64,000 nucleotides of DNA from positions 1 to 64,000 of the forward strand of contig JASHOC010000240.1 in assembly GCA_030041305.1 (NCBI GenBank). The letters are read 5' to 3'. Positions 1-64,000 of this stretch are shown here, one piece after another; position 1 is the stretch's first letter, and every line of letters begins with the position of its first letter. The notes under the pieces are model-generated. The model worked only from the letters and a program-made list of their open reading frames with translations, did not search any database and was not told the DNA's origin. This DNA is from Acidobacteriaceae bacterium. GTDB taxonomy: Bacteria; Acidobacteriota; Terriglobia; Terriglobales; Acidobacteriaceae. A program made the translations under genes and the position numbers.

Positions 1-131
1 TGCTTCTACCCACCCGCAACGGGGTCACTTTGCCCAAGCGCTGCATCAGCCAACCCAATCCGCACCAGTTGATCCTTCTCCAACGCCTCGGCCTGCGTCT
101 GCCCGCCGTGCCGGAATTCGCACTGATGTAG
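1..131 (+). CDS. C-terminal fragment, possible IS transposase
   Basis: An open frame enters from the left edge (codons in phase with position 3) and ends at a TAG at 129-131. The 42 visible residues contain LPKRCISQPNPHQLILLQRL and a GLRLP tail. From memory this resembles the extreme C-terminus of IS1634/IS4-like transposases, which often end in a basic, leucine-rich LLxRLGLxLP stretch. The body of the gene is outside the window, so the family cannot be confirmed. No inverted repeat or target duplication could be recognised after the stop. The 107 bases up to the next gene hold nothing recognisable. Confidence 0.35.
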   Translation, partial: LLPTRNGVTLPKRCISQPNPHQLILLQRLGLRLPAVPEFALM

Positions 132-238
132 TGGAAACTCCGCACTGCCCGCATTGAAAATACAAGACTTATCGCGCAAACTGCGGAAGTTCGGTTAGCC
201 CTGTTGAGAATTTTTCCTCGCGGTCGCGCTGGAAACAA

Positions 239-1969
239 TCAGTTCCCGGATTCTGTCGCTGTTCCCGAGCCGCCGTTCTGCAGAAGGAAGTCGAAGTCGC
301 AACCCTCATCGGCCTGCAACACGGCCCCGTCAAAGAGCTTGGCGTAGCCGCGCGTCGGCCGCGGGCGAGGCGGCGATTGGCGCCAGGCGGTGAGGCGGCG
401 GGCGAGCTCGTCGTTCTCGATGAGCAGGTCGATGCGGCGGGCTTCCACGTCCAGCCGGATGCGGTCACCTGTCCGGACTACGGCGAGCGGCCCGCCCACA
501 GCCGCTTCGGGCGCGATGTGCAAAACAATCGTGCCAAAGGCCGTGCCGCTCATGCGCGCGTCGGAAATACGCACAATGTCTTTCATGCCCTGGCGCGCGA
601 GCTTCATGGGGATGGGCAGATAACCGGCCTCCGGCATGCCCGGGGCGCCCTTGGGCCCGGTATTGCGCAAAACCAGAACGTCGTCGGCATGCACGTCCAG
701 ATCAGGCTGATCAATGCGCGCGGCCATATCTTCAGGGGAGTCGAAGACCACCGCTCGCCCGACATGCTGCATGAGTTGCGGCGAAGCGGCAGATTGCTTG
801 ATGACCGCCCCGCGCGGCGCCAGGTTGCCATGGAGCACGGCCATCGCGCCCACGCATTTCACTGGCGCCGACATACTGCGGATCACGTCTTGATTCGGCC
901 CGGCCTCCGCTGCTGCAAGAGCATCGGCGAGGGTTCCACCGGCAACACTGGGCGCGCTAAGGTCAAGGAGATTGCGCAGCTCGCGCATTAGGGCGGGCAG
1001 GCCTCCGGCCGCATGAAAATGTTCCATATAGTGGATGCCGGAGGGCCTGAGATTGAGCAGAACGGGAACTTCGCGGCCGAGTTGGTCGAAAGCCTCCAAG
1101 TCGAAGCGCACTCCCGCGCGGCCGGCGATAGCCGTGAGGTGAATCAGGCCATTGGTGGACCCGCCGATAGCCTGCAGCACGATCATGGCGTTCCGCACCG
1201 ATGTGGCCGTGATGAGCTGGCTGGGTGTGGGCGAGCCGGTGCTGGCCATTTCAGCCGCGCGCTTGCCGCTGGCTTCGGCGATGCGGCGCCGATCGGCATG
1301 GGTTGCGGGCGCGGTAGCGCTCAGGGGCAAGGACAGGCCGAGAGTCTCGATGATACTGGCCATGGTGCTGGCGGTTCCCATCACCCCGCACGTTCCCACC
1401 GTGGGAGCAAGCCGTCCGCTGACGATGTCGATATCCGTTTCGCTGAGTTCACCGGCGCGGAACTGCGCCCACAGCCTCCGGCAATCCGTGCAGGCGCCAA
1501 TCACTTCGCCACGATAATGACCGATCGACATCGGCCCTGTGGGAATCACAATGGCGGGCAGATCCACGCTGGCCGCGGCCATTACCTGGGCGGGCAAAGT
1601 CTTGTCGCAGCCCCCGATCAACACCACGGCGTCCATGGCCTGGGCGCGGATCATCTCTTCGGTGTCCATGGCCATCAGGTTGCGCAGGAACATGGAAGTA
1701 GGGTAAGCAAAGCTCTCGTGGATCGAGATGGTGGGAAAAACCATCGGCAGTCCACCCGCAAGAAGTACACCGCGCTTGGCGCTTTCGATGAGGTCCGCCA
1801 TGTTGCCATGGCAGGGATTGTAATCGCTCCCGGTGTTGGTGATCCCGACAATGGGGCGGTTGAGCGCCTCGTTGGAGTACCCCATGGCTTTGATAAACGC
1901 CTTGCGATGGAACAGGGAAAAAGCCGCGTCGCCGTAGCTGGTGAGCCCTTTGCGTAACCCCGTGGTCAT
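239..1969 (-). CDS. IlvD/Edd family dehydratase (sugar-acid type)
   Basis: 576 residues, a full-length IlvD/Edd dehydratase. These enzymes remove water from a 2,3-dihydroxy acid with an Fe-S cluster and Mg2+. Three cysteines sit where the cluster ligands are expected: Cys53 (NPCHGN), Cys121 (GGCDKTLPA) and Cys194 (GTCGVMGTAST). The length and the MGYS/GSDYNPCH pattern fit the pentonate/hexonate dehydratase branch (for example L-arabinonate dehydratase) better than biosynthetic IlvD. No other branched-chain amino acid gene is nearby. An ACS-type MFS permease lies 8 bases upstream on the same strand, which suggests uptake and catabolism of a sugar acid. The exact substrate cannot be told from sequence. 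The ATG start gives MTTGLRKGL. Confidence 0.85.
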   Translation of the reverse strand: MTTGLRKGLTSYGDAAFSLFHRKAFIKAMGYSNEALNRPIVGITNTGSDYNPCHGNMADLIESAKRGVLLAGGLPMVFPTISIHESFAYPTSMFLRNLMAMDTEEMIRAQAMDAVVLIGGCDKTLPAQVMAAASVDLPAIVIPTGPMSIGHYRGEVIGACTDCRRLWAQFRAGELSETDIDIVSGRLAPTVGTCGVMGTASTMASIIETLGLSLPLSATAPATHADRRRIAEASGKRAAEMASTGSPTPSQLITATSVRNAMIVLQAIGGSTNGLIHLTAIAGRAGVRFDLEAFDQLGREVPVLLNLRPSGIHYMEHFHAAGGLPALMRELRNLLDLSAPSVAGGTLADALAAAEAGPNQDVIRSMSAPVKCVGAMAVLHGNLAPRGAVIKQSAASPQLMQHVGRAVVFDSPEDMAARIDQPDLDVHADDVLVLRNTGPKGAPGMPEAGYLPIPMKLARQGMKDIVRISDARMSGTAFGTIVLHIAPEAAVGGPLAVVRTGDRIRLDVEARRIDLLIENDELARRLTAWRQSPPRPRPTRGYAKLFDGAVLQADEGCDFDFLLQNGGSGTATESGN

Positions 1970-1977
1970 AAGTGCTT

Positions 1978-3303
1978 TTACCTCTCATGTGGACGCTTCC
2001 AACGGACAAATGATTGACCAGTTGCGCCGGAATCAACGCGATAATCAGGATCGATGAGACCGTCATGCATCCGGCGATGAGAAACAGGCCTGATTCGAGC
2101 GAGCCGGTGTGCGTAGTGAGGAAGCCGATCACGGTGGGACTGATGAAGCCTCCCAGATTCCCCGTGCAATTCACCAGCGCAATGCCAGCCGCCGCGGCGC
2201 CCCCCCAGGAACGAGGTAGGCAACGAAAAGAACATGGGCAACGCAGAGATGACCCCGATCACGGCCAGGATGAGGACGAACATGGCCATGGTGGTGCTTG
2301 CGCCGAACACGGCACACACCAAGAAGCCCACCACCGCCAGCAGGCAGGGCGCCGCCACGTGCCAGCGGCGCTCGCGAGTTTTGTCGGCATGGCGGCCGAC
2401 GAGAATCATCGAAATCAGGGCCAGCGCGTACGGCGCCATGGTCAGCAGGCCGATGTCGAAGGTGTTCCTGACCCCCGAGCGGCGGATGATCACGGGCAGC
2501 CAGAAACCGATGGCGTAGGAGCCCAGCTCGATACCAAAGTAAATGGCGCCGAGGAGCCACACTCGCGAACTGATGAAAACCGAACGGATGGTGTGATGGG
2601 CTTTGGCGGGAGCGTCGGCGGCGATACGCTGCTTTTCCTCTTCCGACAGCCAACGGGCAGCGGCCACGCGATCGTCGAGCCGCAGGAAAACCACTATTCC
2701 CAGCGCCACGGCGGGGATGGCTTCCAACAGGAAAAGCCACTGCCATCCGGCGAGACCATGGCCTCGGGCAAGACGATGGAGAATATAGCCGCCCATTGGA
2801 CCGCCGATCACCCCCGAAACCGGAATGCCCGCCATGAGCAGAGCTACCATCTTGGCGCGCCGATGCGAAGGAAACCAGTAGGTGAGGTAAAGAACCATGC
2901 CGGGAAAAAATCCCGACTCCGCCACGCCAAGCAGAAAGCGCACCGAATAAAACTGCCACGGTGTGCGCACCAGCGCCGTGCACGCCGAGACGATACCCCA
3001 GGTGACGAGCAGCCGGCTGGTCCACACCCGCGCGCCGATTTTGTGCAAGATGATGTTGCCGGGAACCTCGAAGATGAAATATTCCAGGAAGAAAATCCCG
3101 GCGCCCAAGCCGTACACCGTGTTGCTGAATTTCAAATCGCCGAGCATCTGCAGCTTGACAAAGCCGACATTAACGCGATCTATATAGGCGGCAATGTAAC
3201 CCGTGAACAAAATCGGCATCAACTGCCAGCCAATTTTGCGGTAAAGCACATCCTGGGCGGTCACCGTGGATGCTTCCGGCATGGCGTAGTCTGCGGATGA
3301 CAT
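1978..3303 (-). CDS. MFS transporter, ACS (anion:cation symporter) family, frameshifted near the C-terminus
   Basis: 441-residue open frame. Roughly the first 360 residues are a standard MFS permease: YIAAYIDRVNVGFVKLQM in helix 1, a cytoplasmic WFPSHRRAK loop, and about ten helices, as in the glucarate/phthalate/4-hydroxyphenylacetate permease group. Past PTSFLGG the frame turns to Arg/His-rich sequence (RRGGWHCAG). The expected ending (AAAAGIALVNCTGNLGGFIS, then SILIIALIPAQ) continues in another frame after a run of seven C at 2200-2206 on the plus strand. One extra base in this homopolymer explains the switch. The corrected frame then meets no early stop and would run into the dehydratase gene, so a simple sequencing error does not restore a tidy gene. 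Likely partner of the downstream dehydratase. Confidence 0.75.
   Translation of the reverse strand: MSSADYAMPEASTVTAQDVLYRKIGWQLMPILFTGYIAAYIDRVNVGFVKLQMLGDLKFSNTVYGLGAGIFFLEYFIFEVPGNIILHKIGARVWTSRLLVTWGIVSACTALVRTPWQFYSVRFLLGVAESGFFPGMVLYLTYWFPSHRRAKMVALLMAGIPVSGVIGGPMGGYILHRLARGHGLAGWQWLFLLEAIPAVALGIVVFLRLDDRVAAARWLSEEEKQRIAADAPAKAHHTIRSVFISSRVWLLGAIYFGIELGSYAIGFWLPVIIRRSGVRNTFDIGLLTMAPYALALISMILVGRHADKTRERRWHVAAPCLLAVVGFLVCAVFGASTTMAMFVLILAVIGVISALPMFFSLPTSFLGGRRGGWHCAGELHGESGRLHQSHRDRLPHYAHRLARIRPVSHRRMHDGLIDPDYRVDSGATGQSFVRWKRPHER
2200..2206. other. Frameshift site in C7 homopolymer
   Basis: Seven consecutive C. Removing one base (six G on the minus strand) joins LPTSFLGG to AAAAGIALVNCTGNL, the expected MFS helix sequence. 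This is either a true indel or a homopolymer error. Confidence 0.65.
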
Positions 3304-3486
3304 GGTTCCTCGCTCAGCGGCAAACTCTATTCAGGACGCGGCGTCCGCGTTTCTCTAAATCACCTGGACGCATCGACCGATTTTTCAAAGGTGCAACTCC
3401 AGTCGCGCCGGAATATTCCGGATCGACTTCGGCATTTAGCCCAGTATGGAATCAGTTTCTTCGAGCCGGGGCAGACGCAACCAGTT

Positions 3487-4461
3487 CTAGTTATACGCCG
3501 CGGTGGGCCACGCGGGCTCCTCGAGGAGCACCCGGATCGCTTCCTGGTAGGTCATATCGGAGGCCACCGGACGAAATTCCGTGGAAGTTTGGCTGGTGGA
3601 AAAATCCACGTTCTTGATCATCAGTATTTTTCCGGTCAGACGGAGCCGGAGGGAGGTCGATTCCCAATGGTGCCCGTCTAGATCGCCCACGTCCGCGTTT
3701 TCTTCGAGGATGCTTCCGCCGCGATATAACCTGCCCAGCACGCCCCACCCGAAATTCACGTCCGAGACAAGGTGCGCGTCGATCTTCACAATGCGCAGTT
3801 GCGCTTGATCGACCCATAACTCGCCAACCATGCCGTGGAACACCTCGCCCTCGCGGTCGGGGGGAACAAAGTTCGGATTAGGTTTGAAGCTCAGCCGGTA
3901 GCATGGGCCGTTCGGCCCTTCGACCGTTCCCTCGTTCGTGTAGAGAAACGCATCGGGCAACATGCGCACCAATTCGTCTTCGCGAGTGTCGTTCTGGCGC
4001 TCTTTCCTGTAGCGCTGCAGTTGAATTTGCGGATTCGCCAACAGATTTTTGAGCCGGGCGACTTCCGCCGCGTCCTCCGCCTCGGTTAGCGGCTTGCCTC
4101 CCTTTTCGACCAGTCGCGAAACGGCGCCCTCGCTTGTCTCGATCACGGTTTTCAAGTCGCTGCTTTTCGGGTCTTGTTCGAAAAACCGATAGCGATAAAA
4201 GCGAGGCGCGCTGCCGTGGTGCATCTCGTTCCAGGACGCGTCGCGGACAATTGTCTGAGCGTCCGGAGCAGACTCGGGAGGCGCGGCGGAGCTTGCCGGT
4301 AGGCCGACGAACGGCAACAATCCGGCCACGGTTGCAACGCAGTGGCGCGCCCACAATTTTTTAGGGAGAATCGGAGCGCGGACGCTCGGGTGACGACCGG
4401 GAACGGTGCAGTGGTCTGGTGCGCCCTTGCAGTTTTGGCCGTAATACCGCGTGACGTCCAT
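3487..4461 (-). CDS. Secreted hypothetical protein (outer-membrane-lipoprotein-sorting-like)
   Basis: 324 residues. A basic-hydrophobic segment (KKLWARHCVATVAGLLPFVG, about residues 34-53) followed by LPASSAAPPES looks like a signal peptide. The 33 residues in front of it make the annotated start doubtful, although GGAG lies just before the ATG. The mature part is alternating beta-type sequence (CYRLSFKPNPNFVPP, MVGELWVDQAQLRIVKIDAH, STSLRLRLTGKILMIKNVDF), the style of periplasmic LolA/LolB- or MucB-like lipid-binding folds. Proteins of this type are common in Acidobacteriota, but I do not recognise a defined family and assign no function. It is on the same strand as the methyltransferase, about 225 bases downstream of it, with nothing recognisable in between. 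Confidence 0.6.
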   Translation of the reverse strand: MDVTRYYGQNCKGAPDHCTVPGRHPSVRAPILPKKLWARHCVATVAGLLPFVGLPASSAAPPESAPDAQTIVRDASWNEMHHGSAPRFYRYRFFEQDPKSSDLKTVIETSEGAVSRLVEKGGKPLTEAEDAAEVARLKNLLANPQIQLQRYRKERQNDTREDELVRMLPDAFLYTNEGTVEGPNGPCYRLSFKPNPNFVPPDREGEVFHGMVGELWVDQAQLRIVKIDAHLVSDVNFGWGVLGRLYRGGSILEENADVGDLDGHHWESTSLRLRLTGKILMIKNVDFSTSQTSTEFRPVASDMTYQEAIRVLLEEPAWPTAAYN

Positions 4462-4687
4462 TTCTCCTTTTCCTAGGATGTCACATTGGACCCTTCAGCC
4501 GGAGAAACGTATTTAGGCTGCAATCGAACGCGCTTGGCGTCCGTTCGCGAAGTCCTGCCCATGCAAGCCAAAGGTTTCCGTCAACTTCGCGGACCAGGAT
4601 CGTGGATTTTCCCCAGCGCAGAGGCTCTACCGGCGCGGCAGTTGCCTTGACGTGACGCCATCGCCCGGTGCGAGAAGAATTGGCCGG

Positions 4688-5680
4688 TCAAGGCGCAGCA
4701 ATGAGACCTGTGCCCCGCCAGCTATTGCCGTTATGGCGCTCGATGGTGGCTTTCTGCACACCCGCGGTCGTAAACCAATCTACGACTTCTTCGCGGCTAT
4801 GGTAGTAAGCGGTGGGCGCCACGAGCTGGTCGAACACGTTCCAGAAATTTTCGGCAAAGGTATAACCGGAGATGGAGCAGAGATAATCCGAATAGGGCAG
4901 ATAACGCTTCAAGGCAGGCCGGGTTTTGGCGGGCGCGTAGAGCAGCTTGAGGCCGGCATAGAGAAATACTGCCGGCGGAACACAGAGGCAACGGGTGATC
5001 GACTTGGGCAGCCGCGAGGTGATGTTCTTGCGCACTGGATCGACGAAGCGCTCGATCCAGGCGTTGCCTTCCTTGCCATAGACCCAGGTGGAGATGCGGC
5101 CGCCCGGTTGCACGTGCCGGGTAATTGCAAGGAACCCTGCCTTCGGAACGGGAAGATGATGGATAACGCCGATGCTGTAAACCAGCGTAAACGGGTTGCC
5201 GAAGGGAAGCTCCAGAATGTCCGCCTGCACCACGTGCACATTGGGCAGGTCGCGGGTGTTCTTGAAGGCGGCTTCCACCGCAAAGGAAAGATCCACGCCG
5301 ACCACGGTGCGGGCGCCGAAACGCGAGGCGAGATAAATGTGGCGGCCCTTTCCGCACCCGGCGTCGAGAACCACCTGGTCCTTGAATTCGTCCGGAGTCA
5401 GGGGTGCAATCCAGGCTAGAAACTCCTTTTTGTCGGCTTCGGTAAGCTGGGAGTAATGCGTCCACTCATAGCCGAAAGCCGCCGCCGTGGCTTGCTTTTC
5501 GGCGTTGAGGCCTCCACCCACAAAACGGGGAATTCCGCGCACGACGGGAACGCGGCTGGCGCACCCATTGCACGTCAGCGCGCCTGTCATCACTTCCGCG
5601 CCCTCAACCTCCTCGCTCGCCAAGCTGAATCCATTGCGGCAGTTGGGGCAAACCAGAAGAGATACAAGAGACGTCTTCAA
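4688..5680 (-). CDS. SAM-dependent methyltransferase with N-terminal zinc-ribbon (Trm112-like)
   Basis: 330 residues. The N-terminus carries two Cys pairs (CPNCRNGF at residues 12-19 and CNGC around 38-41), a Trm112p-like zinc ribbon often fused to class I methyltransferases. Motif I of the SAM fold is VVLDAGCGKGRHIYLASRFG near residues 98-117, followed by VVGVDLS and a GxIHH-type motif (SIGVIHHLP). The start is TTG at 5680, overlapping the stop of the upstream ceramidase-like gene by four bases (TTGA), so the two are translationally coupled. The C-terminal part (RYLPYSDYLCSISGYTFAEN, then a DWF segment) resembles methyltransferases of glycan and lipid clusters. The substrate is unknown; context suggests a lipid or sugar. 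Confidence 0.8.
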   Translation of the reverse strand: MKTSLVSLLVCPNCRNGFSLASEEVEGAEVMTGALTCNGCASRVPVVRGIPRFVGGGLNAEKQATAAAFGYEWTHYSQLTEADKKEFLAWIAPLTPDEFKDQVVLDAGCGKGRHIYLASRFGARTVVGVDLSFAVEAAFKNTRDLPNVHVVQADILELPFGNPFTLVYSIGVIHHLPVPKAGFLAITRHVQPGGRISTWVYGKEGNAWIERFVDPVRKNITSRLPKSITRCLCVPPAVFLYAGLKLLYAPAKTRPALKRYLPYSDYLCSISGYTFAENFWNVFDQLVAPTAYYHSREEVVDWFTTAGVQKATIERHNGNSWRGTGLIAAP

Positions 5681-6561
5681 TCGGATCTCCGCGTGACCGC
5701 TACCTGGGTGGCGGCGCTTTTATTTGGTTGGACGAAGTATGGCGCCGGAAAGCCGACAGCTTCCTCAGACAAAACGGGATGACGGCGGCGCAACATTTCC
5801 AGGATCCAATAGCAAGCCACACCCGCGGTTACATGCTTCAGCGCATGGCCGCCCACGGTCCGGCCGAGATGCCGGTAAATAGCGAAATCGCAGCTCTCGA
5901 AAATCTTTGCCACTACGTAAAAGCCGAAAGCGATGGCTAGAAAGCCAAAGCCGGTGTAGCGGGGAGGAAACAGCCCGATCAGCAACGCCAGAACTACCGG
6001 CGAGAAGAACTGGAGAAACAAGTAGTACTTGTAGTCGCCACGGCCGGTGGCGGCCGTGACATACCAGTACATCACCGTGGCGGCGCCCAGAAGAAGCATG
6101 GGTACGATGGCGAGATACCCCGTGCGAACATTGACCCGCTCCATATAGGTTGCGACCACCAAGGCGACAAACGAACAGGTCATGGGCAACAGGTCCCAGG
6201 GAAGACGGCCGTCGGACGGCGCAACGTGATACCAGAACGAGCCCATGCCGGTGAACATGACGCCGGCGAAAAATAACAGGTACGGAATGCGCTCCCTTGG
6301 ATCGAGAAACGATGTGCGGCCGCGACGACTCGTGAGCCAGATGAGGCCCCACACGCCCACCAGAAAGAAGGGAATGTTGGAAAGGACTTCCAGGGCGTTG
6401 GGAAGTCCGAGCAGGGACCGCTGGTCGGCAAAAATGTGATAGGAAGGCCCTAACGGCAGCCGCGGCGCAAGAGTGAGAATCGTCACCGCCGCCACGCAAA
6501 CAACCGCAATGAGCGCCAGACGTATTCGGCGCGGCCAAGCGCGCGAGGGGAGGATGAACAA
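5677..6561 (-). CDS. Ceramidase-like (CREST superfamily) integral membrane protein
   Basis: About 294 residues from a TTG start at 6561 (preceded by GAAGGGA), or 300 from a GTG at 6579. The open frame extends back to 6855 but then overlaps the divergent asnB gene, so the longer start is rejected. Seven or so hydrophobic helices are visible. Two diagnostic segments of the alkaline ceramidase/PAQR (CREST) superfamily are present: GSFWYHVAPSDGRLPWDLLP (metal-binding His and Asp) and GHALKHVTAG near the C-terminus (two further His). CREST enzymes are zinc-dependent membrane amide hydrolases; bacterial members are largely uncharacterised. It is coupled to the methyltransferase that follows it and is divergent from asnB. 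Lipid-amide hydrolysis is a family-based inference. Confidence 0.75.
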   Translation of the reverse strand: MFILPSRAWPRRIRLALIAVVCVAAVTILTLAPRLPLGPSYHIFADQRSLLGLPNALEVLSNIPFFLVGVWGLIWLTSRRGRTSFLDPRERIPYLLFFAGVMFTGMGSFWYHVAPSDGRLPWDLLPMTCSFVALVVATYMERVNVRTGYLAIVPMLLLGAATVMYWYVTAATGRGDYKYYLFLQFFSPVVLALLIGLFPPRYTGFGFLAIAFGFYVVAKIFESCDFAIYRHLGRTVGGHALKHVTAGVACYWILEMLRRRHPVLSEEAVGFPAPYFVQPNKSAATQVAVTRRSD

Positions 6562-6781
6562 ATTACGCCGTCCCTTCACGAGAAGAGGCGCCCCGCGAAT
6601 GGAGCGTCCGTCTAAGTATAGAGCAACCGATGGACTGTTGGACCAATTGCGCCAGCTTTCCGCGGCCGCGATCTGTTGCGCGTGGTTGCCTTTACACTCA
6701 CAAGAGGGCCATGCTACGATCAACGAAAACGTGGCGCTCGTTTTTGGGTAAGGATCGGTTTTTTCCTCGAGGGATGAACAT

Positions 6782-8692
6782 TTGTGTGGCATAGTCGGAT
6801 TCACCGCGAAAAACTGGCGTCCCGATCCAGAGCGCATTCTTCGGGCAACCAACACGTTGCTTCATCGCGGACCCGATCAGCAGGGCGTCTACCGATCGCC
6901 AAACTGCTATCTGGGCGCGACTCGTCTCAAAATCCTTGATCTTGCCAAGGGCGATCAGCCCATTGTTTCTGAAGATCACGATGCCGTTATCATCTTCAAC
7001 GGCGAAATTTACAATCATCTCGAAATTCGCAAAACCCTTACATCTTGTGGACACCGGTTTGAAACCCACTGCGATACAGAGACTGTATTACACGCCTTTC
7101 TCGAGTGGGACACCGGCTGCTTTGAGAAATTGCGCGGGATGTTCGCCGTCGCCATCTGGACCAACTCCCGGCAGCGATTGATTCTCGCCCGCGACCGGAT
7201 CGGCATCAAGCCGCTCTACGTTGCCGAGCGGGGCGAGGACCTTTTCTTCGCCTCCGAGCTGAAGGGCATTCTGGTTCATCCTGAGATTGAGCGGCAATTG
7301 AGTCTGGAAGCACTGGATGCTTATCTGTCGGTGAATTACGTCCCCTCGCCTCGGACTATGGTCGATGGCGTGGAGAAACTGCCCCCGGGTCACTGGCTCG
7401 AATGGAGTAATGGCCGCGTCAGCAGACACTCCTATTGGCGGATACCTTCGATCGCGCCGGCGCGGATGTCCTTTGAAGATGCGCAAGCGCAGCTCGATCT
7501 GCTACTGCAGCAGTCGGTCAGCGAGCACATGATGTCCGATGTTCCCTTGGGGGTTTGGGTCAGCGGCGGCATCGACTCGACCACGATTCTGCACTATGCC
7601 GCGCACGCGTCGAGCTCAAAGCTGCGCACATTTTCGATTTCCTTTCATGGCCGCAGCTTCGACGAGTCGGACTACGTGGCCGAGGTGGTGCGGCAGTATG
7701 ACACTGACCATGAACAGTTCGATTTGAATCCCGAGCAGGACTTGGAAAGCGCGATCCGCGAGCTGGCGTATTATTCCGACGAGCCCAGCGCCGATTCCGG
7801 CGCGTTGCCGGTGTGGTATCTGTCCAAACTGTGCCGCACCGGCTGCACCGTGGCCTTCAGCGGCGAGGGGGCGGATGAAATCTTCGGCGGCTACCTCACC
7901 TATCGCGCCAACCGCATCGCGCAATGGCTGCGGCGGCTGCCCTCCGGCGTCATCCATCTTGCGCTGCGATCCCTCGACGCGTGGCCGGCTTCGAACGAGA
8001 AAATCAGCCTGGAATACAAATTGAAGCGGCTGCTGAGGGGAAGCTTACTGCCGGCGGAGCAAGCCCACATTTATTGGAATGGAAGCTTCTCAGAGGAAGA
8101 GAAGGTGCGCCTGGTGAATGCGCCGCTGCCTGGCGCTCTGCTCGATATCCTTTCCAGTTTGCGAGCCTCGGCCCCCGGAGATGGAATCGCCCCTTTTATG
8201 GAATTCGATCAACAGTATTATCTGCCTGACGACATTCTGGTGAAATCGGATCGCATGAGTATGGCCCACTCCATTGAAGTCCGGCCGCCATTTCTCGATC
8301 ATCGCATCCTGGAATTCGCCGCCGCCCTGCCTTTGGATTTCAAAATACGGGGGAGCAAGCAGAAGTATCTGCTCAAAACGCTGATGAAGCCAAGACTGCC
8401 GGCATCGATTGTGCAGCGCAAAAAGACCGGCTTTGACATCCCTTCCCATGCTTGGTTTCGCGGAGTCCTGCGCCCCCTGTGGATGGAAACGCTCGATCAA
8501 GCCGAGTCCGAATACTGTGACCTGTTCGCTTTCGACAGAATTCGCCAACTGACCCAACTGCACATGAGCCGGCGCATCAACATTGGCTACCACCTCTGGG
8601 GTCTGATGACCTTGTTCCTTTGGATGAAGCAATGGAAACTAAGCTGTGCAGCGATAGGTCAGCCCGCCGGACAGTTGTCCGCGATCGGCTGA
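6782..8692 (+). CDS. asnB: Asparagine synthetase B-type glutamine amidotransferase
   Basis: 636 residues. The start is TTG at 6782, fixed by the required N-terminal nucleophile Cys2 (MCGIVGF) and by an AGGGA site seven bases upstream. The N-terminal Ntn amidotransferase domain (LLHRGPDQQG, IFNGEIYNH, CDTETVLHAF) releases ammonia from glutamine. The C-terminal synthetase domain has the PP-loop SGGIDSTT at about residue 260 and the later SGEGADEIFGGY motif. Such proteins make asparagine or amidate carboxyl groups on sugars and lipids. Cluster-embedded copies next to glycosyltransferases are often of the second kind. Its stop overlaps the next gene start by one base (TGATG), so it is probably co-transcribed with the ArnT-like gene. 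Confidence 0.92.
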   Translation: MCGIVGFTAKNWRPDPERILRATNTLLHRGPDQQGVYRSPNCYLGATRLKILDLAKGDQPIVSEDHDAVIIFNGEIYNHLEIRKTLTSCGHRFETHCDTETVLHAFLEWDTGCFEKLRGMFAVAIWTNSRQRLILARDRIGIKPLYVAERGEDLFFASELKGILVHPEIERQLSLEALDAYLSVNYVPSPRTMVDGVEKLPPGHWLEWSNGRVSRHSYWRIPSIAPARMSFEDAQAQLDLLLQQSVSEHMMSDVPLGVWVSGGIDSTTILHYAAHASSSKLRTFSISFHGRSFDESDYVAEVVRQYDTDHEQFDLNPEQDLESAIRELAYYSDEPSADSGALPVWYLSKLCRTGCTVAFSGEGADEIFGGYLTYRANRIAQWLRRLPSGVIHLALRSLDAWPASNEKISLEYKLKRLLRGSLLPAEQAHIYWNGSFSEEEKVRLVNAPLPGALLDILSSLRASAPGDGIAPFMEFDQQYYLPDDILVKSDRMSMAHSIEVRPPFLDHRILEFAAALPLDFKIRGSKQKYLLKTLMKPRLPASIVQRKKTGFDIPSHAWFRGVLRPLWMETLDQAESEYCDLFAFDRIRQLTQLHMSRRINIGYHLWGLMTLFLWMKQWKLSCAAIGQPAGQLSAIG

Positions 8693-10479
8693 TGAGACGT
8701 AAAAACATTTTCCTCGTTATCGGACTTTTCGCTGCCACAATCTATCTGGGCTGCATTCTCTCTCCCCCGTCTCTGATGGATGACGTGGACTCCGTGCAAG
8801 CCCAGATTGCCCGCAACATGTTGAGCTCCGGCGACTGGGTGACCGCCCATCTGGATGGGGTGCCGTTTTTGGAAAAGCCCCCGCTCATCTATTGGATGGT
8901 CGCGGTGTCGTATAAAATTTTGGGGGCTCACGACTGGACGGCGCGCATTCCGGTTGCGCTTTCGGCCATCGCCCTGTGCCTCGTCACCGGAGTTTTCGGC
9001 GTCTGGGCGTTCGGAAAACGGGCCGGTCTCTATGCCGGGCTGTGCATGTCAACGTGCATCGGCCTTTTTCTATTTACGCGCATTATCCTGCCCGACGCCA
9101 CGCTCACCCTCACCATCATCCTCGCCCTATGGGCAATGTTGCGGGCGCTCGATGAGGAAGAGCCCAGGCCAGGACTATGGTTGACCGTGATGGCCGTTTG
9201 CCTGGCCGCAGGTCTGCTGCTCAAGAGCCTGATCGGAATCGTGTTTCCGATCGCCGCCGGCCTGCTTTACCTCGCCATCACCCATCAGCTCTTTTCTGCG
9301 CGCACCTGGAAGCGGCTTCATCCTTTTCGCTTCCTGCTCATTGTGCTGCTGGTCGCGGCGCCCTGGCACATTCTGGCCACTCTTCGCAACCCTCCTTATT
9401 TCAGCTTCACTTTCAAGAGCATCCCGGGCGAGTACCACGGTTTCCTGTGGTTCTTTTTCATTAACGAGCAATTGTTGCGCTTCTTAAATCTGCGTTATCC
9501 GCGCGATTACGACACCGTTCCCCGCCTTTTCTTCTGGCTCTTCAACCTCATCTGGCTTTTTCCCTGGACGGTCTATCTCCCCGCTACTTTCAAGCTTTCC
9601 TATCGCCCCGTGGACCGGGCCGGAAAAACTTGCCTGATGGCTATCTGCCTCATTGGTTTTGTAATGGTGTTCTTCACGTTTTCGACGACGCAGGAATACT
9701 ACTCCATGCCCATCTATCCGGCCCTAGCTCTCCTGATTGGTGCAGCAATAACGCAAGAAAGCAGAATCGCGCATGTTGGGACGCGGGTTTTGACGGTTGT
9801 ATGCGCCTTGGCGGCGCTCGCCGCGATCTTGATTCTGGTGGCTGTGCGCCATGTGGCCACGCCCGGGGACATTTCCAATGCACTCAGCTACAACCCCGGG
9901 GCCTACAAGCTATCGCTGGGACACATGGAGGACCTGACACTCGATTCCTTCGCCTATTTGCGCCTTCCACTTGCGCTGGCGGCAGCGGCGTTTCTAATTG
10001 GTGTTCTCGGCACGTTGCGAACGGCCCGGCGCGGCGCTTATTTTGCCATCTCCCTGATGATGGTGTTGTTCTTCCATGCCGCGAGAGTGGCGATGGTCAC
10101 TTTTGATCCATTCCTGTCATCGCATCCCCTTGTGGACGCTCTGGAACGATCACCCCGCGGCGGACTGATCATCGATTACCACTACTTTTGGTACTCATCC
10201 GTGTTCTTCTACACTGATCGTACCGGCCTCCTACTCAACGGCAGGAGGTTCGGGATGGTCTATGGATCGTACGCTCCGGGCTCCGCCGAGCCGTTCATCG
10301 ATGACGACCAGTTTCAAAAGCTTTGGGAGACACCGGAGAGGTATTATCTCTTCGCCAAGCCTTCGCAATTAGACGGCTTGGGTCATCTGGTGGGCGAAAA
10401 CCGGTTGATCACCGTGGATATGAGCGGCGGAAAGATGCTGCTAACCAATCACCCGCTCCCGGTTGCTGGCGGCACATGA
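8692..10479 (+). CDS. ArnT-like glycosyltransferase (GT-C fold, PMT_2/GT83)
   Basis: About 595 residues from ATG at 8692; the longer frame from 8620 overlaps asnB by 73 bases and is not preferred. The N-terminus has one helix and then the GT-C periplasmic loop SLMDDVDSVQAQIARNML with the conserved acidic pair, followed by the GVPFLEKPPLIYW motif typical of ArnT/dolichyl-phosphate mannosyltransferase-like enzymes. Ten or more further helices follow. Enzymes of this class move a sugar from a polyprenyl-phosphate carrier to lipid A or another periplasmic acceptor. Two ArnE/ArnF-sized EamA proteins at 13.6-14.5 kb could flip the lipid-linked donor. Sugar and acceptor are not defined by sequence. 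Confidence 0.85.
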   Translation: MRRKNIFLVIGLFAATIYLGCILSPPSLMDDVDSVQAQIARNMLSSGDWVTAHLDGVPFLEKPPLIYWMVAVSYKILGAHDWTARIPVALSAIALCLVTGVFGVWAFGKRAGLYAGLCMSTCIGLFLFTRIILPDATLTLTIILALWAMLRALDEEEPRPGLWLTVMAVCLAAGLLLKSLIGIVFPIAAGLLYLAITHQLFSARTWKRLHPFRFLLIVLLVAAPWHILATLRNPPYFSFTFKSIPGEYHGFLWFFFINEQLLRFLNLRYPRDYDTVPRLFFWLFNLIWLFPWTVYLPATFKLSYRPVDRAGKTCLMAICLIGFVMVFFTFSTTQEYYSMPIYPALALLIGAAITQESRIAHVGTRVLTVVCALAALAAILILVAVRHVATPGDISNALSYNPGAYKLSLGHMEDLTLDSFAYLRLPLALAAAAFLIGVLGTLRTARRGAYFAISLMMVLFFHAARVAMVTFDPFLSSHPLVDALERSPRGGLIIDYHYFWYSSVFFYTDRTGLLLNGRRFGMVYGSYAPGSAEPFIDDDQFQKLWETPERYYLFAKPSQLDGLGHLVGENRLITVDMSGGKMLLTNHPLPVAGGT

Positions 10480-12053
<1,574 letters not shown>

Positions 12054-12187
12054 TGTGAATGTTGGTCGCAGTTCACGCGGGTGATCGATGCTATCCGCTC
12101 CGTCTTGCGATCCCGCCCCCGTGGCCGCGGCGGCGTTGACCCGCAGGTGATTTGACCCCGCCAGCGCCTGGAGGGGATCAATGATGG

Positions 12188-13423
12188 CTACTCACCAGCC
12201 ACCGTGCTGACATCGACAGCAGAATTTGAGCCGGCTGGTTGAATGGGAACCAGATCCCCGTTTACGATGGCGTATTTGTGCCCGCGCCAGAAAATCGATT
12301 TCCGGGCAAAACTCGTCAGCCAGATAAGCGTAGCCACCGCGTCCCACATCGGAATAAGAGCCAGCTTGGCCCATACGCCGCGTTGCCGCAGGCCAACCGT
12401 GCCCACCAGCAGCGTCAGCACGCAACGAACTGCGAAATATCCACCCAGAAACAGGGCTGCCACCGCGGCCGTGGGTTCAATCGCCACCGCCGCCAGCGCC
12501 CAGGGCAGGCCCAACGTAAAGATCAGGCCGGCGTGTCCCCACGGCCTCATATGGCGCATCACCGTGATCCAGCGCAAACGCTTGGAGAACAACTCGCGGA
12601 AGGACTGGTAGTCGGGAACCGTGGAAATGGCGTACGGCAGCAGTACCACCTCGTGTCCCCGCTCCGCAATCAACCGCCCCACCCACAGGTCGTCGGCAGG
12701 CTTGTTCTCGATCGAGCCGTAACCGGAAAATTCCTCGAGACGACTCCTGGTGGTGCAGATGGTCGGGCCGAGCGTAAATTTCACGCCGTCAAGCTGCCAG
12801 GCCACCAGGATCCCAGGATAGAAGTCCGAGAGCATGCCCACGTCCTGCAGCCGTTGCACCCAACTAGTTTCCTTAATGGGCACATAGAAGCAGGTGACGG
12901 CGCCGACACCTGGGTCGGCCATCGGGGCAACAAGGCGGCGCAAGTATCCAGGTTCCACACGGACGTCGCTGTCGTTGATGACCAGGTGCTCGTAGGCGGC
13001 TTCTTTGACCAGCCGCGCCAATTTGGCGACTTTGTCGTTGGTCGCATTACGGCCCGTCCCAATCAGGATACGGATATGCGTTCCAGGGAAATCGCCCTGC
13101 AATCTCTCGAGGAGCGGTAACGCCGGGTCGCTCGAATCTCCCACGCAGAAATTAACGTCGTATTCCGGGTAATCCTGCCGGCAGAAACTCGCGAAATTCT
13201 CGTAGGCTTCCGGGTCGAGTCCCCGCACCGGTTTCAAAATACTGACCGGGGGTAGAAACTCCTTCGCTGTGGTCCTGGCGCCGAAAAAGAACCGCAAGCC
13301 GCTGAAAATCGCTATTCCATAGTAAACAAAGGGGATTGCGGCTATGGCGAGAAGCGCCGTTCGAATTGTCGAAAAAATGACCAGGGCTGCACGCACCGTT
13401 AGGGAGCCTTTCCACTGTATCAC
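12188..13423 (-). CDS. Ceramide glucosyltransferase-like GT21 family enzyme (HpnI-like)
   Basis: 411 residues from GTG at 13423; a second GTG at 13396 is also possible and would start just before the first helix. One N-terminal helix (TALLAIAAIPFVYYGIAIF) precedes a GT-A domain beginning PPVSILKPVRGLDPEAYENF. The processive-type signature D, DxD, D, (Q/R)xxRW is seen as VGDSSD, NDSDVR, ADDLWVG and KRLRW. C-terminal helices follow. This is the layout of eukaryotic ceramide glucosyltransferase and of bacterial HpnI, which moves N-acetylglucosamine to bacteriohopanetetrol. HpnI-specific companions HpnJ/HpnK are absent, so a lipid acceptor other than hopanoid is possible. It is convergent with sqdB. 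Confidence 0.82.
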   Translation of the reverse strand: MIQWKGSLTVRAALVIFSTIRTALLAIAAIPFVYYGIAIFSGLRFFFGARTTAKEFLPPVSILKPVRGLDPEAYENFASFCRQDYPEYDVNFCVGDSSDPALPLLERLQGDFPGTHIRILIGTGRNATNDKVAKLARLVKEAAYEHLVINDSDVRVEPGYLRRLVAPMADPGVGAVTCFYVPIKETSWVQRLQDVGMLSDFYPGILVAWQLDGVKFTLGPTICTTRSRLEEFSGYGSIENKPADDLWVGRLIAERGHEVVLLPYAISTVPDYQSFRELFSKRLRWITVMRHMRPWGHAGLIFTLGLPWALAAVAIEPTAAVAALFLGGYFAVRCVLTLLVGTVGLRQRGVWAKLALIPMWDAVATLIWLTSFARKSIFWRGHKYAIVNGDLVPIQPAGSNSAVDVSTVAGE

Positions 13424-13614
13424 AGCGCGACGGCAAGGGCGCCCCGAAACGCGCGAGTCCTGATCGCGATTGCCGACTGCCTCGATGCCGGAGCCGGAAT
13501 GCTCAAACCTCCTGGCCCACCACTCTGAAAAATCAGAGCTTGGCCGTCAATTGGAAGCGCCAATCCCGCCGTGGGGACCGCGTCCGGGAGCGGCTGTTTC
13601 TATACAATGAATGA

Positions 13615-14091
13615 GTGTCTAGAGTGCTGATGGACGAGGCGACGGCTCCGGAAGAAACGCTTAAGCCCCACCGGACCCTCAAACCCAAGACCTTTCTCAT
13701 GATTCTGGTAATGGTCGTTTGCGGCCCCCTCGGCAACGTGTTGCTCGGCAAGGGGATGAAGCAAGTGGGACGGGTTGGAATTTGGCCGGTTTCGCATCTG
13801 TTTTCGAGCCTGGTGTCAATTTTTGCGAATCTCTCCATTTGGATGGGGATCTCATCCCTGATCGTGTTCTTTGTCGCCTACATGCTGGTGCTCTCCTGGG
13901 CTGACTACAGCTTCGTCCAGCCCGCCTCGGCGTTGGCCTACGCTGTTGTCGCGCTCCTGAGTTTCCTCGTGCTCGGCGAACACGTCTCTCCCTTGCGCTG
14001 GGTGGGAATCGCGATCATCTGCCTGGGGGTCTTTGTCGTTAGCCACACCGCTCCACAGACCACCAACCGGGAAACGGCGGGTCGAACCTGA
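13615..14091 (+). CDS. Small EamA/DMT family transporter, subunit 1 (ArnE/ArnF-like)
   Basis: 158 residues from GTG at 13615, or 153 from the ATG at 13630. After a cytoplasmic tail of about 20 residues there are four helices: KTFLMILVMVVCGPLGNVLL, WMGISSLIVFFVAYML, FVQPASALAYAVVALLSFLV and WVGIAIICLGVFVV. The pattern GEHVSPLRWVGIAII is the EamA repeat ending. Half-size EamA proteins usually work as homo- or heterodimers; the best-known pair is ArnE/ArnF, the flippase for aminoarabinose-phosphoundecaprenol that feeds ArnT. The second half-size protein begins two bases after this stop. Confidence 0.75.
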   Translation: MSRVLMDEATAPEETLKPHRTLKPKTFLMILVMVVCGPLGNVLLGKGMKQVGRVGIWPVSHLFSSLVSIFANLSIWMGISSLIVFFVAYMLVLSWADYSFVQPASALAYAVVALLSFLVLGEHVSPLRWVGIAIICLGVFVVSHTAPQTTNRETAGRT

Positions 14092-14092
14092 C

Positions 14093-14467
14093 GTGGCGAA
14101 TTTCATTCTTTTTTCGGTAATTGTGCTGGCGGGGACAGGAGGCGAGCTTTGCGTCTCCCGCGCTATGAAGCAAGTGGGCGAGGCCACCAGCTTCCGTCCT
14201 GCCCACGTCATTCGCGTGGTGCTGCAAGCCCTCCGCCAACCGTGGATGTGGGTGGGAGTGAGTATGATGGCGCTGGCCTTTTTCGCCCTTCTCGGCGCGC
14301 TCTCCACCTTCAACGTAAGCTTTGTGGTTCCCGTCACCGCGCTGAGCTATATCGCCGGAGCGCTGGGAGGGGTAATTTTCCTGCATGAGCGCGTCAGTTT
14401 CTGGCGCTGGTTGGGTGTGCTGCTGGTGGCGATTGGGGTAACCCTGGTCATTGTGGGCAAGAGTTGA
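14093..14467 (+). CDS. Small EamA/DMT family transporter, subunit 2 (ArnE/ArnF-like)
   Basis: 124 residues from GTG at 14093, directly after the preceding TGA. The longer frame from 14033 would put 20 hydrophilic residues in front and overlap the upstream gene. Four helices: FILFSVIVLAGTGGELCV, MWVGVSMMALAFFALLGAL, FVVPVTALSYIAGALGGVIF and WLGVLLVAIGVTLVIV. Both partners share the VLxGxG/GPLGN..(S/G)(R/K)(A/G)MKQVG element in helix 1, so they arose from a common half-size ancestor. Predicted to form a heterodimeric inner-membrane flippase or exporter with its partner. The substrate is unknown; a lipid-linked sugar is the context-based guess. Confidence 0.75.
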   Translation: MANFILFSVIVLAGTGGELCVSRAMKQVGEATSFRPAHVIRVVLQALRQPWMWVGVSMMALAFFALLGALSTFNVSFVVPVTALSYIAGALGGVIFLHERVSFWRWLGVLLVAIGVTLVIVGKS

Positions 14468-14582
14468 GCCTCATGTCACAGCGCCGGATCGATTTAAGCT
14501 CGCACAAATTCATCGCTCTCGCTCTTCCCTTCCCCACCGACGCATGACGGCATCGGAGATGGCGAAAAAATCGGCGCAGAGT

Positions 14583-15935
14583 CTAAGGATTATGCAGCTC
14601 GTTCAGCCAATCCTGCATATGCCCAAGCGCGCGCAGCAGGTTCAAACGCGCCTTGGCCAGGTTCAACCCCGCCTCGAGCGCGTCCTCGTACCGCTGCCGC
14701 TCATCGATCATGGCTTGCTGCTCGGATGTTGGGCTCAACTGGGGCTGCGCGTTCGGGCTGGCGCCGGCGCCGTTACCCGACTCAAGTTGCGTTTGTACGC
14801 CTTTTAGCTGCTCGCCCGCAATTTCTTCCTTCAGCCTGGCAATTTCGGCTTGCGCATCGAGTTCGCGCAACTCTCTGGTCAACTCCACGACCTGCAAGTC
14901 ATTTTGCCGCTGCTCCTGTTCGGCCTCGATGCGGGCGCGCAGCGCATCGGCCGCCGAGGCCCGCGCCAGCGAACGGAATCCAAGGTTGAAGACAGGCAAC
15001 TGGATGGCGAAGCCGGAGCTGAGATTGTTGGCTGGCAGAAACTTCTTGTAGTACTGGTTAATGCTGTTCAGCAGCGTGGTGTTGCGGTCGTAAAGAACGC
15101 CGAAGCCGATCTGCGGCCACCATCTGCGTTCTTCGTCGCCCTTGGCCACTAGGTCTCGGGAGCGCGCCTGCATCTGGGCCGATTCTAAACCCGGCGTTGG
15201 ACGCGACGACTCATCTCCGGTGATCGCCGGGATCGCGGGAATGCTGATATGGTCGGGCGTAATCGATCCCGTCGGCATGTTCGTCATCACGGAGATCTGT
15301 TTCGAGAGCGTGGCGGCGCGCGTCTCCAGGTGTAGCCGGTTGAGCTTGAGCTGCGCGGCCGTCAATTGCGCCTGCAACAGCGAGATCAACGGATCCACAC
15401 CGGCGTCGGTCCGCTTTTGCTCGATCTCCACTAGCCGATTGGCGTCTTCTTCCTGCTGCTGTGCGGCTGTCAACTCCCGGTCTACCGTATCGAGTTCGAT
15501 GTACATCGTCGAGGCGTCCAACGCCACCTGCTCACGCGCATCCTTGAGCGAAAGCTCCGCAGCTTTGAGCCCCAGGCGCGCCGCCTGGGCTTGGCGGATC
15601 ATGGGCATGCTAAAGGCCACCGATTGTACGTTTGCGTCCCATAAGCTTGGCAATGAACCGGTAAAGCCGACTTCAGGAAAGGCCGGCAGTCCAGAACCGA
15701 AGGAAAGGGCCGGGATAAAGACGTCGTGGCTCTCCGCGAGCTGCGCAGTTGCTTTGGCCACGTCGGCCGCGGCCAACCGCACCGCGGTGCTGTTGCGCTG
15801 CGCCAACTCGACCACCGTCGTCAACGACACCTGCGCCCGCGCCTCGGCGGCTGCGGCCATCAGCACCGCGACGATTGCAAGAGCCGCCAAGCCTCTCCAC
15901 AGGCTCTTTGTCGCCGTCACGCGATGATCTCCCAT
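14583..15935 (-). CDS. TolC family outer-membrane efflux protein
   Basis: 450 residues from ATG at 15935 (TGATG overlap with the upstream stop; a TTG one codon earlier is less likely). A signal peptide (LAALAIVAVLMAAAAEARAQ) leads into LTTVVELAQRNSTAVRLAAADVAKA. Two OEP repeats with long amphipathic coiled coils follow, for example ELDTVDRELTAAQQQEEDANRLVEIEQKRTD (residues about 153-183; given here as position guidance only in part) and a second set near 330-380. TolC proteins form the trimeric outer-membrane channel of tripartite exporters. It is the last gene of a three-gene operon with an adaptor (HlyD) and a TPR protein. No inner-membrane pump gene is present, so it may serve a pump encoded elsewhere. 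Confidence 0.88.
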   Translation of the reverse strand: MGDHRVTATKSLWRGLAALAIVAVLMAAAAEARAQVSLTTVVELAQRNSTAVRLAAADVAKATAQLAESHDVFIPALSFGSGLPAFPEVGFTGSLPSLWDANVQSVAFSMPMIRQAQAARLGLKAAELSLKDAREQVALDASTMYIELDTVDRELTAAQQQEEDANRLVEIEQKRTDAGVDPLISLLQAQLTAAQLKLNRLHLETRAATLSKQISVMTNMPTGSITPDHISIPAIPAITGDESSRPTPGLESAQMQARSRDLVAKGDEERRWWPQIGFGVLYDRNTTLLNSINQYYKKFLPANNLSSGFAIQLPVFNLGFRSLARASAADALRARIEAEQEQRQNDLQVVELTRELRELDAQAEIARLKEEIAGEQLKGVQTQLESGNGAGASPNAQPQLSPTSEQQAMIDERQRYEDALEAGLNLAKARLNLLRALGHMQDWLNELHNP

Positions 15936-16927
15936 CAATGTGTGAAATTCCGCGCCGGTGCGTACTCGTGCGCCAGCTCGAATGCGATTTCTTCATCCTG
16001 TCGCGCGCCGACGTCGTCGCCAAGCGCGTGTTTGAGGTGCGCCAGACGGTGGTAGGCCACAAACGCAGGTCCTTCGTCGGTCCTGTCACTGCTGGCCAGG
16101 TAATGCTCGAGCATCTTCGCCGCCAGCGCCGGATCCCGGTCGGACTTGATCAACACGCCCGCGCCGTCGTAAAGGGCTACACCCGCGTGCGGATCGCGCG
16201 CTGCGGCAGCATTGCAGTTGTCGATGGCCCAATCCATCTCCGTCCAGCGTCGGCGCTGCTGGTAAAAACGGGCCAGCGTGGCCCACTGGCGGGAGGGGTG
16301 CGGGCTCGCCGCGACAGCTTTCTTCAGTTCCCTCTCCGCTGTGTTTGAATCGTTCCGCTCCTCGGCGATCTCCGCACGCAATTCGCTCCCCCGCGCCGGG
16401 TCAATGCGGTCCAACACCTCGGCCACGCCCTCGGCCTTGTCCAATCCGCCTCCGAGGACTGCTGGAGCGTCCACGTAGTACTCGCCCAAATCGGCAAGGG
16501 CCGGGGTGTTGCGGGGATTCAATTGCGTCGCGACCTGAAATTGTTGAAACGCCTGTTTGCCCAGTGTGTACGCGGCCATGAACGACGCCCGGCTGGCCTT
16601 CTCGCCCAGCGCCCGGCCCAGCCACATGTGATCGTCGGAATTTTCGGGATCCAGATTCACCGCTTGCTCGCAGGCGGCGACAGCCGCATTCCATTGCTCC
16701 AACCCGAAGCGCACCCGGCACTCCAAATTCTGCGCTTCGGCGTTTTCCACTCCACCTTGCGGCAGCGATGCAATCAAAGTCAGCGCCTGGTCCGCTTCGC
16801 CAGTCTGCAAAGCAGCGTTGGCTTTCTGTAGGATTCTACCCGGCTCCTGCGCACGCCCGACGCCCGCGGCGAGACCGGCAAGCAAAACGACTTGCACGGC
16901 GCAGAACCTGGCCGGCACCCCCCTCAC
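15935..16927 (-). CDS. Tetratricopeptide repeat protein, exported
   Basis: 330 residues from GTG at 16927, with a GTGA overlap onto the stop of the HlyD gene. A signal peptide (VQVVLLAGLAAGVGRAQEPG) is followed by TPR-type helices: ILQKANAALQTGEADQALTL, CRVRFGLEQWNAAVAACEQA, PENSDDHMWLGRALGEKA, and further repeats with TPALADLGEYY and SRQWATLARFYQQRRRWTE. The middle part (YVDAPAVLGGGLDKAEGVAEVL) matches a conserved line in acidobacterial TPR proteins. TPR modules mediate protein contacts in the periplasm. Its place between adaptor and channel genes, with overlaps on both sides, implies a role in assembling or gating this exporter, but no direct precedent is known to me. Confidence 0.75.
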   Translation of the reverse strand: MRGVPARFCAVQVVLLAGLAAGVGRAQEPGRILQKANAALQTGEADQALTLIASLPQGGVENAEAQNLECRVRFGLEQWNAAVAACEQAVNLDPENSDDHMWLGRALGEKASRASFMAAYTLGKQAFQQFQVATQLNPRNTPALADLGEYYVDAPAVLGGGLDKAEGVAEVLDRIDPARGSELRAEIAEERNDSNTAERELKKAVAASPHPSRQWATLARFYQQRRRWTEMDWAIDNCNAAAARDPHAGVALYDGAGVLIKSDRDPALAAKMLEHYLASSDRTDEGPAFVAYHRLAHLKHALGDDVGARQDEEIAFELAHEYAPARNFTH

Positions 16928-18162
16928 TGCTCTACCCTGATGGGTACGCCCTGCAGCAAGGGCTGCCCATTTTCTGTTCCCGTAGCCACCAAATCTCCCT
17001 GTTTTAGCCCGGAAAGGATCGGCACTTGGGTCAAAGTGGGAGTGCCGATGGTCACTGGAGTCCGCTTCAATTCTCCGTTCACAACTTGATACACGTAATA
17101 CTGTCCATTCTCCGAATACAAGGCCGCGCGAGGGCAGCTCAAGGCGTTCGGTTGACTGGAGACCGTTACCTGGACGGTGACATTGGTGTCCGGCAACAGG
17201 CCCGCGTCCGATTCGTCAATCGCCACCAGCACCTCGCCTACTCGGCGCGTTCCGTATGTGATCACCGTAACCGGAACACGCACGATATGACCATTCCACA
17301 CACGGCCCGGCTTGGCGTCCCAGCGGATAAGAATCTTCTGTCCGACGGCGAGCTGACCGATTTCCGGTTCGTCGAAGTAGGCCCGCACCCGCTCGTGCTT
17401 GAGATCCGCCATTTCCAGGATCAGCTTGCCTTGTTGTTCGAACTCCGAGGGCGCGGCATCCATGCTGTAGACGGTTCCGTCAATGGGCGCGTAGATCTTC
17501 GTTTGCGCTTCCACCTGCTGGGCCGCTGTTAACGCGGCTTGTGCGTCAGCCAGCGCCGCCCGCGCCCGCGCAACTTCATCCGGCGAATAGCGGCTCTGCG
17601 CGCTTTGCTCGGAGGCGCTCAAGCTTGCCTCGGCCACCTGCAGGCGCTGGCGCGCCGCCGCCACCTCGCCCGGCGAAGCCGCGCCCGTGGCGGCCAGTTT
17701 GGTAAGCGCATCCAAGTCCTGCTTTGCCTGGTTCAGCGCCAGCCGGTCCTGCGCCACCTCCGCAGCCGCAGCCTGCCGCTGCTCCAGGGTGCCGTTATGT
17801 GTGATCGCCTCCAGCGCCGCTTGCGCCGATTTCACGCCGCTCTCCGCGCTGGCTACCTGCGCCCGCGCATCCACGTCGTTCAGCACGATGAGCAGCTTGC
17901 CGGCAGAAACCCGATCGCCGGGTTGCACGTACACCACCTGCACAGTGGTCGAAATCGGGCTGTAAAACGGGTAAGGCCGCACCGGCTCCACGAGCCCGTT
18001 GGTGCTGACCGTGTTCACGATCACCTCGTGCCGGATTTCCGCCGCGCGCACCATCAGCCGTTGGCGAAACAAGGATCGCGCCGTGAAAAATACAACAAGG
18101 ACCATCACCACCACGGCCAGCCATAGCCAACCCCGGTGCAATTGCCTTCTTTCGTGAGCCAT
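16924..18162 (-). CDS. HlyD/RND-type periplasmic adaptor subunit
   Basis: 412 residues. An N-terminal membrane anchor (LWLAVVVMVLVVFFTARSLF) is followed by a barrel-sandwich half-motif (VQVVYVQPGDRVSAGKLLIV), a long alpha-helical hairpin (residues about 100-215, rich in AQ/AEV repeats), the second lipoyl half (TKIYAPIDGTVYSMD) and a beta-barrel domain ending PILSGLKQGDLVATG. Membrane-fusion proteins of this kind bridge an inner-membrane ABC, RND or MFS pump and TolC. It is the first gene of the operon; the gap to divergent queF (about 130 bases) should hold both promoters. The pump is missing here. Confidence 0.87.
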   Translation of the reverse strand: MAHERRQLHRGWLWLAVVVMVLVVFFTARSLFRQRLMVRAAEIRHEVIVNTVSTNGLVEPVRPYPFYSPISTTVQVVYVQPGDRVSAGKLLIVLNDVDARAQVASAESGVKSAQAALEAITHNGTLEQRQAAAAEVAQDRLALNQAKQDLDALTKLAATGAASPGEVAAARQRLQVAEASLSASEQSAQSRYSPDEVARARAALADAQAALTAAQQVEAQTKIYAPIDGTVYSMDAAPSEFEQQGKLILEMADLKHERVRAYFDEPEIGQLAVGQKILIRWDAKPGRVWNGHIVRVPVTVITYGTRRVGEVLVAIDESDAGLLPDTNVTVQVTVSSQPNALSCPRAALYSENGQYYVYQVVNGELKRTPVTIGTPTLTQVPILSGLKQGDLVATGTENGQPLLQGVPIRVEQ

Positions 18163-18292
18163 TCCCTTAACCAGAGCCAGTATATAAGACTCAGATTCTT
18201 GCCTTTGGAACCGGAAAAATCGCGCCCTTCACGGGTCCGGCGCACCTCCCTTTAACCGCCTGATTTTTTCCTCTCGCTCGTACAATGTTTCT

Positions 18293-18691
18293 ATGGCTTC
18301 ACCAACCCGCTACACCGACGAACACGCCCAAGCCGGCCTCGATTTCGCTTTTCCCCCCATTGAAACCTGGCAAAACCAATTTCCCGGCTACGAAATTCAG
18401 ATTGACGATCCCGAACTTACTTCGGTGTGCCCCAAAACCGGCTTGCCCGATTTTGGCGCGCTCACCATCCGCTACATGCCCCGCGACCGCTGCCTCGAGC
18501 TCAAGTCGCTCAAAGAGTACCTTTTCAGTTACCGTAATCTCGGCATTTTTCAGGAAAACATTGTCAACCAGGTGCTCGAAGACATCGTCAAGGCCTGCGA
18601 TCCCGTCTGGGCGGTGGTCAAAGGTGAGTTTCGTCCCCGCGGCGGCATCGGCACCACCGTCGAAGCGCGCTGGCCCCGGCCGGTGGCCTAA
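18293..18691 (+). CDS. queF: NADPH-dependent 7-cyano-7-deazaguanine reductase (preQ0 reductase)
   Basis: 132 residues, the short single-domain (YkvM-type) QueF. It reduces preQ0 to preQ1 in queuosine biosynthesis. The nucleophile Cys46 and acid Asp53 are seen in ELTSVCPKTGLPDFG, and the QueF substrate motif is SLKEYLFSYRNLGIFQEN. The C-terminus GEFRPRGGIGTTVEARW is standard. The other queuosine genes are not in the window, so it stands alone. No preQ1 riboswitch was recognised in the 130 bases upstream. Start ATG at 18293 agrees with the usual family length. Confidence 0.93.
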   Translation: MASPTRYTDEHAQAGLDFAFPPIETWQNQFPGYEIQIDDPELTSVCPKTGLPDFGALTIRYMPRDRCLELKSLKEYLFSYRNLGIFQENIVNQVLEDIVKACDPVWAVVKGEFRPRGGIGTTVEARWPRPVA

Positions 18692-18734
18692 GCGGCGTCC
18701 GAGACAAACTGCACGAACAGAACAAGGGGGAGCT

Positions 18735-19064
18735 TCAGTCGGTGACCCAGTAGGTCAGAAGCGCAAGTGATGGCGAAAACACCAGTTGCACCAATAGCGC
18801 AAGGGCCCAATTTAGAGGGCGGTTCGAGCCGGTGTATCGGAATACGGAGGTCCATGGATCTGTCGCAGAAAGCTGCAGACTGCTCCACGTCCAGAGCGAG
18901 GCGACAACGCTACCCAACAGAGATAGCCCCGGGATCAGGACAACAAGCCCCATGTCGCCCTGGGCGCTATTGCACTGATGCTTCGCTACACAGTCCCACC
19001 ACTCTCCAACGAAGAGCGAACCGATAGCTGTTGCCTCGCCTGCCCATCCGCCGAGAAATCCCAT
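18735..19064 (-). CDS. Hypothetical small membrane protein
   Basis: About 110 residues if the ATG at 19064 is used. Three hydrophobic stretches: MGFLGGWAGEATAIGSLFVG, MGLVVLIPGLSLLGSVVASL and a C-terminal ALALLVQLVFSPSLALLTYW. The open frame continues to an ATG at 19247, but that start lies inside the 113-bp repeat element at 19179-19291, so those N-terminal residues are repeat-encoded and probably not native. The true start may have been lost to the insertion, and the gene may be inactive. No family recognised. Confidence 0.35.
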   Translation of the reverse strand: MGFLGGWAGEATAIGSLFVGEWWDCVAKHQCNSAQGDMGLVVLIPGLSLLGSVVASLWTWSSLQLSATDPWTSVFRYTGSNRPLNWALALLVQLVFSPSLALLTYWVTD

Positions 19065-19178
19065 TAGGACAAAGGGCGAAATCCGAAGCCCCGTATTCGG
19101 ACCGAAACTTGTCTGAAGTCGGGAATGCCTTTCTTTGAGAGCCAGGGCAAGGACGGTCGAGGGCGCGGCAGCAATTAT

Positions 19179-19291
19179 AGCGGTTCTCCAATTCCCGTGG
19201 AGTTTTGAGGGGCGTGCCAGGTGGCGTTTTCTTGGGAAAAACGCCACTCAACGTTCGAGGTTCTGCTCTACACCAATTGGAGAACCGCTAT
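19179..19291 (+). mobile_element. 113-bp MITE, copy 1 of 4
   Basis: Begins TAGCGGTTCTCCAATT and ends AATTGGAGAACCGCTA, a perfect 16-base terminal inverted repeat. An inner palindrome TGGCGTTTT-7-AAAACGCCA lies near the centre. Flanked by TA on both sides (19177-19178 and 19292-19293), as expected for TA-targeting IS630/Tc1-mariner-type transposition. No coding capacity. This copy has the most symmetric ends; the others carry CGGCGG instead of TAGCGG at the left end. Confidence 0.85.
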
Positions 19292-19461
19292 AGTAGCGCC
19301 ACCCAGGAAAACCACAACGTTGCAAAAAACCATGGCGCTAGTAGATACCAGAAACTCATACTGCCGTTCCCCATACGCTTTCAGCGGCTTGGCCGCTCCG
19401 TTATCTTACAGCTAACTATGATATTCGTGGTTTTCGCGCCCAACGTTCCTTAGGCCAGATA

Positions 19462-20712
19462 ATGCTCTCGAAATCAAGACAAAATTACCCGCGCATGAGC
19501 CCTGTGGTGGGCACGGTCTTGCTGCTGCTCGCTCTCAACCTGCTCAACTACATCGACCGCTACATCCTCTCCGGCGAAATGCGGCCCATCCAGCACGAGT
19601 TCCACGCCACTGACCAGCAAATGGGCGCCCTCGGCACGGCGTTTTTCGTCTTCTACATGCTGGCGGCGCCGCTCACCGGTTGGCTCGGCGATCGTTTCCG
19701 GCGCAAGCCGCTGATCATAACCGGCGCAGCGCTCTGGAGCCTGGCCACATTGGCGGCGCTCTGGGTGTATAGCTACCCGACTCTCTACGTGCGCCAAGCC
19801 GTGGTCGGCATCGGGGAAGCGACCTTCGGAATCTTCGCGCCCGCCGTGCTCTCTGACTTTTATGCCGAACGCGATCGAAACCGGATTCTCTCCATCTTCT
19901 ACGTCGCCATTCCTGTCGGCGCCGCGCTCGGCTACCTGGCCGGCGGAGAGATGGGCTCCCGCTGGGGCTGGCGCGCTCCGTTCTTCATCTGCGCGCTCCC
20001 CGGCTTTTTGGCTGCCGCCCTCTATGCCTGGCTGGGCCGCGAGCCGGAGCGGGGAGCTTCTGATCACGTTCGTACCACTCTGAACCGCTCCACTTTCCGG
20101 GGACTGTTCAAGAATCCCGCGTTTTTGACCGCAACCCTCGGCTTGGCGATGCTGACTTTCGCCATGGGCGGCATCTCCTGGTGGATGCCGGAGTTCCTCC
20201 GCCGATCGGCGGGCATGCCGTTGGCCACGGCGAGCCTGACGGTGGGCGCCACCACGGTCATCGACGGAATTGCCGGCACCCTGGTCGGTGGTTGGCTGGC
20301 CCAGATCTGGCTGCGAACCGACCATCGCGCGCTCTACCTGATTTCGGCATGGAGCGTAGCGCTCACCCTACCTTGCGGTTTGCTGCTCTTTTTCGGACCG
20401 CGATCCTGGGCGGTGCCTTCGCTCTTTGCGGCCGAGTTTTTCCTCTTCCTTAACACCGGTCCGCTCAACACCGCATTGGTCAACTCCGTCTCCGCGCCGG
20501 TCCGCGCCACGGCGCTTTCCGTGAATCTATTCTGCATTCATTGCTTCGGCGACGCGTTTTCTCCGCAGATCATCGGCGCCATCTCCGACCACTCCAACCT
20601 GAGCATCGGCTTGGGCGTAACCCTGGTCTCGCTTTTCGTTTCCTGCGTGATTCTGCTCGCGGGCGCACGTTTCGCCCCACCCCTCGAAGAATTCCAGCCA
20701 CGCACCACCTGA
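19462..20712 (+). CDS. MFS transporter, spinster-like
   Basis: 416 residues with 12 predicted helices. The start of helix 1 (LNLLNYIDRYILSGEMRPIQ) and the loop LTGWLGDRFRRKPLIITGA are hallmarks of the Spns/spinster-like MFS branch, together with VGIGEATFGIFAPAVLSDFY in helix 4. Eukaryotic Spns proteins export lysolipids or sphingosine-1-phosphate; bacterial relatives are mostly unassigned. The start is ATG 19462; an in-frame ATG at 19495 is an alternative just before helix 1. It stands alone, with a repeat-rich region after it. Given the ceramidase-like and GT21-like genes about 6-13 kb away, a lipid substrate is an appealing but unsupported guess. Confidence 0.82.
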   Translation: MLSKSRQNYPRMSPVVGTVLLLLALNLLNYIDRYILSGEMRPIQHEFHATDQQMGALGTAFFVFYMLAAPLTGWLGDRFRRKPLIITGAALWSLATLAALWVYSYPTLYVRQAVVGIGEATFGIFAPAVLSDFYAERDRNRILSIFYVAIPVGAALGYLAGGEMGSRWGWRAPFFICALPGFLAAALYAWLGREPERGASDHVRTTLNRSTFRGLFKNPAFLTATLGLAMLTFAMGGISWWMPEFLRRSAGMPLATASLTVGATTVIDGIAGTLVGGWLAQIWLRTDHRALYLISAWSVALTLPCGLLLFFGPRSWAVPSLFAAEFFLFLNTGPLNTALVNSVSAPVRATALSVNLFCIHCFGDAFSPQIIGAISDHSNLSIGLGVTLVSLFVSCVILLAGARFAPPLEEFQPRTT

Positions 20713-20914
20713 AAACCCGGACTTATATTTCTGTCAACCCATTACCAAAGTGTTCTCCCTCACTCCAAAGCCCTTCCATCACAAATCCCATTGCCGGTCT
20801 TTACCCCCGTTTCCCCTATGCTCAATCAGCATCGAAAAACTCCCGCGAGATCGCCAGGGTTCGGCGGCATCATCTTGATTTGGGAACATGCAAAGAAGAC
20901 CGGCAACGATCCTG

Positions 20915-21317
20915 TTTTCAAACACTTGCCCATCGGAGATGGATAAGGCCCATGTTTTCAAACACTTGTCAAAGCTCTGGAAATAAGATCAATTTTTTCA
21001 CACACTTGCAGAATCTGAAAAACTAACTGCCCTCTTATCAAATACTTGATCGAATATTTGATCGAACAACATGGAGATAGGGAGTCGCTTGAGAGGGTCG
21101 CCGACGGCCAGAAAGGAAGTCCGAAGATGTTGGAGGAAACGCCAATTTTGCCATCGGGGTCCTCAGAGACGCATTCTTTCGGGGCTGGAAGCTTCCCGCC
21201 AGTGAACGAATATCCAGCCTCTTTTCAAACACTTATGTCAACGCCTAAGAGTAAATATCCCATTTCCAAACACTTACCCAAATCGTCCACACAACCCTCT
21301 TTATTTTCAAACACTTG
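20915..21317. repeat. Array of TTTTCAAACACTTG motifs at 40-41 bp spacing
   Basis: A 14-base motif TTTTCAAACACTTG recurs at 20915, 20955, 20995 (TTTTCACACACTTG) and 21035 (TTATCAAATACTTG), exactly 40 bases apart. It recurs at 21222, 21263 and 21304, 41 bases apart, with small changes. The 26-27 bases between motifs are unrelated to one another. A direct repeat TTGATCGAA lies next to the fourth motif. The whole 20713-21354 gap has no gene. The reverse complement of the same motif, CAAGTGTTTGAAAA, appears in the tandem array at 42.1-42.7 kb. Function unknown. Confidence 0.75.
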
Positions 21318-21354
21318 CAGACCACGCGAGGAGGCGATTGCACAAGGCGAGCCG

Positions 21355-21876
21355 TTACTTTCCTGTCCGCGTTTCCTGATCCCGGCTATTCATGAAGGCC
21401 CGCCGTCCTCCCTGAGCCCGCAAATTGGGATCGCGGATCGGAACCCGGCTCTCTTCCGCGTTGAACCCGTGCGCGAGCAGCGGATTCGGCTTGAATTTCG
21501 GTGGTCCCCCATAAAACTGCCGCGCGTGGCTCAATACCATTCCCGCGCGGCCATGCATGGGCTGCACAATACCCCTCACCTCCACGTTCTGATCGCGGTA
21601 CTTGTTCAGTTCGCCCACCGTGCCGCGATCTTCCCACAAACTCACAATCGTGAATCGGCAATCCGAATCCGGGGTCTGGGGCGAGCACACATCCAGAAAC
21701 CGCATCCCGTCGGAAAGCTGCACCACGTCATAGACATGCGCGGAAATGCAAACGTTCTTGTTGAGCATTTTCGCGGCTTGCTCGGCGGTGACGCAGGGAG
21801 TGGATTTGCCCGCAAATGCAACCCCCGGCGCGCAGACTAGAAACATCGCGAAGGCGCGCGCAAGGTTGAATGGCAT
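21355..21876 (-). CDS. Exported hypothetical protein
   Basis: 173 residues from the ATG at 21876, chosen because GGAG lies six bases upstream and a signal peptide follows at once (LARAFAMFLVCAPGVAFAG). The open frame reaches 21975, but the additional residues are hydrophilic and lack a ribosome binding site. The mature protein has STPCVTAEQAAKMLNKNVCI, then VYDVVQLSDGMRFLDVCSPQ and VEVRGIVQPMHGRAGMVLSH, which reads like an OB-fold/nucleic-acid-binding-like (BOF/tOB) periplasmic domain. This is an impression only. The C-terminal 45 residues are Arg/Asn-rich. Co-oriented neighbours are absent. Confidence 0.6.
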   Translation of the reverse strand: MPFNLARAFAMFLVCAPGVAFAGKSTPCVTAEQAAKMLNKNVCISAHVYDVVQLSDGMRFLDVCSPQTPDSDCRFTIVSLWEDRGTVGELNKYRDQNVEVRGIVQPMHGRAGMVLSHARQFYGGPPKFKPNPLLAHGFNAEESRVPIRDPNLRAQGGRRAFMNSRDQETRTGK

Positions 21877-22070
21877 CGCAATCTCCAACAAGTGCTGGAG
21901 ACACTCTATCTCCTGATCTCCCCGATGGGATGTGACGGCCATCGCGTGCGGGAGGGAGAACCATCGCCAGCTCACGCTTCTTAATTCCTGACCCCTGACG
22001 CCGGTCGTACCGAGCCATTCGGCTCCACTTCATTGGGGAGTTCATCGAAAGCGCAACTTCATCGATTACC

Positions 22071-22883
22071 ATGCTTCGCATGGCTCGGGTTCCCTGGGTC
22101 AGCTTCGTTTTCGCGCTGACGGCGATGGCATTTCCGCAAAGCCCGCCAAAGCCTTGCGGAGCCGGCGCGCAGAGCCCGATCTCCACCGATCGTCCGCAGA
22201 TCACCGAAGCCAGCACCGTGATTCCCTGCGGCAGCCTGCAATTTGAAAATGGGTTCGCGGAAACAGACAACGGCAGCAGGTGGGGCCTCGATCTAACAGA
22301 AACCTGGATGCGTTGGGGCGTGCCGGCAAAGGGCGAAGTACGCTTCGCCTTGCCGGACTACTTTGCCAACGACGAGACGGCTTCAGGGTTGAGTAGCGGC
22401 GCGAGCGATGTGGTGCTCGGCTATAAGCAGCAGCTTGGTCCCACGCACGGCTTCGACATTTCCATCATTCCCTCACTCAGCTTTCCCACCGGCTCGAACA
22501 GAATCTCCAGTCACGGGTACGACCCCTCGTTGCAAGCGCCGTGGTCGCGCGAGTTCTCGAAGAACTGGACTGCGGCGGGAATGTTCTCGGTAGCCTGGCC
22601 CACTCAGCCGGCAGGCCGCAACACGACGGGACAGGCAAGCGTCTATTTTGACCGGCAAATCACGAACCCCTGGGACGCCTGGATTGAGTATTCGGGATCG
22701 TTTCCTCAGCGCGGAGGGCCGGCGCACATCTTGAATATGGGCATGAGCTATAAGCCCGCCTCGCATCAGCAGATCGATTTCCACTGGATTGTTGGTCTTT
22801 CCGCCGCTGCGCCGGATGATTCCATCGGATTGGGCTATTCGGTGCGCTTTCAGCTGATACACGCGAAAACGGCCACGCGCTGA
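22071..22883 (+). CDS. Outer-membrane beta-barrel protein (Phenol_MetA_deg/transporter-like)
   Basis: 270 residues. A signal peptide (VSFVFALTAMAFPQSPPKP) is followed by ISTDRPQITEASTVIPCGSL and LQFENGFAETD, the conserved opening of the MetA-pathway (PF13557-like) outer-membrane family: a 'TDRP' line, then an ExG motif. Alternating amphipathic strands run to a terminal strand ending in GYSVRFQLIH. The family is often annotated only as transporter and is widespread in Acidobacteriota and Proteobacteria. It lies alone between two minus-strand genes. The likely role is passage of small molecules; the substrate is unknown. Confidence 0.7.
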   Translation: MLRMARVPWVSFVFALTAMAFPQSPPKPCGAGAQSPISTDRPQITEASTVIPCGSLQFENGFAETDNGSRWGLDLTETWMRWGVPAKGEVRFALPDYFANDETASGLSSGASDVVLGYKQQLGPTHGFDISIIPSLSFPTGSNRISSHGYDPSLQAPWSREFSKNWTAAGMFSVAWPTQPAGRNTTGQASVYFDRQITNPWDAWIEYSGSFPQRGGPAHILNMGMSYKPASHQQIDFHWIVGLSAAAPDDSIGLGYSVRFQLIHAKTATR

Positions 22884-23019
22884 TTCCTTGAAGAAGAAAG
22901 GAAGGGTTTTTTCGAGAACGTGCAGATTTCTCGCTGGCCCACTGTTCTGTCAACCCTGAGCCGAGTTGATCCTCAGCCTGCAGCGATGACCCTGAAACCT
23001 GATGCCTGCCCCCTACCTC

Positions 23020-24270
23020 TCACCGTGCGCCGACGAGCTCGCTGCTCTCCTCGCGTTGCCCGTAGTGGCTCTCCACGTACTTATCCAGAATCCGCTTGAA
23101 TTCCATCACAATGGTGTCGCCGTGGAGGGTTTTGTAGAGCTTGCCGTCCACATACACCGGCGCTTTGGGCTCCTCGAAGGTCCCCGGCAAGCTGATGCCG
23201 AGATTGGCGTGCTTGCTCTCGCCCGGGCCGTTGACTACGCAGCCCATCACCGCCAGCTTCAGCTCTTCCACGCCGGCGTATTTCTTGCGCCACTCCGGCA
23301 TCTGCGTGCGCAGATAGCTCTGAATCTGCTCAGCCAGTTCCTGGAAATAGGTGCTTGTCGTCCGCCCGCACCCCGGGCAGCTCGTCACCTGCGGCATAAA
23401 GCTGCGGATGCCCAGCGACTGCAGAATCTGCTGCGAAGCCTGTACTTCTTCCGTGCGGTCGCCGCCGGGCTTGGGCGTCAGGCTCACGCGGATGGTGTCG
23501 CCGATGCCGGCCAGCAGCAGCGGCGCCAGTCCGGCCGTCGAAGCGATCAGCCCCTTCGACCCCATGCCGGCCTCGGTCAGTCCCAGGTGCAGCGCGTAAT
23601 CGCAGCGCGCCGCCAGCCGGGTGTACACGTCGATCAGATCGCGCACCCCGCTCACCTTAGCGGCGAGAATGATCATGTCGTGGCCAAGCCCGTATCGCTC
23701 GGCAGCCGCGGCGGAGTTGAGCGCGCTGGCGATCATGGCCTCGATCATCACTTCGCGGGCCGGCGCGGGCTCAGGCTTTTTGCTGTTCTCGTCCATCATT
23801 CGCGTCAGCAGCGCCTGATCGAGCGAGCCCCAGTTCACCCCGATGCGCACCGGCTTGCGATTTTCGACCGCGCACTCCACCATGGTGCGGAAATTCTCGT
23901 CATCCTTGCGTCCAATCGATACATTGCCGGGATTGATCCGGTACTTGGCCAGCGCACGCGCGGCCGCCGGGTATTTCTTGAGCAAAATGTGCCCATTGTA
24001 ATGGAAATCCCCGACAATGGGCACGCGCAAGCCGCGTTTATTCAGGCCCTCCACGATATGTGGAACGGCCGCCGCAGCGTCCTCGTTATTGACCGTTACC
24101 CGCACGATCTCCGAGCCGGCCATGCCCAGGGCTGCAACCTGCTCGATCGTGCCCTCCACGTCCGCGGTGTCGGTGTTGGTCATCGACTGTACGACGACCG
24201 GAACCTCCCAGCCCACGCGCACATGACCGATTTTGACTGTTGGGGTTTTTCTGCGTTGTATCTCCGCCAT
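23020..24270 (-). CDS. ispG: 4-hydroxy-3-methylbut-2-enyl diphosphate synthase (GcpE)
   Basis: 416 residues, full length for the bacterial form. IspG carries out the penultimate step of the MEP isoprenoid pathway with a [4Fe-4S] cluster. The N-terminus [30 protein letters not shown] is the TIM-barrel start (described at residues 5-34). The cluster-binding part has TSCPGCGRT and GCVVNGPGE, giving the expected Cys ligands, and [19 protein letters not shown] follows. It is upstream of the BON-domain gene on the same strand but with the latter first in the reading direction; the spacing is about 26 bases, so an operon is possible. Confidence 0.95.
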
Positions 24271-24296
24271 GCGAGTAGTTTACCCCGGCCCGCAAC

Positions 24297-24908
24297 TTAC
24301 TTCTCTTTCTTCTTTCCCGGATTGAGGACCACAAGATTGTCGGTCACGGAGAAGACGTTGGGGACAGTGTTGGCGCGGGTGCGGATCAGCGTGTTGTCGA
24401 ACTGGTTGTCCACCACCCCCGTCAGCGTCACGTGTCCGTTTTCGACGATGATGTGAATCGACGGCAAGGCCTGGTAGCCGTACCGCGTTCCGATCTCGGA
24501 ATCGCCATAAATAGCTTTCACCTCCGCGCGCCGTATCTCCCAATCCATGGGGGAGAGCGGCAACAGCTTAATGTTGTTGATCACTTGCGTGACGCCCTTG
24601 ACCTGCTTCACCGCGGCTGCGGCCTCCGACCGGATGTCCCACGGAGGCTCGGGCGGGCATGCGCCGCCCAAAGTAACCACGCTGCCACTCACATTGAAGT
24701 AAAGATCATCGAAGACCGAGTAATAGGGCAACGTCAAGAGGTTATGCCGAATTTGTCGCGCCAGTTGCGTGGCGTTCTCCGGGCCCGCAAGAAAGACTTG
24801 ATCGTTGTTCTGGTTTTGGGGCCCATTTGGCTGCGGCGGATTACTTGATTGGGGCATAGCAAAAGACGTTGCCAGCAATGCGATGCATGAGAGCCCCGAA
24901 TATAGGCG
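24297..24908 (-). CDS. BON-domain periplasmic protein
   Basis: 203 residues from ATG at 24908 (the frame opens six codons earlier at 24926). A signal peptide (LYSGLSCIALLATSFAMPQS) and a Pro/Asn/Gln-rich linker precede two BON domains. The first covers ATQLARQIRHNLLTLPYYSV to VTQVINNIKLLPLS; the second covers VKAIYGDSEIGTRYGYQALP to NVFSVTDNLVVLNPG. Each has the ..V.L.G.V pattern (GSVVTLGGAC and GHVTLTGVVD). BON domains, as in OsmY, bind phospholipid membranes and are often stress-induced. The C-terminus is lysine-rich (GKKKEK). Confidence 0.85.
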   Translation of the reverse strand, partial: RLYSGLSCIALLATSFAMPQSSNPPQPNGPQNQNNDQVFLAGPENATQLARQIRHNLLTLPYYSVFDDLYFNVSGSVVTLGGACPPEPPWDIRSEAAAAVKQVKGVTQVINNIKLLPLSPMDWEIRRAEVKAIYGDSEIGTRYGYQALPSIHIIVENGHVTLTGVVDNQFDNTLIRTRANTVPNVFSVTDNLVVLNPGKKKEK

Positions 24909-25063
24909 CATTTCCCTCACCTCCAATGACTTAGATGTAAGAAATGACGCGATGTTGGCCTGATCTTATGGAGCAAATCGATGGCAACGAGCCCAGATTA
25001 GCCCGGAAAAGCAAAGAGCCTCACTGCTCGCTTCGCGGCGTGAGCCGCGCGAAAACCGACGCC

Positions 25064-25798
25064 TCATACATTTGCGGAGCTGACCCTAGGTTCTTTCCAA
25101 CCCGATCTCCTCACTGGCGATAACAACACTGCAATAATGCCTACCAGGAAGACTCCATCAAATGTACCGGCCCCTCCGATCGAAGCGATGGGCGCCCCCA
25201 GGCCGGGAATTCTATACAGGTTGAGAAGGTCAGCGCCGATCAACGTCCCCAAGCAACCTGCGACGTACGCCATCGGAGCCGGATTTCTCCAGCTGAAAAT
25301 AAGGGCTGCCAATGCTGCGACGACGGGTGGAATAAAGATCGGCAGACTCACGCCCACCCCTCGGACGGGCGTCGCAAGCCAGTGCGTAACCACCGCCACC
25401 ACCCCAACCGCAAGCAATCCCCGAACGAAGAGCCGGTTTTTGACCAGCAGGTAGAGCGAAAGGATCACCGGGATGAGCGCGCCTCCGACATTCACCGCGA
25501 GAATGGTTCCGGGCCATTGGTGCACCATCGGAACGACATATTGCATGCCGTAATAATTCACCATTCCGCCGGAAGACACGGTTTCCGGCGGGAACTGGGC
25601 GACGGGTATGTTGATCGCACTCCCCAGGAGTGACAGCAGGAGGATGGCAAGCACGTACCGGGAAGGAATGCCCATGCGCTCGTAGGCGTACCTCAGGATT
25701 CCTATTTCGACCAACGCTGCAACAACCAGGAATAGTAAGAACAGCGCCAGGATAAACGGCCAGGCGAGCGGGAAATAATGCATGCCGGAGGGGCGCAA
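25064..25798 (-). CDS. DUF1614 family integral membrane protein
   Basis: 244 residues with about seven hydrophobic helices, beginning FPLAWPFILALFLLFLVVAA. The line MGIPSRYVLAILLLSLLGSA followed by INIPVAQFPPE, and NVGGALIPVILSLYLLVKN, match the DUF1614 pattern. The C-terminal GAGTFDGVFLVGIIAVLL is also typical. The function of this family is unknown. It is separated from the KdpD-like gene by about 100 bases and from the BON gene by about 150, with no obvious operon partner. Confidence 0.75.
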   Translation of the reverse strand: MRPSGMHYFPLAWPFILALFLLFLVVAALVEIGILRYAYERMGIPSRYVLAILLLSLLGSAINIPVAQFPPETVSSGGMVNYYGMQYVVPMVHQWPGTILAVNVGGALIPVILSLYLLVKNRLFVRGLLAVGVVAVVTHWLATPVRGVGVSLPIFIPPVVAALAALIFSWRNPAPMAYVAGCLGTLIGADLLNLYRIPGLGAPIASIGGAGTFDGVFLVGIIAVLLSPVRRSGWKEPRVSSANV

Positions 25799-25900
25799 GC
25801 AACTGTCCTCCTGTTAGGGCTTCCGGTGCTCAGCCACTCAACGAGCACGGGCGAACGCGCTCTGAGCTTAGCATAAGCTCGCCGGCCTGGAAGCGCAGGT

Positions 25901-27025
25901 TTATACGCGCCGCACGGTTTTATGCATGGGCACCACCTGCACCGTCACGTCCCGCACTTCCGACAGAAACCGGTTCAGCACCGAGCCGCGCAACAGAATG
26001 TCCCAGCGCGAGCGCGCCGACTGCCCAAAAACCACATGAGAGATGTTCTCCTGCTGAGCAAAGCGGATCAGCGCATCGGAGACGTTGCGGTCAGTGAGCT
26101 CCACCACCTGCGCGCCCAGATCGCGCGCCATGCGTTTGTACTCCTCCAGGCGGTGGAAAGCCTCCGGATCGCCGTGGCCTTTGTCGTCCGGGCGGCTGAC
26201 GTAGACGGCGTACCAGTTGGTGGCCAGCCGGCCGGCGATGCGCGCGCCCACCCGCAGCAGCCGCTCCGTACCCGGCCGTGTGCTCAGGCAGACCATGACT
26301 TTTTCCGGCATGGGCGCCTGTTCCAGACCCTGGATGCGCCGGTATTCGGCGGCGCGACTGCCTACCTGCTCTGCTGTGGTGCGCAGGGCCAGCTCGCGCA
26401 ACATATTGAGATTGCCTTTACGAAAAAAATTGGCCAGGGACTGCTCGACTTTTTCGGGAGCGTAGATTTTTCCCTGGCGCAGGCGCGTGCGCAGCTCGTC
26501 CACGGTGATGTCCACGTTCACCACCTCGTCGGCGCGCTTCAAAAAGCTGTCGGGAACGGTTTCGCGGATGGTGGTGTTTGCCGAGCGGCTGACCGCGTCA
26601 TTCAAGGTTTCCAGGTGCTGAATATTCACCGCCGTCAACACGTTGATGCCGGCGTCCAGCAGCTCCAGCACGTCCTCATACCGCTTGCGGTTCTTGCTTC
26701 CCGGCACGTTGGTGTGCGCCAGCTCGTCCACCACCACCGTGTTGGGATGGCGAGCAAGGATCGCATCCACGTCCATCTCTTTCAGATTGACGTTCTTATA
26801 CGGGATTTCTTTAAGAGGAATGATCTCCAGGTCGCGAATCTGGTTTGCCGTTTCCTTGCGCCCGTGGGGTTCCACCAGCCCGATGACCAAGTCGACACCC
26901 TGCTGAGACCGCATCAGGTTGGCGTCATTCAGCATAGTGTAGGTCTTGCCTACGCCGGGGGCCGCGCCAATATAGATGCGTAATTTGGCTGGTTCCTGTT
27001 TCTTTTCGAGGACGATTTCGGGCAT
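25901..27025 (-). CDS. KdpD N-terminal-like protein: KdpD domain plus universal stress domain
   Basis: 374 residues. The first 210 are the KdpD sensor domain (PF02702-like) with Walker A GAAPGVGKTYTML at residues 20-32, the Walker B-like VVDELAHTNVPGSKN, and the usual DILRHPNTVV-type stretch. The remainder (from VMVCLSTRPGTERLLRVGAR) is a universal stress protein fold ending SHVVFGQSARSRWDILLRGS. Full KdpD proteins go on to four helices and a kinase; here those parts are in the separate gene just upstream, three bases away. No kdpFABC or kdpE is in the window. It probably works with that kinase-like protein to sense K+ or stress and bind ATP or cyclic-di-AMP, by analogy only. Confidence 0.85.
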   Translation of the reverse strand: MPEIVLEKKQEPAKLRIYIGAAPGVGKTYTMLNDANLMRSQQGVDLVIGLVEPHGRKETANQIRDLEIIPLKEIPYKNVNLKEMDVDAILARHPNTVVVDELAHTNVPGSKNRKRYEDVLELLDAGINVLTAVNIQHLETLNDAVSRSANTTIRETVPDSFLKRADEVVNVDITVDELRTRLRQGKIYAPEKVEQSLANFFRKGNLNMLRELALRTTAEQVGSRAAEYRRIQGLEQAPMPEKVMVCLSTRPGTERLLRVGARIAGRLATNWYAVYVSRPDDKGHGDPEAFHRLEEYKRMARDLGAQVVELTDRNVSDALIRFAQQENISHVVFGQSARSRWDILLRGSVLNRFLSEVRDVTVQVVPMHKTVRRV

Positions 27026-27028
27026 CGT

Positions 27029-28435
27029 TCAGCCCACCTCGACGGGATGGCGAACTTCCATAGCCACGGTTACGGGCAGCGTGAAGCGGAAGGTCGAACC
27101 GTGGCCGAGCCGGCTCTCGACGGCGATCTGGCCTCCCAGCGACTCCACCAGCCGCCTCACCAACGCTAACCCCATGCCGGTGCCCTTCTCGGAATAGGTG
27201 TTGAAGCGGTCGAAGATCGTGCCTAGCCGCTCGGTTTCAATGCCTCTTCCCGTATCGCGCACTGTGAACCGTACGAAGTTCTTGATCTCTTCGGCGGTGA
27301 GCTGGATTTCGCCTTCGGGAGGCGTGTAACGCAATGCGTTCGAAAGCAGATTGTCGAGGATCGTGCGCAGGGCGCGCCGGTCGGCATTCACCGCGGCCAA
27401 ATCTGCGTACGCATTCACATCGATGCGGACGTTTTTCTCTGCGGCTTCATCGACAAAGTGGTCGCGGGCTTCCGTCAAGATTTCGAGAGGACGCAACTGC
27501 TCCAGCTTGAATTCCCGCTTGCCGGTGTCGAGCTCCGCCACCTCAATCAGGTCGCTCATCAGGTCGTTGAGCTCTTCCGATTCGCTGCTCACTGATGACA
27601 CCAAATCAGCCTGCAGCGACGATAACTCCCCACCAAAACCCTGGCCCAACGCATAAAGACCCCGACGCAACCGGAGCAAAGGATCGCGCAACTTGCGGCT
27701 GGCCACGGAAATGAACTGAGTCTTGAAGCGGTCGGTGTCCTGAAGCACGGTCACGTCTTCAAGCGTCGTCACCGTGCCCAGTAGCCTTCCCTCCGAATCC
27801 CGCATGGGCGTGGTGCGCAGCCGGTAGCTGCGCTCCTGGTTGCCGATGCGCATGGGCAGCATAGACGCTTCACCCTCGGCGGCCACGGCCTTCCGCATGG
27901 AAACAGCGTCGCGGATGGCGCTGAGGATTTTTTCTCCGCCCGGCGCCGTGGAGAGGGCCATGCGGTCGGTTGCCGCTTTCCCCAACAGCTCAGCAGCAGC
28001 TTGATTCAGCTTGAGTACGTGCCCCTTGGCGTCGGTCACAATGATGGGCTCGAAAATCGACTGCAAAACCGCGTTGGAGAGCTGAAACTCCATTTGTTTC
28101 CGGCCGGCCTCTGAGTCGCGCAGCTCGCGCAATCGCATCGCGATCCGGCTCAATTCGCTGGCGATCACGCCGAAGTCGTCGCGGCTGCTCCATTCGACCG
28201 GGTGTTCCAGATTCCCTTGCGCGATGCGGCGCGCGTCGCGCGCCAGGGTGCGCACCGGCCGCAGCACGAGGTAAACCGTGGTAATTTCCACGACGATCAC
28301 GGCGGCGAGGACGATCCACCCCAACGCCGCCTCTCCTGAAGCGGCGAGGGCGCGGTGGGCGGCGATTGCCAGCCATGCCACGAGGCTGGCGAGCACCACA
28401 CCGCCGAAGATGAGTCGCTGCGATAGGTTTAGCAT
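27029..28435 (-). CDS. Membrane histidine-kinase-like protein lacking the phosphoacceptor His
   Basis: 468 residues from ATG at 28435, preceded by GGAG; the frame extends to 28636 but that extension has no membrane or domain signal. Two helices (LIFGGVVLASLVAWLAIAAH and LGWIVLAAVIVVEITTVYLV) are followed by HAMP, then PAS (residues about 130-225), a DHp helix, and a HATPase domain with N box DNLLSNALRYTP, G1 RDTGRGIE and G2 KGTGMGLALV. The DHp motif reads ASRKLRDPL: Arg247 (codon CGC at 27695-27697) stands where His (CAC) is expected in SHKLRTPL-type proteins. The catalytic domain is otherwise intact. It may be a pseudokinase that partners the downstream KdpD-like protein. Confidence 0.85.
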   Translation of the reverse strand: MLNLSQRLIFGGVVLASLVAWLAIAAHRALAASGEAALGWIVLAAVIVVEITTVYLVLRPVRTLARDARRIAQGNLEHPVEWSSRDDFGVIASELSRIAMRLRELRDSEAGRKQMEFQLSNAVLQSIFEPIIVTDAKGHVLKLNQAAAELLGKAATDRMALSTAPGGEKILSAIRDAVSMRKAVAAEGEASMLPMRIGNQERSYRLRTTPMRDSEGRLLGTVTTLEDVTVLQDTDRFKTQFISVASRKLRDPLLRLRRGLYALGQGFGGELSSLQADLVSSVSSESEELNDLMSDLIEVAELDTGKREFKLEQLRPLEILTEARDHFVDEAAEKNVRIDVNAYADLAAVNADRRALRTILDNLLSNALRYTPPEGEIQLTAEEIKNFVRFTVRDTGRGIETERLGTIFDRFNTYSEKGTGMGLALVRRLVESLGGQIAVESRLGHGSTFRFTLPVTVAMEVRHPVEVG

Positions 28436-28669
28436 CGGCCGGTCTCCAAATCCCCGCGGAAATGATTCTTCATTCTCGATTCTCCCGGAAACGCCCATCC
28501 CATGCAAAATGCAGCTTGCGGCTCTAACCGGCGCGTCCGTCGATTGCGCACCCGAGAATCGAGCAAGAAGAGCGGCGTCCACGCATTCAATTGACCATAT
28601 TGGCATCCCTCCAGCCACGAGCACCAGGTTACGCATAACGCGCTACCGGATACAGGCGCAAAGCTGCGC

Positions 28670-30145
28670 TTAGGGAATCCGGCACACGGCCAATGATCGA
28701 TCGCGCCATGGGCAGGCGAGGCCCGTCGGCAGCCGTTCGTCCACCACTACCCAATCCACACCAAACTGGCTCTTGAGGCGCTCGAAATCGGCAAGCTCAA
28801 AATGCGCCCAACCCTCCTCGGCCTGCATCTGCCGTTCCCACTCCGGGCCCAGCACGGGAACCTGGATCACCACGGCCGCGTCCTTGATGGCGTCGGCCAA
28901 CTGGCTGCGTTCGGCCAGCGCACGAAAATTGTGGTAATCCTCGCCCTTGGCCTTTAGGTAATACGGGTCGAGGGCAAAATACGCATCCACCGGCGTATTG
29001 CGACGGACCCACGCAAAGGCTTCGAGCCAGGAATTCGCCGCCTGCTCGCCGGGCAGCTCCACATGCGGGCTGGCGCTGAACTCCGCCTTTTGCGCGGCAA
29101 ACATCGCGCCATTCGCGATCAACAAAAACGCTGCCCAGCGCCACGCCTTCGCCTGGAGCACGCACTTTCCCGCCAGGCACCCGGCCAAGAGCGCAAGAAA
29201 AAAGTAGACGATCTGCAGATAGCGCATGGGTTGCAAAGGCGTGAGCCGGATCAGCGACGGCGGAGCCTGGATCGCCATCGCCACGGCTTGCTGAAAGACG
29301 CAAAACGCAAAAACGGCCAGCGCAAAGCGGGCCAGAGGTTGCTCCTCGCGTCTTTGCGCCACGCGCCACAGCAGCCAGAACAAAAGCAAAGGACCCAGTG
29401 CGCCCGACCATTCGTACCAGGTCCATCGGTAGATCTGGCAATAATTGCGCGTCGCCAGCGCCTCGCGCCAGCCCGCATTGGGCGCCCCGAGCACCCACGC
29501 CAGCGGAGCCATTGCTGCTGCCGGGCGCGGCCATGCGCGCGCCCAAGCTGGCGCCGGTTCGAGCAACACCAGGGCGAGAATCAGGCAGAACGAAAAGCCA
29601 ATCGCCCCCATGAGAGGATGAAACAAACACGCCACCAGCAACAACGGCGCGGCTTGCCAGGGCCGTTCCGCCAAGATGCGCGAGACCGACAGTAAGATCA
29701 AAGCGGTGGCGATGTTCCGCGGGTGCAGGTGCTGGTCCATCAAGTACAACCCGGTTCCCGCCACCGGAAGCGTGAACATGGCCGACGCCAGCGCCACGCC
29801 CGCCCATTGCGCATGCGCTTCGGCGAACAACCGCTCCGCGATGCACTTTGAGGCCCATAAAGCGGCAAAGAGAGAAACAAACTGCCAGAATAGTTCGGCC
29901 CAGGCCAGGGGCATGCCCGTGGCGCGAACAAAATGAGCCATCCAATCGTCGAAGACCGTAGCCTGCACCTGAAGCCGGAAGAACTGGGAATTGTACGGGT
30001 AGAGCGCCGGATTGAGGTCAGCCCGTACGGCCGTCAAATAGATGCCGTCGTCCTCAAGCCCGGGATGGTAGCCCATCACCAGAAAACCGAGAAGGGCAAA
30101 AATCAGGACCAGCAGAAAATCAAAAAGCCTTGGGTTGCGCTTCAA
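28670..30145 (-). CDS. Polytopic membrane protein, GT-C-like
   Basis: 491 residues, about ten helices beginning FLLVLIFALLGFLVMGYHPG. The first periplasmic loop GLEDDGIYLTAVRADLNPAL has the paired acidic residues (Glu-Asp-Asp) typical of GT-C glycosyltransferases, and the hydrophilic C-terminal domain after the last helix (NTPVDAYFALDPYYLKAKGE) resembles the soluble tails of the same fold. I do not recognise a named family. It is divergent from the GT2 gene beginning at 30222, and the two could form a pair: a GT2 making polyprenyl-phosphate sugar and a GT-C enzyme using it. That pairing is inference from position. Confidence 0.65.
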   Translation of the reverse strand: MKRNPRLFDFLLVLIFALLGFLVMGYHPGLEDDGIYLTAVRADLNPALYPYNSQFFRLQVQATVFDDWMAHFVRATGMPLAWAELFWQFVSLFAALWASKCIAERLFAEAHAQWAGVALASAMFTLPVAGTGLYLMDQHLHPRNIATALILLSVSRILAERPWQAAPLLLVACLFHPLMGAIGFSFCLILALVLLEPAPAWARAWPRPAAAMAPLAWVLGAPNAGWREALATRNYCQIYRWTWYEWSGALGPLLLFWLLWRVAQRREEQPLARFALAVFAFCVFQQAVAMAIQAPPSLIRLTPLQPMRYLQIVYFFLALLAGCLAGKCVLQAKAWRWAAFLLIANGAMFAAQKAEFSASPHVELPGEQAANSWLEAFAWVRRNTPVDAYFALDPYYLKAKGEDYHNFRALAERSQLADAIKDAAVVIQVPVLGPEWERQMQAEEGWAHFELADFERLKSQFGVDWVVVDERLPTGLACPWRDRSLAVCRIP

Positions 30146-30221
30146 CCTGGTAACCCCGTTGATTCGTTGTCGATTGGGTTTTTTCGTGAGGCGAAAATGC
30201 CGTAAAATATCCTACATTCCC

Positions 30222-31022
30222 ATGGTCGCCCGGACAACAATGCGTTTGCAAGCCGCCAGGATCGCTGGAATCGACCGGGAGGAGAAGCTGAAGCTGGCGC
30301 TGGTGATTCCCACCTTGTGCGAAGCGCAAAATATCAGCCGTCTGCTGCGCCGGGTCCGCGCCGCACTCGATTCCGCCGCCATCAGTTTCGAGATAATCGT
30401 GGTCGACGACAACAGTAGCGACGGCACCGCCGACATTGTGTCCACCATTGCCCGCGAAGATCCGCACGTCCGCCTGATCGTGCGCAAAGGCGAGCGTGGG
30501 CTCTCTGGCGCCATTCTTGACGGCTGGCGCCAAACCGACGCTGGCATACTGGGCGTTATGGATGCCGATCTGCAGCACCCGCCGGAACTGCTCCCGCAAC
30601 TGGTGAGAGCGGTCGAGGACGGCAGCGATCTGGCCGTCGGTAGCCGGTACACTTCAGGCGGCGCACTTGGAGATTGGAATTTCGCCCGCAGGCTCTTTTC
30701 CTTGGTAGCCGTATGGGCCACCTGGCCGGTGCAAAAAGGCGGTCTGCGCGTCCGCGATCCCATGTCCGGTTTCTTCCTGGTCCGCCGCACCGCAATCGAA
30801 CACATCGCATTTCAGCGCACCGGCTTCAAATTGCTCCTGGAAATTCTGGTCCGCGGCCGCGTCGCCTCCGTCCAGGAAATTCCCATCGCCTTTGGCCGGC
30901 GCGCCGGTGGCGCCAGCAAGGCTAACTGCAAAGTCGCGTGGCAGTATGCGCGGTTACTGGCCCACCTTTACGCGTCCAGGTGCGGCTTGCATCGCCGCCA
31001 CGCTCTGGGCGCAGGGTTCTAG
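30222..31022 (+). CDS. GT2 glycosyltransferase, polyprenol-phosphate mannose synthase-like
   Basis: 266 residues from ATG 30222; ATG 30240 is equally possible, and the open frame reaches 30135 but overlaps the divergent neighbour. GT-A motifs: LALVIPTLCEAQNISRLLRR, EIIVVDDNSSDGTADIV, the DxD element MDADLQHPPELLP, and a QEIPIAFGRRAGGASKAN closing motif. This matches Dpm1-type polyprenol-phosphate mannosyltransferases without the C-terminal membrane pair. Such enzymes load a sugar from GDP-mannose or UDP-glucose on undecaprenyl phosphate. The last 20 residues (CGLHRRHALGAGF) look unlike the family and may reflect a shifted end. Confidence 0.8.
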   Translation: MVARTTMRLQAARIAGIDREEKLKLALVIPTLCEAQNISRLLRRVRAALDSAAISFEIIVVDDNSSDGTADIVSTIAREDPHVRLIVRKGERGLSGAILDGWRQTDAGILGVMDADLQHPPELLPQLVRAVEDGSDLAVGSRYTSGGALGDWNFARRLFSLVAVWATWPVQKGGLRVRDPMSGFFLVRRTAIEHIAFQRTGFKLLLEILVRGRVASVQEIPIAFGRRAGGASKANCKVAWQYARLLAHLYASRCGLHRRHALGAGF

Positions 31023-31074
31023 CCAGGACCCGTCAACAATTGGGTACACGGGTTTCAGGTTGTGTTCACAGGCC

Positions 31075-31800
31075 CTAAATCGCAGGAAGCAGCCAACGCA
31101 AGACCAGGAACGCCCCCATCCCGGCGAAGAACACCAGCGCCATGCGAATTCCCGGCTCGCGGTTGACCTCCGGAACCAGGTCCGTAGCGGCTACGTACAG
31201 CGCCACGCCCGCCGAAATCGGCAAACCAAACGGCACCCATCGCGGAATCAGCTCGATCACCAGCACCCCGGCCATGGTTGCCGCGGCCAATGTCACTGCG
31301 GAGGAAAGCGCCGCAGAACGGCTTCTTCCGCTCGCCAGCATCACGCTCGCCATGGTGAAGCCCTCCGGCGCCTTGTGCAGCAGAATGGCAAGAAAGATCA
31401 GCCATCCCAGCCAGCTCGAAATCACAAATCCCGAACCGATGGCCACGCCGTCAAAGAGCGCGTGCGCGCTCAGACCCCCCAACACCGAGTAGCCCGTGCT
31501 CGCCGATACAAACTCGCCGCGATGAGTCTCCTCGCCATAGTGAAAATGCGCATTGATCGTATGCTCCAACAGGTGAACCACACAGTATCCGGCTACGATC
31601 AGGATCGGACTGAGCCGCGGGTTGAGCTTCATGCTCTCGGGCGCCATCTCGAGCAGGGCTGTGGCTAATAGAAAGCCCGCGCCCAGGGCGACAAAGTAGC
31701 GCAGATAGCGTTCCACGCCGCGCGCCCGCACCAGCACCAATCCACCCGCCACATCGGCGAGCGCCGCCACCGCGCCCAAGAGGAGCGACACTTTCAGCAT
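31075..31800 (-). CDS. ZIP family metal transporter
   Basis: 241 residues with about eight helices. The ZIP metal path is visible in two adjacent helices: SAHALFDGVAIGSGFVISSW and ILLHKAPEGFTMASVMLASG, with the His-x-x-x-x-Gly and His-Lys-Ala-Pro-Glu-Gly patterns. A His-rich loop (EHTINAHFHYGEETHRGE) precedes them. ZIP proteins carry Zn2+, Mn2+ or Fe2+ into the cytoplasm; GufA-like bacterial members share this short form. It is about 90 bases downstream of ychF on the same strand. Confidence 0.87.
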   Translation of the reverse strand: MLKVSLLLGAVAALADVAGGLVLVRARGVERYLRYFVALGAGFLLATALLEMAPESMKLNPRLSPILIVAGYCVVHLLEHTINAHFHYGEETHRGEFVSASTGYSVLGGLSAHALFDGVAIGSGFVISSWLGWLIFLAILLHKAPEGFTMASVMLASGRSRSAALSSAVTLAAATMAGVLVIELIPRWVPFGLPISAGVALYVAATDLVPEVNREPGIRMALVFFAGMGAFLVLRWLLPAI

Positions 31801-31892
31801 GATTGAAGTAACCGCCCTTCAACAAAGCGGAGAGCCTGTTCCGATGAAAGCTCTGCAAGCGGCCAACCGGGAACCGCCAGCCGCAAGCCGCC

Positions 31893-32978
31893 TCAGCCGC
31901 TGTGCCGGATATGCAGAACATCGCCGTCCTGCACCACGTAGTCCTTGCCTTCCAGTCGTAGCGTGCCCTTGGCGCGTGCGGCCGCTTCGGACCCGGCGGC
32001 CAGCAGATTATCCCAGCGAATGGTTTCGGCGCGAATGAAATGGTGCTCGAGATCGGTGTGAATCACTCCCGCCGCTTGTGGCGCTTTGGACCCCAGGGGC
32101 ACCGTCCAGGCGCGGCATTCGTCTTCGCCTGCGGTAAAAAAACTGATCAGTCCCAGCAATTCGTAGCTCTTGCGGATCAGCCGCACCAGCCCGCTTTCGC
32201 GCAGCCCATAGCTCTCCAGAAAGTCCGCCGCTTCGGCATCGTCCATCTCTGCCAGTTCCGCCTCCACCTTGCCGCAGATCACCGTAGCCGCCGCATTGGG
32301 CCGGTGAGCTACCTCGTTGAGCCCAAAGCGGCTGACCGCCGACTCCAGGTCCGCGCCCAGAGTAGTGCTTTCTCCGATATTAAGAACATACAGAACAGGC
32401 TTTTGTGACAAGAACATGAACCCCTTGATGAGCTTCTTTTCTTCCCCCGTAATTTCTAGCTCGCGCAGCGGCCTCTCTTTTTCGAGCGCCTCTTTTGACC
32501 GTAAAAGCAGCTCCTGTTCACGTTCCAGCTCTCCTGTCCTCGCCTTTTTCAGGTCCTTTTCTACGCGCTCGAGGCGCTTCTCCACCTGCCCGAGGTCGCT
32601 CACCATCAGGTCGAATTCGACATTCTTGACGTCGCACATCGGGTCGATGGGCCCCACATGGGGAATCGACTCGTCCTCGAAAGCGCGCAAGACGTGAATC
32701 AGCGCGTCCACCTGGCGCAGGTTGGCGAGAAGGGCCGTCTCCTTCAGCGCCTCTTGTCCAATGGCGGCTACGTCGACATACTCTACGGTGGCGAATGTGG
32801 TCTTTTTCGGCGAGTAGAGCGCCGAGAGCTTCTCTAGCCGCTCGTCGGGAACCCGCGCCACGCCGATGTGCGCCTCGCGCGGATTCGAGCGTCCGTGCTC
32901 CTCGATGTGCGCCCTGGTCAGTATTTTGAACAACGAAGTCTTGCCCACCTGCGGCAGGCCGATAATTCCGGTCTTCAT
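31893..32978 (-). CDS. ychF: Redox-regulated ATPase YchF (OLA1 family GTPase fold)
   Basis: 361 residues, near full length. The P-loop is GLPQVGKTSLFKIL at residues 6-19. The switch and G3 region with VEYVDVAAI is in place, and the altered G4 (NIGES in VLYVLNIGEST rather than NKxD) agrees with ATP instead of GTP preference. An alpha-helical coiled-coil insert (EKRLERVEKDLKKARTGELE) and the C-terminal TGS domain (VPLGSKAPQAAGVIHTDLEH) are present. YchF binds ribosomes and modulates oxidative stress responses. No co-transcribed neighbour except the ZIP gene. Confidence 0.95.
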   Translation of the reverse strand: MKTGIIGLPQVGKTSLFKILTRAHIEEHGRSNPREAHIGVARVPDERLEKLSALYSPKKTTFATVEYVDVAAIGQEALKETALLANLRQVDALIHVLRAFEDESIPHVGPIDPMCDVKNVEFDLMVSDLGQVEKRLERVEKDLKKARTGELEREQELLLRSKEALEKERPLRELEITGEEKKLIKGFMFLSQKPVLYVLNIGESTTLGADLESAVSRFGLNEVAHRPNAAATVICGKVEAELAEMDDAEAADFLESYGLRESGLVRLIRKSYELLGLISFFTAGEDECRAWTVPLGSKAPQAAGVIHTDLEHHFIRAETIRWDNLLAAGSEAAARAKGTLRLEGKDYVVQDGDVLHIRHSG

Positions 32979-33025
32979 GATTTCCTATTATCAGGGTTCG
33001 GAATGTAAGGGTCGCGGATCAGAGG

Positions 33026-33352
33026 TCAGTTCTCAGTCTGCTTCCGCTCAAGTTCGTCAGGGAGCACTTCGAAGACCTTTGTCCCCGCGATACTCTCGAT
33101 TCCCCGTGGACTTCCCGCACTGATCGCAACAACCTGTCGTCCAGCGGAATCAATGTCTCGGCGCAGAATGGTACGCGTAAGAACTCCGGCCCTCGGGTAT
33201 TCGCTCTGCGCATCCAGATCCTCGACGCAAACCACTGGCATTTATTCGTTGAACGTCCATATTCGTCCATGCGCATCCGCGAACAGACACTCCACGAATC
33301 CAGCCTGGTGTGCATCGATAAATCTCGAAATCGTGACCCTCCCCGAGGGCAT
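33026..33352 (-). pseudogene. Small hypothetical protein interrupted by an in-frame TAA
   Basis: Two open stretches in the same frame, 36 residues (MPSGRVTISRFIDAHQAGFV to IWTFNE) and 71 residues (MPVVCVEDLDAQSEYPRAGV onward to ERKQTEN), are separated only by one TAA at 33242-33244. I recall a family of roughly 110-residue bacterial proteins in which a line like DAHGRxWxFxEKVPVV continues through to GIESxxGxxxFEVLPxxL; here the Lys codon would be AAA changed to TAA. This suggests one broken gene. The alternative is two translationally coupled micro-genes, since the stop abuts the next ATG. No function known. Confidence 0.5.
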
Positions 33353-33375
33353 TTCCGATCCGTTATTCCTGGCCC

Positions 33376-33867
33376 CTAGCTTTTGGTGCTCTCCGCATGT
33401 GCCACCAGCACCACTACGGTCAAGCCAAGCAGCGAGACAATTTCTTCCACCGTTACGCTGCGGTTGTGCAGTTTGTTGAAATCCACGGTCAGCGGATTGG
33501 CCGTGTCGGCGGTGTTGATCGCGCCCCCGGCGGCGATGCGGTCGCGCTCCATGGCCGGGATAATTCCGAACTGCGAATAGACGGTGCCGACAATCATCAG
33601 GACCACAAGCACCATGGGCGCCAGCACCGCGCGCGGTTTGAAGACGGCCCATACCGGAGCAAGCGCCAGCACCGCCAGCAGCACCAATCCGCACACCAGC
33701 CCCATGCCGTGCAGAATGCGCAGCAACTCGCCCACAATGGCGCCCGCGGCATGCGTGTTCGGCATCAGAGTGGGAAACGTGACCGCGGCCACAACCGGGA
33801 AAAAGATCTCCGCGCCCAGCCAGACAATCAGCGCAAGATAAAGCAGAAACCGCAGCAGAGTCTTCAC
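33376..33867 (-). CDS. DUF4149 domain membrane protein
   Basis: 163 residues with four helices: FLLYLALIVWLGAEIFFPVV, GELLRILHGMGLVCGLVLLA, a third with APMVLVVLMIVGTVYSQFGI, and a C-terminal SLLGLTVVVLVAHA. The arrangement, and the hydrophilic AMERDRIAAGG then FNKLHNRSVTVEE before the last helix, match DUF4149 (a TMEM205-like family of unknown role). It sits between htpX and the broken small gene, all on the minus strand. Confidence 0.8.
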   Translation of the reverse strand: MKTLLRFLLYLALIVWLGAEIFFPVVAAVTFPTLMPNTHAAGAIVGELLRILHGMGLVCGLVLLAVLALAPVWAVFKPRAVLAPMVLVVLMIVGTVYSQFGIIPAMERDRIAAGGAINTADTANPLTVDFNKLHNRSVTVEEIVSLLGLTVVVLVAHAESTKS

Positions 33868-34026
33868 TTGGGAAGGATACAGGAGCGGGGAACCCGGATA
33901 CGGATCAGTGACTGGGAAATGATCGCCGGTCTCCGCTCCTTGTCTTTTGAAGACTCCGTCCGGCTAGTGCAATGCTTGTTCCCTTGTTCCCGTGGTCCCC
34001 GGTCCAAATCCCTGTTCCCTGACCCG
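33868..34026. repeat. Intergenic region with TTCCC-rich tract
   Basis: Positions 33969-34022 hold short imperfect repeats of CTTGTTCCC, GTGGTCCCC and CTGTTCCCTGA. A similar tract (ATCCCTTGTTCCCTCAGTCC and following) lies at 53547-53583. No gene seen. These G/C-skewed tracts may be a small dispersed repeat of this genome. Confidence 0.4.
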
Positions 34027-34896
34027 TTATTTCTGCGGCGCCCCATACACCGACGGCCGGCCGATCAGCCGCTCAATCCTCTTCTGGATGGGCGGGTGGG
34101 TCGAAAACAGATTGGCGAACGTCTGCCCGGAAAGCAGCGGCGCCACGATGAACAGGTGCGCCGAACTCGGCGAAGCCGGCAGCGGCACGCGCTGACTCAC
34201 CGCGGAAATTTTCTCCAGCGCGCTCGCCAGCGCGTACGGATTGCCGGTGAGGTGCGCGCCCGAAGCGTCGGCCTCATACTCGCGGGTGCGGGAGACCCAA
34301 AGCTGGATCAGCATGGCCGCAAAGGGCGCTAGCAGCAGCATGAAGAACGCACCCAACCCGCCGCCCTCGCGGTCGCGCTCGCCGCCTTCCATGCCGCCGA
34401 ACGCGCCAAACCAGAAGCCCATCCGCGCCAGAATCGTAATCGCACCGGCCAGCGTAGCTGCAATCGAGCTGGTGAGAATGTCGCGATTGCGCACGTGGCC
34501 CAGCTCGTGCGCCAGCACGCCTTCTAGTTCATCATCGTTCAGTAACCCCAGAATCCCATGCGTCATGGCCACCGAGGCGTGTTGCGGATTGCGCCCCGTG
34601 GCGAAAGCGTTGGGCGACTCGGTGGGAATCACATAAATCTTCGGCATGGGAAGGCCGGCGCGTTGCGTCAGCCGCTCCACCACGTCGTAGGCGCGCGGCA
34701 GCTCTTCGCGCGTCACCGGCCGCGCTCCGTACATCGCCAGGGCAATCTTGTCGGAATAAAAGTAGCTGAAGAAGTTCATCCCCGCCGCGATCACAAACGC
34801 GATCACCGCGCCATTTTCTCCGCCGAAATACTCTCCGGCCAGCACCAGCAGCAGGGTTAAAGCCGTAAGAAGAATCGTCGTCTTCAAGCCGTTCAC
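34027..34896 (-). CDS. htpX: Membrane zinc metalloprotease HtpX
   Basis: 289 residues from GTG at 34896, chosen for the GGAG seven bases upstream and for the immediate helix (KTTILLTALTLLLVLAGEYF); the frame reaches 34980 without support. Second helix at 30-47. The zinc site is HELGH at residues 130-134 with a downstream REYEADASGAH third ligand (Glu). HtpX is a stress-linked inner-membrane protease that clears misfolded membrane proteins. C-terminal STHPPIQKRIERL is the usual family ending. Confidence 0.93.
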   Translation of the reverse strand: MNGLKTTILLTALTLLLVLAGEYFGGENGAVIAFVIAAGMNFFSYFYSDKIALAMYGARPVTREELPRAYDVVERLTQRAGLPMPKIYVIPTESPNAFATGRNPQHASVAMTHGILGLLNDDELEGVLAHELGHVRNRDILTSSIAATLAGAITILARMGFWFGAFGGMEGGERDREGGGLGAFFMLLLAPFAAMLIQLWVSRTREYEADASGAHLTGNPYALASALEKISAVSQRVPLPASPSSAHLFIVAPLLSGQTFANLFSTHPPIQKRIERLIGRPSVYGAPQK

Positions 34897-35121
34897 GGTC
34901 GTGCTCCTTGCAGCCGGCATCGAGCAGTCGGCTTGCGCGTCTTCCCTTCCTTCGATGCGAGACGGGGCGGAAAGTCCCAAAACTCTCCCGATAGCGCCAA
35001 AGTCATCCGATGGCCGAGACTCTCGTTATGGAACCATACGCACACGAGCGCCCGAAGGTTTCCTCCGGCGCTGAGCGATGCAATTGTTAATGGTTGGAAG
35101 CTAAAAGTTGGGTACTCGCAT

Positions 35122-36405
35122 TCACGAGCTGCGTTTCAGCGCCCGCTTCAGCACTGTCTCCAGCGCCGCCTTCACCTCGGCGTAGTCCTTGGCCGTGATC
35201 GTATCAGAAAGTTTCTCGCTCTCCAGCGCGAAGAGCTCTTCTTTGAGCGCGTTTAACAAGGCGTTGTTCCTCGCCCCGTGAGTCGCGGAAGAGGCCAGGC
35301 CCGGCGTAGCAGGAATTGCCAGCGCGCCCGCGGCGCCCGCAGCAGGCATCCCGGCCACCGCCGGCTTGCGCAGCAGGAATCCCGCAGCCGTGGCCAGCAG
35401 CAGCGCCAGTCCGCCGAGAATCCACCACTTATACTTGCTCAACGGATCGGGCGTATCGATCGGTGTCCCGATGCCGCCGCCGGGCGTGCCCCCGTTCGCC
35501 GTCTGGCTGTCGCCCTGCGGGTTGCCGGGAGCCGTGTTCTGCGCCTCGCGCGGAATCGATCCCGTCCCCCCGATCGTGAACGCCAGCGCCTTATCGGCGG
35601 CCACGTTCTTCACCAGAAATGTCTGGATACCCGGGTCGGCTTGCACCGGCGTGAAATTTGTCCCCGAACCGGACGTGAGCGACATGCTTTTGGGAAGAAG
35701 CACGGCCACATTGTCCGCAGGCAGCGACTCCTGTGTCGTGAATGCAAATTTGCCGCTATACGGTACGGTATAGCTGATCTGGAAAAGGGTATCCTTTTCT
35801 CCGTCATCCGGCTGAATGGGAAAATCGAACGAATATCGCCCCTTGGCGCCATCCGGATCAAGCTTCACTGAGGTGGGCAACCCGTTCGGCCGCTGCGCAC
35901 CCGTGTCGGTAATCGCCGCTCCCGGGGGCAGTTCAATCTCGAATGAACGATGGCTCCATTGCGTCACCGGCGGCGAACTGGTGTTATGCACGAAGTACCG
36001 CTCGTCCACACGCAGTTGGCCATTATCCGCTTCCGCTTCCATGACGTCTGCCTCAATGCGCACCCCAGACACTTTGGGAGCCACGTCATACACAGGGATG
36101 TCGCCCGGCCCTCCGCCCTCCGGCGCAGCAATAAAATACCCCGCGCCCTGGTGCGTCACCCGGATCAGGTAGGGGCCCGGCCCGGGCTCGTTCAGGGAAT
36201 AATGCCCGTGCGCGTCCGTGGTGGCGTGCGCCACTTCGCCCATCCCCGCCTGTACATCAAGCATCGCCACCGTGTCGCCCACAGCGGGCTTGCCACTGGT
36301 CTTATCGGTCACCGTGCCGGAAATTTGCGCACCCTGCGCGAATGCGGCGCAACAAAGCAATCCAACTCCCAGTGTGCTTGCGAAATAAGCTATCGACTTC
36401 TTCAT
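35122..36405 (-). CDS. Exported protein with carboxypeptidase-regulatory-like domain and C-terminal membrane anchor
   Basis: 427 residues. Signal peptide (KKSIAYFASTLGVGLLCCAA), a transthyretin-like/CarboxypepD_reg domain (AQISGTVTDKTSGKPAVGDT through YLIRVTHQGAGYFIA), a long beta-rich middle part, a Thr/Gly/Pro linker near 300-325, one membrane helix (WWILGGLALLLATAAGFLLR), and a cytoplasmic helix pair (NALKEELFALESEKLSDTI) in which KDYAEVKAALETVLKRAL recalls the C-terminal helices of CcmI-like and zinc-ribbon proteins. It follows the ccm genes with an 80-base gap and the same orientation, so a role in cytochrome c maturation or its regulation is possible but not shown. Confidence 0.7.
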   Translation of the reverse strand: MKKSIAYFASTLGVGLLCCAAFAQGAQISGTVTDKTSGKPAVGDTVAMLDVQAGMGEVAHATTDAHGHYSLNEPGPGPYLIRVTHQGAGYFIAAPEGGGPGDIPVYDVAPKVSGVRIEADVMEAEADNGQLRVDERYFVHNTSSPPVTQWSHRSFEIELPPGAAITDTGAQRPNGLPTSVKLDPDGAKGRYSFDFPIQPDDGEKDTLFQISYTVPYSGKFAFTTQESLPADNVAVLLPKSMSLTSGSGTNFTPVQADPGIQTFLVKNVAADKALAFTIGGTGSIPREAQNTAPGNPQGDSQTANGGTPGGGIGTPIDTPDPLSKYKWWILGGLALLLATAAGFLLRKPAVAGMPAAGAAGALAIPATPGLASSATHGARNNALLNALKEELFALESEKLSDTITAKDYAEVKAALETVLKRALKRSS

Positions 36406-36489
36406 TTCGTGCCTGATCCCAATCCTTTCGTCCTTTTCGCGGTCTGGTGCGCTCCGGGATCGAAAAAGCCACCGACCCGAAGCCTCCTA

Positions 36490-36768
36490 TCAAGCCCCCT
36501 GCAGATGGTCGATTTCCGCCAATAATTGCGCCGTCTCACTCTCGAGCAGCGCGCGCTGGGCGTGGAAGTCGTCTTCCGGATACTTGCCGGCGCGGTATTC
36601 GAAATTCAAATCCCGCAGATTTTCGTACAGCTGCTCTTTGCGCTCCAGCAAAAAGTCCAGCCGAGTCTTCTCGCGGTGGCTGGCAAAGCCGTTTTCCGGC
36701 CAAAACGTGTAGACCACCAGCGCGAACAGTAAAAACATCCCCACAATCAGGCCTTCGCTCTCGCTCAT
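36490..36768 (-). CDS. CcmI-like small membrane protein
   Basis: 92 residues. One N-terminal helix (SEGLIVGMFLLFALVVYTFW) and a cytoplasmic coiled coil: LERKEQLYENLRDLNFEYRA then a PEDDFHAQRALLESETAQLL segment. The pattern 'L..LRDL.FEY..GK....DF' is that of the N-terminal part of CcmI, the heme-lyase accessory protein. It begins three bases after the ccmH stop, which supports a cytochrome c maturation role. No periplasmic TPR half is present. Confidence 0.7.
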   Translation of the reverse strand: MSESEGLIVGMFLLFALVVYTFWPENGFASHREKTRLDFLLERKEQLYENLRDLNFEYRAGKYPEDDFHAQRALLESETAQLLAEIDHLQGA

Positions 36769-36771
36769 GAC

Positions 36772-37314
36772 TCAAATCCCTCCCTCGGCGCCTGTCTCCC
36801 GTCGAATTCTCTCCAGGCGCTCGCGTTCGGCCGGATTCAACTTGGCCGGATCGGTGACCTCCGAGGCTGCGGCAGCGCCCACTGAAAATCCCGACCACCG
36901 CCGGATCAGGAGAATCGTTCCCAAAAGCGCCGCGGCAAACACCGCGAATGGGGCGATCCACGCCACTAGGTCAAAACCGTGGGCGGGAGGCGCAGCCAAA
37001 ACCGTCGCCCCGTATTTCGCCACAAAGGCGTTGTAAATCTGCTGGTCGGTCATGTTGGCGCCGATATCCGCGCTCAAATCCGCCATCTCCTGTCCGCGGT
37101 CAGGGCAGCCAACGTGATCGCATTCTCCCAAGAGTTGCGAGCAGCCGCACATGCACATCAGATGGTGGTCCAGGTAGTTCATCCCCGAAGCCGGGCTCCC
37201 CGCGCCCAGGCTCAAGCAAACCGCGACCGCCAATAGGACGGCCTGCATCGACTTGATCCAAAATGAAAGCCAACGCCAGCCTCCGGGCGGGTTTTTGGCT
37301 TCAACACCCCCCAT
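36772..37314 (-). CDS. ccmH: Cytochrome c-type biogenesis protein CcmH
   Basis: 180 residues from ATG at 37314, which overlaps the ccmF stop by one base (TGATG). Signal-like helix (SMQAVLLAVAVCLSLGAGSP), then the redox centre LMCMCGCSQLLGECDHVGCP, and after a three-helix bundle a C-terminal helix FAVFAAALLGTILLIRR. Standard CcmH has LRCxxCQ; here CMCGC with two more Cys is the variant I know from Acidobacteriota and some Deltaproteobacteria. CcmH reduces the apocytochrome thiols. Operon: ccmF, ccmH, CcmI-like, then the carboxypeptidase-regulatory-like gene. Confidence 0.85.
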   Translation of the reverse strand: MGGVEAKNPPGGWRWLSFWIKSMQAVLLAVAVCLSLGAGSPASGMNYLDHHLMCMCGCSQLLGECDHVGCPDRGQEMADLSADIGANMTDQQIYNAFVAKYGATVLAAPPAHGFDLVAWIAPFAVFAAALLGTILLIRRWSGFSVGAAAASEVTDPAKLNPAERERLERIRRETGAEGGI

Positions 37315-39377
37315 CAGTCGCCACCTTTCAGCACCGGTTCCGCGGTCACGGCGCGCGCCGCCGGAACCCGCAACGCCGCTGTGGCCGGGCTCAAACTTGG
37401 CGCCAGCGCTACAAATGTTCCCAATACGATGACCACCAGCCCAAACCAGATCCAACCCACCAGGGGATTGAGAAACGCTTTGATGATCGGCTGCCCGGTG
37501 TCCGGATTCGTCCCCTCATAAACTACGTAAAGATCCCAGGTGGGAATGGAGTGAATCGCCACCATCGTCTGGGGTTGATCGCTGGCCAGATACACGCGCT
37601 TCTCGGGCGTCATCTGGAACTTCTGCTTTCCGCCCTCGTAGACGCTCAGCAGCGCATACTCTGAGTTGTAATTGGCGTTCGAGTCCTGGGTGAAGCCGGT
37701 GCACTCGAGCGTGTAGGGCCCGATATCCAATTTGTCGTGCAGGCCCATCTCCTTCTCGGAGCTCCGGTTAAACGCCGAGCCAGTCAGCCCGAGCACCACC
37801 ACCACCACGCCGATGTGCACCAGGTAACCGCCATAGCGGCGCGTGTTGCGTCGCGTCAGCAGCCATAAGGACTCGAAGAGATTCCGCCTCGTCTGGCGCG
37901 AAATCACCAAAGCGCCGCGCAAAAACTCCGACACCACCGCGGTCAATACTGCCGCCGACACGGCGAAGGCCACCACCGCGTAGAAATGGCCGGAGGAGAA
38001 TGTGCCGCCTTGCCACGGGTTCACTCCGACAGCCAGGCAAACAATCACCGTGGTCCACAGCGCAACGACCGGCAATACGAAATTGCGCCGGATGCTTTTG
38101 AACGATGTGGCCCGCCACGGCAGCAGCGGTCCCACTCCGGTCAGGAACACCAAAAAAAGCCCGATTGGCACCGCCACCTGGTTGTACCAGGGCGCGCCCA
38201 CCGTCACCTTGGTGCCCTGCACGTATTCTGAAATGATGGGGAACAGCGTGCCCCACAGAATCACAAAGCAGGCAGTCAGCAACACCAGGTTATTGAACAG
38301 GAAACTCGACTCGCGGCTGACCAGCGATTCCAAATGGTGCTCGGTCTTCAAGTGCTCGTGCTGCAAAACGTAGGTAAAAATGCACACCGCCAGCACAATG
38401 CCCATGAAGACGACGAACCATGTTCCGATCGACGACTGGGCAAAGGCGTGCACCGAACTCACCAGCCCCGCACGGGTCAGCAGCGTTCCCAGCATGGTGA
38501 GCAGGAAAGTGGAAAAAATCAGCCAAACATTCCAACTCTTCATCATGCCTTTGCGTTCCTGCATCATCACCGAGTGCAAAAACGCCGTGCCCGTCAGCCA
38601 CGGCATGAAGCTGGCGTTTTCCACCGGGTCCCAGCCCCAGTAGCCGCCCCAGCCCAGCACCGCGTAAGCCCAGTGCATCCCCAGAAAGATGCCGCAGGTC
38701 AAAAATAGCCATGTCGCCATGGTCCAACTACGCGTCAACTTGATCCACTTCTCGCCCGGGTAGCGCATCATCAGCGCTCCCAGCGCAAAGGCGAACGGCA
38801 CCGAAAAACCCACATAGCCCAGGTAAAGCATGGGCGGGTGAATCACCATCTCCGGGTATTGGAGCAGGGGATTCAATCCGTTGCCATCTGCGGGAACCGG
38901 GCCCCTGAACAGCGCGAATGGCGGCGCCGCAAAATTCAGCACCAGCAGAAAGAAGACCTGAATCCCCGCTAGAACCGTCCCGGCGTACGCGTAGAGTTTG
39001 ACATCGGTCTTATGCCGCAGCCGCAGGACGAACCCGTACATGCCCAGCAGCCACGCCCACAAGAGCAGCGAACCCTCCTGGCCGCTCCACAGCGCTGCAA
39101 ACTTGTAAGCTCCAGGTAGGGCGCGGTTGGAGTGTTCCAGAATGTAGGTGATGGAGAAATCGTTGGTGAACACCGACCAAATCAGCGCAAACGCCGCGGT
39201 GGAAACCGCGATGAATCCCGCGATCCCGGCCCGTCGCGCCGTATCCGCCAGCCGCTCAGGGGAAATACGCGCCGGCTGTCCGGTAGCGATGAGCCGCAGC
39301 GCCAACGCTCCCGCCAGCAGATTGTAGGCCGCGAACGCCAGAGCAATAAGAAGGGCAAAACTGCCAAGAGCTGCCAT
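37314..39377 (-). CDS. ccmF: Cytochrome c-type biogenesis heme lyase CcmF
   Basis: 687 residues, about 15 helices. The tryptophan-rich heme-handling motif is GYWGWDPVENASFMPWLTGT; conserved His residues flank it (LGMHWAY and FLHSVMMQ). The C-terminal part has a periplasmic domain (MGLHDKLDIGPYTLECTGFT and further) and a final helix. CcmF with CcmH attaches heme to the CxxCH of c-type cytochromes. CcmE and CcmABC are not in the window, so the rest of the system I machinery is elsewhere. Start ATG at 39377 places helix 1 immediately. Confidence 0.93.
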   Translation of the reverse strand: MAALGSFALLIALAFAAYNLLAGALALRLIATGQPARISPERLADTARRAGIAGFIAVSTAAFALIWSVFTNDFSITYILEHSNRALPGAYKFAALWSGQEGSLLLWAWLLGMYGFVLRLRHKTDVKLYAYAGTVLAGIQVFFLLVLNFAAPPFALFRGPVPADGNGLNPLLQYPEMVIHPPMLYLGYVGFSVPFAFALGALMMRYPGEKWIKLTRSWTMATWLFLTCGIFLGMHWAYAVLGWGGYWGWDPVENASFMPWLTGTAFLHSVMMQERKGMMKSWNVWLIFSTFLLTMLGTLLTRAGLVSSVHAFAQSSIGTWFVVFMGIVLAVCIFTYVLQHEHLKTEHHLESLVSRESSFLFNNLVLLTACFVILWGTLFPIISEYVQGTKVTVGAPWYNQVAVPIGLFLVFLTGVGPLLPWRATSFKSIRRNFVLPVVALWTTVIVCLAVGVNPWQGGTFSSGHFYAVVAFAVSAAVLTAVVSEFLRGALVISRQTRRNLFESLWLLTRRNTRRYGGYLVHIGVVVVVLGLTGSAFNRSSEKEMGLHDKLDIGPYTLECTGFTQDSNANYNSEYALLSVYEGGKQKFQMTPEKRVYLASDQPQTMVAIHSIPTWDLYVVYEGTNPDTGQPIIKAFLNPLVGWIWFGLVVIVLGTFVALAPSLSPATAALRVPAARAVTAEPVLKGGD

Positions 39378-39550
39378 GATGACTCCACGATGATTCTCGC
39401 ACGCGGGCAGGGCGCCGCATGAAGCGTCCCAACAGAAGTAATTCTCTATCTATAGTAGACTTCGCGGTGTGATTTAAATCACTCGATCCGCACTCGCACA
39501 CCGCTTCCCGCGTCCCGAAGACCGCTGCAAATCCCTTATTTTTGCTGGAT

Positions 39551-39910
39551 TTAGACGAGCACGAGACTGGCCGTCTCGAGCATATCTTCGGGCGTTACGG
39601 GCTTGGGCAAATAGTAGACGCGGTCGCCCTGGTAAGCGCTCGGATCGTCGTCAGCCTCGCCGAGCACGAGCACCGGCAGCGACGGCCTGCGAGTATGCAG
39701 TTCGGAGACGAACTCAGGCGCGCCGATCCCCGGCATTTGATGGCCGGAAACCACTACACCCAAATTGGCCATGGCGGGATGTTCCTCGACAAGGCAGAGG
39801 GCTTCCGCGGCGTCGGCAACGCGCCGCACGTCAGGGAACCTTTTTTCCAGGATCGATTTCCGCACGGATGCCTGGAGAGGGTCGTCGTCGACCAGCAGGA
39901 TGGTTGTCAT
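39551..39910 (-). CDS. Stand-alone receiver domain lacking the phosphoacceptor Asp
   Basis: 119 residues, one REC domain. The acidic pocket residues are present (LLVDDDP, residues 6-11) and the conserved Lys near the end (LPKPVTPEDM). The beta-3 acceptor position reads VVVSGHQMPG: Gly56 (codon GGC at 39743-39745) replaces the Asp expected in a TDHMMPG-type motif; GAC to GGC is one base. Without Asp, standard phosphorylation is unlikely, so it would act as a pseudo-receiver or be inactive. It is upstream of neither kinase nor output gene. Confidence 0.8.
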   Translation of the reverse strand: MTTILLVDDDPLQASVRKSILEKRFPDVRRVADAAEALCLVEEHPAMANLGVVVSGHQMPGIGAPEFVSELHTRRPSLPVLVLGEADDDPSAYQGDRVYYLPKPVTPEDMLETASLVLV

Positions 39911-40045
39911 TCGGTCCCAAATAGTGTGTGCGGAAGTCCCGGGCCCCGCATATAACTATTCACTTGTATGATGATCCAGTGCACCCAATCAGTTGCCTGC
40001 AAGTCAGGAAAATCCTGACAAGCGTTAAAACGCAATGGCAAGACC

Positions 40046-42037
40046 TCATCCAAAAAGGAACTCCTTGTCGCGTAGCTCCTTGATCGAGTCGCGCAGCCGC
40101 GCCGCCTTCTCGAACTCGAATTTCTTCGCGGACTCGCGCATCTCGGTTTCGAGCTTGGCAATGTAGGCGTCCACCTCTTCCGCCGACTTGAACTCCGGCA
40201 CGCCCGCCACTTCCTCCTCCGCCACTTCGCCGTACTCGGCCTTGAGAATTGCCGCCAATCCCATGTCCACGTGGCTCATGATCGATTGCGGTGTGATCCC
40301 GTTCTCCTCGTTGAACGCCCGCTGAATGGCGCGGCGCCGGTCGGTTTCGTCCATCGCCCGCCGCATCGAATCCGTCATCGTGTCGGCATATAAAATCGCC
40401 CTCCCTTCGATGTGCCGCGCCGCCCGGCCCATGGTCTGGATCAGCGACCCTGCGGAGCGCAGAAAGCCCTCCTTGTCCGCGTCCAGAATCGCCACCAGCG
40501 AAACCTCAGGCAAATCCAGCCCTTCGCGCAGCAAATTGATCCCGATCAACACGTCGAACTCGCCGCGGCGCAGCCCGGCGAGCAGCTTCACCCGCTCCAG
40601 CGTCTCGATCTCCGAATGCATGTACCGGCAGCGCACGCCCACCTCGGTGTAGTAGCCGGCCAGATCCTCGGCCATGCGCTTGGTCAGCGTGGTCACCAGC
40701 ACCCGCTCATTGCGTTTGGCGCGGTCGCGGATCTCGGCCAATAAGTCGTCGATCTGCCCTTTTACCGGCCGCACCTCGACCTCCGGATCCACCAGCCCCG
40801 TCGGCCGGATCACCTGCTCCACCACCACCCCGCTCGACCGCGTCAGTTCGTAGGGTCCCGGCGTCGCCGACAGGTAAATCACCTGGTGCACCCGGTTCTC
40901 GAATTCGTCGAACTTGAGCGGCCGGTTGTCCATGGCCGAAGGCAGCCGGAAGCCGTAGTCAACGAGAGTTTGTTTGCGGCTGCGGTCGCCATGCCACATG
41001 CCGTGCACCTGGGGGATGGTCGCATGGCTCTCGTCGACAAACAGCAGGTAATCGCGGGGAAAATAATCCAGCAGCGTGGGCGGGGGTTCGCCCGGCAGCC
41101 GCCCGCTGAAGTGCCGCGAGTAATTCTCGATGCCGTGGCAGTAGCCCATCGACTTGATCATCTCCAGGTCGAACCGCGTGCGCTGATTCACGCGCTGCGC
41201 TTCCACCATCCGCCCCTCGGCCTCGAGATGCGGAACCCATTCGTTCAGCTCCTTCAGAATCGAGTCGATGGCCTCGGACTTGCGTTCCGGCTGGACTACG
41301 TAGTGGCTCTTGGGATAAATGGGCAGCCGGGCGTACTTCTGCCGCACCGTGCCGAACAGCGGATCGATCTGCGCCAGGGTTTCGATCTCGTCGCCGAAAA
41401 GCTCAATGCGGTAGGCCGATTCGTCGTAGGTGGGAAAAATCTCGATCACGTCGCCGCGCACCCGGAACGTGCCGCGCCGGAAGTCCCCGTCGCTGCGCTC
41501 GTAAAGAATTTCGACCAGCCGCCGGGTAATGTCCTTGCGGCTGATCTGCTGGCCTTTCTCGAGCAGCAGCAACATGCCGTAGTACGCCTCCGGCGAGCCG
41601 AGGCCGTAGATGCAGCTCACCGAGCTGACAATGATGGAGTCGCGCCGCTCGAAGAGCGACCGCGTGGCTGAGAGCCGCAGCTTGTCCAGCTCCTCGTTGA
41701 TCGTGGCTTCTTTTTCGATATAGAGATCGCCCGCCGGGATGTACGCCTCCGGCTGGTAGTAGTCGTAGTAGCTGACGAAGTACTCGACCGCGTTGTTGGG
41801 AAAAAACTGTTTGAACTCGTGGTAAAGCTGCGCCGCCAGCGTTTTGTTGTGGGCCAGGATCAGCGCCGGCCGGTTCGACTGCTCGATGACCTTGGCCATG
41901 GTGAAGGTCTTGCCCGAGCCTGTCACCCCGAGCAGCACCTGGTGCTTTTCCCCCGCAGCCAATCCACGCACCAACTCGTCGATGGCGCGGGGCTGGTCAC
42001 CCCGCGGCTTATAGCTGGTCACCAACTGAAAGTCCAT
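40046..42037 (-). CDS. uvrB: Excinuclease ABC subunit B
   Basis: 663 residues from ATG at 42037; the frame opens at 42121 but UvrB normally begins with [17 protein letters not shown]. Walker A GVTGSGKT at residues 37-44, the beta-hairpin region [20 protein letters not shown], the helicase motif [13 protein letters not shown] and motif [11 protein letters not shown] are intact. A C-terminal UVR motif ([20 protein letters not shown] then AARLRDSI) binds UvrC. UvrB verifies damage in nucleotide excision repair. Upstream (42.1-42.7 kb) lies a repeat array instead of a clear promoter. Confidence 0.97.
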
Positions 42038-42137
42038 GGCTGCATTATATTGCCAGGGCGAATATAAGACGAATACAATTGGGGAGCTCATCCTTCGGAC
42101 CGCCCCCTTCGGCTCTTTCAAGCGCTTTCAGCCAGTG

Positions 42138-42720
42138 AAGTGTTTCATTCTAGATGGCTTATCGGATGTGTTACGGCGGTTCTCCAATTCCCGTGGAGTT
42201 TTGAGGGGCGTGCCAGGTGGCGTTTTCTTGGGAAAAACGCCACTCAACGTTCGAGGTTCTGCTCTACACCAATTGGAGAACCGCTATAGCCGCAAGTGTT
42301 TGAAAACAAAGACCAATTCTCATAGGTGTCAGAATACAAATGGGTTAAGACGCGTTGACCGCGATTGAGCACCGGAAAGAGGGCTTTTCTCGAACCGGAG
42401 GCGCCCCCTCTTGATTTTTTCTGCGTTTTCACCAAGTGTTTCATTCTAGATGGCTTATCGATTTGATCGCCACAAGTGTTTGAAAATAAAAGCCATTTTC
42501 CGCATGTGTCAGAAAACGAATGGGTTAAGGCACGTTGACCGCGATTGGGCGTCGGAAAGCGGACTTTTCTCCTTCCGGAGGCGCCCCTTCTTGGTTTTCT
42601 TCTTTGTTTTCAGCAAGTATTTCATTCTACATGGCTTATTGGAAGTGCTCGCCGCAAGTGTTTGAAAACAAAGGCCAACTCTCGCATCTGTCACAAAACA
42701 AAGGGATTGCTCAATCTGCT
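42138..42720. repeat. 181-bp tandem repeat array (about 2.6 units), first unit split by a MITE
   Basis: Units begin AAGTGTTTCATTCTAGATGG at 42138, 42434 and 42615. After subtracting the 113-bp MITE and its 2-bp duplication the first period is also 181. Inside each unit: AAGTGTTTGAAAACAAA 40-41 bases after the first motif (42294, 42474, 42656), a (A/T)GTGTCAGAA(A/T)AC-type motif 30 bases later (42324, 42504, 42686), and GTTGACCGCGATTG. Unit identity is roughly three quarters by eye; the third unit stops partway. No open frame is conserved. The motif CAAGTGTTTGAAAA is shared with the 20.9-21.3 kb array. Confidence 0.8.
42174..42286 (+). mobile_element. 113-bp MITE, copy 2 of 4 (inside tandem repeat)
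   Basis: Same element as at 19179, left end CGGCGG instead of TAGCGG. TA duplications at 42172-42173 and 42287-42288. Removing element and one TA gives ATCGGATGTGTTAGCCGCAAG, which aligns over its full 21 bases with the corresponding ATTGGAAGTGCTCGCCGCAAG of the third repeat unit (written in halves in the findings). Confidence 0.9.
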
Positions 42721-43234
42721 CGGCGTTTACACCGGAACGCATGCATAATGCCCTCTCTAGCAGAGCTCCTGATTTCCGATGAATTGGCCTACGGCTGTGC
42801 GCGAGAAGGCCGGATTTCCGGGCTGCGGGCGAAGAAAAGGCGGGCGCGTCCCGGTGTGGGGCCTTTCCCATCCTCAAGATCAGGATAGCAGGTTGGGAAA
42901 AATTTCCGGCAAGTTGCTGTTGCTGAGAAACGCTTTGGAATCAGAGACTTGGAAAGACCAACGTGAAGAAGCGCTTGACAGCGCAGGATGCGTGGGCGGG
43001 TCGAGGTTTGCGGCTCCCACCCTAAACGCAAGAGACGCGTTTAGGATGGGGTACCCGGCGAATCGCGATCTGAAGCATTCCGTCTTCCGCTCGTGCATTA
43101 TCGCGCACAATCGCCTCCGCTCCGCAAGATTACTTAACCGGAACGCTAAGACGGAGGGCGGGAATTGGCCCCGCTTTTCCACTTGGGAGCGGCGTAGCAT
43201 TTATAGCTAAGGCAGAGGTTTCAGGGGCGTCCAA
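42721..43234. other. Gene-free stretch with an inverted repeat
   Basis: No supported gene. A strong hairpin lies at 43016-43050: CCCACCCTAAACGC, loop AAGAGAC, then GCGTTTAGGATGGG (13 of 14 paired). Palindromes of this kind, with GGGGTACCCGG following, look like a dispersed repeat of acidobacterial genomes in my recollection. Short open frames here are not convincing. Confidence 0.5.
43016..43050. repeat. REP-like hairpin CCCACCCTAAACGC
   Basis: 14-base arms with one mismatch around a 7-base loop. It is not followed by a T-run, so an interspersed palindrome is more likely than a terminator. Confidence 0.6.
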
Positions 43235-43687
43235 ATGACGATAGTGCCTACCGCAGCGTTAACAACTGTCCAACTTGTCAGCGGTCTCGCAGCGTCAGCC
43301 AAGAATGCACTCGATTTGGCCAAGGCGTCATCTAACAATGGATTGAAATCGGCTCTGAGCGAACTCTACGACTCCATGCTCGACGTAAAGGGGCGCGTGC
43401 TCGAGCTTGATGAGGAGGTTCGCAATCTAAAGGTCCAACTGGCACGAAGGGAAGAAATCGAAGGGCCGGATGCACGGTTTGGCTATTTTGATTTCAAGAG
43501 CAAGCCCGATGAGCCGCTGTTTCCGAGATGCTACCAGTCGGCTCCGTCGAACATTGCGAATATGGGACCGCGTCAAGAGCAAGGAAGTTACATACTGCGA
43601 AGGCGCCCTGTCTGCGGTTTCTCTCAGCGGGAGGACGACGTTTCGAGCTCACTCCGAGGGAACCCCTGTGTCGGCGTTTGGTCCTAA
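43235..43687 (+). CDS. Hypothetical coiled-coil protein with degenerate zinc ribbon
   Basis: 150 residues. Hydrophobic/alanine-rich N-terminus (VQLVSGLAASAKNALDLAKA), then a coiled coil (ALSELYDSMLDVKGRVLELD to LKVQLARREEIE), then FGYFDFKSKPDEPLFPRCYQ and ILRRRPVCGFSQRED. Proteins of this layout usually end in a CPxC...CPxCG zinc ribbon. Here the first Cys of each pair is replaced (FPRC and RPVC; TGT to TTT and TGC to CGC would each be one change). The tail after the second knuckle also looks random. Related proteins turn up next to phage and toxin-antitoxin genes. Possibly decaying. AGGGG upstream of the ATG is a plausible ribosome binding site. Confidence 0.55.
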   Translation: MTIVPTAALTTVQLVSGLAASAKNALDLAKASSNNGLKSALSELYDSMLDVKGRVLELDEEVRNLKVQLARREEIEGPDARFGYFDFKSKPDEPLFPRCYQSAPSNIANMGPRQEQGSYILRRRPVCGFSQREDDVSSSLRGNPCVGVWS

Positions 43688-43720
43688 AAACCCTGGGCAA
43701 CCGGATAATCGCACGATCAC

Positions 43721-43853
43721 TCACGCCGTATCGAGATAAGACCCGTTGCCCAACGCCCGGAGCGCGGCGTCAATGCGGTCGATTCTGGTGGCGTGCTTCA
43801 GGTTCGTCAGGCGATTTACTTCTTGGCGCGTGGCGCCGATGCGCCGCGCCAGT
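43721..43853 (-). pseudogene. HicB-like antitoxin 3' fragment, copy a
   Basis: Minus-strand translation ARRIGATRQEVNRLTNLKHA, then TRIDRIDAALRALGNGSYLDTA and stop. This is the C-terminal helix-turn-helix of HicB-type antitoxins. No start and no N-terminal domain; on the 5' side the sequence diverges at CTGGCGCGGCGC. One of four such fragments. Confidence 0.65.
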
Positions 43854-43926
43854 TTGCTCCCATAGGACGCAAAAGTAGCCCAGGAAATCGCGGGCGGGAC
43901 TTATCAAATTTGATAAACTACTCTTT

Positions 43927-44324
43927 GTGAGCGACAAACCAGCGGAGGAATGGAGAGTCGATTTCTACCGGGAAGAGAACGGAACTTTTCCCGTTAGAGC
44001 TTGGCTGGAAGGTTTCCCGAGGACGTTCGAGGTAAGGTCATTGCCCGTGTCGACCTGCTGAAGGAGTGCGGACCGGCTCTCGATTATCCCTACACCTCGC
44101 AAATTGAAGGACGCCTTCGCGAACTCCGGTTGCGCATGGGAAAGACGCGTTACCGGGTTCTCTATTTTTTCGACGAACGTCGGACGGCGATCCTACTGCA
44201 TGGATTTACAAAAAACTCGGCCACCGTTGAGGACGCCGACAAACGCGTCGGCAACAGAAGGATGCTCAGGCACGAAGCTCGTTTGAGGGACAACGCTGCG
44301 CGGCAAAAGGAAGGGAGACCATAA
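43927..44324 (+). pseudogene. RelE/HigB-type (Gp49-like) toxin, frameshifted
   Basis: From GTG 43927 the frame encodes EEWRVDFYREENGTFPVRAW and LEGF, the standard N-terminus of phage Gp49-like toxins, and then stops early. The rest (PEDVRGKVIARVDLLKECGP, YTSQIEGRLRELRLRMGKTR, YRVLYFFDERRTAILLHGFT, KNSATVEDAD) continues in the frame open from 44001. A single missing base near 44011-44016 (GGTTTCCCGAGG, where LEGLPEDV is expected) joins the two parts into a toxin of about 130 residues. The antitoxin gene starts right after its TAA. With this shift the toxin is inactive unless the base is a sequencing error. Confidence 0.75.
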
Positions 44325-44609
44325 ATGGCAACTGCGTGGGACCGTTATGTGAAGAAGGAACTCCGAAAACCTGCGGTGAGGCGGGCCTACCAGGAGGAAA
44401 CCAGAGTGCTGAAGATCGGTCTGGAGCTCGCCGATCAGCGCAAGCGCAAAGGGCTGGCGCAAGCCGAGGTTGCCAAGCGGATCGGAACGAGCGCCCCGCA
44501 GTTAAGCCGGACCGAACACAGGCCAGAGAGCGCAAACATGCGCACTCTGATGCGCTACGCCGCCGCGGTCGGCATGGACCTCGATGTTCGTCTCGTCACC
44601 CGCACCTAG
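44325..44609 (+). CDS. XRE-family antitoxin (HigA-like)
   Basis: 94 residues, start ATG at 44325 directly after the toxin TAA. ELADQRKRKGLAQAEVAKRI then GTSAPQLSRTEHRPESANMR is a helix-turn-helix of the XRE/HigA kind, followed by TLMRYAAAVGMDLDVRLVTR. Such antitoxins bind and repress their own promoter and neutralise the RelE/HigB toxin. The frame is intact although the toxin is shifted. Remains of a second copy of its 3' end can be seen at about 45690-45727. Confidence 0.85.
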   Translation: MATAWDRYVKKELRKPAVRRAYQEETRVLKIGLELADQRKRKGLAQAEVAKRIGTSAPQLSRTEHRPESANMRTLMRYAAAVGMDLDVRLVTRT

Positions 44610-44638
44610 CCGGAGATCAAATCCGCCAAAGCCGCCGC

Positions 44639-44769
44639 TCACGCCGCGTCGAGGTAGAGCCGCTTGCCTAACGCCCGGAGCGCGGCGTCGATGCGGTCGA
44701 TCTTGGTGGCGTGCTTGAGGTTCGTGAGGCGGTTCACTTCCTGGCGCGTGGCGCCGATGCGCCGCGCCA
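44639..44769 (-). pseudogene. HicB-like antitoxin 3' fragment, copy b
   Basis: Encodes ELARRIGATRQEVNRLTNLK then HATKIDRIDAALRALGKRLY and LDAA, stop. Best-preserved copy. The open frame continues upstream to 44965, but that part is made of REP palindromes and is not a HicB domain. Convergent with the XRE antitoxin, 29 bases from its stop. Confidence 0.65.
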
Positions 44770-44822
44770 GCTCGACATTTCGCGCCGACCCTACGGGGCG
44801 GCAGGCTGACCTGGGTTCCTTA

Positions 44823-44896
44823 CCCAGGATTGCATCCTGGGCTATTTTCGATTTCTCTCTACGGGAGAGTCGGCGGCCCGGGATGAAATCCTGGGT
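44823..44896. repeat. REP-like palindromes CCCAGGAT-TGC-ATCCTGGG and CCCGGGAT-GAA-ATCCTGGG
   Basis: Two hairpins at 44823-44841 and 44878-44896 with 8-base arms, separated by CTCTCTACGGGAGAG, itself palindromic (CTC...GAG). A third copy lies at 45593-45611 on the other side of the RAYT gene. Confidence 0.8.
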
Positions 44897-45013
44897 AGTC
44901 GCGCCAACAACGTCACCGCCGTCCCGTAGGGCCGGCGGTGACCCTCGCAATCGCATCAATCCCATTCAATTCGAAACCGCCCCAATTGCCGCTTCGACGC
45001 CGGCGCGAACCGC

Positions 45014-45473
45014 TCAACCCCACACATATCTTGGATCGTATTCAATCCGGTGCTTCTTCAAAAATGCAACATACTCCGCCTGAAAATCCCGCTTGCGATG
45101 ATGCTCCTGCTGACCCGCAATGTACGCCACGGTTGCATCCACCTGGTTCAGCCCGATCGAAAACGCCCCCTTACCCCTCCTGCCACGCAAACTCCGGCAC
45201 ACCGCACGTCTCGTGCATCCATCGCGACGACCCTTGCTTGATCTCCCGCATCGCCTGCGCAACCGTCTTCGTCGCGGGCAGACTGAGCAGAATATGCACA
45301 TGGTCCTCCGCTCCGCCCACCGCGAGGGCCTTCATCCCATGCTCCCGCGCGATGCCTCCGATATAAGCCCATAATCTTTCTCTCAGGCCCTCCACGATGA
45401 ATTTGCGGCGTTCCTTTGTCGAAAAGACACAATGGATCGACAACGAACAGTAGGTGTGGGACATAGCAGGCAA
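45014..45473 (-). pseudogene. REP-associated tyrosine transposase (RAYT, IS200-like Y1), frameshifted
   Basis: N-terminal part SHTYCSLSIHCVFSTKERRK, the HUH motif in GGAEDHVHILLSLP, then MREIKQGSSRWMHETCGVPE and FAWQEG. It stops at a TAA, while the expected continuation GAFSIGLNQVDATVAYIAGQ, QEHHRKRDFQAEYVAFLKKH, RIEYDPRYVWG is in another frame. The shift lies near 45168-45175 in a G-rich stretch (GGGTAAGGGGGCG). The catalytic Tyr of YIAGQ is in the second part. RAYTs process REP palindromes at the single-strand level. REP-like hairpins flank the gene on both sides. Likely inactive here. Confidence 0.8.
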
Positions 45474-45592
45474 ATCCTACATCGAGCCAACGACACGAAC
45501 CAAATCTATGGCGGCGCGCGGGGTCATTTGATGGCTCGCCGTCTGTTTTTCGCGCCGGCCCTACGGGACGGCGGCCTCGCTTGGGGCTCCGA

Positions 45593-45611
45593 CCCAGGAT
45601 TTTATCCTGGG
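45593..45611. repeat. REP-like palindrome CCCAGGAT-TTT-ATCCTGGG
   Basis: 8-base perfect arms, 3-base loop, followed by CTATTTACGATTCCTCCCTACGGGAGG, with the same downstream text as at 44.84 kb. Written here as separate words; the two sites share this whole block with few changes. Confidence 0.8.
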
Positions 45612-45748
45612 CTATTTACGATTCCTCCCTACGGGAGGATGACCGCCGCGCCGTATTCCTCCCATGGCAGAAGCGAAAACGCTCTGGGATGGATTTCTCG
45701 ACGTTCGTCTTGTCACGCGCGCCTGATCAAATCCCCCGAAACCGCCCC

Positions 45749-45880
45749 TCACGTCGCATTCAGATAAGGCCGCTTGCCCAACGCCCGGAGCGCGGCGTCG
45801 ATGCGGTCGATCTTGGTGGCGTGCTTCAGGTTCGTCAGGCGATTTACTTCGTGGCGCGTGGCGCCGATGCGCCGCGCCAG
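45749..45880 (-). pseudogene. HicB-like antitoxin 3' fragment, copy c
   Basis: Encodes ARRIGATRHEVNRLTNLKHA, TKIDRIDAALRALGKRPYLN and AT, stop. On its plus-strand side the similarity with copy b goes on into the end of the XRE antitoxin (ATCAAATCC and CTCGACGTTCGTCTTGTCAC), so this is a degraded duplicate of a larger convergent unit. Confidence 0.65.
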
Positions 45881-45948
45881 CTTTCCTCCTGCCGGGAGGA
45901 TCAAGCAAATTGAGAACAGGAGAAAGCGAGGGTGGAAGACCGCGTAAG

Positions 45949-45998
45949 AATGCCACAGGCTGTGAAATCTTGATGGCCCGAATCCAGCCTGTGGCATT
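45949..45998. repeat. Inverted repeat AATGCCACAGGCTG
   Basis: Perfect 14-base arms at 45949-45962 and 45985-45998 with a 22-base loop (TGAAATCTTGATGGCCCGAAT region). A possible dispersed palindrome; no T-run follows. Confidence 0.65.
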
Positions 45999-46137
45999 TT
46001 GCCTCGGCCCGAAAGCGGCCGGAGGGGGCCCATTGGTTCAGATGACGGAAGGCGACCTAGGGTTTTCCTTAGGTGGGCTCGATTGGCGGGCGGCCCACCC
46101 ATCCCCGATCACCGCGCATCTCCGCCGAAACCGCCGC

Positions 46138-46270
46138 TCACGCCGCGTCGAGATGCAACCGATTGCCCGACGCCCGGAGCGCCGCGCCGACGCGGTCGAT
46201 TTTGGCAGCGTGCTTGAGATTTGTCAGACGGTTCACCCCCTGCCGCGTGGCGCCGATGCGCCGCGTCAGC
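46138..46270 (-). pseudogene. HicB-like antitoxin 3' fragment, copy d
   Basis: Most diverged copy: TRRIGATRQGVNRLTNLKHA, AKIDRVGAALRASGNRLHLD, AA, stop. Same 5' boundary as the other three. Confidence 0.6.
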
Positions 46271-46341
46271 CCGGCAGGGCGGAACTGCCCGGCGCCTTAT
46301 CATTGCTTACCGAACCCTGCTGCCAGCGTCGTTCCAGTATC

Positions 46342-47382
46342 ATGTTTCCCGTGAGCAAGCTTCCCGTTCGACCCGCTTTTCCGCTTGCCTTGGCGGCCGC
46401 TCTGGCGGCAGCCGCCGTGCCCGCGCACGGTCGAGCAGGCCCGGCGCAGCAGATTCAAAAGCCGATGGCCGGGCCCCGCGCCACGGCTTTGCAAATCACC
46501 CCCCTCTACGTCGAGCCGGACCCCAATTCCCAGCGGGTCGACAAGGTCCAGATCGGCCGCGAGTTGGTGGTTGCGGAGAAAAGCGGTCCCTGGCTGCGCG
46601 TCTACGCCAACACCGATATCGAGGAGATGCAGGACCAGGAAGATCAGCCCATGGTGGGCGGCAATGAAACGCCCCCGCCCATCTCCGGATGGCTGCAGGC
46701 CAAGGGCGTCGTGGAAGAGACCACCCCCAACGGCGATCAGATCATTATGGGCGCGGCCGCCAACGAAGAAGACCTGGCCTCGAATCCGCGCGGCCCCACC
46801 GACGCCGCTCAGGCCGCCCAACTGCTCTACCGCCGCGTGGCCGAGATGTTCCCCAACTCGCCGCTGGCGGGTGAGGCCGCGTGGCGGGCCGCCGACATCC
46901 GCTGGCAACTCCAGAAGGCGGACGTCTCCACTCTGCCGTCGGCCAAGGAACAGCAGGCCTACATGCGCCCGCGCATGAACGAGGATCCGCTGCACAACGT
47001 CGTCAAGCACTACCCCCGCACCCGCTGGGCGGCGCTGGCCGCCTTCGACCTCATCGACGACAAGCTCTGCGGAAACTGGGAGGGCTCGACCAAGTGCCCA
47101 GAAAAGGAAGCCGACCTTTACGAAAAGTATGCCGACGAGTTTCCTGACGGCCCCCGCACCGCCCAAGCCCTCTACGAGGCTGTCTATCGTATGGCCGTCC
47201 TCGCCAATATGTATTCGGCCAGCGGCGATAAAGGCAAAGGCGCCGCCGCCGCCAACCATGCCCGCGCGTTAACCAAGCAGATGCAGGCGCACTTCGCCGA
47301 CTCCGGTTACACCTGGCGCGCCAGCGCGTTGGTGTACAAATTGGATGAAGACATTCCTGTTTACGGCATCGACCTGAACTGA
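46342..47382 (+). CDS. Exported SH3-like/TPR-like hypothetical protein
   Basis: 346 residues from ATG 46342 (GTG 46351 also possible); the frame runs back to 45910 through the repeats and is not used. Signal peptide (AFPLALAAALAAAAVPAHGR). A bacterial SH3-like domain (ALQITPLYVEPDPNSQRVDK, then VQIGRELVVAEKSGPWLRVY and GWLQAKGVV) is followed by helical repeats with TPR spacing (AAQLLYRRVAEMFPNSPLAG, EAAWRAADIRWQLQKADV, HYPRTRWAALAAFDLIDDKL, ADEFPDGPRTAQALYEAVYR). It may act in the periplasm on peptidoglycan or as a scaffold. It is followed 58 bases later by uppP in the same direction. Confidence 0.75.
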   Translation: MFPVSKLPVRPAFPLALAAALAAAAVPAHGRAGPAQQIQKPMAGPRATALQITPLYVEPDPNSQRVDKVQIGRELVVAEKSGPWLRVYANTDIEEMQDQEDQPMVGGNETPPPISGWLQAKGVVEETTPNGDQIIMGAAANEEDLASNPRGPTDAAQAAQLLYRRVAEMFPNSPLAGEAAWRAADIRWQLQKADVSTLPSAKEQQAYMRPRMNEDPLHNVVKHYPRTRWAALAAFDLIDDKLCGNWEGSTKCPEKEADLYEKYADEFPDGPRTAQALYEAVYRMAVLANMYSASGDKGKGAAAANHARALTKQMQAHFADSGYTWRASALVYKLDEDIPVYGIDLN

Positions 47383-47443
47383 GTGAGCACCGGCCAGGCG
47401 CGTTTCACCGCTCTTTACGCGATCACTCTGCCTGGGAGGCTTG

Positions 47444-48325
47444 TTGAGTCCGTACTTACAATCCATTCTGCTCGGCATCGTCGAAGGCCTCACCGAGTTC
47501 CTGCCCGTCAGCTCCACGGCCCACCTGCGCATTGCTGAAGCGTTGATGAAAATCCCCCTCACCGACGCCTATTGGATCATGTACACCATCGTGATCCAGG
47601 TCGGCGCCATTCTGGCCCTGTGCCTGCTTTTTCTGGTCCGCATCGTCGGTTTCTTCCGCACCTTTCCTAAAGGCCAAAACGGCGACCGCGCCTGGTTCAA
47701 CCACCCCATCACGCTGACCTTTGTGGCTTTTGCCTGCACGTCGGTCCCGGCGCTGGCGCTGCGCAAGTGGAGCGAAAGAAATCTGAGCAGCCTCAACGCG
47801 ATGGCCCTCGCGCTCCTGATTGGCGGCGTCGCGATGTGGGTGGTGGACGCCTGGTCGGATCGCCGCGACCCCGAAACGCGCGAAGTGGAACAAATGAACC
47901 TTCTCCAAGCGATCTGGATTGGCCTCTGCCAGACCCTCTCGGCCATCTTTCCCGGAACTTCCCGCTCCATGTCCACCATCGCCGCCGGCCAGATGGCCGA
48001 TTTGAACCGCCCCGCGGCCCTCGAATTCAGCTTCTTATTGTGCATTCCCACCATGATCGCCGCGACTGGCTGGGACCTCGTCAAGGAAATTCACCAGAGC
48101 AAGGCCGCCGGAGCCGCCGGTGTGGCTGCTGCCCAAGTCGTCATGAATCAAGAACGCTGGACCGTGCTTCTGATTGGCACGGTGGTTTCCTTCATCGTCG
48201 CCCTCGGCGTTGTGGAGTGGTTTCTCATGTGGGTCCGCAAGCACGGCTTTGTGCCGTTCGCGGTTTACCGGATCCTCCTCGGAGGCTGGCTGCTGTTCTG
48301 GGGCGCGAAATTCATTGGCGGCTGA
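47444..48325 (+). CDS. uppP: Undecaprenyl-diphosphatase (BacA/UppP)
   Basis: 293 residues. The TTG at 47444 is preferred over the TTG at 47441 because GGGAGG lies 4 bases ahead. Family motifs: GIVEGLTEFLPVSSTAHLRI near the N-terminus and FPGTSRSMSTIAAG in the second half; both contain the catalytic Glu and Ser/Arg residues. About eight helices. UppP removes phosphate from undecaprenyl diphosphate to recycle the lipid carrier of peptidoglycan and O-antigen and gives bacitracin resistance when overexpressed. Confidence 0.95.
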   Translation: MSPYLQSILLGIVEGLTEFLPVSSTAHLRIAEALMKIPLTDAYWIMYTIVIQVGAILALCLLFLVRIVGFFRTFPKGQNGDRAWFNHPITLTFVAFACTSVPALALRKWSERNLSSLNAMALALLIGGVAMWVVDAWSDRRDPETREVEQMNLLQAIWIGLCQTLSAIFPGTSRSMSTIAAGQMADLNRPAALEFSFLLCIPTMIAATGWDLVKEIHQSKAAGAAGVAAAQVVMNQERWTVLLIGTVVSFIVALGVVEWFLMWVRKHGFVPFAVYRILLGGWLLFWGAKFIGG

Positions 48326-48475
48326 TTGGCGATCGAGAGGGGCTGCGGTTCACACCGGGGGACCTGATCCCGCTCGCTGGAAACGACGCCACAGGGTGGG
48401 GCCGCGCGAGTTTGGGAAGAGCGCCCGACGAACGTCAGTATTTATCCGAGCGGCCTACGTTAGAGCCAAAAACTG

Positions 48476-48497
48476 TTCACACATCGAAATGTGTGAA
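48476..48497. promoter_or_regulatory. Palindrome upstream of vapBC, likely operator
   Basis: TTCACACAT-CGAA-ATGTGTGAA, perfect 9-base arms, 30 bases before the vapB start. VapB antitoxins generally bind such palindromes at their own promoter. GGAGG sits five bases before the ATG. Confidence 0.6.
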
Positions 48498-48526
48498 ATA
48501 CTACACAGAGCCGCGGAGGTGTGTTG

Positions 48527-48748
48527 ATGGCGACAAATCTGGCGATCGACGACCGATTGATTGATGAGGCGCGGCGCATCGGCCACCACAAAACGAAAAA
48601 AGAAGCGGTGAACGCGGCGCTTGACGAGTATATTCGCTGGCGCAAGCAAGTGCAGATCTTAGACCACTTCGGGACCATCGACTTCGATCCAAATTACGAT
48701 TACAAGAAAATGCGGAGTCTTGATCGAATCGCAGCGGATAGAAAATGA
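48527..48748 (+). CDS. vapB: VapB-family antitoxin (type II toxin-antitoxin)
   Basis: 73 residues, ATG at 48527 with GGAGG upstream (GTG and TTG codons just before are not needed). MATNLAIDDRLIDEARRIGH, HKTKKEAVNAALDEYIRWRK: a ribbon-helix-helix DNA-binding domain of the DUF2191/VapB kind, with a C-terminal arm (FGTIDFDPNYDYKKMRSLDR) that would wrap the toxin. It overlaps vapC by four bases (ATGA), so both are made together. A palindromic operator candidate lies just upstream. Confidence 0.9.
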   Translation: MATNLAIDDRLIDEARRIGHHKTKKEAVNAALDEYIRWRKQVQILDHFGTIDFDPNYDYKKMRSLDRIAADRK

Positions 48749-49155
48749 AGCTGCTGGTCGATGCCTGCGTGTGGTCGCTTTCGTTAAGGCGGCGCGCGAC
48801 GGCCCACATCACCCCGGCGGAACAAAAAGTCATCTTCGCGCTCAAAGAAGCCATCGGGGACCGGCGCGTGGCGATCATTGGTCCCATTCGCCAAGAAATC
48901 CTATCCGGCATCCGCGATCGCGCCCGGTTGGCAAAAGTACGGGAGCTGCTCGACCCCTTTCGCGATGAGGAGATCGCCTCCGCGGATTACATCCAAGCGG
49001 CGCGGATGTTCAATACTTGTCAGGACCACGGAGTCGGCTGCGGGCCAATCGATATGCTCCTTTGTGCGGTTGCGGCGCGGCTGCAATGCGACATCCTCAC
49101 CTGTGATCAGGGTTTAAGGCGCTGCGCCGATGTCTTGAAGACAGCCGGCCTATAG
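48745..49155 (+). CDS. vapC: VapC-family PIN-domain ribonuclease toxin
   Basis: 136 residues. PIN-domain acidic residues: Asp6 (KLLVDACVWSLSLRR), Glu in GPIRQEILSG, and Asp in CGPIDMLLCAVA and ILTCDQGLRR. These form the Mg2+ site that cuts RNA, often initiator tRNA or a rRNA loop. Both toxin and antitoxin frames are intact, the only complete TA pair here. A MITE copy is inserted one or two bases before the stop region ends, at 49153, and the last codons (AGL, stop TAG) may come from the insertion edge. Confidence 0.92.
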   Translation: MKLLVDACVWSLSLRRRATAHITPAEQKVIFALKEAIGDRRVAIIGPIRQEILSGIRDRARLAKVRELLDPFRDEEIASADYIQAARMFNTCQDHGVGCGPIDMLLCAVAARLQCDILTCDQGLRRCADVLKTAGL

Positions 49156-49265
49156 CGGTTCTCCAATTGGTGTAGAGCAGAACCTCGAACGTTGAGTGGC
49201 GTTTTTCCCAAGAAAACGCCACCTGGCACGCCCCTCAAAACTCCACGGGAATTGGAGAACCGCCG
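49153..49265 (-). mobile_element. 113-bp MITE, copy 3 of 4
   Basis: Reverse orientation: TAGCGGTTCTCCAATT at the left, AATTGGAGAACCGCCG at the right. TA at 49151-49152 and 49266-49267. It overlaps the vapC stop: TAG at 49153-49155 is the first three bases of the element, so the toxin now ends at a codon supplied by the MITE. Confidence 0.9.
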
Positions 49266-49451
49266 TAATCACGTAGGGCCGTTGCCGCAATGCGCGGGGG
49301 TGGTCACGATGGTTCCCCCCTGCCGGGTTTTGCGCAAAATCCGCTTCCCTGCCCCGGATAATAGGAATGGCTCTAGGACTTTGCCTGCGCCCGCGGACGC
49401 GGCCCGGTCAGAGCTGGAGTTGTGTCGAGGAGCGCGCGGAGACGCCCCATC

Positions 49452-52073
49452 ATGAAGCCCATTCGCATTGTTCTCTCGCCGACCCGCAGCCGTCCCGTGA
49501 ACATTTTTTTGGGCATGGTGGTGCTGCTGGCCTCGGTTCTCCTGCTCCTCGCCCTGGCCAGTTATCACGTCTCCGATCCCTCTTTGAACACCGCTACCGA
49601 TCCCCTTACGCCCCACGCAGTACGCAACTGGACCGGCCTTTTCGGCGCCTATGTAAGCGACCTGTTCCTCCAGTCCCTCGGCATTGCGGCCTTCCTCGTT
49701 CCCCTGTGGCTCGCCGCCATCGGCTGGACGTGGATGCACTCCCGCTCCAGCGGTCCCGCCGCCCTGCGCTGGGTCGGCATGGTACTCGCCATCGTTTTCG
49801 TCCCCGCCGTCTTCGGGCTCTTTCCGTGGCATTGGCGCTGGCTCCATGTCATTCCCGTCCAAGGCGTCCTGGGCCGACTCATGTCTGGATTGCTGGTGGG
49901 CTACTTGAACACGGAGGGCGCCTGGTTGGTCGCCGCGGCCTTGGCGGGAACGGGAATCTATTTTGCCTGGGCCATCAATTTTCACAGCATCGGGGAAGGT
50001 CTGGGGAACTTCTGGCAGCGCTTGGCCGCCGGGCATGCGCGCTGGCGCAACTGGCGCGAAGACCGCGCCGAGTTGCGTGCCGAACGCGAAGCCGTCCGTG
50101 CCGAACGCGCGCAGACCGGAACCGGCCAGCCTTTCATTCCGGGCGTCGATCCCGAAGCAGCTCCGCAAGCTGCGCCCGAAGCCTCCGGCCGCTTCGCCAG
50201 CTTCTTCCGCCGGCGTCAACGGCCGCCGGAAGAAGACCCCGTCGACACGATACCGGCTTTCCAACGCGCCACGCCAGCGCCCGCCGAGCCGCAAATCCCC
50301 ATCGCTCCGCCGGTGCGCCGCGCCAGCATCTGGGAGCGCACCGCACCCGATTGCGCGTCCGCCGCACCCGCGCCCGGCAACGCCGCATCGCCGCACGCCG
50401 CTCAACCTGCCACGGCGCAAAATCCAGCACGGCCGGTATCCCAACCTCCTGCGCCGCCAGTTCCTCAGCGTGCGCCGGCAGCTCCAGTTCCCGCGTTCCA
50501 GTTCGAGCCCGCGCCCGCGCCGGCCCCTATGCAGGGAATCGCCATCCACAGTCGCGCTGACGCTCAGCCCCACGCCGCACCCGTCGCGCTCAAGAATGTC
50601 AGCGGCTTTAAGCTGCCTTCAAGCACCCTTCTCAACCCCGGGGAAGGCCCGCAAACCGTGCGCGAAGAGGCCCTGCGCGAAGAAGCCAAGGTGCTGGTCG
50701 AAAAATGCGCCGAGTTCGACGTGCGCGGCCAGGTAGTGCAAATCAACCCCGGCCCCATGGTCACCACGTACGAGTTCAAGCCCGAGGCCGGCGTCAAATA
50801 TTCGCGCGTCACCAGCCTCGCCGACGATCTTTGCCTGGCCATGCGCGCCGAAAGCATCCTTATCGAGCGCATGCCCGGCAAGAGCACCGTGGGCATCCAG
50901 GTGCCGAACCACGAGCGCGAAATCATTCACTTGCGCGACGTAATCGAAAGCGAAACCTTCGCCCGCGCCAAGTCGCGCCTCACTCTCGCCATGGGCAAAG
51001 ACATCAACGGCCGTATCGTCACCGCCGATCTCGCCTCCATGCCCCACATCCTTATCGCCGGTTCGACCGGCTCGGGCAAATCCGTGGCCATTAACGCCAT
51101 GATCATGAGCCTGCTTTACCGCACCACGCCCAACCAGGTGCGCCTCATCCTTGTCGATCCCAAGCGCGTCGAGCTGGGCATGTACGAGGGCATTCCCCAT
51201 CTCTTCACGCCCATCATCACCGACTCCAAGCTGGCCGCCAACGCCCTACGCAACGCCGTCCGCGAAATGGAACGCCGCCTGAAGTTGCTGGCCAGCCGCA
51301 GCGTCCGCAATCTGGACCAATACAACAAGCTTTTCGAGAGCTCCGCTCCTTCACTATTTGGACCGGAGGATGGCCAGGAAGAAGAGCCGCTGCCTTACAT
51401 CGTCATCATCATCGACGAGCTCGCCGACCTGATGATGCTCGACCGCGCCAATGTCGAAGAGTCCATCACCCGGCTCGCGCAGATGGCCCGCGCAGTCGGC
51501 ATCCATCTCATCCTCGCCACCCAGCGGCCCAGTGTCGACGTCATCACCGGCCTCATCAAGGCCAATGTGCCCACACGCATCAGCTTCCGTCTGGCCACCA
51601 AGGTCGACTCGCGCACCATTCTCGACACCAACGGCGCCGAAGCGCTCCTGGGCCGCGGCGACATGCTCTTTCTTCCTCCCGGGACCAGCCGCCTCTTGCG
51701 TCTCCACGCCCCCTACGTCAGCGAGAAAGAGACCTCGGCCGTGGTCGCGTTCTGGAAAGACCAGGGCTCAGCCGAATACGTGGAGGGCTTCCTCGAGTCA
51801 CCCAAAGACGAGCAGACCGCTCTCGAAGGCGCCAACGACGATCCCGACGAAAACGATCCCATGTTCGACGACGCGGTTCGCCTGGTGTTCGAGTTCGGCA
51901 AGGCCTCCACGTCGCTGTTGCAACGCCGTCTGCGCATCGGCTACGGTCGAGCCGCGCATTTGATCGACTTAATGGAGCGCGACGGTCTCGTCGGTCCCGC
52001 CGACGGCCCGCGCCCCCGCGAGCTGCTCAAAGCCCCCGGCTGGCTGCACGAAATCACCGCCATGAACGAATGA
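49452..52073 (+). CDS. ftsK: DNA translocase FtsK/SpoIIIE
   Basis: 873 residues from ATG at 49452 with GGAG ten bases upstream; the frame opens at 49422. Four N-terminal helices (first: PVNIFLGMVVLLASVLLLLA), a long Pro/Ala-rich linker (residues about 230-380), then the motor: alpha/beta RecA-like domain with Walker A GSTGSGKSVAIN near residue 537, Walker B YIVIIIDELADLMML and a C-terminal gamma winged helix (FGKASTSLLQRRLRIGYGRA) that reads KOPS sequences. FtsK segregates chromosome termini at the septum. Convergent with the lactonase gene (five bases between stops). Confidence 0.95.
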   Translation: MKPIRIVLSPTRSRPVNIFLGMVVLLASVLLLLALASYHVSDPSLNTATDPLTPHAVRNWTGLFGAYVSDLFLQSLGIAAFLVPLWLAAIGWTWMHSRSSGPAALRWVGMVLAIVFVPAVFGLFPWHWRWLHVIPVQGVLGRLMSGLLVGYLNTEGAWLVAAALAGTGIYFAWAINFHSIGEGLGNFWQRLAAGHARWRNWREDRAELRAEREAVRAERAQTGTGQPFIPGVDPEAAPQAAPEASGRFASFFRRRQRPPEEDPVDTIPAFQRATPAPAEPQIPIAPPVRRASIWERTAPDCASAAPAPGNAASPHAAQPATAQNPARPVSQPPAPPVPQRAPAAPVPAFQFEPAPAPAPMQGIAIHSRADAQPHAAPVALKNVSGFKLPSSTLLNPGEGPQTVREEALREEAKVLVEKCAEFDVRGQVVQINPGPMVTTYEFKPEAGVKYSRVTSLADDLCLAMRAESILIERMPGKSTVGIQVPNHEREIIHLRDVIESETFARAKSRLTLAMGKDINGRIVTADLASMPHILIAGSTGSGKSVAINAMIMSLLYRTTPNQVRLILVDPKRVELGMYEGIPHLFTPIITDSKLAANALRNAVREMERRLKLLASRSVRNLDQYNKLFESSAPSLFGPEDGQEEEPLPYIVIIIDELADLMMLDRANVEESITRLAQMARAVGIHLILATQRPSVDVITGLIKANVPTRISFRLATKVDSRTILDTNGAEALLGRGDMLFLPPGTSRLLRLHAPYVSEKETSAVVAFWKDQGSAEYVEGFLESPKDEQTALEGANDDPDENDPMFDDAVRLVFEFGKASTSLLQRRLRIGYGRAAHLIDLMERDGLVGPADGPRPRELLKAPGWLHEITAMNE

Positions 52074-52078
52074 CCCCG

Positions 52079-53317
52079 CTAGGGCGCGGGAACGAAGAGC
52101 AGCGAAGACGGCGACCCAACCTCGACAACCTGCCTGGTCGGAGCGATCTCGCCATTACGGGCAACCGTAAACACAGCGATATTGTTTGAAGCTTCATTCC
52201 CCGCCAGCAGGTACTTCCCGCTCGGATCGAGGACAAAATTCCGCAGAACCCTTCCCCCCGACGGCGCAAACTGCAACGGCTTCAGCAATCCGGTTTTTCC
52301 ATCGATTTGAAACACCGTAATTCTGCCATCGGCCTGCTCAACCGGCCCACCCTCAGGGCCCTGGTTCGACGTATAAAGATACCGCCCGGTGCGATCGATC
52401 TGGATCTCTGACCCCTGATCGATCCCCGTGAAGTCAGGGGGCAGAATCGAGATCGTCTGGATCGGCGTAAGGCCGCCGTTCGTGGCGTCATAAGAAAACG
52501 CCACGACGCTCGTTCCCATCTCGCACAGCGCATAGGCAAACCGCGCGCCTGCGCCAAAGGCGAAATGCCGCGGCCCCAGCCCCGGTTTGACCGCCGCATA
52601 AGCCGGATCGTTGGCGATGATTTTGCGGTTCGCCAAATCGATCTTGTAGATAAAAATCTTGTCGAGTCCCAGGTCGGGCACGAACAGAAAGCGGTTGTCC
52701 GGTGAGACCACCGCCTCGTGCGCGTGAGGCCCCTGCTGCCGCGCCGGATTGACGCTCGACCCCTGGTGCTGGTCCATCGCCGTCATGGCGCCAATGCTCC
52801 CGTTGTCCTCGATGGCAAAGGACGCCACGCTCCCGCTCCCATAATTGGCCACAAAGAGAATTTTGCCCGTGTTATCCAGGATCAAATGGGCCGGACCACT
52901 GCCCCCCGAAGGCATGCTATTCAGAAACGTCAGCGCCCCGGTCTTGGGATCGATCGAGAAGCTGCTGACCGATCCACCGCGCAGGTTGGGCGGGCCTTGC
53001 CTGTTGCCCGATTCCGTCACCGCATAGAGATGGTGGTGCGCGGGACCGGTGACGAGAAACGACGGGTTCGCAATCTCGGCCGCCAGCCCCACCGCCGTCA
53101 AGGTCCCGGTTTTCTCGTCGAAGCGGAACTGATAGATTCCCTTGCTGTCATGCCCCGTGTACGTTCCCACATAGACAAAGTAGCGTTCATGTTGTGCGCT
53201 GTCCGCCGCCAGCGCTTTCTGCGGCGCCATTCCCGCCATTGCGGCCATAGCCACTCCCATGATTCCCGGCGCAACCCGCAGGCACGCCTTCCCAATCATC
53301 CAGCCTGCAATCCGCAT
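52079..53317 (-). CDS. Lactonase family seven-bladed beta-propeller protein (6-phosphogluconolactonase-like)
   Basis: 412 residues. A signal peptide (VAPGIMGVAMAAMAGMAPQK) precedes FVYVGTYTGHDSKGIYQFRF, the typical start of YbhE/lactonase family propellers. Later blades show PSFLVTGPAHHHLYAVTESG, GPAHLILDNTGKILFVANYG, QGPHAHEAVVSPDNRFLFVP and a KYLLAGNEASNNIAVF ending. The cytoplasmic Pgl hydrolyses 6-phosphogluconolactone; an exported form such as this one more likely acts on other sugar lactones or in the envelope. Substrate uncertain. Confidence 0.88.
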   Translation of the reverse strand: MRIAGWMIGKACLRVAPGIMGVAMAAMAGMAPQKALAADSAQHERYFVYVGTYTGHDSKGIYQFRFDEKTGTLTAVGLAAEIANPSFLVTGPAHHHLYAVTESGNRQGPPNLRGGSVSSFSIDPKTGALTFLNSMPSGGSGPAHLILDNTGKILFVANYGSGSVASFAIEDNGSIGAMTAMDQHQGSSVNPARQQGPHAHEAVVSPDNRFLFVPDLGLDKIFIYKIDLANRKIIANDPAYAAVKPGLGPRHFAFGAGARFAYALCEMGTSVVAFSYDATNGGLTPIQTISILPPDFTGIDQGSEIQIDRTGRYLYTSNQGPEGGPVEQADGRITVFQIDGKTGLLKPLQFAPSGGRVLRNFVLDPSGKYLLAGNEASNNIAVFTVARNGEIAPTRQVVEVGSPSSLLFVPAP

Positions 53318-53620
53318 CTCTCCTCCAATCGAACATCTGCTTGATCGCCAAAGCAGCCGCGGTCAAAAGCCGACAGGAAGGCGCTCCTTCCACGACCTGC
53401 GCGCTCGAAGCGAACAAGCAACAAGCTCTCCCACTGAATACCACACGGAATCGGCCAGGATATAAACAGGTTCTGAGAACCTACCGAAAAGCTGTTTTCA
53501 TCGTCTGCCGACATCCTCGAATTTTACTCAAACGCCCTACTAACTTGATCCCTTGTTCCCTCAGTCCCTTGGTCCCTTTTCCGATTCCGGCTGTGCCGCG
53601 TTCGGTAGACTCAAAAACAG
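53318..53620. other. 303-bp region between divergent genes
   Basis: Contains the promoter space of the lactonase and the following gene, plus a short CCCT-rich tract at 53547-53583 (CTTGTTCCCTCAGTCCC and similar) like the one at 33.97 kb. No open frame with coding character. Confidence 0.4.
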
Positions 53621-54043
53621 ATGGGTGCAATGGACGAAAAGGCGCGGGGACGGCAGTTCTGGCTCAGATTTCTGCTGGTTCTCGGCATGCTTTGGGGAAC
53701 CGTCCCCTTCATCACCACGCCCTTCATCACGCGCGGAGCGAACTTCACCGTCTTCGACATCGTCGCTTCTGTCTTCAACTCCCTCACCATCCTACCCGCC
53801 TGTGTTCTGGCCTTCTGGCATCGCCGCACGGCCTGTCTGTGGCTCACGGTCGATGGAGTCCTGCTGGTGATCGCTCTCGGCACGTTTATCCGGCGCACCG
53901 GGCAATTCCGTTCCGATACCATTGTCGGCGTCGCCGCGCCCATTGCCCTGGCGCTTTTCCTCGATTATGTCGAGGCGCGCCGGTGGCCGTCGGCGGTGAA
54001 CCCGCGCAAGGCCAAAGCCCAGGCCAAATCCCAGGTTCGATAA
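53621..54043 (+). CDS. Hypothetical four-helix membrane protein
   Basis: 140 residues. Helices: FWLRFLLVLGMLWGTVPFIT, FDIVASVFNSLTILPACVLA, CLWLTVDGVLLVIALGTFIR and DTIVGVAAPIALALFLDYVE, then a basic tail (NPRKAKAQAKSQVR). I know no named family. Start is GTG/ATG-type at 53621 (MGAMDEKARGR); the ATG two codons later at 53630 is an option. It lies 178 bases upstream of yebC without an obvious link. Confidence 0.65.
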   Translation: MGAMDEKARGRQFWLRFLLVLGMLWGTVPFITTPFITRGANFTVFDIVASVFNSLTILPACVLAFWHRRTACLWLTVDGVLLVIALGTFIRRTGQFRSDTIVGVAAPIALALFLDYVEARRWPSAVNPRKAKAQAKSQVR

Positions 54044-54220
54044 GCGGCAAAAGGCGTGGGAGCGCCGCGCCGGCTGCCTTCCGCAAATCGCGCCAGCCAA
54101 AGGGGTTTCGGGCGGGTCTTGGATGCCCCGGAAGCGGTATCTCGTTCGCCACGGCCGGTGATATACTCACAGGTCGGGCGCGTGCCTGCGCCGCTATTCT
54201 TCATCACCGTCGAGGTTTTT

Positions 54221-54967
54221 ATGTCCGGCCATTCGAAATGGGCCACCATCAAGCACAAAAAAGGCGCGTTGGACGCCAAGCGGGGCAAGATTTTCACGCG
54301 GCTCATTAAGGAAATCACCATTGCCGCCAAGGGGGGCGGCGACCCGGACGGCAATCCGCGGCTGCGCACCGCGATTCTGGCCGCCAAAGCCGAGAATATG
54401 CCCGCCGAAAACATCAAGCGCGCCATTCAGCGGGGAACGGGCGAGCTCGAAGGCGTCAGTTACGAGGAGGTTTCCTTCGAAGGCTACGGCCCCGGGGGCG
54501 TGGCTATCCTCATCGAGGTGCTCACCGACAACCGCAATCGCGCCGTGAGCGAGATCCGACATTGCTTCGCCAAAAATGGCGGGAACCTTGGCGAGAGCGG
54601 CTCAGTGCGCTTCATGTTTTCCAAGAAGGGCCTGATTGCCGTCGAAAAATCCGCCGCCAGCGAAGAGCAGTTGATGGACATCGTGCTCGAACACGGAGGC
54701 GAGGATTTGAACGACGAGGGCGATACTTGGGAGATCATTACCGATCCCGGCGCCTATGAAGCGGTTTACGCCGCGGTCAAGGCAGCGGGCATTCCGACCG
54801 TGATCAATGAGGTGACGATGGTAGCCGCCACTTACACCAAGCTGGAGGGCAACGCCGCCGGCCAGATGGTGCGGCTCCTCGAGGCGCTGGAGGATCTCGA
54901 CGACGTGCAGAATGTCTACTCGAATTTCGATATGGACGCCGAGCAGATGGAGCACGCGGCGAGCTAA
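54221..54967 (+). CDS. YebC/PmpR family transcriptional regulator
   Basis: 248 residues from ATG 54221 (GAGG five bases upstream); the longer frame from 54056 would add residues no family member has. MSGHSKWATIKHKKGALDAK is the signature start, with GKIFTRLIKEITIAAKGGG next and the conserved FEGYGPGGVAILIEVLTDNR and RNRAVSEIRHCFAKNGGNLG. Family members bind DNA or, as recently recognised for YebC, help ribosomes translate polyproline stretches. The C-terminus ends in a typical DAEQMEHAAS. A terminator follows at 54992. Confidence 0.93.
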   Translation: MSGHSKWATIKHKKGALDAKRGKIFTRLIKEITIAAKGGGDPDGNPRLRTAILAAKAENMPAENIKRAIQRGTGELEGVSYEEVSFEGYGPGGVAILIEVLTDNRNRAVSEIRHCFAKNGGNLGESGSVRFMFSKKGLIAVEKSAASEEQLMDIVLEHGGEDLNDEGDTWEIITDPGAYEAVYAAVKAAGIPTVINEVTMVAATYTKLEGNAAGQMVRLLEALEDLDDVQNVYSNFDMDAEQMEHAAS

Positions 54968-54991
54968 AGCCCCCTAGCAGGCGTCTAACAA

Positions 54992-55020
54992 CGGCCGCCC
55001 GGTTGTGGCGGTCTTTTTTT
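54992..55020 (+). terminator. Rho-independent terminator after yebC
   Basis: Stem GGCCGCC (54993-54999) with GGCGGTC (55007-55013, one G-T pair), loop CGGTTGT, then seven T (55014-55020). Confidence 0.75.
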
Positions 55021-55040
55021 GAGATGGAAATCCGGAGCTA

Positions 55041-55435
55041 GGGCCTGCTAACACTCTTGGGATGGCGGCGACGGGAGCTGATTTTTTCGAGTTCTAGGAG
55101 CGAGGAGCGACGCCTACCGGGTGTCTGTTAGCGACGAGCGACAACGGAATCGGGAAAATCGGCCCCGTCCCTTCGACTTCCACCCCATCCCGCAAAATGC
55201 ACGGGATGGGGGCCCCAGGGTTGCGGCCAAAATCCCGGGGTCCCCAGCGACGGCCTTTGGTCGCTGGGGTGGAAAATCGGGCCATACTTCGTTCTCGCCC
55301 TCGACCTTGGAGCCGCCAAAGCCTTTGGGCTCGGCCTCATCTCCACCCCACGGACCAAGACCCGTCCGTGGGGGCCCCGGTTCTGGCCCGATTTTGGCTC
55401 CGAACGCCGTTCACCCCAGTAGTGTTAACAGGCCC
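55041..55435. repeat. 395-bp hairpin-rich element bounded by inverted repeats
   Basis: Ends GGGCCTGCTAACACT (55041-55055) and AGTGTTAACAGGCCC (55421-55435), a 15-base inverted repeat with one mismatch. Inside are three strong hairpins: CCCCATCCCG/CGGGATGGGG (55183-55211), CCCCAGCGAC/GTCGCTGGGG (55242-55269) and CCCCACGGAC/GTCCGTGGGG (55346-55373), plus AAAATCGGGCC at 55273 matched by GGCCCGATTTT at 55386. No coding frame. Looks like a mosaic of REP palindromes or a non-autonomous element. Confidence 0.7.
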
Positions 55436-55452
55436 CAAATAGAGGAAAGATT

Positions 55453-56202
55453 TTGAGACGAGCCCAGCGGTTGGCATTGGCGGTTTTCGCGGCGGGGATA
55501 GCGGGAGCCATGGCGGTTACAGCACAAACAGCAAAGGGCGCGGCGCCAGGAGACGAAGGGGCCGACAATCCCGTCGCCTGGGTGCGCCAAAATCAGCGCT
55601 GGGAAATGGGGCCGTTCTTGAACTGGGGCTCAGGCGTGGGCTCGCGATCAAACTACAAGTTCTTTTGGGGCGGGTTCCAACTGGCCAAAGTGATGACGCC
55701 CGTCATTCACGCCCGCGCCCTCAGCGGCCAATTCGAATTCGGCGGCAACATCATTCCCCTTTGGCAGGCGTACACCCCGCCGCCCCATGTGCAAACCTAC
55801 ACTTGCATCGATCCGCAAGGGCAGACCTACGGCTGCGTCTTGCCTACGGGCGGAGGCACATTCCGCGGCGTAAGCCTCACGCCCGTGATCCTGCGCTGGA
55901 ACTTTCTCACCCATGCGCGCCGCATCCAACCCTGGTTCCAGGCTGCGGGCGGGCTCATCTACACCACGCACAAGTTTCCCCCCAACGTCCTGAGCAATCC
56001 GGCCGAGGGAATCGACGGGGGGACATGCGTCTGGAATTTTTCGCCGCAGGGAGGCGCCGGGATTCATTACTTCATTAGGGCCAGGCGTTCGATCGACCTG
56101 GGCGTGAGCGGGGTCCACATCTCATCGGCGTCGCTCGGGGATCGCAACCCCGGCGTCAACTCGAGCATTCAGGTTCAGGTGGGCTACACATTCTGGCGCT
56201 GA
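55453..56202 (+). CDS. Outer-membrane acyloxyacyl hydrolase / lipid A 3-O-deacylase (PagL-like)
   Basis: 249 residues. Signal peptide (LALAVFAAGIAGAMAVTAQT) and an eight-strand barrel with the opening WEMGPFLNWGSGVGSRSNYK. The active-site line is GVSGVHISSASLGDRNPGVN, holding the His-x-Ser dyad of PagL-type deacylases, and the last strand ends VGYTFWR with the C-terminal aromatic/Arg of outer-membrane proteins. PagL removes the 3-O acyl chain from lipid A. An insertion PPPHVQTYTCIDPQGQTYGC with two Cys is a feature I know from acidobacterial members. Substrate lipid not certain. Confidence 0.78.
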   Translation: MRRAQRLALAVFAAGIAGAMAVTAQTAKGAAPGDEGADNPVAWVRQNQRWEMGPFLNWGSGVGSRSNYKFFWGGFQLAKVMTPVIHARALSGQFEFGGNIIPLWQAYTPPPHVQTYTCIDPQGQTYGCVLPTGGGTFRGVSLTPVILRWNFLTHARRIQPWFQAAGGLIYTTHKFPPNVLSNPAEGIDGGTCVWNFSPQGGAGIHYFIRARRSIDLGVSGVHISSASLGDRNPGVNSSIQVQVGYTFWR

Positions 56203-56252
56203 AAGACGCCATTCGGCGCGCCCCAAGCAGGGTGTCGCCGGCAGGAGCAAGC

Positions 56253-57188
56253 ATGAACGGGCCGGTCGTCGAATGCGTTCCCAATTTTTCCGAGGGCGCG
56301 GATGCGCGGCGCGTGGAAGCGATCGTCGGCGCCATGCGCATGGAGGGAGTGCACCTGCTCGACCTCTCCATGGACGCCGACCACAACCGCTCCGTGGTGA
56401 CAGTCGCGGGCAGTCCTACGGCGGTGGTGGAAGCGGCCGTGCGCGGCGTGGGCAGAGCCGTCGAGCTGATCGACCTCACCCGCCAAAAAGGCGAGCATCC
56501 CCGCATCGGCGCCGCCGACGTGATCCCTTTTGTGCCCATCTCCGGCATCCGGCTGGAGCAGTGCGCGCTGTTGGCCCGCCAAGCGGGACTGGAAATTTGG
56601 CGGCGCTTCGGCGTGCCCGTGTTTTTTTATGAGGCGGCGGCCGCGCGACCCGACCGCGCCAACCTCGAGGCAGTGCGCCAAGGCCAGTTCGAGGGTTTGC
56701 GGGAGATGGTGCACAAGGATCCCTCCCGCCAACCGGATCTGGGCGGTCCGGACCTGCATCCCACCGCCGGCGCCTGCGCCGTGGGCGCGCGCAAGTTCCT
56801 GGTCACGTACAACATCTATTTCGATTCCACCGACGTGGCCATGGTGCGCGCCATCGCCCGCGAAGTCCGCGCCGCCTCGGGCGGCCTCAAGGGCGTCAAA
56901 GCCATGGGCCTCCTCGCGCACGGGCGCACCCAACTCTCCATGAACATCACCGATTTTGAGGTCACCCCGGTTTCCACGGTTCATCACAAGGTGGCGAGCC
57001 TGGCCACGCGCCACCGGGCCGCGATCGCCGCAACCGAGATCGTGGGCCTCATCCCGGAAGCCGCGTGTGAGCGGGAAAGCGATTGGATGCGTCAATTAAG
57101 TGGTTTCGATCCCGAAACCAAGATCCTGGAGCGCCGCCTGAGCGCACCGTTGCCTTGGCCCAAAGAAGCGGGATCGAAAGGACCCTGA
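56253..57188 (+). CDS. ftcD: Glutamate formimidoyltransferase
   Basis: 311 residues from ATG 56253, with AGGAG five bases upstream; the GTG 21 bases earlier lacks support. VVECVPNFSEGADARRVEAI is the family start, with LDLSMDADHNRSVVTVAGSP, HPRIGAADVIPFVPISGI and PTAGACAVGARKFLVTYNIY following. It moves the formimino group from formiminoglutamate to tetrahydrofolate, the last step of one histidine degradation route. Only the transferase part exists; the cyclodeaminase domain of bifunctional FTCD is absent. Its stop overlaps the next start (TGATG). Confidence 0.92.
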   Translation: MNGPVVECVPNFSEGADARRVEAIVGAMRMEGVHLLDLSMDADHNRSVVTVAGSPTAVVEAAVRGVGRAVELIDLTRQKGEHPRIGAADVIPFVPISGIRLEQCALLARQAGLEIWRRFGVPVFFYEAAAARPDRANLEAVRQGQFEGLREMVHKDPSRQPDLGGPDLHPTAGACAVGARKFLVTYNIYFDSTDVAMVRAIAREVRAASGGLKGVKAMGLLAHGRTQLSMNITDFEVTPVSTVHHKVASLATRHRAAIAATEIVGLIPEAACERESDWMRQLSGFDPETKILERRLSAPLPWPKEAGSKGP

Positions 57189-58180
57189 TGGCGTCCGGTT
57201 TCCGGAGGATGGAATTGTTGAAAGCAGTCTTAAAATACTCGATCGCGCCGGCGCTGATGGCGGCGGCCACTTTGGCGCAGGCGGCGCAGTTGGATACGGA
57301 CGCGCGCGGGGCGATTCCGCACGACGTGCAGCAACTGGTGGTCATCGACTATCCGGCCATGCAAAACTCTTCCTCGGCAATGAGCTTGCGCGACCGCGTG
57401 ATGCCGCCCGAGCTGAAGCAGTTTGACGACGCCCTGCGCAAGTCAGCGCTCAACAACAAGGAGAGCATGGACCAGTACGTTGATACGCTGGCCTTCGCGC
57501 TCTTCCGCACCTCAGCCGGCGGCGACAATCTCGACACCGTAGGCATTGCCCAGGGGCAGTTCCCGGTGCAGGATATTCTGGCTTCGTTCAAGGCGCAGAA
57601 ATTCAAGCCCACCCCGGTGCGCTCCAACAGCATTTATCCCATGGGCCGCTCCGGGATGGTGCTGTGCTTTGTCGATCCATCCACCATGGTCTTTGGCGAC
57701 CAGGACGCCGTCAAGAAGGCGCTGGACGCGCGCGACGGCCTGGCCCCGAGCATGCTCACCAACGGGCCCATGATGGGCGCCATGCAAAGCGTGGACTCCA
57801 ATCCGCTCTGGAGCATCCTCGACGACCGGGGCACGCAAACCATGATGCGGCAGTTGCTGGGCGAGGCGGGTTCGGTCACGGACTTTGACAGTGTCAAGAA
57901 GCGACTGCAAGGCTCCTGGTACTCGATGGACTTTACTCATGGAGTGCACTTCGACCTGACCATCGCCACCGGCGACGCATTCACGGCGGCCACGGTTTCT
58001 TCGCTGCTGAGCGCGGCCGTGATGGTGCGCAAGATGAGCAGCTCCGATTCGGAAAAGCAGGCGCTGGACGCAACCTCCATCGCCTCCAACGCCGGACAAC
58101 TCAGCATCCACTTCGCCAGCAGCGATGCGCAGTTTGTGAGCCTCTTGCAGTCGCCGTTATTCCAGGGCATGGTGCGCTGA
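57188..58180 (+). CDS. Exported hypothetical protein (DUF-like, acidobacterial)
   Basis: 330 residues from ATG 57188, coupled to ftcD (TGATG). Signal peptide (LKYSIAPALMAAATLAQAAQ). Mature protein starts DTDARGAIPHDVQQLVVIDY and contains FALFRTSAGGDNLDTVGIAQ, MVLCFVDPSTMVFGDQDAVK and KALDARDGLAPSMLTNGPMM. This 'value checked against threshold' layout occurs in families of uncharacterised acidobacterial and planctomycete proteins. The C-terminus (AGQLSIHFASSDAQFVSLLQ) repeats the same style. No enzyme motif is seen. Confidence 0.7.
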   Translation: MASGFRRMELLKAVLKYSIAPALMAAATLAQAAQLDTDARGAIPHDVQQLVVIDYPAMQNSSSAMSLRDRVMPPELKQFDDALRKSALNNKESMDQYVDTLAFALFRTSAGGDNLDTVGIAQGQFPVQDILASFKAQKFKPTPVRSNSIYPMGRSGMVLCFVDPSTMVFGDQDAVKKALDARDGLAPSMLTNGPMMGAMQSVDSNPLWSILDDRGTQTMMRQLLGEAGSVTDFDSVKKRLQGSWYSMDFTHGVHFDLTIATGDAFTAATVSSLLSAAVMVRKMSSSDSEKQALDATSIASNAGQLSIHFASSDAQFVSLLQSPLFQGMVR

Positions 58181-58272
58181 GGGCTGACCTTCGGACGATT
58201 TCGTTCGCCGCCGGGACCGGCTTGCCGCCGCAGCAGCCCGTCCTGCTATCGTGGTCCGCGGGGGACTTTTCC

Positions 58273-59841
58273 ATGCAAACTGGAATGCGGGCCATCCTCG
58301 CCCTGATCGCCATGAATATCGTTGTCGGAATTTCCGCTCCGGCTCGCGCCGATTCTCTCACCGTGAAAACCGAGCAGGGCAAAGTTCACGGCAAGCTGAT
58401 CCATGACGGCGCCGTGCGCGCATTTCTGGGCCTGCCCTACGCCGCTCCGCCGGTGGGCGCACTGCGCTGGAAGGCCCCCGAACCACCCGCCAAATGGCGG
58501 GAGATGCGCGAAGCCACGCAGTACGGCCCGCGCTGCATGCAGGGCAACGAATTCGATGACATGGTGTTTCAGGATAGCGGCCCCAGCGAAGACTGCCTCT
58601 ACCTGAACGTCTTTACGCCTGCCAACGCCACCCCGGACAGCAAGCTGCCCGTCATGTTCTGGATTCACGGCGGCGGATACCGGGGTGGGTCGGCCTCCGA
58701 GCCACGCCACAATGGCGATTTTCTGCCCGGCAAAGGCGTGGTGCTGGTGACCATCAACTACCGGCTCGGCGTCTTCGGCTTTATGACGCTGCCCGGCCTG
58801 GCCAGCGAAGCGGGTGGTTCCACAGGCAACTACGGACTGATGGACATGGTGGCCGCGCTCCAATGGGTCAAGGCCAATATTGCGAACTTCGGAGGCGATC
58901 CCGGCAATGTGACCATCTTCGGCGAGAGCGCAGGCTCCATGGCGGTGAGCACGCTGATGGCTGTGTCCGCGGCACAGGGGCTCTTCCAGCGAGCGATCGG
59001 CGAAAGCGGCGGCGCGATGAGCCTCGGCGCGCCCGACACGCCCTCGCTGCTCCAACGCCAACAGCGCGACCAGGCCTGGGCCACTCGCGCGCTCGGCGCC
59101 TCCACGCTAGCCGAACTGCGCGCGCTACCCGCGGAGAAAATCCTCGCCGCCGCCGACGCCCAAGGCGCGCCCCGATTCCAGCCTGTCATCGATGGCAAGC
59201 TGCTCACCGAGCCGGTCGCTGTCACCTACGCTGCGGGACGCCAGGCCCACGCGCCCTTGCTCGCCGGCTGGAATCGTGACGAACAGTTTGCCCTCGCCGA
59301 CGGCATGACCGCGGCCAAGTGGAAGGAGTTCGCAGAACAAACATTCGGCGAGCGCGCCGAGGCGTTTCTCGCGGTCTATCCCGGCGACACCGACGAGCAG
59401 GCTGCCCGCTCAGCTATCGACTACGACAGCGATTCGTTCATCGCCTTCGCCACCTGGAAGTGGGTCGAGGCGCAAGCCAAAACCAGCAACAGGCCGGTCT
59501 ATCGCTATCATTTCGACCTTGCCGCGCCACCCAGCAAGTTTCATCCCGGCTCGTACGCCTTCCACTCCGACGACATCGAATACGTCTTTGGAACCCTTGA
59601 CACCCGGCCCGGCGCCGACTGGCGGCCCGAAGACCGCAAGTTAAGCGATGAGATCATGGACTACTGGACGAACTTCGCGAAAACCGGCTACCCGAATGGA
59701 GCCGGACTGCCGGATTGGCCCGACTTCGCTCAGACCGGCCTGGTGCTGCAGCTCGACAGCGCCATCACCTTCACTCCCGACACGGCCAAACCGCGCTACG
59801 AGTTTCTGCTCAAAGGCATGCCGCCCCGCCACCGCGAGTGA
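58273..59841 (+). CDS. Type-B carboxylesterase/lipase family protein
   Basis: 522 residues from ATG 58273; the frame starts 51 bases upstream without a signal. A signal peptide (RAILALIAMNIVVGISAPAR) is followed by VKTEQGKVHGKLIHDGAVRA, LGLPYAAPPVGALRWKAPEP and the oxyanion-hole line FWIHGGGYRGGSASEP. The nucleophile motif is GESAGSM near residue 218; the acid (Glu) and base His lie later, the latter in SYAFHSDDIEYVFG. Such alpha/beta hydrolases split esters of lipids, xenobiotics or drugs in the periplasm. Confidence 0.92.
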   Translation: MQTGMRAILALIAMNIVVGISAPARADSLTVKTEQGKVHGKLIHDGAVRAFLGLPYAAPPVGALRWKAPEPPAKWREMREATQYGPRCMQGNEFDDMVFQDSGPSEDCLYLNVFTPANATPDSKLPVMFWIHGGGYRGGSASEPRHNGDFLPGKGVVLVTINYRLGVFGFMTLPGLASEAGGSTGNYGLMDMVAALQWVKANIANFGGDPGNVTIFGESAGSMAVSTLMAVSAAQGLFQRAIGESGGAMSLGAPDTPSLLQRQQRDQAWATRALGASTLAELRALPAEKILAAADAQGAPRFQPVIDGKLLTEPVAVTYAAGRQAHAPLLAGWNRDEQFALADGMTAAKWKEFAEQTFGERAEAFLAVYPGDTDEQAARSAIDYDSDSFIAFATWKWVEAQAKTSNRPVYRYHFDLAAPPSKFHPGSYAFHSDDIEYVFGTLDTRPGADWRPEDRKLSDEIMDYWTNFAKTGYPNGAGLPDWPDFAQTGLVLQLDSAITFTPDTAKPRYEFLLKGMPPRHRE

Positions 59842-60070
59842 GCTTGCGCTCCGCCAACGCGCCCGACAGAGCTGCGCCGCGCGCTCAGGACGCTTGAACA
59901 GGCAGCAACGGCATTGTTGAAACACACAGAAGGTCGATGAGCGCAAAACCGCCCGGTATCGAACTGACGCGCAGCCGCCCTGCCCGCGTTGTCGGGATGC
60001 GTGCTTTGTTCAGAGCGCGTCAATGCCAGCACGCTGGCCTGTTGATCCAGGCTTTTCAAGGGCAGGCGGT

Positions 60071-62752
60071 CTATTCCTCCCTCATCAACGCCGACGGATT
60101 TGCTCCCAATGCCCGTCGAGCGGGAACCCATGTGCCGATCCCGCCAAGCAGCACCATCGCCGCTACGACGCCGGCCAGCACGAGCGGATCGCTCGGATTG
60201 GCATCGTACACCACGCGGCTCAAGAGCCTCGTGGCCAGCATGCCGCAGGCAAGGCCAAGAGCGGAGCCTGTTAACAGCAACACGAGTGGCCGACTTATCG
60301 CGGTCTGCATTAAATGCATCCGGCGAGCGCCGAGCGCCACACGAATCCCCAGTTCCTTCATTCTCTTGCTCACGCTGTAAGCCGCCATTCCGAAGATGCC
60401 CGTGACCGCCAGCATCGCCGCCAGCAACCCCATAACGCCTAGAGCCCCCGTTGCCGCGCGCGCCGGGAACAGGGCCAGATCGAGCGCATCGGGCCAAGCG
60501 CGCACAGTCAGCGGGATATCGGGATCAATGCTATTCATCATCCGATTGAGCCGAGCGGCTATATTCGCGGGCGGCAAGGCTGACCGTACCACCAGCGCCG
60601 TATCGTTGCTGTTCATTCCCTGAGCCAAGGGAAAGAACATGGCTGGCTGCGGGGCTTCTGTGAGTGTTTGGTATTTCCCATCTTCCACCACGCCGACAAT
60701 TTCATAGAGGGCTCCGCCGCCGTATAACTCGAAGTGCCGGCCAATGGCAGGGGTATTGCCGAACAGCAAATGCGCAAAAGTGACGTTCACTACTGCAACC
60801 GGCGGAGAGTTGGGTTCATCACGCCAACTGATGTCACGGCCAGCGAGCAAACGAGTCCCGGCAGCGGCAAAGTATCCCGCAGAAACGGAAAAATTGTGAG
60901 CGACGAAGACCTCCTGTGACGAGCGAAAATCCGTCGCGCCTTGGCGAAAAACTGACTCGCCCCCGCAGCAATCGTTGTCCAGCATCACGCGGTCAATGAG
61001 ACCTACCGATGAAACTCCTGGGATCCGGGCCGCTTCCTCGGCCATGCGCGTCTGGACCGGCCACGACTGAACTTCCGTGTAGCCGCCCATGTTCAGTTGT
61101 GTCTCCGCAATGGTCACTCCCTGGGGCCTGAAGCCGAGCGGCATGCGCAGCGACCGCTCCATGCCGCGGAAGGCGACCAAGGACGCTGTGACCAGCAGTG
61201 TGCAAAGCGCAATCTGCACGCACAGCAGTCCGTCGCGCATCGAAAAACGGCCCCATACCGGACCCGCGCTCGTCCCGGCTTTCATTGCCTGCGCTGCATC
61301 CGCCTGCCAGATTTGTCGCGCGGGGAGGAACCCAAACAAAAGACCGCTGCCCACGGATAACAGCAGCGCGAATGCGTAGATTCTTCCATCTGGAAGGGCT
61401 ACCACATGAATGGGAAAATCCACGAAAGGCTGCCAGCGGCTCAAGAGCTGGAGCAGGAATGATGCGAACGACATCCCGGTCAAACCGCCCAGCAGAGACA
61501 CCACGACCGCCTCAGTGAGGAGCGTGCGTAAAATTCTGGCCCGGCTCGCTCCGATTGCAAGGCGAAGCGCCAGTTCGCGAGCACGATCCGCAGCTCGCAC
61601 GGCAAAGATGCTTCCCAGATTGGCGCAGGCGGCAAGCAACACCAGCGCCGCCAGCATCATGATTGCCGCAAGAAAGGCGCGGATGGAATCGCCCCACACG
61701 TCGCCCATCAACCCAGGCCGAACCAGGCGAGCGTCGAGATCGTCATCCTCCCTGGGATACTGCTGGGCAAGACGGCGGGAAATTGAGTTCAAATCATCGC
61801 TGGCCTGCTGCGGCGTGACGCCGGGTTTCAGCCGTCCCAATATCCAGAGATTGTGGGTCGCGCGATTGGCGAGAAAGTGTGGACTGAATCCGATCTCTTG
61901 GGCATCGATGAGCGGAATCCAGTAGTCCGGCCAGAAGAACATCTCCGTTCCGTGGAAGTCCCTTGGGGCAACGCCAATCACTGTGAACGGATGGGTATTG
62001 AGACTCACGGTCGTCCCGATCACGTTCAGGTTGCGGTTGAATTTCGACCGCCAGAAATCATAACTAAGGACGATATACGGCGCTGAGTTCATTCCGCGCT
62101 CGTCGCTCCCGTGAAAGAAGCGCCCCTCCGCTGGCCGCACGCCCAGCGTGTCGAAATAGTTCCCCGATGCCAGATAACCATAGCTCTTGACTGCGGAAGT
62201 TCCGATCACGACAGCAACGTCGGTGGTATCGTATCCTGCCATCCCGCTGAAGGCGCTGTTGTCGTCCCGATAATCGATGTAATCGGGATAAGACTGCATG
62301 TACGAGGCGTGCTGCCGGTGCTCGACAACAAAGAGACGCCCTGGTTGGTCGGCGTTGAGCGGGCGTAATACCAGCGCATTCAGAACGCTGAAAACGACCG
62401 CATTTGCGCCGATTCCCAGGGCGAGCGTGGCGATCGCAACAGCAGAGAAGCCGGGAGATTTTGCGAGTTTGCGGAAGCAATATCTCACGTCCTCAAAAGC
62501 ATCGCTCCAGTGTTCTCTGAGCCGCTTACGGCGTCCGATTATGTCGCCAATCCGTTCGCCTTCGCGTTGCAGAGCGCTTAAGCTCCCGAATTGGCGTTCC
62601 GCCTCTTTGCGGGCTTCATCTTCGGTCCATCCCTGTCCTACCAGATCGCTCACTTTCGCTTCGATGTGGAAGCGGAGCTCTTCACGGACATCGGACGCGA
62701 CATCGGGACCGAGCAGGCGATCGTAACGGCGCCACATGCGATTCAAGCTCAT
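60071..62752 (-). CDS. ADOP-type ABC transporter permease (FtsX/MacB_PCD)
   Basis: 893 residues from ATG at 62752, in a GGAGGAGATGGGATG context that also holds the padR stop (ATGA overlap). The N-terminal 80 residues have the ADOP helix bundle (LRFHIEAKVSDLVGQGWTED, EARKEAERQFGS), then helix 1 (FSAVAIATLALGIGANAVVF), a MacB periplasmic core, three helices, a second periplasmic core and three more ending ALRRAL..LMREE. This duplicated-FtsX form without its own ATPase is typical of Acidobacteriota. It likely works with an ATPase encoded elsewhere and is under PadR control. Confidence 0.93.
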   Translation of the reverse strand: MSLNRMWRRYDRLLGPDVASDVREELRFHIEAKVSDLVGQGWTEDEARKEAERQFGSLSALQREGERIGDIIGRRKRLREHWSDAFEDVRYCFRKLAKSPGFSAVAIATLALGIGANAVVFSVLNALVLRPLNADQPGRLFVVEHRQHASYMQSYPDYIDYRDDNSAFSGMAGYDTTDVAVVIGTSAVKSYGYLASGNYFDTLGVRPAEGRFFHGSDERGMNSAPYIVLSYDFWRSKFNRNLNVIGTTVSLNTHPFTVIGVAPRDFHGTEMFFWPDYWIPLIDAQEIGFSPHFLANRATHNLWILGRLKPGVTPQQASDDLNSISRRLAQQYPREDDDLDARLVRPGLMGDVWGDSIRAFLAAIMMLAALVLLAACANLGSIFAVRAADRARELALRLAIGASRARILRTLLTEAVVVSLLGGLTGMSFASFLLQLLSRWQPFVDFPIHVVALPDGRIYAFALLLSVGSGLLFGFLPARQIWQADAAQAMKAGTSAGPVWGRFSMRDGLLCVQIALCTLLVTASLVAFRGMERSLRMPLGFRPQGVTIAETQLNMGGYTEVQSWPVQTRMAEEAARIPGVSSVGLIDRVMLDNDCCGGESVFRQGATDFRSSQEVFVAHNFSVSAGYFAAAGTRLLAGRDISWRDEPNSPPVAVVNVTFAHLLFGNTPAIGRHFELYGGGALYEIVGVVEDGKYQTLTEAPQPAMFFPLAQGMNSNDTALVVRSALPPANIAARLNRMMNSIDPDIPLTVRAWPDALDLALFPARAATGALGVMGLLAAMLAVTGIFGMAAYSVSKRMKELGIRVALGARRMHLMQTAISRPLVLLLTGSALGLACGMLATRLLSRVVYDANPSDPLVLAGVVAAMVLLGGIGTWVPARRALGANPSALMREE

Positions 62753-63111
62753 CCCATCTCCTCCGTAAGCCGCCTTGGCTGGGATGCGGCAAGCACTTTG
62801 GAGACCGCCGACGCGTACGCCTGCCACGTTGCCGTTTCCTGCTGGAGCTGGCGACGCCCCCTGGGCGTCAGCCGGTAAAACTTGGCCTTGCGGTTGTTTT
62901 CCGACAGGCCCCATTCAGATTGCACGAGTCCTTTGCTTTCGAGGCGCCATAGCGCCGGATACAACGTGCCTTCTTCAAGGAGCAATGCGTCGTCGCTCTG
63001 CTCGCGGATGAAGCTGGTAATGGCGTAGCCATGACGAGCTTCCCAAGTGAGAGCTTTCAGGATGAGCACATCGAGCGTTCCGCGAAGGAACTCAAGTTTG
63101 GCAGCGTCCAT
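62749..63111 (-). CDS. PadR family transcriptional regulator
   Basis: 120 residues from ATG 63111 with GGGGGA five bases upstream; the earlier frame (63168) has no signal. MDAAKLEFLRGTLDVLILKA, LTWEARHGYAITSFIREQSD, LLLEEGTLYPALWRLESKGL: the PadR winged helix, with the short C-terminal dimerisation helix (RRQLQQETATWQAYASAVSK). It precedes and overlaps the ADOP permease by four bases, the standard arrangement in Acidobacteriota. Likely represses the permease until a ligand binds. Confidence 0.93.
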   Translation of the reverse strand: MDAAKLEFLRGTLDVLILKALTWEARHGYAITSFIREQSDDALLLEEGTLYPALWRLESKGLVQSEWGLSENNRKAKFYRLTPRGRRQLQQETATWQAYASAVSKVLAASQPRRLTEEMG

Positions 63112-63283
63112 CGAAGTCCCCCCTTGTGTTCTCAGGGGTATACTCTCACATCTTCCCTTGGAGTGCAAGGGGAAGAAAACTCATTGTGCGCATCGTCGCC
63201 GGGCATCCAATGGAGAGTCGCGCCTCCGCGACCGGGCTCGATCGGTGCGTTCGATACACGTTTACGCTCCGAAAGCGCAGCTA

Positions 63284-63396
63284 TAGCGGTTCTCCAATTG
63301 GTGTAGAGCAGAACCTCGAACGTTGAGTGGCGTTTTTCCCAAGAAAACGCCGCCTGGCACGCCCCTCAAAACTCCACGGGAATTGGAGAACCGCCG
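63284..63396 (-). mobile_element. 113-bp MITE, copy 4 of 4
   Basis: Reverse orientation, one internal change relative to copy 3 (CGCCGCCTGG for CGCCACCTGG). TA at 63282-63283; on the right the bases are TG at 63397-63398, so the duplication has mutated or the site was different. Confidence 0.9.
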
Positions 63397-63717
63397 TGGA
63401 ACTGAATACTGTTGCTCCTGGTCCGCCTCAAGACCCTCAGCCAGATGCGGGAGCAAGAGCCCTACGTCAGCTGCGAAGACGCCCTGCGCGAAGTCGCCTA
63501 CGACGACGATGGCCTCGCCCTGTTAGCGACTGAGTTTCGTGCGATACGGATAGATCGCGCGGAAAGAACTGGCCCGCGACAGCCCGCTCGGCCATTTGTG
63601 GTGGGCAACTTCCATGCTGGTAAAATGGAAACTGTCGCTGCGCGCGGCAAAGCGCCGAATTTTGCTCTTCTGGCCGACTCCAAGGCCCGACTGAGGCCAA
63701 CTCCGAAAAGGAAGTAC
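63397..63717. other. Open frame upstream of typA without recognised homology
   Basis: The typA frame is open from 63406 without a stop. A candidate ATG at 63445 would begin [20 protein letters not shown], another at 63625 [13 protein letters not shown]. Neither resembles a TypA N-terminus, which starts directly before the G domain. The MITE ends at its edge, so this could be the remnant of a gene cut by the insertion, or simply an untranslated leader. Confidence 0.3.
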
Positions 63718-64000
63718 GTGAGCCGGACGATACGCAATATCGCCATCATTGCCCATGTGGACCACGGCAAGACCACGCTCGTCGACGCCATGCTGAGGCA
63801 GGCGGGAACTTTTCGCGCCAACGAACAGGTGGCCGACCGGGTGATGGACTCCAATGAGCTGGAGCGCGAGCGCGGCATCACCATCCTGGCCAAGAACACA
63901 GCCATCAACTACGGCGGCGGCAAGATCAATATCGTCGACACCCCGGGCCACGCCGACTTCGGCGGCGAGGTGGAGCGCGCACTGAAGATGGTGGACGGGG
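63718..64000 (+). CDS. typA: GTP-binding protein TypA/BipA, N-terminal part
   Basis: GTG start at 63718 with AGGAAG just upstream. The partial frame runs off the window. [20 protein letters not shown] is the G1 start, then [40 protein letters not shown] and [20 protein letters not shown] (G3). This is the translational GTPase TypA/BipA (EF-G-like) rather than LepA, because of the [19 protein letters not shown] line. It helps 50S assembly and stress adaptation. The rest of the gene lies outside the window. Confidence 0.93.

Follow-up and report, generated by a model that had tools for sequence, protein, structure and literature searches.

A recurrent acidobacterial gene set around an SqdB homologue suggests an Arn-like, SqdX-independent pathway for a sulfoquinovose-bearing envelope glycolipid

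The Arn pathway of enterobacteria (ArnA-ArnF and ArnT) adds 4-amino-arabinose onto lipid A and combines a nucleotide-sugar SDR, a membrane glycosyltransferase, a paired half-size flippase of the EamA/SMR type and a GT-C enzyme of the ArnT family. Sulfoquinovose, the sugar of SQDG, is a major organic sulfur pool, and to our knowledge its makers and forms outside photosynthetic organisms are poorly mapped. Six adjacent genes in the window (the whole stretch of 64,000 nucleotides that was analysed) follow the gene logic of Arn, and homology to ArnT and weak homology to ArnE were detected among them. The cluster differs from Arn in carrying SqdB for ArnA/ArnB and GT21 for ArnC, in an extra AsnB and in the absence of ArnD, and its sugar, destined for a putative acceptor, would bear a negative sulfonate in place of the positive amine of Arn. 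With SQDG synthesis (SqdB/SQD1 and SqdX/SQD2) it has in common a homologue of the first enzyme, UDP-sulfoquinovose synthase, but the window's genome yielded no close SqdX at the 11 of 19 candidate places that were scored, and the partners are instead GT21, an EamA pair and AsnB-ArnT. The GT21 enzyme belongs to the family of HpnI of bacteriohopanetetrol cyclitol ether synthesis and scores 286.7 bits against the HpnI model (TIGR03472), below the cut-off of 310 (three relatives score 290.5-296.3), and it adjoins SqdB, not HpnK/HpnJ. The ArnT family and GT21 also occur together in a cluster of paralogues widespread among acidobacteria, MacB-MacB-GT21a-(UXS-like SDR)-GT21b-ArnT, with a nucleotide-sugar SDR in three loci (L048, L133, L134); however, that SDR is UXS/ArnA-like, or absent (L135, L136), neither AsnB nor an EamA pair was matched there, and identity to the window genes is about 30-48%. 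A search of the openly licensed literature found no description of the pathway proposed here. SD1 and SD3 acidobacteria are reported to have hpnI and hpnJ and to lack hpnK (PMC5462960), and the present locus may give a use for part of this acidobacterial GT21/HpnI family.

All eight genes named in the original prediction were recovered by Pfam and NCBIfam searches (Table 1). The six that we regard as core span 6782-14467 and use both strands. No sugar-modifying enzyme of the ArnA, ArnB or ArnD type was found by these searches among the ten proteins encoded between 3487 and 15938.

Table 1. Genes of the locus and its flanks (window coordinates).
Feature	Position	Strand	Remarks
Protein with Trm112-like N-terminus and methyltransferase domain	4688-5680	-	Pfam/NCBIfam
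Ceramidase/CREST-like membrane hydrolase homologue	5677-6855	-	Pfam Ceramidase 29.9 bits, just below cut-off 32.5
AsnB-family glutamine amidotransferase	6782-8692	+	GATase_7 and Asn_synthase; first gene of AsnB-ArnT core
ArnT-like GT-C membrane glycosyltransferase, PMT_2	8620-10479	+	start possibly ATG 8632 or 8692
SqdB, UDP-sulfoquinovose synthase-like SDR	10818-12053	+	homologue of SQD1
GT21 membrane glycosyltransferase, ceramide glucosyltransferase/HpnI-like	12188-13423	-	Glyco_transf_21
EamA1, half-size SMR/ArnE-like membrane protein	13615-14091	+	EamA 35.7 bits
EamA2, second half-size EamA	14033-14467	+	EamA 31.2 bits; start possibly GTG 14093
TPR protein	15935-16927		

SqdB matches Arabidopsis SQD1 over its full length (599 bits, residues 2-385 of 411). 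In an alignment of 68 sequences, that of the window among them, at least 97% carry each of Thr144, Tyr181 and Lys185, which the original prediction singled out and which we take to be the catalytic residues; long invariant stretches are also retained. Among the best 80 of 585 matches kept from the contig scan, identity to cyanobacterial SqdB reaches 72%, and the loci outside Acidobacteriota are cyanobacterial save for one contig labelled Betaproteobacteria. By homology, this enzyme very probably makes UDP-sulfoquinovose from UDP-glucose and a sulfite donor.

As anticipated by the original prediction, GT21, ArnT-like and paired EamA genes recur near acidobacterial SqdB. Of 60 distinct SqdB loci, with the window counted and several of them close relatives, 52 have at least one of AsnB, ArnT, GT21 and the EamA pair within about 10 kb; AsnB, ArnT and GT21 are together in 23 and the full six-gene set in 16, and eight have no core partner nearby. 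This count left out 7 duplicates, 6 distant SqdB loci and 8 loci of SqdX type (seven with an SqdX-like glycosyltransferase beside SqdB, and L211 by tree grouping only); with two of those set apart, L182 and L189, added, the total would be 52/62. Genes in relatives were called with a simple purpose-made ORF picker, and partners were accepted at identities of 50% (AsnB, ArnT, GT21), 45% (EamA), 40% (methyltransferase, CREST) or 30% (MacB). Core partners were found near SqdB in none of 29 cyanobacterial loci and in none of the eight SqdX-type acidobacterial loci. The outcome that the original prediction had named as contrary to it, relatives with these genes in unrelated places, was thus not obtained; the linkage is recurrent and is accompanied by genome-wide co-occurrence.

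Across 150 genomes of the family, 24 of which have SqdB, EamA1 orthologues occur in 18 genomes and every one of these has SqdB (2.9 expected), while 19 of the 20 genomes with GT21 have it (3.2 expected); Fisher p-values for such co-occurrence ignore the relatedness of the genomes. GT21 is present in 17 of the 18 EamA1 genomes, and this ArnT in 16 of them and in 19 of the 20 GT21 genomes. The single genome with GT21 and no SqdB, G071, is 84% complete and its GT21 match is cut short. Orthologue cut-offs were chosen after seeing the score gaps, which were 561 bits or more versus 452 or less for SqdB, 418 or more versus 310 or less for GT21, 662 or more versus 388 or less for ArnT (best match per genome) and 132 or more versus 95 or less for EamA1. 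The association holds where the genes are unlinked, with EamA pairs away from SqdB in L268-L270 and GT21 on contigs other than that of SqdB in G045, G115, G139 and G111. Within genera, gain or loss of these genes is often shared: in g1 all four tested genes are present in one of five genomes and none in the other four, and one of two genomes of genus g43 has all four. Among the 24 SqdB genomes, five are without this GT21, six without this EamA1 and five without this ArnT, and in G006 and G134 SqdB is the only one of the tested genes. SqdB, GT21 and EamA behave as one cassette.

The two adjacent half-size EamA proteins proposed earlier are both present, and EamA2 directly follows EamA1 in all 31 loci that hold both. 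EamA2 has an alternative GTG start at 14093, just past the EamA1 stop at 14091, and it alone of the pair matches the ArnE model (22.5 bits, cut-off 92). The EamA1 model, built on an alignment of 18 sequences, is helical (pLDDT 71) with EmrE/Gdx (SMR) as top PDB folds at weak E-values of 0.06 or worse; the EamA2 alignment (15 of the 18 rows first chosen, three being left out) has 37 invariant columns. The two probably form an ArnE/ArnF-like heterodimer. A divergent half-size EamA gene adjoins SqdB in five loci; L165 and L177 have two each.

GT21 scores 112 bits against Pfam Glyco_transf_21, carries the conserved motifs D151xD153, D244D245 and R282xR284W285, and matches ceramide glucosyltransferase (26qs/26qf) in sequence with an E-value of 7e-25. 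Its predicted structure (pLDDT 82; alignment of 13 sequences, 6 of the 19 rows first chosen being left out) is a membrane GT-A fold with PcManGT as the best VIA match (Z 23.4, 310 residues, rmsd 4.1); in this model the fold is closer to archaeal mannosyltransferase and polymer synthases than to ArnC, and 26qf is absent among the structural matches listed. Thus, given the ceramide glucosyltransferase-like sequence and this modelled fold, GT21 may not make a polyprenyl-phosphate donor, and the known acceptors of GT21 enzymes are lipids. ArnC-like polyprenyl-phosphate glycosyltransferase genes adjoin ArnT in L057, L137, L180, L181 and L231; a match is present in 137 of the 150 genomes, and ArnC-like co-occurrence was dropped as a discriminator for this reason. 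The idea that GT21 is a plain replacement for ArnC came from L057, where the ArnC-like gene adjoins ArnT with no GT21 nearby, but that genome has GT21 elsewhere (G115:C94), and L180 and L181 carry both.

AsnB scores 474 bits against asn_synth_AEB (cut-off 267), has a Cys directly after its start, presumably the usual nucleophile, and has the hydroxyamidotransferase 7ylz and AsnB 1ct9 as its nearest solved chains. The product of the next gene aligns with the ArnT structure 5ezm (E 1.4e-23) over residues 52-403, EKPP motif included, and we name it ArnT-like because its score against NCBIfam NF009784, 83.6 bits, is far below the curated equivalog cut-off of 567. The one-base overlap of the two genes described in the original prediction holds if ArnT starts at ATG 8692, and becomes 61 bases with ATG 8632 or 73 with TTG 8620 (the longest ORF); the pairing itself is real, with the same strand in 53 of 54 loci that hold both genes and match edges -100 to 150 bp apart in 52 of 54. 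In the ArnT tree, 42 of 46 rows of one group come from loci or genomes with SqdB and 19 of 21 rows of another from genomes without it (SH-aLRT of only 81 for the split). AsnB-ArnT pairs also exist in genomes without SqdB, so the locus need not amidate the sulfosugar itself; this EamA and this GT21 are both missing from all 23 ArnT loci of such genomes. The two groups differ at just six positions (Q284 versus H and S203 versus G are two of them), all outside the stretch of residues 43-159 with its EKPP region; the sugar of this ArnT may therefore not be sulfoquinovose. As candidate markers of SqdB presence these positions track the group instead (L137 has the plus state at 6/6 and L145 at 5/6, both without SqdB).

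Based on conservation, linkage and co-occurrence, we hypothesize, with a probability of roughly 0.6, that the six genes encode a pathway that resembles Arn, does without SqdX and yields an envelope glycolipid bearing sulfoquinovose, which may be lipid-A-like, hopanoid-based or of another kind. At the cytoplasmic face, GT21 would glycosylate a membrane lipid with sulfoquinovose from the SqdB product, and the EamA1/EamA2 pair, judged by family and co-occurrence, would flip the resulting lipid. On the periplasmic side, the ArnT-like enzyme, co-produced with AsnB, would finish the molecule, and the flipped lipid with its sulfoquinovose would most likely serve it as donor or acceptor. In the weakest step, AsnB might amidate a carboxyl group of this molecule. 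The original prediction is thus partly supported: SqdB, GT21, the EamA pair, AsnB and ArnT recur together and are more than chance neighbours, but there is no such support for the CREST and methyltransferase genes, and an amidated sulfosugar does not follow. Found in abundant bacteria of soil and peat, such a conserved locus would indicate both a new class of sulfonated envelope lipids and a new source of soil sulfoquinovose. More tentatively, it could be a sulfonated Arn counterpart in Acidobacteriota in which GT21 makes polyprenyl-phosphate-sulfoquinovose or a sulfoquinovose lipid, the ArnE/F-like EamA pair flips it, and the ArnT-like enzyme, coupled to the amidotransferase, attaches sulfoquinovose to lipid A or to a hopanoid, so that the outer membrane gains a strongly acidic lipid; the widespread UXS-GT21-ArnT paralogue cluster would then be the same machine with another sugar, and the phylum would have an envelope-lipid pathway whose sugar can be swapped.

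The strongest competitor, which we hold to be possible if less than even, is that two modules share one address: SqdB, GT21 and EamA would build a lipid with sulfoquinovose on a hopanoid, a sphingoid or some other alcohol and flip it, and AsnB-ArnT would add a different sugar, amidated and delivered by a polyprenyl-phosphate glycosyltransferase of the ArnC type, to lipid A or to that lipid. The AsnB-ArnT pairs without SqdB, the near-universal ArnC-like genes, the lipid acceptors and ceramide glucosyltransferase homology of GT21, and the hopanoid and lipid A genes of the window's genome (HpnH, 538 bits; LpxC, 316 bits) all fit it. It sits less well with the company that this ArnT keeps with EamA1 and GT21 genomes and with the largely single grouping of SqdB-associated ArnT rows. 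That the neighbours are chance neighbours on both strands is most improbable for the six core genes, being already contradicted by the recurrence in 52/60 loci and the genome-wide co-occurrence; it describes CREST, the methyltransferase and the neighbour at 3487-4461, or nearly so.

Several destinations for the SqdB product also compete with the glycolipid pathway. Very unlikely is that UDP-sulfoquinovose feeds ordinary SQDG as in cyanobacteria, with unrelated neighbours, close as this SqdB is to the cyanobacterial enzymes: an acidobacterial SqdX-like glycosyltransferase used as query had no match at E<=1e-90 among the 11 of 19 candidate places scored in the window's genome, which makes an ordinary sulfolipid unlikely, and the conserved partners are others. 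Close SqdX-like enzymes (67% or more) occur in 5/150 genomes, all with the other acidobacterial SqdB type, which adjoins an SqdX-like GT4 in L039, L040, L041, L066 and L068; SqdB genes of 75-77% also lie beside one in L182 and L189, weaker matches (49-58%) occur in the window-type SqdB genomes G072, G097 and G111, and the transfer could still fall to a GT4 of different sequence. Transfer to exopolysaccharide or O-antigen, with the locus glycosyltransferases serving that assembly, is unlikely. A second SqdB-like gene (49% identity) does lie among several sugar-epimerase-family genes on contig C71 of the window's genome, and GT4-like genes lie close to similar distant copies in L043 and L044, but the C71 gene is a separate paralogue, and no Wzx/Wzy-type or initiating sugar-phosphate transferase family was matched among the 20 window proteins scanned. 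We think it quite unlikely that the SqdB homologue makes another nucleotide sugar, sulfonated or not; its 485.6 bits against NCBIfam NF041015 fall below the equivalog cut-off of 575, but this cut-off is not discriminating, as it is also missed by two SqdB proteins of cyanobacteria (479.6 and 485.9), and the SQD1 match and conserved residues described above argue for UDP-sulfoquinovose.

Two genes proposed earlier as members of the system fared differently. The methyltransferase (at least 40% identity) is found in 6/60 SqdB loci, window included, and in 2/23 ArnT loci of genomes without SqdB (L137, 41%; L148, 61%), and is at best an optional neighbour. CREST was rejected: it occurs in 16/150 genomes, three of which also have SqdB (2.6 expected, p 0.72), and lies near SqdB in 2/60 loci only, the window and L150. 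A PDB sequence search with CREST gave no match at E<=1. Its reading frame is probably over-long, as 15 relatives among the matches listed align only from residue 101-132 onward.

ORF and profile checks recover all eight genes of the original prediction at the positions listed in the table. The match of SqdB to Arabidopsis SQD1 is full-length (599 bits), the ArnT-like glycosyltransferase matches the ArnT structure 5ezm with an E-value of 1.4e-23 and retains the EKPP motif, and AsnB scores above the cut-off of the asparagine synthase model (474 versus 267). GT21 matches ceramide glucosyltransferase (E-value 7e-25) and reaches 286.7 bits against the HpnI model, whose cut-off is 310. EamA1 and EamA2 are both half-size proteins, and the predicted model of EamA1 is helical and SMR-like, its structure matches having weak E-values. 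CREST homology lies slightly under the Pfam cut-off. The window's genome (G000, in which the window is contig C358) measures 6.4 Mb, and the nearest named relative at the SqdB locus, among the best 80 of 585 matches, is an Acidobacteriaceae MAG (L149) with SqdB at 95%.

Genes and other features located in the window, its genome and related loci
Feature	Location	Strand
Methyltransferase	window 4688-5680	-
CREST hydrolase	window 5677-6855	-
AsnB	window 6782-8692	+
ArnT-like glycosyltransferase	window 8620-10479	+
SqdB	window 10818-12053	+
GT21	window 12188-13423	-
EamA1	window 13615-14091	+
EamA2	window 14033-14467	+
TolC-like, TPR and HlyD/RND-adaptor genes	window 14583-18162	
KdpD sensor domain-universal stress protein gene	window 25901-28636	
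Further SqdB-like gene (L045)	G000:C71:27228-28379	
Radical SAM/SPASM genes	L129:10092-11129; L130:9021-10118; L132:315 onward	

The original prediction had joined all eight genes in one envelope-lipid system; what stands, across 150 genomes and 60 loci, is the core from AsnB to EamA2, a real and conserved gene set seen in Acidobacteriota and in one contig labelled otherwise. When 150 genomes of the window's family were searched for four of these genes (SqdB being counted as present at an identity of at least 60%), orthologues of SqdB were found in 24, of GT21 in 20, of EamA1 in 18 and of ArnT in 40. SqdB is carried by all 18 genomes with EamA1 (expected 2.9), by 19 of the 20 with GT21 (expected 3.2) and by 19 of the 40 with ArnT (expected 6.4); Fisher's p is ~2e-18 for each of the first two pairs with the kinship of the genomes ignored. 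The window's genus is represented by five genomes, of which the window's own has all four genes and the other four have none, and similar patchy contrasts occur within the genera g33, g43 and g61. SqdB is present without GT21 in G006, G033, G058, G108 and G134, without EamA1 in G006, G033, G045, G108, G113 and G134, and without ArnT in G006, G033, G058, G133 and G134. At four loci (L131, L268-L270) parts of the set are distant from SqdB, yet within the same genomes.

Physical linkage was counted in stretches fetched around the tested genes and in named-genome SqdB loci (best 80 of 585 matches), comprising 60 distinct loci with SqdB of at least 70%, the window included, and a partner range of about 10 kb. 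At least one of AsnB, ArnT, GT21, EamA1 and EamA2 accompanies SqdB in 52 of the 60, or in 52 of 62 upon including L182 and L189, which were set apart as having SqdB at 75-77% and an SqdX-like glycosyltransferase instead of the partners. ArnT is found in 42 loci, GT21 in 37, AsnB in 36, EamA1 in 31 and EamA2 in 30, and all core partners in 16; many contigs end close by, and a partner is present in 36 of the 41 loci that span at least 12 kb. The order and strand of the core genes differ between loci; this variation favours selection on the set over a frozen neighbourhood. The named records bear the labels Acidobacteriaceae, Bryobacterales, Acidoferrales, Sulfotelmatobacter, gp2, other Acidobacteria and, in one case, Betaproteobacteria; the last (L188, CAJCHZ010000075.1) is probably a misbinned or mislabelled contig, as it has the same cluster as the acidobacterial L185 and an SqdB highly similar to the one found there. 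Nearly closed genomes, possibly of isolates, underlie L051 (5 contigs) and L130 (1 contig). Window-type EamA1 and EamA2 are adjacent and in order in all 31 loci holding both. The tie between SqdB and EamA seems to be the strongest, given that a divergent half-size EamA gene directly adjoins SqdB in five loci labelled Acidobacteriaceae or Bryobacterales (L161, L163, L165, L177 and L195), with two such genes in L165 and L177. Each of the SqdB loci L185 and L188 has two EamA pairs, at 41-46% and 52-63% to the pair in the window.

The AsnB-ArnT part of the core is separable, and the set could be read as a lipid module of SqdB, GT21 and EamA beside a separate AsnB-ArnT decoration. AsnB and ArnT lie on one strand within -100 to 150 bp in 52 of the 54 loci holding both, a pairing also seen without SqdB, and the 23 ArnT loci whose genomes lack SqdB have neither the EamA pair nor window-type GT21. 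A quick-search ArnT tree falls into a group of 46 rows, 42 of which come from SqdB-bearing loci or genomes, and a group of 21 rows, 19 of which come from genomes lacking SqdB (SH-aLRT 81 for this split, and 98 for 44 of the 46). At the family level, ArnT matches occur in 141 and GT21 matches in 145 of the 150 genomes, and genes of the two families are neighbours in the paralogue loci L048, L059, L133-L136, L247 and L264, the last from the window's genome; a UXS/ArnA-like SDR accompanies them in L048, L133 and L134. Downstream of ArnT in L137 are an HpnK-like deacetylase and an ArnC-like glycosyltransferase, with a more distant GT21 nearby. We infer a sugar-swappable machine, of which SqdB, GT21 and EamA would form the sulfoquinovose version. 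A second GT21/ArnT set, MacB-MacB-GT21a-[UXS-like SDR]-GT21b-ArnT, recurs in L048 and L133-L136, with no match to the SDR in L135 and L136; GT21a of L048 exceeds the HpnI cut-off (384 versus 310), and in the window's genome this set is divided over contigs G000:C123 (L264) and G000:C127 (L263).

The product of the window cluster is probably not the ordinary sulfolipid SQDG. Acidobacteria have a second SqdB type, which clusters with the cyanobacterial proteins in the tree and adjoins an SqdX-like GT4, and glycosyltransferases at 67% or more to this GT4 occur in 5 of the 150 genomes, all carrying this second type. Core partners were found neither near SqdB at 29 cyanobacterial loci among the matches listed nor at eight acidobacterial loci set apart as SqdX-type, one of which has MacB. 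No SqdX-like glycosyltransferase was matched in the window's genome at E<=1e-90 (11 of 19 candidate places scored); weaker matches (49-58%) occur in five more genomes, including G072, G097 and G111 with window-type SqdB. Of the five SqdX genomes, four have GT21 and EamA1 of the window type as well, as if one source of UDP-sulfoquinovose served two lipids. The seven loci in which acidobacterial SqdB adjoins an SqdX-like GT4 (L039, L040, L041, L066, L068, L182 and L189; radical SAM protein in six) probably represent a classical SQDG locus carried by a minority of acidobacteria. A radical SAM/SPASM protein also adjoins window-type GT21 in L129, L130 and L132, and in the first two its gene lies between GT21 and ArnT, the position of SqdB in the window. 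The further SqdB-like gene of the window's genome, 49% to the window's SqdB, shares its contig with several sugar-epimerase-family genes; G115, G139, G084 and G069 have comparably distant copies (47-52%).

In the proposed mechanism, SqdB, judged by its homology, would form UDP-sulfoquinovose and GT21 would transfer its sulfoquinovose to a lipid acceptor; the EamA1/EamA2 pair would flip the resulting product, and ArnT with AsnB would complete the molecule outside. Ceramide and bacteriohopanetetrol are known acceptors of GT21 enzymes; by analogy with Arn, the acceptor required would be undecaprenyl phosphate. The window's genome has hopanoid (HpnH) and lipid A (LpxC) genes, and both lipids are possible there. 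Passages of one study report hpnI and hpnJ as present and hpnK as absent in acidobacteria SD1 and SD3 (PMC5462960), and passages of another list SQDG among soil lipids without a tie to acidobacteria (PMC9969633). The sugar moved by ArnT may be sulfoquinovose or a different one: an ArnC-like glycosyltransferase is nearly universal and coexists with GT21 in L180 and L181, and by the criterion of this analysis just six positions distinguish the ArnT group with SqdB from the group without it. Searches of open-licence PMC papers listed none that describes a pathway of this type, and none at all on sqdB together with arnT. The kind of system, Arn-like lipid glycosylation with SqdB, is already known, and the combination appears to be new.

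The two remaining genes of the original prediction do not belong to this core. CREST occurs in 16 of the 150 genomes, and its overlap with SqdB is at chance level (three genomes, 2.6 expected); it is close to SqdB in only two of the 60 loci, the window and L150, and was dropped as a member of the system. The methyltransferase may be an optional extra, being near SqdB in six of the 60 loci and adjoining AsnB-ArnT in two of the 23 ArnT loci of SqdB-free genomes. A MacB-like permease (at least 30%) is found in 13 of the 60 and seven of the 23, respectively; it adjoins the EamA pair in several relatives and has no match in window 1-24000. The TolC-like, TPR and HlyD/RND-adaptor genes lie next to the EamA pair of the window, and the TPR protein is found again near EamA in L061, L062 and L190 (36-40%). 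Farther along, a single gene combines a KdpD sensor domain with a universal stress protein domain, without the kinase part, and is adjoined by a separate HAMP/PAS/histidine kinase gene.
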